A stretch of 41,166 bases of DNA from Oscillospiraceae bacterium (GTDB lineage: Bacteria; Bacillota; Clostridia; Oscillospirales; UBA929), in assembly GCA_031254575.1 (NCBI GenBank), contig JAIRUE010000061.1, positions 1-41,166 on the forward strand. The letters run 5' to 3'. Of the stretch, positions 1 to 41,166 are shown one piece after another. Position 1 is the first letter of the stretch; every line of letters begins with the position of its first letter. The notes beneath the pieces are model-generated. The model was given only the letters and a program-made list of their open reading frames with translations. It searched no databases and had not been told where the DNA came from. Position numbers and translations under genes: made by a program.

Positions 1-236
1 TCGTTTCTCTGCGCTTGGTCTTTCATAAGGCTTTCAACTCCGCGCCGTAAAACCTCAACACTTTTAACCTCGTCTTTCAGCGAATAAAACTTGTCGCAAA
101 GTAAAAACCGCTCGGCGGTCAGCTTGTCGTATTCCTCGCGCCACGTCTTAATCGGTAGCTTGGTTCTGCCGTTCATTACGCCGTCAAAATCGCTTGCACC
201 AATTATTCTAGCCGGTAAGCCGTTTTCCCATCTCAT
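1..236 (-). CDS. Partial ORF, possible C-terminal part of a mobilization relaxase
   Basis: This leftward open frame runs off the left edge without a stop. From an ATG at 236 (alternative ATG at 176) it reads about 78 codons, including GASDFDGVMNGRTKLP, then a charged helical stretch with LTAERFLLCDKFYSLKDE and VEVLRRGVESLM. Helical tails of this kind (a 'LTAER..L...YY.LK.EV..VE.LR' pattern) are reminiscent of the C-termini of some Firmicutes relaxase/mobilization proteins, but this is recognition by eye and weak. The first 29 bases overlap the end of the flavodoxin-fold reductase in another frame, so the true start may be the ATG at 176. If it is a relaxase tail without its N-terminal nuclease, it would be the scar of an integrated element. 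It could also be an unrelated small protein. Confidence 0.35.
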   Translation of the reverse strand, partial: MRWENGLPARIIGASDFDGVMNGRTKLPIKTWREEYDKLTAERFLLCDKFYSLKDEVKSVEVLRRGVESLMKDQAQRN

Positions 237-840
237 ACGCGGCTTCGCAGTCTTTGGGAAATTGCTCCGCATGACGGTTTTTGATCGTATCAACGTCAAA
301 CATCGTCGCGGCGTATTGGGAATAATCCTCAAACTGTTGTGTCTGATAAGCCATAACATACTCCGATTCATCGCCGACAGTATGTTCCGCCAACCCGACC
401 AATCCGGCGAAAAATTCCTTATAGTATTCCCCCGGCGCGTTCATGGTGAGTACCCAACCGATTTTAGCGCGTTTGGGGTATGTGGGCGTGCGGTCTTTGT
501 TGTAAGTGATGCCCGGGAATAGGTACCGCTCTAAAAACGAGCGCGTTTCGCCGGTGACGTCGCTGAAATAAATCGGCGAGCCGATCAGCAGAACGTCGGC
601 GCCGACGGCCTTTTCCAATACCGGGGTCAGGTCGTCTCGCAAGGCGCACCGGGCGAATTTGCTTTTATCAAGCAGCTTGCAGGAATGACAACCTATACAG
701 CCCCGGAATATAAGGTCGTATAGATAAACGGTTTCGCCGGAAGCGCCGGGAACACTCATCGCGCCGTCAAAGGCGCTTTTCAGCATTGTCGCGGTATTGC
801 GGTTCTTATCAGCCGCACCGCAGATGGCAAGGATATTCAT
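208..840 (-). CDS. Flavodoxin-fold NAD(P)H-dependent FMN reductase / iron-sulfur flavoprotein-like
   Basis: About 210 residues with the NADPH-dependent FMN reductase (flavodoxin-like) fold. The N-terminus MNILAICGAADKNRNTA is the phosphate-binding loop for FMN. A GCIGCHSC motif near residues 47-54 resembles the Cys cluster of iron-sulfur flavoproteins. GSPIYFSDVTGETRSFLER is the typical 'GsPiYf..vtg..K.flDR' segment. Proteins of this family reduce flavins, quinones or other small oxidants in the cytoplasm using NAD(P)H. The ATG at 840 is chosen because GGGGAG lies about 9 bases upstream; the GTG at 849 would touch that site. It is the last gene of a leftward group with a TetR regulator, OsmC and a cupin, which suggests a role in oxidant or electrophile defence. 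The substrate cannot be read from the sequence. Confidence 0.8.
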   Translation of the reverse strand: MNILAICGAADKNRNTATMLKSAFDGAMSVPGASGETVYLYDLIFRGCIGCHSCKLLDKSKFARCALRDDLTPVLEKAVGADVLLIGSPIYFSDVTGETRSFLERYLFPGITYNKDRTPTYPKRAKIGWVLTMNAPGEYYKEFFAGLVGLAEHTVGDESEYVMAYQTQQFEDYSQYAATMFDVDTIKNRHAEQFPKDCEAAYEMGKRLTG

Positions 841-866
841 ATGACACACTCCCCTTTGTTTGGTTT

Positions 867-1340
867 TTATTCGCCCTCGTAATACATGACGTTGTCATTT
901 GCCTTGTAGAACTTTGCGAAGCCGTCGTTTGTCAAAATGCCGACTTTACCGGATTCCGGGTAAACGCACATGTCGGTTTTCGGTACGGTGTCTATATCAA
1001 TGTACGTTAAAACCTCCGAATCCGATTGGTTTGTGATCCTGTGCGTTCCTCCTTCCCCGGCAGGGCAGATCATCACGGAACCGGCCGAAACGGGCATTTC
1101 TCCGCCGCCCGTTTCAACAGTTCCGTGTCCGCTGATGATGTAAAAGATTTCTTCGCTGCCGGAATGGGAATGAAGCGGATAATTTGATTTTCCCGGCGCA
1201 ATATCGTAGAAGGTAACGGCGCATTGATTACCGCCGTTACGGGGGGATACCTCGAACTTGTCATATTCATAGGCCGGGTGGGAACCGACATGTTTCGGCT
1301 TGATTTTCTCTTTCTTTGTCACAAAAACCTTTTCAATCAT
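867..1340 (-). CDS. Cupin-domain protein
   Basis: About 157 residues forming a single cupin beta-barrel. Motif 1 is HSHSGSEEIFYIISGHG (metal ligands H-x-H, then E) and motif 2 is PVSAGSVMICPAGEGGTH (G-x5-P-x-G-x2-H type), so the usual His/Glu metal site appears intact. Such small cupins act as metal-dependent isomerases or dioxygenases, or as sensors; the reaction here is unknown. The start is the ATG at 1340 because AAGGAG lies 9 bases upstream; the in-frame ATG at 1358 sits on that ribosome binding site. It lies between osmC and the FMN reductase in the TetR-headed operon, so a role in redox or xenobiotic response is inferred from context only. Confidence 0.8.
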   Translation of the reverse strand: MIEKVFVTKKEKIKPKHVGSHPAYEYDKFEVSPRNGGNQCAVTFYDIAPGKSNYPLHSHSGSEEIFYIISGHGTVETGGGEMPVSAGSVMICPAGEGGTHRITNQSDSEVLTYIDIDTVPKTDMCVYPESGKVGILTNDGFAKFYKANDNVMYYEGE

Positions 1341-1367
1341 TACAGCACACTCCTTCAAATCGATCGC

Positions 1368-1820
1368 CTATAAATTCCCTGTTATTTCTGTTTCCGCGTC
1401 AACCGTGACATTGCCTTTAAGCATAGCCCATACCGGACACATGGTATCCTCCGCCGCTTTAAGGGCCGTCCGGACTTCCGCCTCCGTCAGATCCCCGGCC
1501 TGGATTTTCAGACGCAATAGAATGTGTTTTAACGCCTTTGGGTGTTCCTCGCGCACCGTACCGTGCACTTCGGCGGATACGCCGCTGACAGACTTTTTCA
1601 TCTTGTAGCGGAGCAAAGACAAAAGCGTTGTGCTGACGCAGGAACCGAAACTGATCATCAGGAGTTCCAGGGAGGTATACCCCTTACCGGCGCCGACAGG
1701 CGGGAAGTAATCAACCACTACCGGCGGATTCTCCCGCGCGGCCGCGCTGAACATCGCCTTTTCGTCGATGGTTTGGAGTTTCACCGTCAATGTGTTGCCG
1801 AGGGAGCATGACATAGCCAC
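1368..1820 (-). CDS. OsmC/Ohr-family peroxiredoxin-like protein
   Basis: About 150 residues of the OsmC family. The two conserved cysteines are visible in SFGSCVSTTLLSLLRY (first Cys, at the start of the long helix) and EDTMCPVWAML (second Cys), together with the family's GYTSLELLMISFGSC core. OsmC/Ohr proteins reduce organic hydroperoxides with a Cys pair in the cytoplasm. The closest pattern is the OsmC/YhfA branch rather than Ohr, but this cannot be settled by eye. The start is taken as GTG 1820, 9 bases after AAAGG; the ATG at 1814 is an alternative. It begins only a few bases after the tetR stop, so the two genes are co-transcribed and probably translationally linked. Confidence 0.85.
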   Translation of the reverse strand: MAMSCSLGNTLTVKLQTIDEKAMFSAAARENPPVVVDYFPPVGAGKGYTSLELLMISFGSCVSTTLLSLLRYKMKKSVSGVSAEVHGTVREEHPKALKHILLRLKIQAGDLTEAEVRTALKAAEDTMCPVWAMLKGNVTVDAETEITGNL

Positions 1821-1824
1821 AGTC

Positions 1825-2403
1825 TCAATCCTTTCCAATCGGTTTTTTTATATTTGAATGTGTTGCCACATCAAATATCATACTGATTTCCTCTTCGATT
1901 TCGCTGTCCGGAATATCATCATCCATGAGAATAATTCGCTGAATGATCCCTGTGACCGAGCGGGCGATAAACTTTGCCCATTGAACCGAGCCGGCAATAC
2001 CGGCGCAGTTCTCCAAGGTTTTTCGATAGGCGAGCTCTTCCCATTCCCTCAGCTTTTGACGGCTGCCGCCGCAGCTCTCGAACCCGAGCCATGTTTTCAG
2101 GGCAAGCCGATAGATAATGCGTTCATCTTCGGATAAATGTTTTTTCTGTTTAACCATCGCAATATAATATTCCTTACCGGACACTTCCTTAGGAAGCTGT
2201 GCCCAGAGCCGGGCGACCAGTTCTTCAAAGGCCGCGCGGACTGCTTCGTCAAATAGGTTTTCCTTGTTTTTGTAGTGATAGTAAACTGTCGGCATCTTGC
2301 AGCCCGCCAGCTTGCAGACCTCGCGCAAGGCGGCGCCGTGATAACCATGCTCGTCAAACAGCCTGCGGGAATGATACGCTATTTTATCTTTTATTGTCTT
2401 CAT
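1825..2403 (-). CDS. TetR/AcrR-family transcriptional regulator
   Basis: 192 residues. The N-terminal ~60 residues form a TetR helix-turn-helix (Y-H-S-R-R-L-F-D-E-H-G-Y start, then LREVCKLAGCKMPTVYYHYKNKENLF). The remaining helical part, with several Arg/Trp-rich segments, would be the ligand-binding and dimerization domain. TetR proteins repress their own operon and are released by small molecules. It is the promoter-proximal gene of tetR-osmC-cupin-reductase, and its promoter overlaps an inverted repeat, so autoregulation is likely. The same repeat also carries the -35 box of the divergent phosphoesterase gene, which may therefore be co-regulated. The ligand is unknown. Confidence 0.9.
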   Translation of the reverse strand: MKTIKDKIAYHSRRLFDEHGYHGAALREVCKLAGCKMPTVYYHYKNKENLFDEAVRAAFEELVARLWAQLPKEVSGKEYYIAMVKQKKHLSEDERIIYRLALKTWLGFESCGGSRQKLREWEELAYRKTLENCAGIAGSVQWAKFIARSVTGIIQRIILMDDDIPDSEIEEEISMIFDVATHSNIKKPIGKD

Positions 2404-2437
2404 TGCTTTACTCCTATATAGCGATAGCTACACAAAT

Positions 2438-2466
2438 ATGTTACTACGGAATATTTCGCTTGTCAA
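2438..2466 (-). promoter_or_regulatory. Sigma-A-type promoter of the tetR operon
   Basis: Read leftward, TTGACA (2466-2461) is followed after 17 bases by TAACAT (2443-2438), then a GGAG ribosome binding site and the tetR ATG at 2403. Between the -10 box and the start lies an imperfect TAGC-N4-GCTA inverted repeat around 2419-2430 that could be an additional operator. Confidence 0.65.
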
Positions 2467-2490
2467 GAGATTTATGAAAAATCTTGACAA
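2460..2490. promoter_or_regulatory. 9-bp inverted repeat between divergent promoters, candidate operator
   Basis: TTGTCAAGA (2460-2468) and TCTTGACAA (2482-2490) are perfect inverted copies separated by 13 bases. Each arm contains a TTGACA -35 hexamer, one pointing left to tetR and one pointing right to the phosphoesterase gene. A TetR dimer binding here would block both promoters. The symmetry may also simply reflect two back-to-back consensus -35 boxes. Confidence 0.5.
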
Positions 2491-2512
2491 CCCCTTCTAT
2501 TGGAGGTAAAGT
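2484..2512 (+). promoter_or_regulatory. Sigma-A-type promoter of the LysM phosphoesterase gene
   Basis: TTGACA (2484-2489) is followed after 17 bases by TAAAGT (2507-2512). A TATTAT at 2512-2517 is a better hexamer but sits at 22 bases. It lies about 80 bases before the start codon at 2592, which is preceded by AGAGGT. Confidence 0.5.
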
Positions 2513-2591
2513 ATTATTGTGGAAAAATTGGACGGTGCGTATGACCGGGGTCTGACGATTCACAAAAAAATAAACTATAGAGGTACCAAGA

Positions 2592-5500
2592 ATGAAGCGA
2601 ATTTTCGCGTTCCTGCTCGTGCTGGTCATGACAGCCGGATTTTTGCCAGGTATAGCGCTGGCGGATTCGGACGGTCAGGCCGACCCCACCGTGTTTGAAT
2701 GGAAAGTATTTCCTGAGGGCACAGACGCCAACGTGACCATCATGGGCACCGGCGGCCAGGTGCTCAAACTGGACATCGGCATGGACGGGGGCATGCTCAG
2801 CCAGGCCGAAAGCGCCGAGCTGGACTTTAACTACCGTGTCGCGCACAATTCCGGCAGAAGGGTTTTGGCGTGGACGGACCTGTCCGGGGCCGGGGATGAA
2901 ATAACCGATTTCACCTTTGCCACATCGGCCAGAATAGACGCGGGCAAGGTTTCGGTATCGGACGTCATAACGAGCGGCGCCAATTCTGCCAAAGTCAAGC
3001 TCCCGAAAGCGCTTCTCTACGACGAAGCCGAGGGAAAGACGGCGGCCGCGCTTTACGTCCTGATGTGTACGGACGAAGGCGCGAACGGCAAAGACACGGA
3101 TCAGTTTACCGTGGAGGGAAACCAAAGGGGCGCGAACGGAAGAAAAGGCGTCAACGGGATTGACCTCGACAGGGAATTTGACATTATTGACACCGCGAAA
3201 CTGACGGTGGAGATCGACCCCACGGCGTTTACGTGGAGGGTATTCCCCGCCGGCGCGAACGTGAACTTCCTGGGCGACGACAGCAATCTCCTTAAGCTGA
3301 GCGATGTCGGCGTCGATCCGAGTGTGCTGCTCGGCGGCAAAGGCGGCGCGCTGGAATTCACCTACCGTGTCGCGCACAATTCCGGCAGAAGGATTTTGGC
3401 GTGGACAGACCTGTCCGGGGCCGCGGATGAGGTGGGCGACCTCTCGTTTGCCACAACCGCCAACCTGGCGGCCGGCAAGGTTGCGGTATCGGACGTTTTA
3501 CCAAGCGGCACCGATTTTGCGAGTGTCACGATGCCCAAAGAGCTGCTCGGCGACACGGCCACAGGCAAAACGGCGGCGGAAATATACGTCCTTCTGGCCG
3601 TTGATAAAGGCGCGGAAGGCCTTGACGACGCGTATACCGACGCGGCCACAAACCAGAGAGGCGGTGTCGGAAGAAACGGCGTAAACGGGATCGACCTGGA
3701 GAAAGAATTCGATATATTCGGGTCGGTGAAGCTGAATGTCAATTATGTGAGCTTTGCCTCGCGCATCTCGCTCACCCCCGGTTCCGACGCGGCGCAGATG
3801 AATTTCGCGTGGCTGACTGAAAAAGGATCCGCCGCGAAGGCCGTCGTACAGCTTGCGAAAAAGGCGGACGTGGTCAACGGCGTCATGCCGAAGGACGCGG
3901 TTTCGTTTAATGGAAGGACTGCCGCCGGCACGTTGGAATTCGACACAAACAAGGCCACGGTGACCGGGCTTGCCGCGAATACCGAATACGCCTACCGGGT
4001 GGGCGACGGAACCGAGTGGAGCGCGGTCTACAATTTCAAGACCGGCGATCCGGACGGCGCGTACAGCGTGATCGCGGTCGCCGACCCGCAGATAGGCAAC
4101 GCCAAAGAGGGCGAGGCTTGGAAGACTACGCTTGAAAAGGCGGTCGCCAAAGCGGGGAACGCGAGCTTCATGCTGAGCGCGGGCGATTACGCGGACAAAA
4201 GCAACAGCATGGAACAGTGGGACATGGTAACGGCGCCCAAAGTCCTTCGGAGTCTCCCGGTTGCCACCGCCATCGGCAACCACGACACCTTCGACTTCCT
4301 CGGCGAACCCAATGAGCAGATCGGCCTGATGCCCATTCACTTCAACTGGCCCAACCACACCATTTTGAATGTGACGGAGGGCGATAAGCCGTTTATGCGC
4401 GCCGGCGGCGACTATTACTTCAACTACGGCTCCACGCTGTACATAGTCATCAACACCAATGTCAAAGACATCGAGGTCCACAGGGACTTTATGAAGAAAG
4501 CAGTCGCTTCCAATCCAAACGCGGTCTGGACCGTCGCGCTGTTCCATCATGACATATACGGGACCGGCGACCACGCGGGGACCGCGTATCAGGACGCGCA
4601 GAGGATGCAGCCGGAATGGTCTCCGTTCCTCGATGAGTTCGGCGTGGACATCGCCATCAACGGACATGACCACGTATACGCGCGTTCCCTGTTTATGAAA
4701 GGCAATGAGATTCAAAACGATCAGATGCCCGCCACGATGGACCCGCTGGGGCTCAACATCAGAAAGGCGAACCCCGGCGCCTATGTGCTGCCGGAAGGTA
4801 TTCAGTATATGGCGCTGTCGGCGGCAGGCTGTGAAAAAATGTACGCGCCGGAATATCAGGACTGGGTCGCGTATACCCACGGCATGCTGGGCGTTCCCGA
4901 GTATTCGGTGATGACCGTCGACGGGGATACGCTTACCTTTACCTCCTACCGCTCCGATACGGACGCGGTGACAGACAGCATCACCCTTCGCAAGACGGCC
5001 ACATCTGAGGATCTGGAGAAACTGATCCCGGACTGCGAGGCATTGCAATCGAACGCCAACATCACCGGCGGATGGGACGCTTTCCAGGCCGCGATCGCCG
5101 CCGGGAAAAAAGCCCTCGAATCGTCCGACGGGATCCATGACGCGTATGTCGCGCTGTATGACGCGTACTACGCCATCCAGGTAAACACCGATAAAGCGGC
5201 GTTGAAGGCCCTGATCGCCGATGTTACGGACACATTGGCGTCCGCCATTGAGGGCATGTGGTCGGGCCAGTACCCCGAGGGGTCAAAAGCCGTCCTGAAA
5301 GCCGTCCTGGACAAGGAAACGGCGGCGTATACAGACAGGCTGTCCGATCAGGCCGCGGTCGACGCGGCGGCGGCGGCTCTGTCCGCCGCGTTCAAAACCT
5401 TTAAGGATTTGGCGAGCGCTCTCGACATTCCGTGGGTCGGCGTTCATAAGATCGGCGCGGCGGGCGTCAGCGAGGTCGAACTCGTTGGCTGGATGGCCGG

Positions 5501-7064
5501 AGATGTACAAATCGCGTATGTGACCAAACAGGAATTCGCCAAAGACAATCTCGGCGGCAAGCGCAGCGATCCCGTCGACGGTCCGGCCAACGGGCTTGGC
5601 GGGCGCGGCCCCAGCGAGTCCAATATTACAAAGACGCATATCGGCGAATGGATCCGTTACGAGCTGAACGTGGAGAAAGATGGCATGTACAAAGCCGCGC
5701 TGGGCGCTGCCAACGGCAGCGGAAAAGCGCAGACGATCCTGCTGAGAAACGCGGATCGTGACACCCTGTGTGCGTTTATCGTGCCGGAGGACGCGGCTCT
5801 CCCGGCCGGCGGTTGGGCTGAGGCCCCGATGATCGCGGCCGACAAGGAGTTTTACCTGCCCGCGGGCAGCTATATCGTCGAGCTGTACTTTATCAACGAC
5901 GGCGTGGGCATCAGCGTCTCTTCCGCCGCGAACGTCGCTTTCCCGAACGACGCCGGCAATGTCGCTTATCCGGACGGCGCGGACGTTGATATTCTGACGC
6001 TTGAGCGCGTTGGCGACGGAACGCCCCCGGTGATTGAAAAAGATCCGAGCATTTTCGTCCTCCCGCTTCCCCCGACCTCTATTCAAGGCGCTCCCGCCCG
6101 TCAAAAAGGCTGGGCAAGCGAGGGTTATGTGGACGATCAGGGGACGGTCGTCACGGGAATAAGCCTTGAGGTATTCATGGCGGCAAAGGCGCTTGTGCTC
6201 GAAGTAGCCGCGAGGCCGGCAAGCACAAACATCCAGCTGCATCTTATCCCCGAGGGGGACGGCTCCATATGGGCGGCGAACGAATCCACGCCGCAGAACA
6301 CGCCGGCGCTGGTGATGGATACCTTATACAGTGACGGAAAATTGACCTTCCCGCTTGATGAGATGCTCGGCTACGACGCCTGGAGCAAATCTCAAGACCA
6401 GTGTATGATCGACGTCAGCTACTACAGTTACGGCTGGGACGATATGAACGTCATGAAGGCATATCTGATCGTCGACCCCGCCCTTATGCCCGATGAGACG
6501 GAAAAACCGCCCGTTACCCCCGATCCCGGGCCCGCCCCCGTCCCCACCACTCCCGATCCTGACCCCGCTCCCACTACGCCCGGCTCGACCGCGGCGCTGA
6601 AAACAACCGACGGGCTCGTCAGCGTTATCCCGCCCTCGCCGGTCGTTGTGACGGCCGCGGACGGTTCCAGGACGGTCAAAGACCTCGCCTATACGGTACA
6701 AAACGGCGAAACGCTGTGGAGCGTGGCGTTCAACTACTACGGCTCGATGGGCAGCGCGGCGGTGAATAAGATCTGGAACGCGAACAAGGCGTATTTTGAC
6801 AAGACGAAAGGCGCGCTTGAAGCCGGCGCGGTCATTATTCTCCCCGGCGCGGGGCTGATAGCCCCCGTGACGCAAGGGAGCCTTGACACGGCGGCGGGCG
6901 TGTACTTAGTCAAAGCGGGCGATACGCTTGCCGACATTGCCGCGAAGTATTACGGCGACGCGAAAGAATGGAAAAAGATTTATGAGGCCAACAAGGATCG
7001 CGTCAAGATGGCCGGCAACAGCCCGATGATCTACGAAAAGCAGTGGCTTGTGATCCCCGAATAA
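2592..7064 (+). CDS. Large secreted calcineurin-type phosphoesterase with LysM wall-binding repeats
   Basis: 1,490 residues with a signal peptide (residues 1-24, cleavage after ALA). Two tandem ~177-residue repeats of unknown type follow (about 29-205 and 208-383). Next is a fibronectin-like N-domain (about 385-480) leading into a metallophosphoesterase domain (about 485-800) with ADPQ, AGDYAD, GNHDTF, LFHHD and GHDHVYAR. These match the metal-binding blocks of the purple-acid-phosphatase/calcineurin fold. After it come two FIVAR-like helical repeats (about 805-935), a carbohydrate-binding-like beta domain (about 1010-1125), and an unnamed module (1169-1290) shared with the SLH protein at 21208. 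A Pro-rich linker (about 1305-1333) leads to two LysM repeats (about 1366-1420 and 1436-1490) that would bind peptidoglycan. It probably works outside the cell on phosphate esters; the substrate is unknown. The start at 2592 has AGAGGT 8 bases upstream. Confidence 0.85.
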   Translation: MKRIFAFLLVLVMTAGFLPGIALADSDGQADPTVFEWKVFPEGTDANVTIMGTGGQVLKLDIGMDGGMLSQAESAELDFNYRVAHNSGRRVLAWTDLSGAGDEITDFTFATSARIDAGKVSVSDVITSGANSAKVKLPKALLYDEAEGKTAAALYVLMCTDEGANGKDTDQFTVEGNQRGANGRKGVNGIDLDREFDIIDTAKLTVEIDPTAFTWRVFPAGANVNFLGDDSNLLKLSDVGVDPSVLLGGKGGALEFTYRVAHNSGRRILAWTDLSGAADEVGDLSFATTANLAAGKVAVSDVLPSGTDFASVTMPKELLGDTATGKTAAEIYVLLAVDKGAEGLDDAYTDAATNQRGGVGRNGVNGIDLEKEFDIFGSVKLNVNYVSFASRISLTPGSDAAQMNFAWLTEKGSAAKAVVQLAKKADVVNGVMPKDAVSFNGRTAAGTLEFDTNKATVTGLAANTEYAYRVGDGTEWSAVYNFKTGDPDGAYSVIAVADPQIGNAKEGEAWKTTLEKAVAKAGNASFMLSAGDYADKSNSMEQWDMVTAPKVLRSLPVATAIGNHDTFDFLGEPNEQIGLMPIHFNWPNHTILNVTEGDKPFMRAGGDYYFNYGSTLYIVINTNVKDIEVHRDFMKKAVASNPNAVWTVALFHHDIYGTGDHAGTAYQDAQRMQPEWSPFLDEFGVDIAINGHDHVYARSLFMKGNEIQNDQMPATMDPLGLNIRKANPGAYVLPEGIQYMALSAAGCEKMYAPEYQDWVAYTHGMLGVPEYSVMTVDGDTLTFTSYRSDTDAVTDSITLRKTATSEDLEKLIPDCEALQSNANITGGWDAFQAAIAAGKKALESSDGIHDAYVALYDAYYAIQVNTDKAALKALIADVTDTLASAIEGMWSGQYPEGSKAVLKAVLDKETAAYTDRLSDQAAVDAAAAALSAAFKTFKDLASALDIPWVGVHKIGAAGVSEVELVGWMAGDVQIAYVTKQEFAKDNLGGKRSDPVDGPANGLGGRGPSESNITKTHIGEWIRYELNVEKDGMYKAALGAANGSGKAQTILLRNADRDTLCAFIVPEDAALPAGGWAEAPMIAADKEFYLPAGSYIVELYFINDGVGISVSSAANVAFPNDAGNVAYPDGADVDILTLERVGDGTPPVIEKDPSIFVLPLPPTSIQGAPARQKGWASEGYVDDQGTVVTGISLEVFMAAKALVLEVAARPASTNIQLHLIPEGDGSIWAANESTPQNTPALVMDTLYSDGKLTFPLDEMLGYDAWSKSQDQCMIDVSYYSYGWDDMNVMKAYLIVDPALMPDETEKPPVTPDPGPAPVPTTPDPDPAPTTPGSTAALKTTDGLVSVIPPSPVVVTAADGSRTVKDLAYTVQNGETLWSVAFNYYGSMGSAAVNKIWNANKAYFDKTKGALEAGAVIILPGAGLIAPVTQGSLDTAAGVYLVKAGDTLADIAAKYYGDAKEWKKIYEANKDRVKMAGNSPMIYEKQWLVIPE
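2831..3430 (+). repeat. Tandem intragenic duplication in the phosphoesterase gene
   Basis: The segment at 2831-2899 recurs at 3362-3430 (offset 531 bases = 177 codons) with only three mismatches that I can count in 69 bases. The flanking protein repeats are much more diverged. Both copies encode YRVAHNSGRR followed by LAWTDLSGA, and both repeats end with an NQRG...GVNGIDL...EFDI block. The near identity of one patch inside diverged repeats suggests recent gene conversion or strong constraint. Confidence 0.85.
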
Positions 7065-7096
7065 CGGAGGACGCTCAGGCCGGTATACGGTCATAA

Positions 7097-7840
7097 TCAA
7101 TACCCCGCATCTTCCGGATATGCCTTTATATCCGAATTGATGCGGGGTATCCGCTTTTGGAAAATAAAATAATGGAGATGTGTTTCAAGCCTTTTATTGA
7201 AGATACTGCCGTTTTCAAAAAACGGTCCGGCTTTCAGCAGCATAAACTGTTTTTGACTAAGAGTTTCAATATGCTGCCCGCCTGTTCTATAAATTGAGCA
7301 GTAATAAGCGCCCAATTCCTCTGAGAATTTATCCACGATAAACTCATTTTCTAAAACACTTATTGTTTCCCGCAAAAATAGGATGCCGCCCGGTTTCAAT
7401 GTTTTTGAGATGTTGTTCACTGTCTGGTCATACTGCTCGTTGTCAAGATAGTGCAGTAATCCCGAGACAAATATTACATCCGCGGAATTTACCACGCAAA
7501 AATCCTCCGCGGGAGAATTCAGCACCTCAATGTTGGTATACCCGCGTTCTCTTGCCTGTTTTGCGATCTCGGCGGCAAAACCTTCTATATACTCGACCGC
7601 CGCCACTTTGCGCACTTTCGGCGCAAACAGTAACGAGAATCTGCCGTTACCGGCGCCTAAATCTACCAATACGTCACTATTTTTCAAAGGTAATTCCGCA
7701 TTTATCACCGCCAATTCCGTTTTTAGGTATAAATCCGCTGTTACCGCATCGCGCTGAAAGTTTACCAGGCTCTCCGGGCGCGGCACGTTTACCGCTTGAG
7801 CGCGGTCATACCAAAATTTTTTAACTTTTTCCCTGTTCAT
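7097..7840 (-). CDS. Class I SAM-dependent methyltransferase
   Basis: 247 residues with a Rossmann-fold methyltransferase core. Motif I is VLVDLGAGNGRFSLLF (about residues 57-72), an acidic residue ends beta 2 (VAAVEYIEGF), and ADVIFVSGLLHYLD is the motif IV region. The LKPGGILFLRET block is the typical post-motif loop. It transfers a methyl group from S-adenosylmethionine to an unknown acceptor in the cytoplasm. It is the last gene of the exopolysaccharide operon; its ATG lies inside the end of the nucleotidyltransferase gene (20-base overlap), so the two are translationally coupled. That coupling suggests methylation of the nucleotidyltransferase's product, of its precursor, or of a sugar. 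Base composition is clearly AT-richer than the flanking genes. Confidence 0.8.
   Translation of the reverse strand: MNREKVKKFWYDRAQAVNVPRPESLVNFQRDAVTADLYLKTELAVINAELPLKNSDVLVDLGAGNGRFSLLFAPKVRKVAAVEYIEGFAAEIAKQARERGYTNIEVLNSPAEDFCVVNSADVIFVSGLLHYLDNEQYDQTVNNISKTLKPGGILFLRETISVLENEFIVDKFSEELGAYYCSIYRTGGQHIETLSQKQFMLLKAGPFFENGSIFNKRLETHLHYFIFQKRIPRINSDIKAYPEDAGY
7100..7150. terminator. Long two-part hairpin at the 3' end of the polysaccharide operon
   Basis: ATACCCCGCATC (7100-7111) pairs with GATGCGGGGTAT (7139-7150). Inside it CGGATA (7115-7120) pairs with TATCCG (7129-7134). The hairpin lies between convergent genes and covers the last ~17 codons of the methyltransferase. No clear T-run follows on either strand, so a factor-independent terminator is only a possibility; it may instead protect the 3' end of the mRNA. 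Confidence 0.4.
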
Positions 7841-8273
7841 ATTCTTCCACTTCTCTGTTTCCTGTAAAATCGGAAATCAAACGCTTGATGTATGTTGATG
7901 AAATACCTTCGGTTCTGGGCAGCGTCACGACTTCCCTCCCGTTTTCCTCACACCATTTTATCGCCGCCAGTATTCCCGAATGAATGTTATCGGAGCCTTT
8001 AACCCAAATATCAAAAATGATACTTTTTATGTCTTCCTCAACATTGTCATATGTAATCACCTCGTCAACACACCGGAGCGCGCGGACCATTTCACAGCGT
8101 TCTTCGGTGGAGTAAAGCGCGCCGGACGCGCCCGGGGGCTTATACCGGACAACATACTCGTCGCTTTGAATGGCGACGATAAGATAATCACCCAGTTTCG
8201 CCGCGCGCTTTAATAAACGCAGATGTCCGAAATGAAATAAATCAAACACGCCGAAAACCAGTACCCGCTTCAT
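7821..8273 (-). CDS. Cytidylyltransferase-like nucleotidyltransferase (TagD/RfaE-C family)
   Basis: 150 residues, close to the length of glycerol-3-phosphate cytidylyltransferase. The nucleotide-binding signature GVFDLFHFGHLRLL (about residues 8-21, the HxGH motif) and ISSTYIKRL (the ISSTxIR/K motif near residue 125) are intact. Members activate a phosphorylated alcohol with CTP (CDP-glycerol, CDP-ethanolamine) or a heptose phosphate with ATP. With a LicD-family gene upstream, a CDP-activated phospho-alcohol donor for glycan decoration is the most reasonable reading. The alcohol cannot be inferred. The start at 8273 has GGGAGG 7 bases upstream. The 3' end overlaps the methyltransferase start. 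Confidence 0.85.
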   Translation of the reverse strand: MKRVLVFGVFDLFHFGHLRLLKRAAKLGDYLIVAIQSDEYVVRYKPPGASGALYSTEERCEMVRALRCVDEVITYDNVEEDIKSIIFDIWVKGSDNIHSGILAAIKWCEENGREVVTLPRTEGISSTYIKRLISDFTGNREVEEYEQGKS

Positions 8274-8297
8274 ATTTTTCCCTCCCTGTTGCTCTTT

Positions 8298-9080
8298 CTA
8301 TTCCGTTAACTCCGTACCGTGCGACCACCGTACCGGAGTCATGTAGTCGCCGTATATTCTCGAAAGAAACGAATGGTAATCTTGCGGCACCGCTATCTCA
8401 ACATCCTCAAACGGCAGCCTGACTCCCTCGCCGAACCATTCCGCACGCAATATCCCTTTTGTAATGACGCTGGTACATAAATAACCGCAATACCTTGATT
8501 CCTCCATACCATACATTGCGCTGAGCCTGTTCCTGGCCGTCAATACCTTTTCTGAATTGATCCAATTTTTCATTCTCAAACCATTCATTAACCGTATAAA
8601 AAGCCTTTGATAAAACGGCCTTTTTCGTATCCTGTTTATGGTTTCGGGCCGTGAAATCGAATACAGTTTATTATACATAACAACCAATGCGTAATGTAAT
8701 GTCCGCCTAACGGCATTATTCGGCAAGCCGTCAATAACAAGAATGTCTATATATGGATAATTTGATGCGGATGCAAGAGTATCCGTGTGATGCTTTCTGT
8801 TCTGAATATCAATCAGGCAGCCTTCCCTTTGTATTTGACTTGCAGAAACGGTAAACTCCTCATCGCAAAACAGAGGGGCGAGTTCAAGAAACCTGTTGAC
8901 TTCCTTCCTCGACATTCCCACGTCAATATCATCATCCCAGGGAATAAAGCCCTTATGGCGGACCGCGCCAAGCGCCGTACCATACAGAGCATAGTATTTT
9001 AAGTCATATTCCTCACATACGGAGATGAATTTTTTGAGTATTTCAAGCTCCAGTAATTGTAATTTCCTGTGATTACTCAT
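8298..9080 (-). CDS. LicD-family phosphotransferase
   Basis: 260 residues with the LicD signature GTALGAVRHKGFIPWDDDIDVGM at about residues 34-56; the Asp triad is the nucleotidyltransferase-fold metal site. LicD proteins move a phosphocholine or related phospho-alcohol group from a CDP-activated donor to a surface glycan. In this operon it follows the polymerase gene and precedes a CTP-dependent nucleotidyltransferase, so the two probably make and transfer the same group. No membrane segment is evident, which suggests action on lipid-linked intermediates at the inner membrane face. GGGG lies about 9 bases before the ATG. It belongs to the AT-richer part of the cluster. Confidence 0.85.
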   Translation of the reverse strand: MSNHRKLQLLELEILKKFISVCEEYDLKYYALYGTALGAVRHKGFIPWDDDIDVGMSRKEVNRFLELAPLFCDEEFTVSASQIQREGCLIDIQNRKHHTDTLASASNYPYIDILVIDGLPNNAVRRTLHYALVVMYNKLYSISRPETINRIRKRPFYQRLFIRLMNGLRMKNWINSEKVLTARNRLSAMYGMEESRYCGYLCTSVITKGILRAEWFGEGVRLPFEDVEIAVPQDYHSFLSRIYGDYMTPVRWSHGTELTE

Positions 9081-9086
9081 CCTTTG

Positions 9087-10364
9087 CTACCCCTTTGCCG
9101 CAGGTAGATTCTGCTTCCTGAAATTAAGCAATGCTTGTGGAATTACCAGTATATACAGCAGAAATAAAAACTGAATAATCCCGGAGTGAAAAAGCACTTT
9201 TGATTCAAAGAATCCATACGCGATATAGCTGAGAAACATACAAAACCCTAAATACCTATAGTTCAGCCTGGTTGCCAGCAACCTGATGTTGAGCCGCAGG
9301 CAATATATAAGCGCGAATACCAGAAATATCAATTTTATGGCTCCCCCCACAAAAAACGCTTCCAAATACACGTTGTGCACATATGAACCTCCCAACACCT
9401 CAAATTCGGCGTAACCCAGCCCGAAAATGTTTCTTACAAATGAGTTGTATCGGGCAAAAGATTCATATGTTATGCCCCAGGAGCCGACCCGCCCCGTGTC
9501 TCCGTATTGTAACCGTAGGATTTTATCATTCAGTATATATTGAAAAGAGCCGCTGCTTATATATAGCAGTAACAGACCTGACGCCGCGGCAATCACAGCG
9601 CCTCTGAGCCATGCCGTATTACGTTTCTCCATAAGCAGCAGGGTTGCCCCGAATATAGCCAGCGCGAGAAGCGCCGCCCTGGAAAATGAAGATATGAGAA
9701 GGATAAACTGTAATAACGTACCTCCTATATAGCTCTTTTTACGTTCCGTCAGATACAGGCACACTCCGGCCGCAATGGAAAAAAACAGGTAAGCTCCAAA
9801 CATGTTTTTTCCCGCAAAAAACGATTCGACGAAGGTGGCATACGCTCCTAAATTCGTTGAGAACGTGGAAATAACCTGTTCAAATTCAGTAAACAAGCCA
9901 AAAACAGACGCAATAATCCCAATATAATATATCAGCTTCAGTATTTCAGAAATCGATTCCGGAGATATTGCCCTGTCCTTCAAGAGTGAAAAACATAGGA
10001 TTATATTAAGCGCCACAAAGAAGATGTTCAAATTAAGCCCCAACGTCTTTAACGAATAGAAGATATGATCGTTAAAAAACAAAACGGGCAGCAATTGCGT
10101 GAAAAGATAGAGCATGGCTATAAACCATGGGTAGACAGACTTGAATCTGCATTTTGATAAACGGAGAAAGAGTATTAGCAAGCCCATCATATCCCATATA
10201 TGAAGGACACTGGTTCTGTCAATGGGCATGGTCCAAAAATAAGACACGGCCATGCCAATAATTTGAAACAGTATATATTGCTTTATCGCGCCGCCAACAA
10301 ACGTCTCCGCCCCACTGAGACGGATACTTTCTCCATGACTTTTTTTTAAGATGCCGGCTTCCAT
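9087..10364 (-). CDS. O-antigen ligase/Wzy-type polysaccharide polymerase
   Basis: 425 residues, almost entirely hydrophobic with roughly ten to twelve membrane spans. A periplasmic-type loop late in the protein contains NIFGLGYAEFEVLGGSYVHN followed by a Leu/Glu-rich segment. The 'GxG ... HNxYLE' pattern is that of the O-antigen ligase/polymerase (Wzy_C) family. It would polymerize undecaprenyl-linked repeat units on the outer membrane face. No Wzx flippase is seen in this window. The ribosome binding site is weak (GGATT about 14 bases upstream), and a 52-base gap separates it from the glycosyltransferase gene. Confidence 0.8.
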   Translation of the reverse strand: MEAGILKKSHGESIRLSGAETFVGGAIKQYILFQIIGMAVSYFWTMPIDRTSVLHIWDMMGLLILFLRLSKCRFKSVYPWFIAMLYLFTQLLPVLFFNDHIFYSLKTLGLNLNIFFVALNIILCFSLLKDRAISPESISEILKLIYYIGIIASVFGLFTEFEQVISTFSTNLGAYATFVESFFAGKNMFGAYLFFSIAAGVCLYLTERKKSYIGGTLLQFILLISSFSRAALLALAIFGATLLLMEKRNTAWLRGAVIAAASGLLLLYISSGSFQYILNDKILRLQYGDTGRVGSWGITYESFARYNSFVRNIFGLGYAEFEVLGGSYVHNVYLEAFFVGGAIKLIFLVFALIYCLRLNIRLLATRLNYRYLGFCMFLSYIAYGFFESKVLFHSGIIQFLFLLYILVIPQALLNFRKQNLPAAKG

Positions 10365-10416
10365 AATCTTGGCAGAATCCTTTCCCTAAAGTCAGACAAA
10401 AAATGCCCGCGTGCCG

Positions 10417-11277
10417 TTAATCCCTCAAAAACCTGCGGTATACAAACGCGCGCAAACGCACCGGCATAATGATAATAATCATATGTAATCCGAAACTGAC
10501 CATAAATTCCCCGCGGGAAAGGAAACCGTTCCTCAGCAATGTACGCTTGAGTATATAGACCTTTTTTAAGCATTCCGCGCCGCCGCGCCGCCTGTAAAAA
10601 TTCTTGCTTATCCTCACAAAATGGTGCACTTCCGGAATGTTATATATTTTACATCCGTTTTGAATCATTCTGACAATCAATTCATAGTCTTCCCCGAATC
10701 GAAGGCTCCGATAGTTTCCCGCCTCAAGAATCGCGTCTTTGCGGATTAAGCAGGAGGGATGTCTTATGGGGCACCGTTTTTTTGCAAACGATACAATAGC
10801 CTCATGTGTTTCCGGCAATATTACATGGGCGGCGACATGATCTATGGTATCAATAAACTCATCGACCAGGCAGCCGACCACGTCCAGTTCCGGACATTCA
10901 AAAAACTTTGCGTACTCTTTTTCAACGCGGTCCGGAAGGGAATAATCGTCCGCGTCCATGATGGCTATAAACTCTTCCGTACATACCAAAACCCCTTCCT
11001 TTTTCGCCAATCCCACCCCCACATTTTCAGGCAGCTGAATAATCTTAAACAATGCCGGCCACGCCTGCGCATATTCCGTTATGACCCTATCCAGCGTTTC
11101 ACCGGCCGGACCGTCTTTCACCATAACAAATTCGCACGGCTTGACAGTCTGCGCCAGCATACTGTCAACGGCCTTTTTCAGCCAATCCGGATTGTCTTTA
11201 TGATAGACGGACATCAGTACGCTGTATCTTTTTTCTCTTGCTGCCTTATCGTCCACATCCTGCCTCCCCATGCCCAT
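10417..11277 (-). CDS. Family 2 glycosyltransferase
   Basis: 286 residues of GT-A fold. YSVLMSVYHKDNPDWL opens the nucleotide-sugar-binding domain and AIMDADDYSLPDRV carries the DxD metal motif (about residues 109-122). RFGEDYELIVRM is the ED(Y)xL acceptor/base block. It adds one sugar to the lipid-linked repeat unit in the cytoplasm; sugar identity is unknown. It is the only clear glycosyltransferase besides the initiating sugar transferase in this operon, so a very short repeat unit or help from genes elsewhere is implied. It starts 8 bases before the end of cpsB, with AGGAA 5 bases before the ATG. Confidence 0.9.
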   Translation of the reverse strand: MGMGRQDVDDKAAREKRYSVLMSVYHKDNPDWLKKAVDSMLAQTVKPCEFVMVKDGPAGETLDRVITEYAQAWPALFKIIQLPENVGVGLAKKEGVLVCTEEFIAIMDADDYSLPDRVEKEYAKFFECPELDVVGCLVDEFIDTIDHVAAHVILPETHEAIVSFAKKRCPIRHPSCLIRKDAILEAGNYRSLRFGEDYELIVRMIQNGCKIYNIPEVHHFVRISKNFYRRRGGAECLKKVYILKRTLLRNGFLSRGEFMVSFGLHMIIIIMPVRLRAFVYRRFLRD

Positions 11278-11284
11278 AGTTTCC

Positions 11285-12004
11285 TCATCCCGGATCGGGA
11301 ACGCTTAACGCTTTTCCGCTGACGATACGCTCCGCGTTATCCTCCAAATATTCCGCCGTGTCCTTCCCCAGCTTGCCGCTCACCAGTTTCATGGCCCGCC
11401 CCAGCATGGGAGGCCGGTCTTTCATGGAATGGGTGTCGGTGGCGACGGCGTGCGCCAGATTGGATTTGAGCATATGCAGCGCGGTTCTTGCCGTATGCCC
11501 GCCGCACAGCAGACTGCCGGCATTGATCTGCGCGTACGCGCCGCCCCGGATCAGCAGAGCCAATTGTCCCGGATCCCGTAAAAAATACGGATACCTCTCA
11601 ACATGCGCAATAACAGGCGTTATCCCGCGCGTCCTCAACTCGTAAAACACCTTGCGTGTCAAAGGGGGGTAATGATCCGGCGGTAATTCTATGAGGATAT
11701 TGTTCGTTCCCTCTATGCAAAAAAGCCCGATCTCCATTTCCAGCAGCGCCGGTGAAAACGCCGCCTCCGCTCCGGTCAGCAGTTTGACCCCGAGGGCCGG
11801 CAAATCGCCGCAAAGCAGTTCATAAGCCTTGCGGCGATGGCGCAGGAATGAATCGGGGTCTGCGATGTCCGTCCTGAAATGTGGGGTGAGGACGATCGTT
11901 TGAACGCCGTCGTTCAGTTCGGCAAGCACCATAGACAGCGATTCCCCGGCGTCCTCCGGCCCGTCGTCAAGTCCCGGCAATATATGGCTGTGTAAATCGA
12001 CCAT
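11285..12004 (-). CDS. CpsB/CapC-family PHP tyrosine-protein phosphatase
   Basis: About 239 residues of the manganese-dependent PHP phosphatase family that dephosphorylates the CpsD/Wze tyrosine kinase. Metal ligands are visible in DLHSHILPGLDDGPED (residues 3-18), LTPHF, GAEAAF, IAHVERYPYF and VATDTHSMKDRPP. The start is ATG 12004 because GGGAG lies about 7 bases upstream and homologues begin at this DLHSH motif. The ATG-less extension to 12031 would overlap the kinase. It follows cpsD, completing a CpsC-CpsD-CpsB phosphoregulatory set for chain length and export. Confidence 0.9.
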   Translation of the reverse strand: MVDLHSHILPGLDDGPEDAGESLSMVLAELNDGVQTIVLTPHFRTDIADPDSFLRHRRKAYELLCGDLPALGVKLLTGAEAAFSPALLEMEIGLFCIEGTNNILIELPPDHYPPLTRKVFYELRTRGITPVIAHVERYPYFLRDPGQLALLIRGGAYAQINAGSLLCGGHTARTALHMLKSNLAHAVATDTHSMKDRPPMLGRAMKLVSGKLGKDTAEYLEDNAERIVSGKALSVPDPG

Positions 12005-12027
12005 GTTGCGCTCCCTGTGAGAGATCG

Positions 12028-12735
12028 TCAATAATTCTGGTAATATCCGTAATAGTAGTCGCCCGCGTTGTCCGCCTTTCGTATATCAAAGCCGTTCAGT
12101 ACCACGCCCAGCAGGTTGGCGCCGACAGCCTCCAGATTCTTTTTGGCGCGCCGCGCCTGCTCAAAAGTGACCCATTTCTGGCGCACGACCAGCAGTACGC
12201 CGTCGGCGTATTGGCTCAAAGCGGCCGCGTCGGTTACGATGGAAACTGGGGCGGTGTCCATGATAACGTAATCGTACAGTTGGGACATCTTTTGGATGAA
12301 ACTCCCCATCATCGGACTGCCCAAAACCTCCGCCGGATTCGGCGGTACGACCCCGGACGTCAGCACGCTGAATCCTTTTTTGATCATATGTATAGGGATG
12401 TTTTCCGGCATGCCGGCCCGACTCAGCACATTGGTCAAACCCCGGCTCGTACCTGTGGGGATGTTCAAATAGCGGTGCAGAGAGGGTTTGCGCAGGTCGC
12501 AGTCAATGAGCAGTACGTTGCTGCCGGATAGCGCCAGCGAAAGGGCAAGATTGATCGAAACGACCGACTTCCCTTCGTCAAGGATGGAGCTTGTTACCAC
12601 GATGCAGTTGCACTTGCCGCTCATGGACAGGAATTTCAGATTGGTGCGGAGCGAATTGACCGCTTCCTGATACTTAAACGGCGCGGTTTCAAGATGAATG
12701 GTCAAATTTTTCGCGCGGCCTTTATGCTTGCTCAT
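12028..12735 (-). CDS. CpsD/CapB-family BY-kinase (tyrosine autokinase)
   Basis: About 235 residues. It contains a Walker A variant (SSILDEGKSVVSINLA), Walker A' (VLLIDCDLRKPSLH) and Walker B (DYVIMDTAP) in the usual BY-kinase order. A C-terminal tyrosine cluster (DYYYGYYQNY) is the autophosphorylation tail. It pairs with the CpsC-like membrane activator encoded immediately upstream to control polymer export. The usual PGEGKST Walker A reads LDEGKSV here; the Lys and Ser that bind phosphate are kept. The ATG at 12735 has GAGGAG 5 bases upstream. A GTG at 12741 overlapping the cpsC stop is the alternative. Confidence 0.9.
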   Translation of the reverse strand: MSKHKGRAKNLTIHLETAPFKYQEAVNSLRTNLKFLSMSGKCNCIVVTSSILDEGKSVVSINLALSLALSGSNVLLIDCDLRKPSLHRYLNIPTGTSRGLTNVLSRAGMPENIPIHMIKKGFSVLTSGVVPPNPAEVLGSPMMGSFIQKMSQLYDYVIMDTAPVSIVTDAAALSQYADGVLLVVRQKWVTFEQARRAKKNLEAVGANLLGVVLNGFDIRKADNAGDYYYGYYQNY

Positions 12736-12737
12736 CT

Positions 12738-13436
12738 TCACTCCTCGTCCTCCACAGAAGGTATTACGCCCAGCACGGGAAGCTCGAGATATTTATTTAT
12801 ATCCTCGTCGGATATAAAGGTGTTGGAAACCGCCTTCTTTATAAACGCGTAAGCCAGAGCCGCGATGACGCCGAGCAGCGCGCCCATCGCCGTGTTGGTG
12901 CTTACGCGCGGCGATACCGGTCTGTAATTGATCTTAGGCGGCGATACGATTTCCACCGAACCGGCTTTGACCGTGCTGACCAGCAGATCCGGCGCGCGCG
13001 CCATGATCTCCTCCAATACGGCCTTGGCGATGTCCGGATTCTCATCCCGCATGGTCATGCGCATGACCTGCGTCTGGTTCACCACGTCGGCCGAAATGCG
13101 CCTGTTCAAGGACTCGACGGAATCGTTCAGCCCAAGGATCTGAATAATTTCCTCCAACAGCGTGTCGTTTGTCAGCACCACGGCGTAGGTATTGACCAGT
13201 TGTTTCGCGGAGTTGATCTGGTCGTTTGTGATGACCGTCGCCTGTTCGTCACGCGTATTGACCACCAGCGTTACGGAGGCCTCGTACTTGGGTATAAGTA
13301 AAAACTCGGACACTGAAAAAGCCGCGGCCGCGCCGAATACGGCCAGCAAAATGATCAGGGGCGTATTTTTTTTGATCAGGGAAAATATCACCCGCAAATC
13401 AACGGTCATATCCTGTTCTATGGCTGTCCCCCCCAT
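12738..13436 (-). CDS. CpsC/Wzz-type chain-length determinant and kinase activator
   Basis: 232 residues with two membrane spans (about 28-50 and 185-205) flanking an extracellular domain. The N-terminal part, VDLRVIFSLIKKNTPLIILL, and the Pro-rich segment before the second span (PPKINYRPVSPRVS) are typical of Wzz/CpsC. The C-terminal cytoplasmic tail after the second span activates the separate BY-kinase encoded next, as in other Gram-positive systems. The first codons overlap the previous gene by 19 bases; ATG 13409 is an alternative start, and neither has an obvious ribosome binding site, which suggests translational coupling. Confidence 0.85.
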   Translation of the reverse strand: MGGTAIEQDMTVDLRVIFSLIKKNTPLIILLAVFGAAAAFSVSEFLLIPKYEASVTLVVNTRDEQATVITNDQINSAKQLVNTYAVVLTNDTLLEEIIQILGLNDSVESLNRRISADVVNQTQVMRMTMRDENPDIAKAVLEEIMARAPDLLVSTVKAGSVEIVSPPKINYRPVSPRVSTNTAMGALLGVIAALAYAFIKKAVSNTFISDEDINKYLELPVLGVIPSVEDEE

Positions 13437-14272
13437 TCATTCCGCATGGGCCGTCCGCGGCGTCCAAATTTCCTCATGTTTGAACTCCGCCCGGCCAGAC
13501 ATACGGCGAGCATGGCGGCTGCGGGAATCAAGGCGATATAGTAGCCGTCAAAGAATCCGCCCAACACGGAGGAAAACAACCGTTTGAATGAATAGGGCGT
13601 GATATTCAATCCGTCAAGCGCGCCGGCCGCTCGGACGCTTAATGGCACAAGCAAATAAATCATGGCGTCGGCGCCAAATACATAAACGCCGTAGCCGTAC
13701 GCCTGACGCTTATTGTAAGCCAACAGGGCAATCACAAGACATATGGCCGTCATAATCAGGCAAACCGAGGCGATACCCAGATACCGTCTGTACCGAAGCA
13801 AGGGCTGCGCGACGCGGCGGTAAAGGGCCGGATTGGTGTGCGTGTAAAACACTTCGGCACAAAGGTCGGACAGGTCCTGCAAGCCTTCGCGCAGTTCCGC
13901 CGTGTCCTTTGCGCCGGCGCCGCGCGCGTATTCCGAAAACAACGCGTATAAACCGGCGGAGTACGCGTCATAATCAAAGGCTTGCCCTAACTGGAAAGCC
14001 GCCGCGACAGACTGCCTGACGGCGGTCGCCGCCTGCGTGTGGGTAACCGCACCTTCCATCACGCCGGAGGGTATGCCGGAAGCCGCGCCAAGCGAAAAAT
14101 AAGCCTCCCTGATGTCGTCCAGCACGAACGACGCGAACGCGCTGCCGGTTATCCGCCGAACGTGATACTCGCATGAAAACAGCGTATTCCACAGAATAAA
14201 CGCCGTGGCGACCAGCACCAGGATAAAGGACAGCATAAAAGAGAGCACAAGGGATATGCCGTGCTTTTTCAT
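13418..14272 (-). CDS. Membrane protein of unknown function in the polysaccharide operon
   Basis: 284 residues. One N-terminal membrane span (about 8-30) is followed by a ~135-residue, probably extracellular, helical domain (about 31-165). Three further spans lie at about 168-188, 197-215 and 240-265, with a basic tail. No family is recognised. It lies between the sortase and CpsC genes and overlaps CpsC, so it probably works with them, perhaps as a sensor or scaffold at the export site. The layout of an outward domain followed by a membrane bundle is like that of some two-component or secretion accessory proteins, but no catalytic motif is visible. Confidence 0.75.
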   Translation of the reverse strand: MKKHGISLVLSFMLSFILVLVATAFILWNTLFSCEYHVRRITGSAFASFVLDDIREAYFSLGAASGIPSGVMEGAVTHTQAATAVRQSVAAAFQLGQAFDYDAYSAGLYALFSEYARGAGAKDTAELREGLQDLSDLCAEVFYTHTNPALYRRVAQPLLRYRRYLGIASVCLIMTAICLVIALLAYNKRQAYGYGVYVFGADAMIYLLVPLSVRAAGALDGLNITPYSFKRLFSSVLGGFFDGYYIALIPAAAMLAVCLAGRSSNMRKFGRRGRPMRNEWGGQP

Positions 14273-14294
14273 ACTTCCATCCCGCGCCCTCTCT

Positions 14295-14978
14295 TCAGGA
14301 ATATTTGTCTACCGCCGCGCCGGACAGCGGGATGCCGTAAACGAAATACCTTTGTTTTGCCGCGCCGATATAGTCGAACGGGTAACATGTATAGATAATG
14401 ATATTCTCGTCCTCTCGGCTGAAATCATATGCCGAGGAGTCGCTCATATGATATACCGCCGTGCCGGAAACCTCGTATGTATATACGCCGTAATGCGTTT
14501 CGACCGTAATGACCGCGCCGGTCTCGGCGCTTCTCAGATCTTTCAGATACGTATCGCGGTGCCCCGCAAGCAGTATGGTGCGCCCAAAGCCCGGTAGCCA
14601 CCCGCCCGTATAGGTGCCAACGCCGGCGTTCAGTTCGCGGCTTGAATCGTTCCAATAAACGGGCGCGTCGATTTCAGTGCCGGAAATGGTCAGCCGCCCG
14701 TAAAGATCGCCGCAATCCGGCATGACGATACCGCTTTCGGGGATACCCGCATTGACCGGTTCATCCGCCGAGGCAACGGGCGCCACCGTTTCGCGCGACG
14801 AAAACAAGTCGCGGGATATTTGCCGCGTTTGCCCATCGCCGCTTATAAACAAACCCGGGATGCTCAAAAACGGCTTTCCGAACAGGATGAGCGCGCCGTA
14901 AAGCAGCAAAAACGTCAACAGGACAAATACCACGGGATAGGCGAACAGCGTTGACGGACCGTGACGGGCGCGTTGCAT
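14295..14978 (-). CDS. Class D-like sortase
   Basis: About 227 residues with one N-terminal membrane span (about 13-35) and a C-terminal sortase beta-barrel. The catalytic triad is visible: His140 in LLAGHRDTYL, Cys198 in IIYTCYPFDYIG and Arg210 in AAKQRYFVYG. The TCYPF box resembles class D sortases. Sortases cut a surface protein at an LPXTG-like motif and join it to the wall or to another protein. The ATG at 14978 is chosen because AGGAG lies 7 bases upstream; ATG 14993 overlaps the upstream stop as ATGA. The gene directly upstream encodes a small protein with an IKQTG sorting-like signal, its likely substrate. Confidence 0.88.
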   Translation of the reverse strand: MQRARHGPSTLFAYPVVFVLLTFLLLYGALILFGKPFLSIPGLFISGDGQTRQISRDLFSSRETVAPVASADEPVNAGIPESGIVMPDCGDLYGRLTISGTEIDAPVYWNDSSRELNAGVGTYTGGWLPGFGRTILLAGHRDTYLKDLRSAETGAVITVETHYGVYTYEVSGTAVYHMSDSSAYDFSREDENIIIYTCYPFDYIGAAKQRYFVYGIPLSGAAVDKYS

Positions 14979-14989
14979 CTTATGACTCC

Positions 14990-15526
14990 TCATGCCGTAT
15001 CCTCACTCACCGTTCGTTTATAATAAAGCCAAAGCAAAGCAAGCGGGAAGAGCGCGGGCGCAAAGCAGCCCGCATTCAGTCCGGAACCGGTCTGCTTGAT
15101 CGGGACGGAATACGACGCGACAATCTTCCCGTTCGCGTCCGTGATGGTGACCCTCATGTTAGCCGCGTCAAAAACCAGCTTGAGGTTGACGGCTTTCACG
15201 GAATCCGTCATGTATCCGACAATGGCGTCTATCTGCCTGCGGTTCAAATCGGCCAGTTTCGCTGCGGCGCCCGCTGTTTCCAGCGCCATACGGATGTTTC
15301 CGGCGATTATATCTGCACGCCCCTCCTTATTGATAAAAGAGGCGTTTTGGGGATCGGACAGCCATTCCTTCGCGTCTGAAACATACTTGGCCAATTCCGG
15401 AAAGCGAGCGGCTATCGTATCAAAAGACGAGGTGACGTCGCCGGCATCCATGGCCAGCGCCGGAACCGGCGCAATATACATCAGCAGGATTAACAGGATT
15501 CCCGCCATAATCGTTTTGTTTTTCAC
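14990..15526 (-). CDS. Small secreted protein with a C-terminal IKQTG sorting-like signal
   Basis: 178 residues. A signal peptide covers residues 1-25 (cleavage near ALA). The mature part is short and helical (about 26-105), followed by a small beta segment (VNLKLVFDAANMRVTITD, then GKIVASYSVP). The C-terminus has the three parts of a sortase signal: IKQTG (143-147), a hydrophobic stretch (FAPALFPLALLWLYY) and a basic end (KRTV). IKQTG is not the canonical LPXTG, but keeps the T-G cleavage pair. It overlaps the sortase gene by an ATGA junction, the strongest reason to call it the sortase substrate. GTG 15526 has GGAGG 8 bases upstream. Its function is unknown; a glycan or assembly anchor is a guess from context. 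Confidence 0.8.
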   Translation of the reverse strand: MKNKTIMAGILLILLMYIAPVPALAMDAGDVTSSFDTIAARFPELAKYVSDAKEWLSDPQNASFINKEGRADIIAGNIRMALETAGAAAKLADLNRRQIDAIVGYMTDSVKAVNLKLVFDAANMRVTITDANGKIVASYSVPIKQTGSGLNAGCFAPALFPLALLWLYYKRTVSEDTA

Positions 15527-15531
15527 GCGGC

Positions 15532-16023
15532 CTACCTCCGTTTGCCAAAATGATTACCCGAAACTGCCCGGATGCAGAGCGCGAAAAAGCAGCATACAAA
15601 CAACCCGGCTAATGAGGACGCGGCGTTAACGAGAAAGCCGTTTATATAGAAGTGTCCATCCGGGACAGACCGCTTCAGCCATTCACCGGCAAAACCCGCC
15701 GATACGCAAAGGACGCCCGTCAGCGCCAGCAAATTAGCACGGGTCTGATAGCCGCGCCCCCGCTGTACCCACAACCCGGACACGGCGCCTAACAGACAAT
15801 AAAGCGCCACATGGGTCCATTCGTGTATCCTTATGTTCAGCGAGGCGAACTCGTCAGGCGGGAACTCGCGCCGGAAGAAAACGTCGGCGGCATACCGGGT
15901 GATTCTGAGGCTGTCACGATAGGCCTGTTCCCCGCCGCGCGAGGAATAAAGGATAATCGCGGCCGCGCAAGTTGCGGTTATGAGAATATGAAAGATAAGG
16001 CCGATAATTTTATACGCTTTCAT
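15532..16023 (-). CDS. VanZ-like membrane protein
   Basis: 163 residues with four predicted membrane spans. The pattern IHEWTHVALYCLLGAVSG followed by GEWLKRSVPDGHFYINGFLVNAASSLAGLF matches the VanZ-like family ('K..HF..Y..LG' then 'DE..Q...pgR...D...N..G'). VanZ confers low-level teicoplanin resistance in enterococci; most relatives in polysaccharide clusters have no known activity. It overlaps the sugar transferase stop (ATGA at 16020-16023), so it is translationally coupled to it. The tryptophan and acidic residues of the second block are altered relative to the usual motif. Confidence 0.75.
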   Translation of the reverse strand: MKAYKIIGLIFHILITATCAAAIILYSSRGGEQAYRDSLRITRYAADVFFRREFPPDEFASLNIRIHEWTHVALYCLLGAVSGLWVQRGRGYQTRANLLALTGVLCVSAGFAGEWLKRSVPDGHFYINGFLVNAASSLAGLFVCCFFALCIRAVSGNHFGKRR

Positions 16024-16718
16024 ATCCCGGTTTTTCGGATTACCGCTCCAAAAGTCAGAAAAGCAATTTTTATATCCAGAAGCGGGGAAAATTTCGATAC
16101 ATAACTCAATTCCATGCCAATTCTTTCCTCATATGTGGTGTCATTTCGTCCATTGACCTGCCAGTATCCGGTCAGTCCCGGCTTAACGCTGAGAAAAAAA
16201 TGCCTTTGATCCCCGTATTTTTCCAATTCGTCACGCACGATCGGGCGGGGGCCGATCAGGGAAAGGTCGCCTTTCAGGATGTTGACTAACTGCGGCAGTT
16301 CGTCCAGACTTGTCTTTCGCAAAAACGCGCCCGTTTTTGTGACCCTCGGGTCGGCGGCCAGCTTAAAATCTTTTACAAAAACCTTTTGTTCTTCCGGGCT
16401 GAGCGACGCTTTCCAATCCTCCGCGTTCGCTCTCATGGTGCGGAATTTGCAGATCATGAACGATAAGCCGTTCCTTCCGATCCGCTCCTGACGGAAAAAA
16501 ACAGGGCCCTTGCTGTCCCTCTTGATGATAACCGCGACGGCGAGAAACAGCGGGGCCAAAATAACAAGGCCGGTAAACGACAACAGTATATCCAGCAACC
16601 GCTTCAATGGCAGGTACATTCGCTGGGCGTCGGAAAGCGTATGCCGTGGATGTATGTATACCTCACCGGGACCGGGGGCTTCGTCCACCGCCATACGAGG
16701 CGCATTGGTCTGGTCCAT
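16020..16718 (-). CDS. Bacterial sugar transferase (initiating phosphoglycosyltransferase)
   Basis: About 232 residues of the monotopic phosphoglycosyltransferase family (WcaJ/PglC core). A hydrophobic re-entrant helix (KRLLDILLSFTGLVILAP) is followed by PVFFRQERIGRNG, MICKFRTM, SLDELPQLVNILKGD and LSLIGPRP. Close to the C-terminus is KPGLTGYWQVNGR. It moves a sugar phosphate to undecaprenyl phosphate and starts each repeat unit. It is the first gene of the operon behind a strong promoter. ATG 16718 has GAGGTG 6 bases upstream; GTG 16727 is an alternative. The protein lacks the N-terminal multi-span part of WbaP/WcaJ and is of the short type. Confidence 0.92.
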   Translation of the reverse strand: MDQTNAPRMAVDEAPGPGEVYIHPRHTLSDAQRMYLPLKRLLDILLSFTGLVILAPLFLAVAVIIKRDSKGPVFFRQERIGRNGLSFMICKFRTMRANAEDWKASLSPEEQKVFVKDFKLAADPRVTKTGAFLRKTSLDELPQLVNILKGDLSLIGPRPIVRDELEKYGDQRHFFLSVKPGLTGYWQVNGRNDTTYEERIGMELSYVSKFSPLLDIKIAFLTFGAVIRKTGI

Positions 16719-16752
16719 TGTCTGCACCTCTTCCGCACCTCAGACTGGTGAT

Positions 16753-16782
16753 ATTATAACACATCAGGAAGAAAAATGTCAA
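16753..16782 (-). promoter_or_regulatory. Strong sigma-A-type promoter of the polysaccharide operon
   Basis: Read leftward, TTGACA (16782-16777) is followed after 18 bases by TATAAT (16758-16753). Both hexamers are perfect consensus. It lies 35 bases before the sugar transferase start and is the only clear promoter for the 9-kb operon. Confidence 0.85.
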
Positions 16783-16842
16783 GAGGGATTACCGTTCCGG
16801 GAGGCTTGCACGCGTTTGCCGCGGAGGGCCCTGCCGGGCTTG

Positions 16843-16871
16843 TTGCGTGTCCGGCTTTTTTGTGATATACT
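16843..16871 (+). promoter_or_regulatory. Probable promoter of the PMT-family gene
   Basis: TTGCGT (16843-16848), a 17-base spacer and TATACT (16866-16871) point right. A leader of ~120 bases follows, with a hairpin of ATCCGG (16944-16949) and CCGGAT (16957-16962). The 264-base region between the divergent operons is otherwise without an ORF. Confidence 0.5.
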
Positions 16872-16991
16872 GCCAATAAACAGAGCAGGCCCTCAGCGGC
16901 GCCCGGAGTTTGAAGGGGCATTTCGCTGCGCCTGACGCAAAGGATCCGGCGGTGTTCCGGATGCTATATACCGCAGTTTGTGTAAGATACG

Positions 16992-18989
16992 TTGGGAGTG
17001 ACGTTTTTGGTGGCTTGGATGGTTGTCCCGAGGCTGCTCGCGGGTGTTGCGGTTGTATATGTGCTGTTTTTCTTCTATATGGTTTACCGGTTGGAACGGG
17101 TACGCCCGCAAACCCTCGAATGGGTGGAACGGCGGAGAAAACCGGCTTTTGAGCTCAGCCGCGCCGGCGCGCTTGCGAGCAGTGATATACTGCCCGTTCT
17201 GCTCATCACGGCGGCGTATGCCGCCGCCACCTTCTTAAACCTGGGGAATATGGTGTCCCCGCAATCTTTTCACCGGTTTGAGCAGGGCGACGCCCCGATT
17301 GTGATAGAGCTGAAGGAACCGGCAAAAATCGAGAAAATCTTTTATTTCACGGGACTTCACCACGGCAGCGGCCAGCGGGCGTACCGGCTGGACTTTTCCG
17401 CGGACGGCGCGGCGTGGCGCAGCGGGATCAAGCTGGAGTGGAACAGCTATTTGGAGCGGTATGTGGAAGTCGCGGCGGAAGGGCTTCCGCAGGAGTATTC
17501 CCGGACATTCCGCTGGGATGCTTTGAACCTGGTGGCGGATACGATGGGCGATACGCGCTTTCTCCGCATCTCCGCCGTCTACGTCCCGCTGGAACTGGGG
17601 GAGATGTCCATCTTCGTGCGGGATACCGCGAATGGCGGCCAGCGGGTCCTCTCCGCCGCCGACTTGGTGTATCCCGAAAACGCGGCGGGGCTGTTCGACG
17701 AGCCGGAAGCCGTCCCCGCGCGCTATGATGTGCTCAACTCCACGCATTTTGACGAGATATACCACGCCCGCACGGCCTACGAGCATTTGCGCGGCATTTA
17801 TCCCTATGAAAAGACGCACCCGCCGCTGGGTAAACTGATTACCGCCGCCGGTATCGCCCTGTTCGGCATGACGCCGTTCGGCTGGCGCTTCATGCCCGCG
17901 CTGTTCGGCGTGTTGATGGTCCCGCTGCTCTACATCCTGCTCAAGTGGATGTTCGGAAAGACGCGCGTCGCCGTGTGCGGCACGCTGCTGTTCGCGTTTG
18001 ATTTTATGCACTTTGTCCAGACGCGCATCTCCACCATCGACGTCTACGCCGTGTTTTTCATTCTGTGCATGTACCTGTTCATGTACCGCTATATCACCTC
18101 GGGTCCGGACGCGCCGTTTTGGAAGGCGGCCCCGCCGCTGATCCTCGCGGGGCTGTCGTTCGGGATCGGCGCGGCGGCGAAGTGGGTGTGTATTTACGCA
18201 GGGGCGGGACTGCTGGCGCTGTTTTGCGTGTATTTAGTCCGCCGCGCCAGATATTACCGCCGGATGGAACGCAGTTTCCTGCCGTTTTTCCTCGGAACGC
18301 TTCTGGTCGCGCTGTTCTCCTTTATCATCATCCCCGGCGTGATTTATGTCGCCTGCTATATCCCCTACGCGGCGGCGCGTACTCCCCTGACGCTGACAGG
18401 GGGATTAGGGGATATTCCGGCGTTTATCAGGTCGGTGTGGGAGGAATGTTTCCAAAATCAGTCCTATATGTATCACTACCACTCCGGGCTGGAGGCGACG
18501 CACGATTACGCCGCCCGCTGGTATGAGTGGCTGTTCGACTGGAAGCCGATCATGTATTACTGGAACCCCATCAGGGAGGCGGGGACGCGCGGTTCCCTCT
18601 GGGCGTTCACCAACCCGCTTGTCACATGGGCGGGGCTGGGCGCGCTGGCTTTCTGCGGATACGGGCTTTACAAACGCCGGAGTCATACGGCGCTGTTTAT
18701 CCTGATCGGCTACCTCTCGCAGCTTCTGCCGTGGATACCTATTTCGCGGATCACTTTCCCGTACCACTATTTCCCTTCTATGCTTTTCCTCTGTATTGCC
18801 CTCGCCTGTCTCTTTGACCGCATAGTCGAGCGGGACCCCGTGCGGGGGACGCGGCAGATGGTCATTTTTACCGTCGCGGCAACGGCCCTGTTTGTGTTAT
18901 TCTATCCCTCCCTGACGGGTACGCAGGTCCCCGAGTGGTATCCGAAGTACCTGTTGCGGTGGCTGTCGCATAAAAACTGGCTGATGTGA
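16992..18989 (+). CDS. PMT/GT39-family protein O-mannosyltransferase
   Basis: 665 residues with a ~10-span membrane architecture. The catalytic Asp-Glu lies in the first outward loop (STHFDEIYHARTAYEHLRG, about residues 251-269) and is followed by THPPLGKLI, the PMT signature. The N-terminus holds two membrane spans separated by an outward beta-rich insert (about residues 95-235) with the sequence character of a carbohydrate-binding (F5/8-like) domain. It transfers mannose from a polyprenyl-phosphate donor to Ser/Thr of secreted proteins. The frame opens just after an in-frame TAA at 16983; TTG 16992, GTG 16998 and ATG 17019 are possible starts, and none has a good ribosome binding site. The LysM and SLH proteins of this window are plausible substrates, by inference only. 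Confidence 0.85.
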   Translation: MGVTFLVAWMVVPRLLAGVAVVYVLFFFYMVYRLERVRPQTLEWVERRRKPAFELSRAGALASSDILPVLLITAAYAAATFLNLGNMVSPQSFHRFEQGDAPIVIELKEPAKIEKIFYFTGLHHGSGQRAYRLDFSADGAAWRSGIKLEWNSYLERYVEVAAEGLPQEYSRTFRWDALNLVADTMGDTRFLRISAVYVPLELGEMSIFVRDTANGGQRVLSAADLVYPENAAGLFDEPEAVPARYDVLNSTHFDEIYHARTAYEHLRGIYPYEKTHPPLGKLITAAGIALFGMTPFGWRFMPALFGVLMVPLLYILLKWMFGKTRVAVCGTLLFAFDFMHFVQTRISTIDVYAVFFILCMYLFMYRYITSGPDAPFWKAAPPLILAGLSFGIGAAAKWVCIYAGAGLLALFCVYLVRRARYYRRMERSFLPFFLGTLLVALFSFIIIPGVIYVACYIPYAAARTPLTLTGGLGDIPAFIRSVWEECFQNQSYMYHYHSGLEATHDYAARWYEWLFDWKPIMYYWNPIREAGTRGSLWAFTNPLVTWAGLGALAFCGYGLYKRRSHTALFILIGYLSQLLPWIPISRITFPYHYFPSMLFLCIALACLFDRIVERDPVRGTRQMVIFTVAATALFVLFYPSLTGTQVPEWYPKYLLRWLSHKNWLM

Positions 18990-19005
18990 AAGGAGAACTT
19001 TGCCT

Positions 19006-19773
19006 GTGTTTCTGGCCGATTACCATACGCATAGCGCCTTTTCCTCCGACGGGCGCGACGGGATGCCGGAACTGCTGGCCGCCGCCGCGCGGGCGGGGCT
19101 TGACGAGCTGTGCGTTACCGACCACTGTGACATGGGGGACGCCGTTTTTCCGGCGGCGGAAAGGGTCCGGGCGTTTGAGGAAACGCGCGCGCAAAACGAA
19201 ACGGGTGTGAGGCTGCTGCTTGGCATCGAGCTGGGCGAGGGGATCCATAACAAACCGCTTGCGGAGAAACGCGCCGCCGGGCAGCCGTATGATTTCGTTA
19301 TCGGTTCTCATCACGCGCTGCGGGAGGAGAAGGATTTTTACTACACCCGCTATACGTCCGAGGCGCAGTGCCGCAGCCTGCTCGCCCGCTACTTTGCGGA
19401 GCTGGCGGAGCTGGCGGAGTGGGGCTGTTTTGATGTGCTGGGGCATATCGCCTATCCGCTGCGCTATATGCGGCGCGACGGGTTTATGCTGGATCTGCTG
19501 CCGCGCTATGAGGCGGAACTGCGCGAACTGTTCGGCCTGCTGGCCCGCAGCGGGCGGGGGATCGAGCTCAACACCAAGGAGCCGGTCCCGATGACGGATA
19601 TTCTCTCTCTTTTCCGGGAGTGCGGGGGAGAGGTCGTGACGGCCGGGAGCGACGCGCACAGCGCGGCCGGCGTGGGGAACGGCGTGGCGGAGGGGTTGGA
19701 AATATGCCGCGAAGCGGGGTTTCGGACTATAGCCGCTTTTGAGCAAAGGAGGGTGCGTTTTGAAAACATATAG
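19006..19773 (+). CDS. PHP-domain phosphoesterase, HisJ-like (histidinol-phosphatase family)
   Basis: 255 residues. The PHP metal ligands appear in order: DYHTHSAFSSDGRDG (residues 5-19), VTDHCD, LGIELGEG, GSHHA, LGHIAYPLRY and AGSDAHSAAGVGNG. This order and the length fit the HisK/HisJ histidinol-phosphatase type, although no other histidine gene is present and the substrate may differ. AGGAGA lies 4 bases before TTG 19000 and 10 bases before GTG 19006; the GTG start gives the MFLADYHTHS beginning common in the family. It starts 16 bases after the PMT gene and ends overlapping the next gene, so it is in an operon with both. Confidence 0.85.
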   Translation: MFLADYHTHSAFSSDGRDGMPELLAAAARAGLDELCVTDHCDMGDAVFPAAERVRAFEETRAQNETGVRLLLGIELGEGIHNKPLAEKRAAGQPYDFVIGSHHALREEKDFYYTRYTSEAQCRSLLARYFAELAELAEWGCFDVLGHIAYPLRYMRRDGFMLDLLPRYEAELRELFGLLARSGRGIELNTKEPVPMTDILSLFRECGGEVVTAGSDAHSAAGVGNGVAEGLEICREAGFRTIAAFEQRRVRFENI

Positions 19774-20650
19774 AAGGGCCCCGTCGGCTCACAGGGAGCC
19801 GTGGAGCCAAAAGGCGTTTGCGCTTTTTCTTCTCCTGTTCCTGTGTCTTGCCGCCTGCATGAAGGTCAGCGATACGCCTCCCGGACCGGAGCAGACGGAT
19901 ATGCCGCCGGTGTCGGGGGAGGATCCCGTCCTGCCCGTGAATTCAGACCCGTCCGAACCGTCGGGGCCGTTGGAAACGGACCCGCCCTCCCCGCCGCCCG
20001 CGTACCCCAGCGTGGAACTGGCGGCCGAATGGGCCGATAACGGCCTGTCCGTAGGGCGTACATCCTATCAGAACACCTTCAAGCAGGGAGGCGCGGAGAC
20101 GCTGACCGCCGACGGGAGCTTCCCCCAAACGGGCGCCGCCGTCATCGACGCATACTATGCGGGCTGCCGCGATGATTTTGAGCGCCTGTGCGAAGCCCGC
20201 GCGGAGGACGCCGCGCGGGACACCACGCCCTACCGGATCGACGCGGATTTTACCGTCGAATGCAGCGCGGGCGGCATATTGAGTGTCTCACGGCATATCT
20301 CCCAATTTTCCGGGGGGGCGCATGGCTCCACCGCCGTCTATTGCGAGACGTTTTCTGTCGGAACGGGCCGCCTGCTCACCCTCGACGATTTTTTCGCCGC
20401 CGGCCGGGAGGAATACACCGCGCGGCTGCTTGAGAGCGTCCTCGCCGTCATTGACGCGAGGCCCGGCGAATTTTGGCCCGACGCCAAACAGCTCGCGGAG
20501 GACCTCTTCCCATACGATACCTTCTGTATCACAAAGGACGGCGTTTCGCTGTTTTTTCCCGAGTACAACATCGCGCCTTTCGCCGCGGGCACCGTCCGCG
20601 TTGACGTGCCGTGGGGCGCGGTCGCGGATATTTTCACGCTGCCGGGCTGA
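19760..20650 (+). CDS. Lipoprotein with DUF3298 (RsiV-like) domain
   Basis: About 296 residues. The lipobox CLAAC near residue 33 follows a hydrophobic stretch, and a Pro-rich linker (about 40-80) comes next. The rest holds the DUF4163/DUF3298 pair: a beta domain from TSYQNTFKQGG onward, and the hallmark ISQFSGGAHGSTAVYCETF followed by GRLLTLDDFF. The pair occurs in the anti-sigma factor RsiV and in peptidoglycan deacetylase PdaC, where it binds wall glycan. A role at the wall surface is inferred. The start is TTG 19760 with AAAGGAGG 7 bases upstream, inside the end of the PHP gene. The convergent gene ends only 12 bases after its stop. Confidence 0.85.
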   Translation: MKTYRRAPSAHREPWSQKAFALFLLLFLCLAACMKVSDTPPGPEQTDMPPVSGEDPVLPVNSDPSEPSGPLETDPPSPPPAYPSVELAAEWADNGLSVGRTSYQNTFKQGGAETLTADGSFPQTGAAVIDAYYAGCRDDFERLCEARAEDAARDTTPYRIDADFTVECSAGGILSVSRHISQFSGGAHGSTAVYCETFSVGTGRLLTLDDFFAAGREEYTARLLESVLAVIDARPGEFWPDAKQLAEDLFPYDTFCITKDGVSLFFPEYNIAPFAAGTVRVDVPWGAVADIFTLPG

Positions 20651-20662
20651 CGCCGCGATATG

Positions 20663-21106
20663 CTAATTCATCGCTTTCAACAGTTGGTCGTGTAACTCCA
20701 CTTTATGTTGCAGAGCCTCTATCCCCCGCTCCATGCGTCTTAAAATCACTTCGTGCCTGTCTAACCGGGCGTTGACTAAGCTGTATCCGTCAAACAGCGC
20801 CTTAAGCTGGTCGCCGTGATCGACCTCCATCCTCAAAGCGGTATCCCTTATAAACGCGACGTCCTCTTCCAGCTTTGTCACACGGCCTTCCAGTGTGTCA
20901 AACCTGCCTTCCAGCGTGTCAAACCTGCCTTCCAGCCTGGCCTGCCCGGCTTCCAGCTTTGTCACACGGGTTTCCAGCTTTGCCAGACCGGCTTCCAGCC
21001 TGGCTTGTCCGGCCTCCAGCCTGACTTGCCCGGCTTTCAGATTGTCCAGCCCGGCCTCCAGAATGTCCAGCTTGGTCAATATCTTCTCCAGTATCTGCTG
21101 CTCCAC
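20663..21106 (-). CDS. Coiled-coil protein of heptad repeats
   Basis: 147 residues with no signal peptide or membrane span, so cytoplasmic. Residues ~15-80 are an array of seven-residue units of the type LEAGQAR / LEAGLAK / LEGRFDT, with Leu at every first position, predicting a parallel coiled coil. At the DNA level these are 21-bp repeats (about 20888-21060). The C-terminal part continues with ALRMEVDHGDQLKALFDG and a second helical region. No function is recognised; it could be a scaffold or adaptor. GTG 21106 has GGAGG 7 bases upstream. The gene has its own promoter just downstream of the SLH gene's terminator. Confidence 0.8.
   Translation of the reverse strand: MEQQILEKILTKLDILEAGLDNLKAGQVRLEAGQARLEAGLAKLETRVTKLEAGQARLEGRFDTLEGRFDTLEGRVTKLEEDVAFIRDTALRMEVDHGDQLKALFDGYSLVNARLDRHEVILRRMERGIEALQHKVELHDQLLKAMN
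20888..21060. repeat. 21-bp tandem repeat array encoding heptads
   Basis: About eight imperfect copies of a 21-bp unit around the core TTCCAGC(n)TGTC/GCC, in frame with the coiled-coil gene. Two adjacent copies (about 20888-20930) are nearly identical (TTCCAGTGTGTCAAACCTGCC type), suggesting copy-number changes by slippage or unequal recombination without loss of frame. Confidence 0.8.
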
Positions 21107-21126
21107 GCTCCCACCTCCACATCCTC

Positions 21127-21156
21127 ACTATACCGCACCGCGCGCGTACCTGTCAA
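21127..21156 (-). promoter_or_regulatory. Promoter of the coiled-coil gene
   Basis: Read leftward, TTGACA (21156-21151), 18 bases, TATAGT (21132-21127), then GGAGG and the GTG start at 21106. The leader is very short, around 15 bases. Confidence 0.75.
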
Positions 21157-21157
21157 T

Positions 21158-21187
21158 AAAAAAGAGGACGGCATTCGCCGCCCTCTT
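21158..21187 (-). terminator. Rho-independent terminator of the SLH gene
   Basis: On the minus strand AAGAGGGCGGC, loop GAAT, GCCGTCCTCTT is followed by TTTTTT. The 10-bp stem has one G-T pair. It ends exactly before the promoter of the next gene. Confidence 0.85.
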
Positions 21188-21207
21188 GCCGTGCATACGG
21201 TGTCGCT

Positions 21208-22839
21208 TTATTTTTTCCCTATCTGCTCGACTTTCACATCGTCCGGGGTTCCTTCATAGCATTTGGAAACGTCTACAAAATAAGTGCCGGCTGTAACGCC
21301 GTTCGCGGGAGCCGAGGATTCGCCGCCAAACCTATAAATCAACACTTTTGTGCCTTCGGGAACGGGGCTGTCGGCGGAGTACGCGGAATCATCGCCATAT
21401 TGCCCCGCTTGTTCGTAGTTGATTGACCACAGGGGCGGAACGCCGTCCATATCGGCTCCTGAAATAACAACATTTCCGTCCGCGTCGTAGAGAAGGAAAG
21501 CGCGTTTCGCCTCGGGATCCTTGCCATCCTCAGAGATAGCCGTGAGGAAAGTGGCGTCGCCGGTGAGTGTGACCTTGATCAAAAACTGCCACCCTTCCGC
21601 CGCGGCGCCGAGCGTCACTTCATATGTTTCAGCTTCCGGCTCCTCGCCTTCTTCGCCTTCCTCACCCTCTTCTCCCTCTTCGCCTTCCTCGCCCTCGCCC
21701 GCGTCAAAAGTCTTGCCGCCTGAGGAGCGGGACTCGAGGTCAACAAGCTTCATGAAGATAACGGCGCTTTCGTCGCGTCTTACAAGGTCGTCGGCGCCGA
21801 ATGTGGTGGATGTGTTCCCGTCTTCGTCGGTGTCAGCCGCTTTGCCGCTGACAATACCGGCCTCATAAAACAGTTTGATGTCGTCATAATATTCATCGCC
21901 CGGTTTTACGTCTTTTGCCGAAACAAAAGTGCTGACCGCTTCCATGTCTTCCTCAGGCAGAATTCCGGCCCAAATGTGAATCAATTCGGCGCGGGTGGCG
22001 GCGTCGTCCGGCGAGCGTGTGCCGCCGGTAAAAGCGGCCGCGTCGGCCATTGTGATGATACCGTTATCCCGCGCGTAGAGAACATATTCTTCTTGATTCG
22101 TGGGGTAGTTGGCGCTGGTGCCGCCGTTGTACTTCACATGGATCTTGCTGGCGACGACGATCGCCTGATACACTGACATATTGCCCGCCGGATCGAACTT
22201 ATCGCCGCCGACGCCGGCCACGATGCCATACTCAAAGGCTTTGATGACCCATTCTTTCATGCTGCCGATGTCGTCGATGTCGGAGAAATCGTCGGCGTAG
22301 GTTTTGGTCTTTTGGATGTTGTCAAGGCTGGGCTCGCCGCCGGGTTCGCCGCCATCACCATCGCCGTCGCCGGGGTCCTCGCCGTCGGTGACAAGATACG
22401 CCTCGGTGAGGCCCAAGTCATCAATACCGTCGGAGTAATAGGCAATAAAGAATTTTGCCTTTGTGGCGTCTTTGAGAGCGTCGAAACCATCCATATCGGC
22501 CAGGACAATGTCAAAGCTGGTTTCGGATATGCCGGCCTCGGGCATGACGACAGTCTGGTTCCACTTATAGGCGTCTCCGTCGGATTGGATGATAAACTGC
22601 ATTCCGCCGGCCGGAGGAGCGGCAAACTCAAGGTGAAGCGCCGTCGCCGAACGCAGCTGCTCAATGGTCAGCGAGCTTTCGATGTCGTCCATTCCGTTTG
22701 TGACCCAGCCCTTTTGCTGTGGGTTGTTTTCAATATTCATTTCGCCTAAATCGATGTTCGCCGCGAAGGCGGGCACGGACACCATGCCGATGACAAGCGC
22801 CAGCGCCATCAGCAATGACAGGGCTTTGCGTGTTTTCAT
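21208..22839 (-). CDS. S-layer-homology (SLH) surface protein
   Basis: 543 residues. A signal peptide (1-26, AFA) is followed by a ~110-residue module (42-152) homologous by eye to the module at residues 1169-1290 of the LysM phosphoesterase. A Gly/Asp/Glu linker (about 153-175) leads to three SLH repeats (about 185-370: FSDIDDIGSMKEWVIKAFEYG, then TRAELIHIWAGI, then DVKPGDEYYDDIKLFYEAGI). These bind pyruvylated wall polysaccharide. A (GEE)n stretch (about 385-403) separates a C-terminal beta domain (YEVTLGAAAEGWQFLIKV onward) of unknown type. The ATG at 22839 has GAGGAGG 7 bases upstream. It is probably a major wall-bound protein; the strongly acidic composition fits. Its promoter and terminator are both visible, so it is a single-gene transcript. 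Confidence 0.88.
   Translation of the reverse strand: MKTRKALSLLMALALVIGMVSVPAFAANIDLGEMNIENNPQQKGWVTNGMDDIESSLTIEQLRSATALHLEFAAPPAGGMQFIIQSDGDAYKWNQTVVMPEAGISETSFDIVLADMDGFDALKDATKAKFFIAYYSDGIDDLGLTEAYLVTDGEDPGDGDGDGGEPGGEPSLDNIQKTKTYADDFSDIDDIGSMKEWVIKAFEYGIVAGVGGDKFDPAGNMSVYQAIVVASKIHVKYNGGTSANYPTNQEEYVLYARDNGIITMADAAAFTGGTRSPDDAATRAELIHIWAGILPEEDMEAVSTFVSAKDVKPGDEYYDDIKLFYEAGIVSGKAADTDEDGNTSTTFGADDLVRRDESAVIFMKLVDLESRSSGGKTFDAGEGEEGEEGEEGEEGEEGEEPEAETYEVTLGAAAEGWQFLIKVTLTGDATFLTAISEDGKDPEAKRAFLLYDADGNVVISGADMDGVPPLWSINYEQAGQYGDDSAYSADSPVPEGTKVLIYRFGGESSAPANGVTAGTYFVDVSKCYEGTPDDVKVEQIGKK
21641..21708. repeat. 9-bp repeat encoding Gly-Glu-Glu tracts
   Basis: Six or more copies of a 9-bp unit (CTCGCCTTC/CTCTTCGCC on the plus strand) encode (GEE)n in the SLH protein. 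It is in frame, and copy-number variation would change only linker length. Confidence 0.85.
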
Positions 22840-22877
22840 TATGTATTTCCTCCTCATAAATTTAGTAGCTTGTTCAA

Positions 22878-22906
22878 ATTGTAACAGATTTGATAATTTT
22901 ATGCAA
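22878..22906 (-). promoter_or_regulatory. Promoter of the SLH gene
   Basis: Read leftward, TTGCAT (22906-22901), 17 bases, TACAAT (22883-22878). It is followed by a ~40-base leader with GAGGAGG before ATG 22839. Confidence 0.7.
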
Positions 22907-22984
22907 GAGTTTTTTTTTGTTTTGTAACTGGATTTTTATGGGATGTATGTAGAGGGCGGGACTGTGAGATGAGCGTTAATCCAG

Positions 22985-23074
22985 GCGACAATTCCCGGAT
23001 ACCCCGCAAGCCGCCGGTGGCGGTAATGTTTTTTCGTGCAGCTCAGCCACTTCGGCCACTGTCAAAAGAATCAT
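22985..23074 (-). pseudogene. Remnant of a Doc (death-on-curing, Fic-fold) toxin gene
   Basis: Read leftward from ATG 23074, which overlaps the antitoxin stop as ATGA, the frame gives MILLTVAEVAELHEK, the N-terminus expected of Firmicutes Doc proteins. Near 23029-23034, at a run of A residues, the frame shifts by one base. The continuing frame reads ITATGGLRGIREL, matching the Doc 'ATGGS.GIRD' segment. After that the sequence no longer resembles Doc, and the Fic motif (HPFxDGNKR) is absent before the SLH promoter. The toxin is therefore broken by a frameshift and by loss of most of its length. Confidence 0.75.
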
Positions 23075-23313
23075 TTCGCAAGTTCCCGCAGGGCTTCCAT
23101 ATTTTCACTGATTACATTGTCGGCGGCGGCGGCAAACATTTTTTGCCGTGCCGCCTGTATTTCGTCATACTCGGAAAAATTCATCACCATATATCGGGGC
23201 TTATTATTTTTCATTATCACGGCAAGGCCGTTTTCCTCGACGAGCCGCGCTACTTTTGAAAAGTTTTGGTTCGCCTCGGTCATAGGGACGAGAATGTGTG
23301 TATTGATCATCAT
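23071..23313 (-). CDS. Phd/YefM-family antitoxin
   Basis: 80 residues. The N-terminal part (INTHILVPMTEANQNFSKVARLVEENG) is the Phd/YefM DNA-binding and dimerization fold; AVIMKNNKPRYMVMNFSEYDEI completes it. The C-terminal ADNVISENMEALRELAK is the toxin-binding helix typical of partners of Doc. The start is ATG 23313 with GAGGTG 6 bases upstream. It would repress its own promoter at 23332-23360. The toxin gene downstream is a remnant, so the antitoxin is orphaned; it may persist as a regulator or to neutralise a Doc toxin elsewhere. Confidence 0.88.
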   Translation of the reverse strand: MMINTHILVPMTEANQNFSKVARLVEENGLAVIMKNNKPRYMVMNFSEYDEIQAARQKMFAAAADNVISENMEALRELAK

Positions 23314-23331
23314 TGCAATCACCTCAACGCC

Positions 23332-23360
23332 AGAATAGCAGAAATATAGGATGTTGTCAA
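23332..23360 (-). promoter_or_regulatory. Promoter of the antitoxin gene
   Basis: Read leftward, TTGACA (23360-23355), 17 bases, TATTCT (23337-23332), then GAGGTG and the start at 23313. Confidence 0.7.
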
Positions 23361-23382
23361 CCTAAACAGGAACGCGCGAAAC

Positions 23383-23417
23383 GCCGCTTGACAGGCGGCT
23401 TGCGGATGTGGTAGGCT
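23383..23417 (+). promoter_or_regulatory. Probable promoter of the parE-like gene, -35 box inside a small inverted repeat
   Basis: TTGACA (23388-23393), 18 bases, TAGGCT (23412-23417). The -35 box is flanked by GCCGC (23383-23387) and GCGGC (23395-23399), so it sits in the loop of a potential cruciform. The -10 box is weak. Confidence 0.4.
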
Positions 23418-23432
23418 TTTTGTAGAGGTGTT

Positions 23433-23465
23433 ATGTTTATGGGCAAGGATACGGGCGGGAAGTGA
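23433..23465 (+). CDS. Ten-codon ORF overlapping the start of the parE-like gene
   Basis: ATG 23433 (or 23439) with AGAGGTG upstream encodes MFMGKDTGGK and stops at TGA 23463-23465. That stop overlaps the GTG start of the parE-like gene as GTGA. It may be a coupling leader, or the original N-terminus of the topoisomerase separated by a one-base change. Confidence 0.35.
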   Translation: MFMGKDTGGK

Positions 23466-25474
23466 CCCGCAAGGCATACGACAACAGCTCCATCACCCAG
23501 CTCAGGGACGAGGACCGCGTCCGCAAGCGCCCCGGCGTCATCTTCGGAAGCGACGGGCTGGAGGGGTGCCAGCACGCGGTTTTTGAGATTTTGAGCAACT
23601 CCATCGACGAGGCGCGGGAAGGTCACGGCAGGACCATCCGCGTGACCGTCTTCCCCGACCGTTCGATCGAGGTCTCCGACGAGGGGCGCGGCTGCCCCGT
23701 GGACTGGAACGAGCGCGAGGGACGGTATAACTGGGAGCTGGTTTTCTGCGAGCTGTACGCCGGAGGCAAATACCACAACGAGGCCGACGAGAACTACGAG
23801 TTTTCGCTCGGCCTGAACGGGTTGGGCGCGTGCGCCACGCAGTACGCCAGCGAGTGGATGGATGTGAGCGTCCTGCGCGACGGCTTTCAATATACGCTGC
23901 GTTTTGAAAAGGGGCGCAATGTCGGGGGGCTGAAAAAGGAGCCGTACACGGGCAGGAAAACCGGGTCGCGCCACCGCTGGAAGCCGGACAGGGACGTCTT
24001 TACCGACATCGCCGTCCCGCTGGAGTATTTCACCGACACGCTGCGCAAACAGGCGGTCGTCAACCCCGGCGTGACGTTTCTTCTGGATTACATGGGGGAG
24101 AAACGCTCGTTTTTGTATCAAAACGGCATTATGGACTATATCCGGGAGCGCGTCGCTTCTCCTGCCGCCCTCCCCGGGGAAGACGGTCCCGCCGCGCCGG
24201 AAGGCGGGAATCCTTACATCACCGAACCCGTCTTTTGGCAGGCGGAACGGCGCGGGCGCGACCGCGAGGACAAGCCCGAGTATAAAGTGCGCCTGTCGGC
24301 GGCGTTCTGTTTTACGCAGACGGCGGCGTTTTGCGAACATTATCACAACTCGTCGTTTCTGGAGCACGGCGGCAGTCCCGACAAGGCCGTCCGCTCGGCG
24401 TTTGTGTCGGCGCTGGACGCGTACTGCAAAAACAACGGCAAATACCAAAAGGCGGAGAGCCGCGTCACATGGCCCGACGCGGCCGAATGCCTGTGCTTTG
24501 TCTCCAGCAACTTCTCCACGCAGACGAGCTATGAGAACCAGACCAAAAAGGCCGTCAGCAACCGCTTCATCCAGGAGTGCATGACCGACTGGCTCAAAAG
24601 CCAGCTCGAGGTGTATTTCATTGAGAACAAAGCGGCCGCCGAGGCCGCCGCCGCGCAGGTATTGGTCAACAAGCGCAGCCGCGAGACGGCGGAGAAGACG
24701 CGTCTGGGCCTCAAAAAGAAGCTGTCCGGTTCGATGGACATCACGACCCGCGTGGGAAAATTCCACGACTGCCGCACCCGCGACCTGGCGCGCCGCGAGG
24801 TTTACATCGTCGAGGGGGACAGCGCCCTCGGCGCGTGCAAGCTGGCGCGGGACAGCGAGTTTCAGGCGATCATCCCGGTGCGGGGCAAGATCCTCAACTG
24901 CCTGAAGGCCGATCTGGAGCGGATATTGAAAAACGAGATCATCACAGATCTTGTGAAGGTACTGGGCTGCGGCATCGAAACGAAAGCGAAAAAGGGGAAC
25001 GCCTCTTTTGACTTGTCGGCGCTGCGCTGGAACAAGGTCATCATCTGCACCGACGCCGATGTGGACGGCTTCCATATCCGCACGATGATACTGACCATGC
25101 TCTACCGCCTGACCCCGACGCTGATCGAGGAGGGGTACGTCTATATCGCCGAGAGCCCGCTGTATGAGCTGGTTTATAAGGACAGGACGGCGTTTGCTTG
25201 GAGCGAGGCGGAAAAAGAGAGGGTTTTGGAGCAATGGGGCCATCCGCGGGGTGTGACGGTCAGCCGCTCGAAGGGGTTGGGCGAGAACGAGCCGGACATG
25301 ATGTGGCTGACGACGATGAACCCCGAGACGCGCCGGCTGGTGCAGGTCACGCCGGAGGACGCGGCGGTGACGGCGGAGGTGTTCGACATGCTGCTGGGCG
25401 ATAACCTCCCGGCGCGGAAGAGTTTTATCGCCGAGCACGGGTTTGAGTATCTGGAACTGGCGGATATATCGTAA
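23462..25474 (+). CDS. Topoisomerase IV subunit B-like protein (ParE/GyrB family)
   Basis: 670 residues. The GHKL ATPase domain includes QHAVFEILSNSIDEA (Asn and Glu of motif N), VSDEGRGCPVD (G1-like) and YEFSLGLNGLGACATQYASEW (G2-like, where gyrase has GLHGVG). A transducer domain follows. The TOPRIM domain is intact, with VYIVEGDSALGACK (catalytic Glu), IPVRGKILN and IICTDADVDGFHIRT (DxD). The length is near ParE and the GyrB insert is absent. With the ParC-like subunit 17 bases downstream it would form a heterotetrameric type IIA topoisomerase that relaxes and decatenates DNA. The wording of the motifs fits the divergent second topoisomerase pair of Clostridia rather than canonical gyrase. 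GTG 23462 lacks a good ribosome binding site of its own and probably depends on the leader ORF. Confidence 0.85.
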   Translation: MTRKAYDNSSITQLRDEDRVRKRPGVIFGSDGLEGCQHAVFEILSNSIDEAREGHGRTIRVTVFPDRSIEVSDEGRGCPVDWNEREGRYNWELVFCELYAGGKYHNEADENYEFSLGLNGLGACATQYASEWMDVSVLRDGFQYTLRFEKGRNVGGLKKEPYTGRKTGSRHRWKPDRDVFTDIAVPLEYFTDTLRKQAVVNPGVTFLLDYMGEKRSFLYQNGIMDYIRERVASPAALPGEDGPAAPEGGNPYITEPVFWQAERRGRDREDKPEYKVRLSAAFCFTQTAAFCEHYHNSSFLEHGGSPDKAVRSAFVSALDAYCKNNGKYQKAESRVTWPDAAECLCFVSSNFSTQTSYENQTKKAVSNRFIQECMTDWLKSQLEVYFIENKAAAEAAAAQVLVNKRSRETAEKTRLGLKKKLSGSMDITTRVGKFHDCRTRDLARREVYIVEGDSALGACKLARDSEFQAIIPVRGKILNCLKADLERILKNEIITDLVKVLGCGIETKAKKGNASFDLSALRWNKVIICTDADVDGFHIRTMILTMLYRLTPTLIEEGYVYIAESPLYELVYKDRTAFAWSEAEKERVLEQWGHPRGVTVSRSKGLGENEPDMMWLTTMNPETRRLVQVTPEDAAVTAEVFDMLLGDNLPARKSFIAEHGFEYLELADIS

Positions 25475-25491
25475 ATACATAGGAGGCGCCC

Positions 25492-27705
25492 ATGCCCAAA
25501 AAACCTAAAGCCGGACTGACCCTCGCGGGCGGCGGCCATGCCCCTCTCCGTAAAGAGCCCATCACCCAGACGCTCAGGCAGAATTTCATGCCCTACGCCA
25601 TGAGCGTCATCATCTCCCGCGCCATCCCCGAGATCGACGGCTTCAAGCCGTCGCACCGCAAGCTGCTCTATACGATGTATAAGATGGGACTGCTGACCGG
25701 GGCGCGCACCAAGAGCGCGAACGTCGTGGGGCAGACGATGCGGCTCAACCCGCACGGCGAGGGCGCGATTTATGAGACGATGGTCCGCCTCTCGCGGGGC
25801 AACGAATCTCTGCTGCACCCGTTCATTGACAGCAAGGGCAACTTCGGCAAAGTCTATTCCCGCGACATGGCCTACGCCGCGTCGCGCTATACCGAGGTCA
25901 GGCTGGACGCCATCTGTAAGGAGATTTTTGCGGACATCGACAGCGACACCGTCGATTTTACCGACAATTACGACAACACCATGCGCGAGCCGGCGCTGCT
26001 GCCGACGGCGTTTCCCAACGTCCTCGTGTCGGCCAACCAGGGCATCGCGGTGGGCATGGCCAGCCAGATTTGCGGCTTCAACCTCTCCGAAGTGTGCAAA
26101 ACCGCCGTCGCCTATATGAAAAACCCCGGCTGCGACCTGCTGGAGACGCTACCCGCGCCCGACTTCCCCACCGGCGGCGAGCTTTTGTGCGACAGGGACG
26201 AGATACGCGCGCTGTATGACACCGGGCGCGGTTCGTTCCGGGTGCGCGCCCGCTGGCGGCACGACCCCAAAGAGGGCGTCATTGAGATTTACGAGATCCC
26301 CTATTCCACCACCGTCGAGGCCATACTCGACGCTGTGGGGAAGCTGATTAAAGAGGGAAAGCTGAAGGACGTCGCCGACATGCGCGACGAAACAGACCTT
26401 TCCGGCCTCAAGCTGACCGTCGATCTCAAACGGGGCGCCGACCCGGACAAGGTGATGAAGCTCCTTTTCCAGAAGACGCCGCTGACGGACAGCTTTTCGT
26501 GCAACTTCAATATCCTGATCGCGGGGACGCCGCGCGTCCTGCCGGTGCGCGGGGTGCTGGAGGAATGGTGCGCGTGGCGGCGCGGGTGCGTGCGGCGGCG
26601 CGTCTTCTTTCAGGCGGGCAGACTGCGGGAAAAGCTGCACCTGCTCTACGCGCTGCAAAAGGTTCTGCTGGACATTGACCGCGCCATTGCCGTCATCCGG
26701 GAGACGGAGGAGGAAGCGGAGGTCGTCCCCAATCTGATGATCGCCTTCGGCATTGACGAAACGCAGGCGGCGTTCATCGCCGACATACGGCTGCGCAACA
26801 TCAACAAACAGTACATCCTGAAACGGGTCGAGGAGGTTTCCGCGCTCGAGGGGGAATTGGCCGGTCTGGAGGAGACGCTCAAAACGCCGTCGAAAATCGA
26901 CCGTATCATCATAGACGAGCTCAAAGCCGTTGACAAACAGTACGGCAAGCCCCGCCGGACGCTGCTGGTTTACGGCCACGAGGAGGAAAAGATCTCAGAG
27001 GCGGAGGAGGATTACCCTGTTTACGTCTTTCTGTCCCGCGAAGGCTACCTCAAAAAAATCACCCCCCTCTCGCTGCGGATGTCGGGCGAACATAAGTATA
27101 AGGAGGGCGACGGCCCGTATCTGCAATGGGAGGGGAACAATCTCGGCGAAATCCTGGTTTTCACCGACAGGCAGCAGTGCTACAAAGCCCGCCTGTATGA
27201 ATTTGACGACGCCAAAGCCTCCGTGCTGGGCGACTACCTTCCCTCAAAGCTCGGTATGGACGAGGGCGAAACGGCCGTCTTTGCCTGTCTGCCGGGGGAG
27301 GACTACGCCGGGAACCTGCTCTTCTTCTTTGAAAACGGCCGCGCCGCCCGCGTCGGGATGTCGTCTTACGCCACCCTGTCCAACCGCCGCAAACTGACCG
27401 GCGCGTACAACGGCAAAAGCCCGCTGGTCACGGCGCTCGTGCTGCGAGAGGATGTTGAAATGGCGGTCTTCACTTCCGACAAGCGCTGCGTGCTCTTTCA
27501 CACGGCGGCGCTGGAACCCAAGTCCACGCGCGGCACGCAGGGCGTCGGGGTCGTTTCGCCCAAGCGCGGCCAGCGCGTCATAAACGCCTGCCCGGCGGAT
27601 ACCTCCGGCATCCTCAATCCGGCGCGGTTTCGCGTCCGGTCGCTTCCGGCGGTCGGCGCGGCGGTCAGGCCGGAGGATATGGGCGAGGTACAGTTGGCGT
27701 TATAA
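25492..27705 (+). CDS. Topoisomerase IV subunit A-like protein (ParC/GyrA family)
   Basis: 737 residues. The breakage-reunion core has MPYAMSVIISRAIPEIDGFKPSHRKLLY, then NPHGEGAIYETMVRLSR (the quinolone-resistance region, GYHPHGD in standard enzymes) and AASRYTEVRL with the catalytic Tyr next to Arg. A coiled-coil tower follows around residues 370-480. The C-terminal third has weak beta-propeller blades, with GTQGVGVVSPKRGQRV as the last recognisable one; the GyrA box is not evident, so wrapping and negative supercoiling are unlikely. ATG 25492 has AGGAGG 5-6 bases upstream. It is paired with the ParE-like subunit. The N-terminal ~20 residues are a low-complexity extension. Confidence 0.87.
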   Translation: MPKKPKAGLTLAGGGHAPLRKEPITQTLRQNFMPYAMSVIISRAIPEIDGFKPSHRKLLYTMYKMGLLTGARTKSANVVGQTMRLNPHGEGAIYETMVRLSRGNESLLHPFIDSKGNFGKVYSRDMAYAASRYTEVRLDAICKEIFADIDSDTVDFTDNYDNTMREPALLPTAFPNVLVSANQGIAVGMASQICGFNLSEVCKTAVAYMKNPGCDLLETLPAPDFPTGGELLCDRDEIRALYDTGRGSFRVRARWRHDPKEGVIEIYEIPYSTTVEAILDAVGKLIKEGKLKDVADMRDETDLSGLKLTVDLKRGADPDKVMKLLFQKTPLTDSFSCNFNILIAGTPRVLPVRGVLEEWCAWRRGCVRRRVFFQAGRLREKLHLLYALQKVLLDIDRAIAVIRETEEEAEVVPNLMIAFGIDETQAAFIADIRLRNINKQYILKRVEEVSALEGELAGLEETLKTPSKIDRIIIDELKAVDKQYGKPRRTLLVYGHEEEKISEAEEDYPVYVFLSREGYLKKITPLSLRMSGEHKYKEGDGPYLQWEGNNLGEILVFTDRQQCYKARLYEFDDAKASVLGDYLPSKLGMDEGETAVFACLPGEDYAGNLLFFFENGRAARVGMSSYATLSNRRKLTGAYNGKSPLVTALVLREDVEMAVFTSDKRCVLFHTAALEPKSTRGTQGVGVVSPKRGQRVINACPADTSGILNPARFRVRSLPAVGAAVRPEDMGEVQLAL

Positions 27706-27727
27706 AATCTTATGATTTAACCTGGCG

Positions 27728-28393
27728 TTGTCAAGTTATCTTAAGGCTCGACACTTATATGCCGGGTTGGAACCGGAAATCCTGGACACGTTTAAGCTGT
27801 ATCTCGGATGCTGGAACGCGCTGAAAGATGACCGGAAGGAGATAAAGCTGTCCCCCGGGGAATTCCAACATCATTTTTACCGCTTTGATTATAAGATCAC
27901 CGCCGACCTCGGCAGTATCCCCATGCGCCGGTGGGTGAGCGATGAAGCCGATTACAAAGGATTTGCGCCCGGGCTCAAGGCGCTGTCCCTTGTCCTTTAC
28001 GAGAATTCTCTCGAGTATAAGGGCGTCACATTCGACGGCGAGTACCACGCCAAAGGGAAGCGGATCGCCCGCATAACCGCAACGAACTTTGAGGCGTTGG
28101 GCGAGCCGGGATATGCCCTGTCACTCAAACTCTCCCAACCGGACAGGTATATGGATGCGATACGAGCCCTGCCCGGAACGCTGCGGGAGCCGTTTTTGAA
28201 AAATTACTGCAATCACTGTAATTTTCAGGGGGCGACTCCCCAGTACTGCAAGTTTCGGCTGAAATGGGCGTACGAGGGCACGCCGCGCGAGGGCTGCGCT
28301 TATCAGTGCTTCTTCTTTACCGATTTTGACGCGGCCCGCGCGCCCGATTACTGGCGGTTGCTGGAACTGGAATATGGGCTAAAAAAGGGGTAA
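27728..28393 (+). CDS. Unknown protein with a Cys-rich C-terminal block, start uncertain
   Basis: 221 residues from TTG 27728. The frame opens at an in-frame TGA at 27713, and neither TTG 27728 nor CTG 27722 has a ribosome binding site, so the N-terminus may be lost or the gene broken at its 5' end. The C-terminal part has NYCNHCNFQGATPQYCKF, then GCAYQCFFFTDFD and a YWRLLELEYGL end. Five Cys and neighbouring His residues could form a metal site. The N-terminal half (HHFYRFDYKITADLGSIPMRRW) is aromatic- and Arg-rich. It has no signal peptide or membrane span. I do not recognise the family; similar C-terminal sequences in Clostridia are annotated as hypothetical, to my recollection. It sits between topoisomerase and YitT genes. 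Confidence 0.6.
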   Translation: MSSYLKARHLYAGLEPEILDTFKLYLGCWNALKDDRKEIKLSPGEFQHHFYRFDYKITADLGSIPMRRWVSDEADYKGFAPGLKALSLVLYENSLEYKGVTFDGEYHAKGKRIARITATNFEALGEPGYALSLKLSQPDRYMDAIRALPGTLREPFLKNYCNHCNFQGATPQYCKFRLKWAYEGTPREGCAYQCFFFTDFDAARAPDYWRLLELEYGLKKG

Positions 28394-28422
28394 AACTCTC
28401 TGAATATGGAATAGTATATACC

Positions 28423-29286
28423 ATGAAAAAGAGATTTTTCCCGATCATTTCAGACCTTTTTATCATCGCGCTGGGCGGCGCGCTGTTCGCGCTGTCCGTC
28501 GCGTTGCTGCTCGACCCCTACGGAATCGTGCCCGGCGGGGTGACCGGCGCCGCCATGCTTTTGTGCGCGCTACTTCCCCGCCTGCCGCTCGGCCTGACGG
28601 TGCTGGCCTTTAACATCCCTCTCTTTTTACTGAGCTGGCGGATATTCGGGCACAGGTTCCTGCTGTATACGGGTTTCGGCACGCTGGTATCGTCGCTTCT
28701 CATCGATCTGTTCGCGCGGCTCCCGCCGGTGGAAACCGATCCGCTGCTCGCGGGGGTGTTCGGAGGGCTGCTGATGGGGGCCGGGCTGGGGCTGGTGTTT
28801 ACGCGGGGCGCGACGACCGGCGGCAGCGACATCATCGCCCGGCTCTTAAAGATCCCGTTCCCGCATATCCAGCTCGGGAGGCTGATGCTGGCCGTGGACG
28901 GCTGCGTCGCGGCCGCGGCGGGGTTTGTGTTCGGCTCCGTAAATCATACGCTCTATGCCGTCATCACGCTCTATATCAGCGCGCGGGCGATGGACGGCAT
29001 CCTTTACGGGATGAACGTGGAGAGGCTGGCGTTCGTCATCTCCGACCGCATTCCGCAAATCGCCGGCGCGATCGGCGAGCGGCTGGGGCGGGGGGCGACC
29101 CTGCTCAGGGGAGAGGGCGCGTATACGGGCGCGGAGCGCAGGGTCCTCCTCTGCGCCGTCAAGCGCCAGCAGGTCGCGGCGCTGAAAACCCTTGTCAGGG
29201 AGACAGACCCCGGCGCGTTTGTCATTCTGACAGAAGCCAGCGAAGTATTGGGGGAGGGATTCGCGGACTATGAAAATACGCTGTAG
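28423..29286 (+). CDS. YitT-family membrane protein (DUF161 + DUF2179)
   Basis: 287 residues. Five to six membrane spans occupy residues 1-190 (LFIIALGGALFALSVALLLDPYGIVPGGVTG is the DUF161 opening, and FTRGATTGGSDIIARLL the conserved central motif). The C-terminal cytoplasmic domain (about 205-285, VERLAFVISDRIPQIAGAI to GAFVILTEASEVLGEGF) is DUF2179. Family members are common in Firmicutes, and their transported substrate or partner is unknown. It overlaps the next gene by 17 bases, so the two are coupled. The ribosome binding site is weak (GGAAT). Confidence 0.88.
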   Translation: MKKRFFPIISDLFIIALGGALFALSVALLLDPYGIVPGGVTGAAMLLCALLPRLPLGLTVLAFNIPLFLLSWRIFGHRFLLYTGFGTLVSSLLIDLFARLPPVETDPLLAGVFGGLLMGAGLGLVFTRGATTGGSDIIARLLKIPFPHIQLGRLMLAVDGCVAAAAGFVFGSVNHTLYAVITLYISARAMDGILYGMNVERLAFVISDRIPQIAGAIGERLGRGATLLRGEGAYTGAERRVLLCAVKRQQVAALKTLVRETDPGAFVILTEASEVLGEGFADYENTL

Positions 29287-30466
29287 GGGCGCGCTGTGCG
29301 CGGCGGCGCTAGCCATCTTTCTTTCCGGTTGCTCCCCGCTGTGGGAACGCGAAGTTTACGAGCGTGAGCCGCACCTCACGCAGGAGGACAGCGGCGCGCT
29401 GACGGCCAACTCCTACGATTCGCTTAAAAGCGTCATCATCGGCGTGATCCGGAGCGGTTTGAGCGAGGCCGACATCCGCGTCACGGACTATCCGGGCGAG
29501 CTGACGTCGCTGTCGCTCAGCGCGCTGCTCAACGAGATACAGACGCGCGAGCCTATCGGCGCGTACGCCGTGGAATATATGGCGTACGCGAGTGCGCGCG
29601 TCCTTTCGCAGTATACCGTCTCGCTCACCATCGTTTATAAACGCGATACGCTTCCCGTTATCTCGCCGGTCAGCGGCGGGCGGGAGCTGGAACAGGCCGT
29701 CCGTTCGGCCCTGCGGGCATACAGGCCGCTGCTCACGGTGGAGATGCCGTACTATTACGCGCAGGACCACGATGTGGAGAGGATGGTGCGCGCGTATTAC
29801 TATAGCGACCCCGCCTGGGCCATGGAATATCCCGCGGCGGCGGCCGCTCTGTACCCGCCCTCGGGGGAGTCCCTGCGCCGCATCGTCGAACTGGAGCTGA
29901 CATATAAAAATCCGCCCGGCGAACTCAGGCGGAAAACGCGCGATACGGAAGCCCGCGCGGAGCGGCTGCTGCAAAGCCTGCCGGTGTTCTCTCCGGACGG
30001 GGACGAGGAACGCCTGGCGCGGACTGTCCTGTGGCTGCGCGACGCCCTTTGTTCCGAAGTGCGGTATGACAACGACACCGCCATGCTGGCCGCGGCGACG
30101 GAGGAGAGGCAGGGCGGCGATCCGTATACGGCGTACGGCGCGCTGGTCAGCGGCCTCGCGGTCAGCGAGGGTCACGCGATGGCGTTTAAGCTGCTGTGCG
30201 ACAAACTGGAGATAGACTGCCTCGTGGTGACGGGGCTTTGGGGCGGATTTGACCACGCGTGGAATCTGGTGAGGATCGGCGACATATGGTATCACCTGGA
30301 CGCGGCCCTCGACAACCGGGGCCCCGTCCCCACGTATAATTTCTTCCTCTTTGACGATGAGACGGCGATCCTCGAAACGTTTGTCCCGGACAAATCCGCC
30401 TATCCCGCCGCCCTTCCCGGGCCCTGGTCTTATGAGGCGCTCACCGCGCCGGAAGAGAGCGGATAA
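29270..30466 (+). CDS. Lipoprotein with a transglutaminase-like fold, catalytic Cys replaced
   Basis: 398 residues. A lipoprotein signal peptide ends in the lipobox LSGC near residue 21. A helical/beta middle part precedes a C-terminal transglutaminase-like domain (about residues 245-370) containing AYGALVSGLAVSEGHAMAF, FDHAWNLVRIGDIWYHLDAALDN. The usual active-site Cys is Ser (residue 299: AVSEGH instead of AVCxGY/H). The His (about 329, in DHAWN) and Asp (about 344, in YHLDAALD) of the triad remain. It may therefore be a non-catalytic binding protein or a Ser-dependent variant at the outer membrane face of the cytoplasmic membrane. It overlaps yitT at its start and is convergent with dapB (26-base tail overlap). 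Confidence 0.82.
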   Translation: MKIRCRGALCAAALAIFLSGCSPLWEREVYEREPHLTQEDSGALTANSYDSLKSVIIGVIRSGLSEADIRVTDYPGELTSLSLSALLNEIQTREPIGAYAVEYMAYASARVLSQYTVSLTIVYKRDTLPVISPVSGGRELEQAVRSALRAYRPLLTVEMPYYYAQDHDVERMVRAYYYSDPAWAMEYPAAAAALYPPSGESLRRIVELELTYKNPPGELRRKTRDTEARAERLLQSLPVFSPDGDEERLARTVLWLRDALCSEVRYDNDTAMLAAATEERQGGDPYTAYGALVSGLAVSEGHAMAFKLLCDKLEIDCLVVTGLWGGFDHAWNLVRIGDIWYHLDAALDNRGPVPTYNFFLFDDETAILETFVPDKSAYPAALPGPWSYEALTAPEESG

Positions 30467-31208
30467 GATCTCTCATGTCATACAGCCCCGGTTTTTCCGT
30501 GCCGGTCATGAACAGCGCTGCGCGGATCGCGCCGGCCGCGAACACGTCGCGGGATCTGGCGGAATGGCTGAGGGTGATGACTTCGTCATGCCCCGCGAAC
30601 ATGACCTCATGCTCCCCGACAATGGTGCCGCCGCGCACGCTGTGCAGCCCGATCTCATGACCGCCGCGCTTCTTGCGCTCCGGCTGGCGGGTATAGACCG
30701 GTTCCGGCCGGTAGGGCAGCGCGGCGGACAGCGTGTCATAGAGCATCAGCGCCGTGCCGCTGGGGGCGTCCACCTTGTCGCGGTGGTGGCGCTCGACGAT
30801 CTCGGCGTCAAAATCGGCGCCCAAAACCGTCGCGGCGGTTTTGGCGAGCTCCATCAGCAGATATACGCCGAGCGACATATTGCCCGAGCGGAAGACGGGG
30901 ATATTCCCCGCCGCCAGTTCGATCCGCGCGAGCTGCGCCGCGTCGTGGCCGGTGGAGCACAGCGTCAGCGGGACAGCGTGTTCCAGGCAGTAAGCGAGGC
31001 CGTCCAGCGAGGCGGGGGAGGAAAAGTCCATGAGCACGTCGGGTCGTTCCGCGCATCCGGACGGCGAGGGATAGACCGGATAGCCGGAGGCCGGTGCGCC
31101 TTTTATATCACAGCCCGCGACGATCCGTATGTCGTCCCGCCCCGCGGCAAGCCTTGAAACCGTTTGGCCCATGCGGCCGTTGCAGCCGCACAGCAGCATC
31201 TTTCGCAT
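30441..31208 (-). CDS. dapB: 4-hydroxy-tetrahydrodipicolinate reductase
   Basis: 255 residues. The N-terminal NAD(P)-binding motif is CGCNGRMGQTV. The substrate site shows VERHHRDKVDAPSGTALML (His pair, Lys and PSGTA), and HDAAQL-type and HEVMFAG blocks are present. It reduces the cyclic product of DapA with NAD(P)H in the diaminopimelate/lysine pathway, giving wall precursor in the cytoplasm. It is the last gene of the leftward asd-dapA-dapB operon; AAGGTG lies 5-6 bases before ATG 31208. The tail overlaps the convergent transglutaminase gene by 26 bases. Confidence 0.95.
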   Translation of the reverse strand: MRKMLLCGCNGRMGQTVSRLAAGRDDIRIVAGCDIKGAPASGYPVYPSPSGCAERPDVLMDFSSPASLDGLAYCLEHAVPLTLCSTGHDAAQLARIELAAGNIPVFRSGNMSLGVYLLMELAKTAATVLGADFDAEIVERHHRDKVDAPSGTALMLYDTLSAALPYRPEPVYTRQPERKKRGGHEIGLHSVRGGTIVGEHEVMFAGHDEVITLSHSARSRDVFAAGAIRAALFMTGTEKPGLYDMRDLIRSLPAR

Positions 31209-31222
31209 CGTATCACCTTATT

Positions 31223-32104
31223 CTACAGCAATCCGTAATCCCTCATGGCGGCTTTCAGCGTCTCCAGATTCTTCGGCAGCATCTCGCAGAGAGGCATGCG
31301 GAGCGTTCCCGCGTCCATGCCCAGCAAATTCATCGCCGTCTTGACCGGCACCGGGTTGACCTCGCAGAAGAGCGCGTCCATCAGCGGGATGGCTTTGAGG
31401 AAGCGCGTCCGGGCCTCCCCGGCCTTTTCCTCCAGCCACAGTTTGCAGATAGCCTGCATTTCGGCGGGGATCAGGTTGGCCGCGACCGAAATGACGCCCA
31501 GGCCGCCCAGCGCCATGATGGGGAGCGTCTCGTTGTCGTTGCCCGACCATACGAAGAAATCGGGCAGGCGGGCGCCAAGCTGCGCGATCAGCTTAAAATC
31601 GCTAGACGCCTCCTTGACCCCGACGATACGCTCGTGCTTTGCCAGTTCCGCGTATGTATCCAGCGTATAGCCCATGCCGCAGCGGGAGGGGATGTGGTAG
31701 AGGATGATCGGCTTGTCAACGCTGTCGGCGATGGTATAGTAGTGCCTTACCAGACCGTGCTGCGTGGTTTTGTTGTAGTAGGGCGTGACGACCAGCAGCG
31801 CGTCCGCGCCCAGTTTGCAGGCTTCCCGGCTCAGCTCGACGGCGTGCCGCGTGTCGTTGGAGCCGGTGCCGGCGATGACCGGGACCCGCCCAGCCGCCCG
31901 CTTGGCGGCGCAGGCGATCGTGTCGAGATGTTCGGCATCGTTCATAGTGGACGCCTCGCCGGTGGTGCCGCATACGACAATGGCTTGCGTGCCCTGTTCT
32001 ATCTGCGTGTCGATCAGTCCGCCCAGTCTGTCAAAATCGACCGCGCCGTCGCGGAACGGCGTCACGATCGCCACGGCGGAGCCGGTGAATACGGGTGTTT
32101 TCAT
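31223..32104 (-). CDS. dapA: 4-hydroxy-tetrahydrodipicolinate synthase
   Basis: 293 residues forming a TIM barrel of the DHDPS/NAL family. Visible are the pyruvate-binding GTTGEAST (Thr pair), the catalytic Tyr in ILYHIPSRCG and the Schiff-base Lys in IVGVKEASSDFKL. The Arg in IPSRCG is the site that binds the aspartate-semialdehyde carboxylate, supporting a true DapA. It condenses pyruvate with aspartate-semialdehyde. ATG 32104 has AAGGAGG 7 bases upstream; 15 bases separate it from asd and 14 from dapB. Confidence 0.95.
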   Translation of the reverse strand: MKTPVFTGSAVAIVTPFRDGAVDFDRLGGLIDTQIEQGTQAIVVCGTTGEASTMNDAEHLDTIACAAKRAAGRVPVIAGTGSNDTRHAVELSREACKLGADALLVVTPYYNKTTQHGLVRHYYTIADSVDKPIILYHIPSRCGMGYTLDTYAELAKHERIVGVKEASSDFKLIAQLGARLPDFFVWSGNDNETLPIMALGGLGVISVAANLIPAEMQAICKLWLEEKAGEARTRFLKAIPLMDALFCEVNPVPVKTAMNLLGMDAGTLRMPLCEMLPKNLETLKAAMRDYGLL

Positions 32105-32119
32105 GGAGCAGCCTCCTTT

Positions 32120-33199
32120 TTATTCAATATACCCTTCGGCGCACAGCAACTCTGCGGCCAGAATACCGCCCCCGGCGGCCCCGCGCAGCGTGTTGTGCGA
32201 CAGGGAGACAAATTTTATATCGTACTGTGTATCCTCGCGCAGCCGCCCCGCGGAGACGGCCATGCCGTTCTCCAGCCCCCGGTCGAGTTTTGTCTGCGGG
32301 CGGTCGGCCTCGGTGAAGTAATGGATGAATTTTTTGGGCGCGGAGGGCAGCGCCAGCGCCTGCGGGATGCCGGAGAACGTATTCCAGCGGTCGACGACCT
32401 CCTGCAGCGGCGGCGTCTTGGCAAATGAGGCGAAAACCGCCGCCATATGCCCGTCGCTGACCGGCACGCGGATGCACTGCGTCGTGATCGACGGCTCGCT
32501 GGCCGGGACGATCACCCCGTCCTCAATCTTGCCCCATATCTTCAGCGGTTCCAGCTCGGACTTCTCCTCCTCGCCGGGAATCAGCGGGATAACGTTGTCA
32601 ACCATCTCCGGCCAGGTGCCGAAATTCTTGCCCGCGCCCGATATGGCCTGATAGGTGCAGGCCAGCACGCGCTCCACGCCGAATTCCCACAGCGGGTGCA
32701 GGGCGGGCAGATAGCTTTGGAGGGAGCAGTTGCTCTTGACCGCGATCAGGCCGCGTTTGAGCCCCATCCGTTTTCGGAAATACGGGATGACCTCGGCGTG
32801 CTGCGGGTTGACCTCCGGAATGAGCATCGGCACGTCGGGGGTGAAGCGGTGGGCGGAGTCGTTGGAGATCACGGGGCATTCCAGCTTCGCGTAGCCCTCC
32901 TCCAGCAGCTTGGTCTCGCCCTTCTTCATCGCCATCGCCGAAAAGACGAAATCCACGCTCTCCGCGATCGCCGCCCGGTCGGCCGTCGCGTCCAGCACCG
33001 TCAAGGCCGCGGTCCGGGGGGGGATGGGGTCTTCCATAGCCCAGCGGCCCGCCACGGCCTCGGCGTACGTCTTCCCCGCCGAGGACGGGGAGGCCGCCAC
33101 CGCGCCGACACTGAACCACGGATGGCTGGCCAGCAGCGTGACAAAACGCTGGCCCACCATGCCCGTCGCGCCCAGCACGCCCACCGTGTACCTCTTCAT
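32120..33199 (-). CDS. asd: Aspartate-semialdehyde dehydrogenase
   Basis: 359 residues. The NADP-binding motif is GVLGATGMVGQRFV, and the active-site Cys is in AVKSNCSLQSYLPAL, with the His in VSDGHMAAV and QAISGAGK following. The SNC..Q context and length are of the archaeal/fungal-like branch that is frequent in Clostridia. It reduces aspartyl phosphate to aspartate-semialdehyde, feeding DapA. The open frame extends upstream to 34018, but ATG 33199 with AAGGAG 9 bases upstream is the real start; the upstream frame lacks homology and lies over the spoIID-like gene. It is the first gene of asd-dapA-dapB. Confidence 0.95.
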   Translation of the reverse strand: MKRYTVGVLGATGMVGQRFVTLLASHPWFSVGAVAASPSSAGKTYAEAVAGRWAMEDPIPPRTAALTVLDATADRAAIAESVDFVFSAMAMKKGETKLLEEGYAKLECPVISNDSAHRFTPDVPMLIPEVNPQHAEVIPYFRKRMGLKRGLIAVKSNCSLQSYLPALHPLWEFGVERVLACTYQAISGAGKNFGTWPEMVDNVIPLIPGEEEKSELEPLKIWGKIEDGVIVPASEPSITTQCIRVPVSDGHMAAVFASFAKTPPLQEVVDRWNTFSGIPQALALPSAPKKFIHYFTEADRPQTKLDRGLENGMAVSAGRLREDTQYDIKFVSLSHNTLRGAAGGGILAAELLCAEGYIE

Positions 33200-33268
33200 A
33201 GAAACCAGCTCCTTCTTCTTTGTATCCGCCGGATTTCGCGGCTTATCGGCACTTTTCGCCAAAAAGGG

Positions 33269-33297
33269 TTGAACCGCGGGAAAAACGATAGTATAAT
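33269..33297 (+). promoter_or_regulatory. Promoter of the SpoIID-domain gene
   Basis: TTGAAC (33269-33274), 17 bases, TATAAT (33292-33297). It is followed by a ~105-base leader ending in TAGGAG and ATG 33410. The -10 box overlaps that of the asd promoter on the other strand. Confidence 0.75.
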
Positions 33298-33325
33298 AGT
33301 ATCGTATAGTTGCTTGTCCTGTCAA
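33296..33325 (-). promoter_or_regulatory. Promoter of asd-dapA-dapB
   Basis: Read leftward, TTGACA (33325-33320), 18 bases, TACTAT (33301-33296). The start point would be around 33288, giving a leader of about 90 bases before ATG 33199. That is too short for a lysine riboswitch, and no such fold is evident. Confidence 0.65.
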
Positions 33326-33368
33326 GGGGGCGCGCATCCTTTTCCGTCCGGATTCATTTTTCTCCGGA

Positions 33369-33387
33369 GGCGGGCGCCGTGCCCGCC
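33369..33387 (+). promoter_or_regulatory. Leader hairpin before the SpoIID-domain gene
   Basis: GGCGGGC (33369-33375), loop GCCGT, GCCCGCC (33381-33387), extended by GGA/TCC with a bulge. It lies 13 bases before the ribosome binding site TAGGAG, so it may stabilise the mRNA or modulate translation. No T-run follows. Confidence 0.5.
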
Positions 33388-33409
33388 TTCCGATGAGTAG
33401 GAGTTTTTT

Positions 33410-35047
33410 ATGAAACGCTTTGTCTGCCTGCTGCTCTGCGCCGCGGCGCTGTGCGTCCTGGCGTGCCCCCCCGCCGCCAGGGCCGCGCCCGAATCCAATC
33501 CCGTGCTGCGCGTCGGCCTTGCCTACGGCGCGGGCGCTATGATCTCGGCCAATCTCGAAAACTATATAGGCGGCGGGTACGAGTTCGGCTACCTGGACGC
33601 CGAATCGCGGTTTGTCCCGCTCGGCTGTACCGCTCAGACCAAAATCACGATGGTCAAAAACCGCAACGTCTACCTCTCCGGCGGTACATACGGCGGCACG
33701 CCCGAAGGCGACGTCGTGGGCGCGTACCACAACGGGCACGGCTCCTACCCCTCCCGCGCCGACGCGGAAGCCGCCGTCGGAGCGTTCCGGGCGCAGGGCG
33801 TCCCCGCCTTTGTGTCTTACCGGAACGGCGCGTGGCTGGCGCGTTCCTCCAGTTTCGCCGATTCGGGCGGCGGCGCGCGGGAGACCGGCAGCAAATACTG
33901 CGTGTCGGTCGTCGTCACCGGGACGGTTGACATCATTTTTCAGTTTGACTGCGACCAAACTTACAGCCTGTGCGTGCGGCCCTGCGCGCCGGACGGCGTG
34001 AGGGCCGTCACATGGCACCGCCAGCGGCGCTACGCCGGCATGTTTGAGTTCCGGCGCTTTGAGGGCGACGACCTCTATGTCTATAACGCGCTCGATATGC
34101 AGGACTACGTGAAAGGCGTCATCCCGTACGAGATGAGCCCCTCATGGCCGCTGGAGGCGCTCAAGGCGCAGGCGGTGTGCGCGCGGAGCTACGCCGTCTC
34201 CAGCATGACCCGGCACCGGGGCGAGGGGTTCAACCTCTGCACCGGCGAACACTGCCAGGTCTATTACGGGGCGGCGCAGGCGTCGGAAACGTCCGACCGC
34301 GCCGTTGACGAGACGTTCGGACAGTACCTCACCCACAACGGCCAGCCGTGCAACGCCGTCTATCACGCCTCTGACGGCGGCGCGACCGAGGACAGCGAAA
34401 ATGTGTGGACAAATGTTATCCCCTATCTGCGCGGCGTCCCCGACCCCTACGAAGACGCCTCGCAGATTCCCGGCTATCAGTGGCAGTACACCTTTACAAA
34501 CGCCCAGCTGAGCGACTATCTCAACCGCAACGGGCGCGCCAACGCGGGCGTCTCCGGGTTTTATGTCGATCAGTATACCGGGATGGGCAACGTCCTCTCG
34601 GTGACTTTCACCGACACCGCCGGCAAGGTGATCGCGTCCTATTCAAAGGAAGCGGCCCGCACCCTGATCAGGGGTCTCTCCGGCAGCTCCAACGCCCTGT
34701 CCCAGCGTTACGGCATCGCGTCGGGCGAGGCCGCGCTGACGGCGGTCTCAACGGGCGGGGCGATCCTGACGCATAGCGACCTGAGCCGGCTGTACGCCAT
34801 AGACGGGCAGGGGAATATCGCGCCGCTGCCCCCGGCCGCCGCCGTTACGCTGATCTCCTCCGGCGGGCTGTACGCCCTGCCGGTGCAGAGCGGCCCGTCG
34901 TCCTCCGGCGTCTATACCGTCACCGGGCGCGGCCACGGCCACAATGTCGGCATGAGCCAGTGGGGTGCGCGCGGCATGGCCGAGCAGGGCTTTTCATACG
35001 ACCGGATTTTAGGGCACTATTTCACCGGGGCGGAGATCACCGGATAG
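33410..35047 (+). CDS. SpoIID/LytB-domain secreted protein
   Basis: 545 residues. A signal peptide (about 1-25) is followed by a segment resembling a SPOR repeat (SYPSRADAEAAVGAFRAQGV, about residues 104-123). The SpoIID core starts near residue 220, with LDMQDYVKGVIPYEMSPSWPLEALKAQAVCARSYAVSSM, in which the Glu of YEM is the proposed lytic transglycosylase residue. The domain ends with GRGHGHNVGMSQWGARGMAEQG. SpoIID cleaves denuded glycan strands during engulfment; LytB proteins modify the amidase LytC. The long N-terminal part and a vegetative-type promoter favour a LytB-like wall-remodelling role over a strict sporulation one. ATG 33410 has TAGGAG 6 bases upstream. Confidence 0.88.
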   Translation: MKRFVCLLLCAAALCVLACPPAARAAPESNPVLRVGLAYGAGAMISANLENYIGGGYEFGYLDAESRFVPLGCTAQTKITMVKNRNVYLSGGTYGGTPEGDVVGAYHNGHGSYPSRADAEAAVGAFRAQGVPAFVSYRNGAWLARSSSFADSGGGARETGSKYCVSVVVTGTVDIIFQFDCDQTYSLCVRPCAPDGVRAVTWHRQRRYAGMFEFRRFEGDDLYVYNALDMQDYVKGVIPYEMSPSWPLEALKAQAVCARSYAVSSMTRHRGEGFNLCTGEHCQVYYGAAQASETSDRAVDETFGQYLTHNGQPCNAVYHASDGGATEDSENVWTNVIPYLRGVPDPYEDASQIPGYQWQYTFTNAQLSDYLNRNGRANAGVSGFYVDQYTGMGNVLSVTFTDTAGKVIASYSKEAARTLIRGLSGSSNALSQRYGIASGEAALTAVSTGGAILTHSDLSRLYAIDGQGNIAPLPPAAAVTLISSGGLYALPVQSGPSSSGVYTVTGRGHGHNVGMSQWGARGMAEQGFSYDRILGHYFTGAEITG

Positions 35048-35068
35048 GCTGATGAAAAAAAGAAACGC

Positions 35069-35097
35069 TTGACAAAGCGTGCCGAAGCCTGTATAAT
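35069..35097 (+). promoter_or_regulatory. Near-consensus sigma-A promoter in front of the RNA locus
   Basis: TTGACA (35069-35074), exactly 17 bases, TATAAT (35092-35097). It is the only perfect TTGACA-N17-TATAAT in this region, and it does not precede an ORF. Expected start is near 35104-35106. Confidence 0.85.
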
Positions 35098-35103
35098 ACG
35101 CTC

Positions 35104-35345
35104 GGACCGGGGGGCTCCCCCCACGGGGCGCGAGCCCCGCCATGATCGCGGCAGACCGAGGCGTACAACCACCCCGGCCCTGCATAAGGTGAAGACACCA
35201 CCCCACACAACCGGAAATCCGGCGCCGCGACCTCTTGAGTATACCACGCCGGACCCCCCTTCGCAAGCGTTTATTTCCGCGCGTGCCGGGTGCATACGGG
35301 AAGCCGGAAGGCTGACCGCGCCTTGCGCGCGTTTTTGTTTTCTTT
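35104..35345 (+). ncRNA. Candidate structured non-coding RNA
   Basis: The predicted transcript begins GGACC and folds locally into GGGGG-GCUC-CCCCC (35109-35122), GGGGC-GCGA-GCCCC with a GNRA loop (35127-35140), GCC...GGC, GGUG-AAGA-CACC (about 35190-35201) and CCGG-AAAU-CCGG (about 35214-35225). A short GC stem CGCGC-CUU-GCGCG with GUUUUUGUUUU closes it near 35317-35345. A second CCCCCC stretch near 35255-35260 could compete for the first GGGGG, so alternate folds are possible. It has no match I recognise to 6S, SRP, tmRNA or RNase P motifs. A regulatory or housekeeping RNA is inferred from promoter plus structure plus terminator. Confidence 0.4.
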
Positions 35346-35487
35346 TCGGGGGCCCCCCGGCAAAAAACGCTGGGGAGGATAAAACGGAAAAGGTTTTTGA
35401 TAACCTGTATTACGACTGTTTCAGCTTCCCGGAATGGAAGATCAAAGACAGTTCGCCGGCCGCCGGTATGAGTTTAGAATAGATCAG

Positions 35488-35523
35488 ACGGGCGCGCACT
35501 TCTGTGCGCACCCGTTCGTTTTT
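35488..35523 (+). terminator. Strong rho-independent terminator
   Basis: ACGGGCGCGCAC (35488-35499), loop TTCT, GTGCGCACCCGT (35504-35515), with one mismatch in a 12-bp stem, followed by TCGTTTTTAT. The T-run is on the plus strand, so it ends transcripts from the RNA locus or spoIID; its stem may also serve the convergent gene. Confidence 0.8.
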
Positions 35524-35532
35524 ATAATCCGG

Positions 35533-37695
35533 TCAGTACCGGTGTGAAAAGCATGAGATAAGCCACTGGACGGCCCACCAGACGAACATGAACAGCAGCA
35601 GGTTGCCCGGTGAGACGGAAGAGGCGGCGGAGGCCCGCGCCTGGCTGGTGAAAAAAAACACGACCAGCATCCCCGCGATAATCGAACACAGATGTATGCA
35701 CAGGTTTATCATGGTGAACCGGTGCAGCCGCTGCCCGCCGATCACAGCCTCGGCGTAAGGGCACAGGCCGTCGCGCGCGAGCACGGCGGCAATTTTGCCG
35801 TGGTACGGGCGGCGGGGGTCGGAAAGCTGCAGGCGCTCCTCGATGATGGGGAATTCGGGCAGGTCGGGGTTGATGCCGTATTTATCGCGCAGCAGCGTCG
35901 GCGTGATGTTGATGTCGCGCACGGCGAGGACGTTGGTCATCTTTTGCTGTTCCAGCAGCATCAGCGCGCCCTTGACCTGCGTCGAGGGCGTGTAGGAGAT
36001 GGCCAGCACCCCGGCCAGATCGTGGTTGACGGAGGTGAAGACCGCCGATTTGGAGCTGAGTTCCGGCGGAACCTGAATGCCCATGCTGTGCATAAAGTTA
36101 AGGGTCCCTATCATGATGCGGTTGCCGCCGATGCTGCCCGATATGCCTCCCTCGAACGCCTCCGGCGCGGTGACGGCCCGCAGGTAGCCCGGCTGTTCCC
36201 GCACCGCCCCCTCCAGCGCCTTGAACAGTCCGCTTCCCGACGCCCTGAGCAGCGACGCGGAGTAGGAAATGACCGATTCAAACGAGTGGTCGCCCAGGAT
36301 TTTCAGCCCGTTGAGAGCCAGCGTGCCGGACGGGAACAGATCGCCGTCCTCCAGGACCACCACGATGCCGCGGGACGTTTCGACCGCGCCCATCCAGCCG
36401 GCGATGGCCGCGCCCATGTGCGAGAGGCGGGCCGATATGCGGGAAAATACGAACGGGTACGAGCAGAATGTCGTCATCGGGACGCAGGCGCAGCAGAACG
36501 CCGAAAACGCCCAGAAGAAATACTGCCCGTCCTTGTGGTACGACGCGGCCAGCATAGCCAGCACGACCGACGCGACGATCAGAAGCGGCGTGAAAAAGCG
36601 GGTGACGCGGCTCACCACGTCCGGGGCCTCGGTCTGCGCCACAAAATCATCCGGCACGGCGGCATGGCGGGAAAAGCCGGACATCCCGCCCCAGAGCTTT
36701 TCCTCGCTCACAATGCAGTCGCAGGGCTGTTCCGGCGCGGCGGCCGTCTTATACGTCCGCGCGTAACCGGCGTACCGGTGGCCCGCCCCCCACAGCGCGA
36801 ACACGACCGATACGGCCGACACGGCGGAGTAGGGCAGAAAACCGACGGACTGATAGAAGAGGGAGCCCTCCGACGCGGTGCTGCGCAGGACGATCGAGCC
36901 GATGTGCAGCAGCGAGGAAAAGCACGACAGCGCGGCCAGCGTCTCCGCGCCCGGTTTCAGCCGGAGCAGGTCGCTCAGGCCCTTGCCCAGGATGTCGATG
37001 CCGCACAGCATCACCAGCGTTTGCAGCAGTACCATAAAAAACAGGGTCATGTAGGGCTTGCCTTCCGCGGTATAGGTCAGAAAGCCCGGCAGGAAGCCCC
37101 ATGTCTGGCAGCAGGAAACCGCGATCAGCGGGCAGGTCAGCGCGAACGCCAGAACCGCGCGCAGCCGCAGGTTGACGGAGTAAGCCTGCGCGAGCGGCTG
37201 CGCCTGCGCGAGCGGCGGAGGCGGGGCTTCCTCCCGTTTGCGCAGTTTTTGCAGCAGTTCCTTGAGAGTATTGCGCTTTTCCTTCTCGTCTTGGAAAGCG
37301 CCCTCGGAGCCGTCCTCCGCCCGGTATTCGCGGGAGGGGGCGAAATGCTCGTCAAATTCCGGGCCGAGCGAAAACTCGATGCTCTCAAACTCGCCGGATT
37401 TGTCCGGCGGCGTAGGCGGTTTCGGCGGCGCGGCGGACGGTCTGGACGGCGGGGGCGCGGACGTTTTCGGCGGTGTGGCGGAGGGTACGGCGGATGACGG
37501 TACGGACGGTTTTGGCGGCGCGGCGGAGGGTACGGCGGACGAATCCCGCGGCGCAGGTCTTGTGGCCGCGCCGAATTCATTGAGAATATCCTCATATGTA
37601 GGCTCAGGCCCGTCCGGCGGCCCGCCCGGCTGCGCGAGCAATTCCCTGATCTCGTTCAATTCGTCGTCAGGCAGTCTGTCCGACAATCCTATCAC
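35533..37695 (-). CDS. P-type-ATPase-like membrane protein lacking catalytic motifs
   Basis: 720 residues. A cytoplasmic Pro/Ser/Ala-rich N-terminus (about 45-100) and an acidic linker precede about seven to eight membrane spans. The order of segments follows P1B ATPases: the helix with CACVP (about 400), then VVVLEDGDLFPSGT (about 446-459) where the enzyme would have VVFDKTGTLTxG, then VLAVRDINITPTLL (about 590) for the TGDN region, then AAVLARDGLCPYAEA (about 640) for GDGxNDAPA. The phosphorylated Asp is Glu, and the TGE, DKTG, TGDN and GDGxND motifs are all lost. It therefore cannot pump by the usual cycle and may be a regulator or scaffold. It is the last gene of minD-mgsA-rlmB-this gene, and its ATG overlaps the rlmB stop. 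Confidence 0.8.
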   Translation of the reverse strand: MIGLSDRLPDDELNEIRELLAQPGGPPDGPEPTYEDILNEFGAATRPAPRDSSAVPSAAPPKPSVPSSAVPSATPPKTSAPPPSRPSAAPPKPPTPPDKSGEFESIEFSLGPEFDEHFAPSREYRAEDGSEGAFQDEKEKRNTLKELLQKLRKREEAPPPPLAQAQPLAQAYSVNLRLRAVLAFALTCPLIAVSCCQTWGFLPGFLTYTAEGKPYMTLFFMVLLQTLVMLCGIDILGKGLSDLLRLKPGAETLAALSCFSSLLHIGSIVLRSTASEGSLFYQSVGFLPYSAVSAVSVVFALWGAGHRYAGYARTYKTAAAPEQPCDCIVSEEKLWGGMSGFSRHAAVPDDFVAQTEAPDVVSRVTRFFTPLLIVASVVLAMLAASYHKDGQYFFWAFSAFCCACVPMTTFCSYPFVFSRISARLSHMGAAIAGWMGAVETSRGIVVVLEDGDLFPSGTLALNGLKILGDHSFESVISYSASLLRASGSGLFKALEGAVREQPGYLRAVTAPEAFEGGISGSIGGNRIMIGTLNFMHSMGIQVPPELSSKSAVFTSVNHDLAGVLAISYTPSTQVKGALMLLEQQKMTNVLAVRDINITPTLLRDKYGINPDLPEFPIIEERLQLSDPRRPYHGKIAAVLARDGLCPYAEAVIGGQRLHRFTMINLCIHLCSIIAGMLVVFFFTSQARASAASSVSPGNLLLFMFVWWAVQWLISCFSHRY

Positions 37696-38408
37696 CTACC
37701 ATATCTCATTCTGTACAGCAGCACCGCGGCGGCGCAGGAGACGTTGAGCGAGGCGGTCCTGCCCCGCATCGGCAGCGCGACCAGTTCGTCGCACATCTCC
37801 CGTGTCAGCCGGTGCAATCCCTCTTCCTCATTGCCCAGCACCAGGGCCGCCGGAAAGGTAAACTCCGTCTCAAGCGCGTTTGTCCCCGCGCCGGCGTCCG
37901 CGCCGTAGACCCGTACGCCCGTCTCCTTTATCTCCCGCAGGAACGACGGGATGCCGGGCACGCGCATGACGGGGATATGCTCTGCGGCCCCGGCGGAAGC
38001 GCGGGCCGTGGCCGCCGTCAGCGCCGCGCTGCGGCGTTTGGGGATGACCACGCCGTGCGCCCCGGCCGCTTCGGCGGTGCGGATGACCGCGCCGAGGTTG
38101 CGCTCGTCCTGTATGCCGTCGCAGACGACCAGAAAAAGTTCCTCGCCGTCCGCGCGCCGGGTGACGTCCTCGAACGCGCCGTAAGCAAACGCCGCGACGG
38201 TCGCGATGACGCCCTGATGCGTCCCGGTCGGGCTGAGGCCGTCAAGGCGCTGCCTGTCGCACTCGATCACGACGGCCCCGTTCTCCCGCGCCTGCCCGAT
38301 AAGCCCGCCCAGCCCTTTTGCGGAGGACAGGACGTACAGCCTGTCCACCGGGCGGCCCGACCGCAGGGCTTCGGCCACCGCCCGGCGCCCCTCAATCCGG
38401 TCTTGCAT
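37692..38408 (-). CDS. 23S rRNA 2'-O-methyltransferase of the RlmB/TrmH family
   Basis: About 238 residues. An N-terminal L30e-like RNA-binding domain ([17 protein letters not shown]) is followed by a SPOUT knot: motif 1 [19 protein letters not shown], motif 2 [13 protein letters not shown], motif 3 [20 protein letters not shown]. These are the SAM-binding and catalytic Arg/Asn/Glu blocks of the spoU family. It probably methylates a ribose in 23S rRNA; RlmB (G2251) is likely, but other TrmH-like targets are not excluded. ATG 38408 is taken as start (homologues begin here); the open frame continues to 38438. It overlaps mgsA by 17 bases and the downstream gene by 4. Confidence 0.9.
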
Positions 38409-38814
38409 TGCCGGCCCGCGTCGGGTTGACAATGTCACGCCAGCCGAGGTCGCCGCGCAAAAGGCCCTGTATCAGGACTTCCGCCGTCGCCACATTGGTG
38501 GCGATGGGGATGTTGTGCAGGTCGCACAGGCGCAGCAGCGCCAGATCCTGCTCGTGCGGGACCGACGCCAGCGGGTCGCGGAAGAAGAGCACAAGGTCGA
38601 TCTCGTTATAGGCGACGCGCGCGCCGATCTGCTGATCGCCGCCGTGCGCGCCGGACAGGAAGCGCGTGATGGTGAGGCCGGTGGCCTCGCTGATGAGGTT
38701 GCCGGTGGTGGCGGTGGCGCACAGGGTGTGCCGCGCGAAAATGCCGCAGTAGGCGATACAGAACTGCACCATCAGCTCTTTCTTCTTATCATGCGCGATC
38801 AAAGCGATATTCAC
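38392..38814 (-). CDS. mgsA: Methylglyoxal synthase
   Basis: 140 residues. Motifs are complete: [27 protein letters not shown] (catalytic Asp in GGDQQ), [14 protein letters not shown] and [16 protein letters not shown]. It converts dihydroxyacetone phosphate to methylglyoxal and phosphate, relieving sugar-phosphate build-up in the cytoplasm. The start is GTG 38814 with GGAGG 9 bases upstream. It lies 27 bases after minD and overlaps rlmB; the combination minD-mgsA is seen in Clostridia. Confidence 0.95.
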
Positions 38815-38841
38815 AGACCCCGTCCTCCCTTTCCGCCCGCG

Positions 38842-39603
38842 TTACCCCACGACCTTCCACTCCCTGAACCTGCGCGGCAGGGGACAGGGATTGCCCGCCA
38901 GACGGTCCGCGATGTTGCAGAACGCGACCGAAGCGCCGGTGCCCGCGGCGAGCACGACGGGCACGTTGTGGTTCTGCGCGGCGAGCACCATCTCGTCCTC
39001 CGGCACGACGCCGAGCAGCGGCAGCCCCACGGCGTCCATGATCTGATCGATGGTATGCGCGTGCTGGAGCTTGATGAGCCGGGGCTGTACGCGGTTGACA
39101 ATCAGCTTCGCCGGCGAATGGTCATAAAGCAGTTCGGCGCACCGGGCCCCGTCGCGCAGGGCCGACTGGTCGGGCGTGGTCACGACCAGCGCGCCGGTAC
39201 AGGCGCCCGCCGCCAGCGCGAAACCGCCGCCCAGCCCGGCCGGGCTGTCCACCAGCACAAAGGCCGCGCGCTCCGCCAGCGTCTCGATCAGGGCGCGGAA
39301 CGCCACCGGGTCGACCGGAGGATCGGGGGTTTGTATCGGCGCGGCCAGCATCGAAAGGCCCGGAATGTCGGGGTGCGCGACCAGCGCGTCGTCCAGCGGG
39401 ACCCGCCCCGCCAGAACGTCGGTGAAATCGAACACCGCCCGCTCCTGAAGGCCCAGCACGAGGTCGAGGTTGCGCAGCCCGGCGTCTCCGTCCACACAGA
39501 CCGTTTCCTGCCCGAGCTTTGCAAGGCACGAGGAAACGCCCGCGACGACCGACGTTTTGCCGACACCGCCCTTCCCGGACGCCACGACAAAGGACTGTCC
39601 CAT
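38842..39603 (-). CDS. minD: MinD-family ATPase (septum-site determining)
   Basis: 253 residues. The deviant Walker A is SGKGGVGKTS, motif A' is VDGDAGLRNLDLVLGL, and the Walker B/switch II is VLVDSPAGLGGG (DSPAG as in MinD). It would be a membrane-cycling ATPase that recruits MinC or positions envelope machinery. MinC and MinE are absent here. The C-terminal tail (PLPRRFREWKVVG) is short and less clearly the amphipathic membrane-targeting helix of MinD, so a ParA/FlhG-like role is possible. ATG 39603 is chosen; GTG 39612 is an alternative. It is the promoter-proximal gene of minD-mgsA-rlmB-pseudo-ATPase. Confidence 0.8.
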   Translation of the reverse strand: MGQSFVVASGKGGVGKTSVVAGVSSCLAKLGQETVCVDGDAGLRNLDLVLGLQERAVFDFTDVLAGRVPLDDALVAHPDIPGLSMLAAPIQTPDPPVDPVAFRALIETLAERAAFVLVDSPAGLGGGFALAAGACTGALVVTTPDQSALRDGARCAELLYDHSPAKLIVNRVQPRLIKLQHAHTIDQIMDAVGLPLLGVVPEDEMVLAAQNHNVPVVLAAGTGASVAFCNIADRLAGNPCPLPRRFREWKVVG

Positions 39604-39635
39604 TCGATTCACCCCGCTCCGGCTTGCATGAGGAT

Positions 39636-39664
39636 ATTTTACATAATAAAAAACGCGTTGTCAA
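39636..39664 (-). promoter_or_regulatory. Promoter of the minD operon
   Basis: Read leftward, TTGACA (39664-39659), 17 bases, TAAAAT (39641-39636), 33 bases before ATG 39603. Confidence 0.8.
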
Positions 39665-39703
39665 GCGCGACCGTGAAGCCCGCGCGGACGGTTGGCGGCG
39701 GCG

Positions 39704-39732
39704 TTGACAGCGGCCGCTTTGTCTGATATAAT
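39704..39732 (+). promoter_or_regulatory. Promoter of the PotD-like gene
   Basis: TTGACA (39704-39709), 17 bases, TATAAT (39727-39732), a perfect consensus, back-to-back with the minD promoter. Confidence 0.85.
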
Positions 39733-39803
39733 CCCGGGTATCGCAAATGCCCGTATATGGCCGCGGCCGTCCGGTGCGCGCCCGAAAAGGAGCTGAGACC
39801 GCG

Positions 39804-40889
39804 TTGAAAAAAATCGCGATCATCGTCGCGGCACTGTGCCTGCTGCTGGCCGGCTGCCAGGACGGGGCCATCCGCCGCCTCTCAAACGAGGGCTACGATT
39901 TTAAGCCCGGGTCGGTGCGGAACGATACCGGCTCGGCCTCCGTCAATGTCTACAATTGGGGCGAATATATGAACGAGGACCTCAACAGGGCGTTCGAGCT
40001 CGTCACCGGGATCAAGGTCAACTATACGACCTACCAAACCAACGAAATGCTCTATTCCATCCTGGCGACCGGCGGCTCAAGCTATGATGTGGTCGTCCCG
40101 TCCGATTATATGATCGGCCGCCTGATCGGGGAGGATCTGCTGCTGCCGCTGGATTTTGCCAATATCCCCAACTTCGCCGACGTCGATCCCGCGCACAAAA
40201 ACCCGGACTATGACCCTCAAAACATCTATACCGTGCCGTATATGTGGGGCACGGTCGGCATCGTCTACGACACGACGCGGGTCTCCGCCCCCATCGACAG
40301 CTGGGGCGCCCTCTTTGACCCGCAATACGCGGGCCAGATCCTGATGTTCGACAACTCCCGCGACGCGCTGGGCATCGCCCTGAAATATCTGGGCTGCTCC
40401 TACAATACCACCGACGAGGCGGAGCTGCGCGCGGCGTACGATTTGCTGGTCACGCAAAAACCGCTGGTGCAGGCGTATGTCATGGATCAGATTTTTGAAA
40501 AGATGGAGGGCGGCGAAGCCATCCTCGGGCCGTATTACGCGGGCGACGCCATCATGATGATGGAGAGCAACGGCGATCTGGCGTTCGCCGTCCCCAAAGA
40601 GGGCTCGAACATCTTCGCCGACGCCTTCTGCGTCCCCAAAGGCTCCGCCAACAAGGCGGCCGCCGAGATGTATATCAACTTCATGTGCGGCGCCGACGCG
40701 GGCATGGCAAACGTCAGCGCCGTCGGCTACTCCACGCCGCTTCTCAGCGTGTACGAGGCCCTGGACGAAGACGTTCAAAATGACGGCGTCTCCTACCCGC
40801 GGGACCTGACCCCGTTTGAGCCGTTCGCCAACCTCCCCCGCGCGACGCTCGACCTGTATGCCAGACTGTGGACCGACCTCTTCCGCTGA
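39804..40889 (+). CDS. Spermidine/putrescine-type ABC transporter substrate-binding lipoprotein
   Basis: About 361 residues. A lipobox LLAGC (near residue 17) shows it is a lipoprotein. The mature part is a type II periplasmic-binding fold: VYNWGEYMNEDL, YDVVVPSDYMIGRL, YMWGTVGIVYDT, LFDPQYAGQILMFDNSRDALG and PYYAGDAIMM are PotD/PotF blocks. It would capture a polyamine or related cation and hand it to a PotB/PotC permease. No permease or ATPase gene lies beside it. The start is TTG 39804 after AAAAGGAG (11-base spacing); the longer frame from 39747 overlaps the promoter region. Its own strong promoter makes it a single-gene transcript. Confidence 0.85.
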   Translation: MKKIAIIVAALCLLLAGCQDGAIRRLSNEGYDFKPGSVRNDTGSASVNVYNWGEYMNEDLNRAFELVTGIKVNYTTYQTNEMLYSILATGGSSYDVVVPSDYMIGRLIGEDLLLPLDFANIPNFADVDPAHKNPDYDPQNIYTVPYMWGTVGIVYDTTRVSAPIDSWGALFDPQYAGQILMFDNSRDALGIALKYLGCSYNTTDEAELRAAYDLLVTQKPLVQAYVMDQIFEKMEGGEAILGPYYAGDAIMMMESNGDLAFAVPKEGSNIFADAFCVPKGSANKAAAEMYINFMCGADAGMANVSAVGYSTPLLSVYEALDEDVQNDGVSYPRDLTPFEPFANLPRATLDLYARLWTDLFR

Positions 40890-40958
40890 TGCCGCGCAGG
40901 AGCCTTTTCCGCCTATAGGATTACAATAGAAGTGTTACAGGAAGTGGGGAGCAAGAGG

Positions 40959-41030
40959 TAGCGAATAGGAGAACCATCTGCTAAAGTTGAGTTGTGAGAA
41001 TCAACGAGGCAGGAGGTCAGCTATTCGCTA
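40959..41030. promoter_or_regulatory. Inverted repeat enclosing the transposase ribosome binding site
   Basis: TAGCGAATAG (40959-40968) and CTATTCGCTA (41021-41030) are perfect inverted copies; the second one ends on the A of the transposase ATG. A smaller GTTGA/TCAAC hairpin lies inside, and AGGAGG (about 41011-41016) sits between them. In a transcript entering from outside, the stem would bury the start codon. Confidence 0.65.
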
Positions 41031-41166
41031 TGAACAGCATAACACAAACACAGAGGTACAGACAATCCCTGATCGAATATTCCTATACGCATGGGGTAAC
41101 AAAGGCAGCCATTAAATACCGGACCAACCGGCAGTACATCTACCGATGGCGGCGGAGGTATGACGG
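41030..41166 (+). mobile_element. 5' end of an insertion-sequence transposase gene, cut by the window edge
   Basis: From ATG 41030 the frame reads MNSITQTQRYRQSLIEY, then a helix-turn-helix segment (GVTKAAIKYRTNRQYIYRW). This is the N-terminus of a DDE transposase of the IS3/IS481-like kind with a leading HTH, common in Clostridia. Only 45 codons are inside the window. The element's left end is somewhere between the PotD-like stop (40889) and 40959; TGTTACAGG at 40933 is a possible terminus but I cannot confirm a terminal repeat or target duplication. Confidence 0.8.

Follow-up and report, generated by a model that had tools for sequence, protein, structure and literature searches.

We find that the window, by which we mean the whole stretch of 41,166 nucleotides of Oscillospiraceae DNA analysed here (contig JAIRUE010000061.1), carries a three-gene module within a Wzy-type polysaccharide operon: a small secreted protein, a sortase and a membrane protein of 284 residues, encoded in that order. 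The same genes recur together in other bacteria, often directly beside the genes for CpsB, CpsC or CpsD, and the small protein ends in a sorting motif that is absent from the curated signal models searched. This suggests that the module couples protein anchoring to the export of surface sugars in a way that has not been catalogued.

The module and its operon

The operon lies on the minus strand. It begins with the initiating sugar-phosphate transferase (16020..16727; PF02397, 214.7 bits), followed by a VanZ-like membrane protein (15532..16023; NF037970, 20.4 bits, cut-off 20), the small secreted protein of 178 aa (14990..15526), the sortase of 232 aa (14295..14993) and the membrane protein that is the third member of the module (13418..14272). 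Then come a CpsC-type chain-length determinant with a Wzz domain (12738..13436; PF02706, with TIGR01006 as the best NCBIfam match), a CpsD-type tyrosine autokinase with a Tyr-rich C-terminus (12028..12741; TIGR01007, above its cut-off), a CpsB-type phosphatase (11285..12031; PF19567, 151 bits), a family 2 glycosyltransferase (10417–11277; Pfam), a probable polymerase (9087–10364), LicD (8298–9080; Pfam) and a cytidylyltransferase. The probable polymerase is a multi-TM protein with no Pfam match, so named from its hydrophobic sequence and its place. An initiating transferase together with CpsB, CpsC, CpsD and glycosyltransferases, as recognised by Pfam and NCBIfam, identifies the whole as a Wzy-type polysaccharide operon.

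An earlier note on this DNA had placed the sortase and the small protein between the initiating sugar transferase and the CpsC/D/B genes, and the PF02397 match and the Pfam and NCBIfam assignments of the neighbours bear this out; the VanZ-like gene, which had gone unmentioned, is found there as well. It has an identical position at a second locus (L011) and lies close to the module at a third (L074). The overlap described between the stop of the small protein and the start of the sortase can be read directly from the sequence as a 4-nt ATGA at 14990..14993 on the minus strand, in which the TGA stop of the one meets the ATG start of the other. Just upstream of the operon and on the opposite strand begins a gene of the protein O-mannosyltransferase family (16992–18989, plus strand; PF02366, PF16192), the product of which could have secreted proteins, the small substrate among them, as its targets. 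Further away, a plus-strand gene at 2592–7064 encodes a secreted protein of 1490 residues with purple-acid-phosphatase/metallophosphatase domains and a C-terminal LysM.

The enzyme of the module is a member of the sortase family (PF04203, 74.5 bits against a cut-off of 26.6) with an N-terminal membrane anchor and the catalytic residues His145, Cys203 and Arg215, which are identical in all 96 aligned sortases. The class D models score highest among the class models, yet stay under the NCBIfam cut-offs: NF033746 gives 103.2 bits against 165, and the LPxTATN-specific SrtD model 107.8 bits against 140. Because the best class is D and the score is under the curated cut-off, the label "class D-like" given in the earlier note, along with its intact His-Cys-Arg triad, is the right one. 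The closest solved chains are 2ln7, which we take to be the class D sortase of Bacillus anthracis, and 8t28, with 4d70 next. We rejected a class C sortase of a pilus system: the class C model gives 37.5 bits against 160, and the single substrate, with a mature length of about 120 residues, has no pilin domain match.

Close relatives of the sortase that lack an adjoining small protein were seen at three loci (L121, 8701–9453; L132, 8746–9441; L149, 8992–9666). In addition, a sortase 47% identical to that of the window is encoded at 2827–3411 of MT836157.1, a 12.8 kb fecal record from a phage collection labelled Bacteriophage sp.; it may represent a bacterial contig under a wrong label or else a mobile copy.

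The small protein and its sorting signal

The gene for the small protein starts with GTG, preceded by GGAGG. A signal peptide (residues 1–25) ending in PALA is followed by a helical domain (about 28–112), a beta element (116–140), the motif IKQTG (143–147), a hydrophobic segment and a basic tail that reads YYKRTVSEDTA; the codons of the motif, positioned from the translation, lie at 15086..15100 on the minus strand. In the AlphaFold model (mean pLDDT 70) the helical domain and the short beta element are followed by a disordered linker that contains the motif, and by a tail helix. The coordinates, the frame and the motif of this secreted protein, with its hydrophobic stretch and basic tail, are all as first described, and cleavage is predicted to occur between Thr146 and Gly147. 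A signal peptide, a short motif, a hydrophobic segment, a basic tail and an adjoining sortase make up the general layout of a sortase substrate, and this layout is conserved in the homologues.

An alignment of 90 small proteins, including that of the window, gives the motif [IVL]-K-x-T-G, with I, V or L in 84, K in 77, T in 88 and G in 87 of the 90, and a hydrophobic core with a K/R end is present in 85 of 88 tails. Outside the T and the G most of the homologues are less than 25% identical to the window protein, and since these two residues are kept in such otherwise diverged proteins, the motif is conserved beyond chance. At the column level, conservation of 70% or more is confined to the signal peptide, a single Ala, a single Gly, the sorting motif and a tail Lys. 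The check proposed in the earlier note, namely whether homologues lose the TG, was run, and with the TG motif retained in 87 of 90 the pairing of the two genes survives it. It could be argued that a TG-containing tail lies beside an unrelated sortase by coincidence, as the single-sequence motif searches in Pfam and NCBIfam returned no anchor match: the window protein does not match the LPXTG-type models PF00746 and TIGR01167 at E ≤ 1, and PF00746 matches weakly in 2 of 14 homologues. The conservation of motif, gene order and tripartite tail across some 90 loci in several families refutes this explanation, which we hold to be exceedingly improbable.

Among the variants, the four loci with GTQTG or GVQTG (L092, L116, L124 and L127) and the two with LPFTG (L074 and L075) fall in supported sortase clades of their own, a pattern to be expected where enzyme and signal evolve together. 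With Lys in place of the Pro, the motif has no counterpart in the curated signal models searched and is an addition to the known sorting motifs, and in the open-access literature we found no report of an [IV]KxTG sorting signal. PDB sequence and fold searches with the small protein were empty (best Z 4.7), and no carbohydrate-binding domain could be recognised in it. Scanning genome contigs with the single small protein found nothing, because the protein diverges too fast for peptide patterns, and at the family level its profile drew so many signal-peptide matches that full-length matches alone were used.

To count substrates, we searched nine whole genomes that contain the module with a profile restricted to the C-terminal signal. 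The top match in each was the small protein of the module itself (E ≤ 4e-13); as the profile was built partly from these same proteins, the strength of these matches is by construction, and the absence of others is the result. In the window's genome the own small protein is the sole match at E ≤ 10, while one other genome (G035) has a second match at 2.7e-5 and the other matches in the nine genomes are at noise level. Judged from these sequences, the module has one sortase for one substrate. A sortase with other main substrates, for which the small protein is minor or regulatory, as with housekeeping sortases, might be suspected from the two further sortases and the Gram-positive anchor-like tails present elsewhere in the window's genome. 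Those tails, however, adjoin another sortase and have the motif AKTGD, and the search with the IKxTG profile yielded no second protein here; we reject the housekeeping reading and regard it as very improbable.

On contig C6 of the same genome (L017, 10377–12317) three tandem small proteins end in AKTGDG(A/T)MI, a hydrophobic stretch and ARKVKA, and they sit upstream of a second, larger sortase (8446–10266). Contig C6 thereby has a second dedicated sortase locus with a different motif. The window also encodes an SLH-domain protein (21208–22857, minus strand), the N-terminal part of which is closely like one of the AKTGD-tailed proteins of contig C6 (IDLGxMN...QKGWVTxGMDDI...), and one secreted domain thus appears to carry an SLH anchor in the window and a sortase signal on contig C6.

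Spread of the module and linkage to CpsB/C/D genes

Profile searches in the order and the class, and a sortase scan of named genomes, gave 95 distinct further loci. They were picked by sortase likeness, and the neighbouring genes are therefore an independent observation. The small protein adjoins the sortase at 92 of the 95 loci and the membrane protein is present after the sortase at 89, with three of the remaining six truncated where the contig ends. A single rearranged copy, with the order sortase-membrane-small, was seen (L073, 25–2327). The membrane protein, which had been proposed to belong with the pair, does so, and the conserved motif and module order across loci support a dedicated sortase-substrate pairing, of which we are highly confident. 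Pairwise-distance matrices of the small protein and the sortase correlate with r = 0.73, and those of the other two pairs with 0.80 and 0.84, a correlation that may in part reflect shared species history alone. The carriers are mainly gut bacteria of the Oscillospirales and also include Thomasclavelia (Erysipelotrichales); among those in culture are Gemmiger formicilis, Fournierella, Clostridium methylpentosum and Thomasclavelia. The distribution is patchy, the module being absent from all five same-genus genomes tested.

A gene for CpsB, CpsC or CpsD adjoins the module at 45 of the 95 loci. Within flanks of up to 9 kb each way, the gene lies no more than 500 bp from the edge of the module at 37 loci and no more than 1255 bp from it at all 45. 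CpsB is near the module at 30 of the 95 loci, where about 0.4% would be expected by chance, a figure based on its density in the order (47 matches in 98 genomes, or about 0.4% of random stretches of that length). The linkage takes three forms: downstream on the same strand (10 loci and the window), upstream on the same strand (15) and divergent (20). Each needs at least three to four changes on the sortase tree even when well-supported branches alone are counted, and the arrangements arose several times. At L075, which belongs to another order, the succession small-sortase-membrane-CpsC-CpsD-CpsB is exactly that of the window, and at L074 the module is beside a VanZ-like gene, with flippase-like multi-TM proteins nearby. 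The link to Wzy-type export genes, claimed at first for the window, is recurrent and directly adjacent; such repeated, independent and immediate adjacency to CpsB/C/D argues for a functional tie, and we consider it probable that the role of the module is tied to polysaccharide.

At roughly half of the loci the flanks read, which extend up to 9 kb, contain no CpsB/C/D gene; the module is therefore an accessory that can be separated from the operon and is not an obligatory component of it. A search of these loci for another constant neighbour found none; DUF218 occurs at three, and VanZ, a family 2 glycosyltransferase and a polysaccharide flippase at two each. Either the tie is therefore optional, or the cps genes are located at a greater distance. 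In one genome (G039) CpsB is about 12 kb from the module on the same contig, and two order-level genomes with the module (G021 and G035) have no CpsB match at all.

These varied neighbours, together with the patchy distribution, could also fit a unit of more general use in surface display or sensing, such as a small sensor tethered to the wall together with its membrane partner, next to which the cps genes would lie through shared regulation or co-transfer; the 20 divergent, head-to-head loci are what shared regulation would produce. We think this unlikely, since adjacency was reached repeatedly and independently, in three orientations and with no locus at an intermediate distance, which exceeds what a shared neighbourhood would lead one to expect.

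The membrane partner and a proposed role in polysaccharide retention

The membrane protein has one N-terminal TM helix, a helical extracellular domain (about 34–145) and three C-terminal TM helices in its AlphaFold model (pLDDT 86). Neither this protein nor the small protein matches any family in Pfam or NCBIfam; the small substrate and its membrane partner represent two unnamed protein families. The closest structural match of the membrane protein over nearly its full length is Lit (7b0o/7b0p; Z 10.8, 187 of 216 residues aligned, rmsd 3.9), which likewise has one TM, a dome and three TMs; a transporter ranks level with it, with only 124 residues aligned. Against Lit proteins of related genomes the profile of the membrane protein reaches a match probability of 88% in local comparison and of 96% in global comparison, the latter at low alignment confidence, where three controls stay below 4%. 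The likeness rests on VIA-align and hhalign, while Foldseek returned no significant E-value and PF07314 (Lit) matched none of 13 homologues at E ≤ 0.1. As helical folds reach Z of about 13 by chance, kinship with Lit is likely but unproven. Lit works through His85 and His153 (PMC8275575), whereas the alignment of the membrane protein has no conserved His and hence no counterpart to this catalytic pair. It may therefore share the fold of Lit and not its chemistry, and we reject a Lit enzyme role for it.

The best reading of the module, to which we give an even chance, is that the sortase links its one substrate to the wall, where newly exported polysaccharide would thereby be retained or attached. 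The genes at 15526–13418 would then form a dedicated sorting unit attached to the Wzy-type polysaccharide operon. The small protein would be exported by Sec, lose its signal peptide and stay in the membrane through the hydrophobic segment near its C-terminus, until the sortase cuts IKQT-G and passes the mature protein of about 120 residues to an amino group, most likely that of a peptidoglycan precursor. The membrane protein may keep substrate and sortase together beside the CpsC/CpsD export complex, and the wall-fixed small protein might serve as acceptor, binder or spacer that keeps new polysaccharide at the surface.

The main rival to this reading is that the small protein is itself glycosylated with the polymer of the operon, through an LCP or a Wzy-linked ligase, before it is sorted; the sortase would then join polysaccharide to the wall via a protein. 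There is a precedent in Actinomyces oris, where LcpA-dependent glycosylation of the sortase-anchored surface protein GspA is established and thereby connects sorting with polymer transfer (PMC6381275), and the substrate gene does lie inside a polysaccharide operon. Unlike that system, the window operon contains no LCP: the sole LCP ligase gene of the genome is on contig C25, and no class of glycosylation site is conserved in the small-protein alignment. The LCP gene elsewhere in the genome leaves room for either model, but we judge the one with glycosylation rather improbable.

Dedicated sortase-substrate pairs are already known, as is sorting tied to exopolysaccharide genes in outer-membrane bacteria. 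Class D sortases (C. perfringens SrtD, 4d70; 2ln7) are the closest enzyme family in profile searches and include some of the closest solved structures, and in Clostridium perfringens the substrate also adjoins the enzyme, SrtD being reported to share an operon with an LPQTGS anchor protein (PMC4498605). Class D systems have LPxTA- or LPQTGS-type signals, whereas the module has [IVL]-K-x-T-G with Lys in the Pro position, a score below the class D cut-off, a constant third membrane gene and cps linkage; the plasmid class D relatives examined adjoin large adhesin-like or pilin-related proteins and not the small protein of the module. The PEP-CTERM/EpsH system similarly combines a C-terminal sorting signal and a transpeptidase-like enzyme with a link to exopolysaccharide genes, with PF02397 and PF02706 genes beside the enzyme, and has been described in outer-membrane bacteria and not in Firmicutes, with a median of eight substrates per genome (PMC1569441). 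EpsH, however, is a membrane protein of another family that acts with a PEP motif and usually many substrates, where the module has one. Having the motif IKxTG and a PF04203 sortase, the module is not a PEP-CTERM/exosortase system. Tentatively, it may be a Gram-positive counterpart of exosortase-exopolysaccharide systems, in which the sortase fixes one small carrier, a Lit-like partner guides it, and Wzy-type polysaccharide is held at the wall, covalently or at least tightly, via a protein and not (only) by an LCP ligase.

In the open-access literature we came across no sortase module described as recurring within CpsB/C/D operons of Firmicutes, and earlier notice elsewhere is possible. To our knowledge, the retention of capsules and exopolysaccharides on the surface of gut Clostridia is largely unexplained. 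A small, repeatedly cps-linked module of one sortase and one substrate offers a direct handle on how surface polysaccharide is retained in these bacteria.
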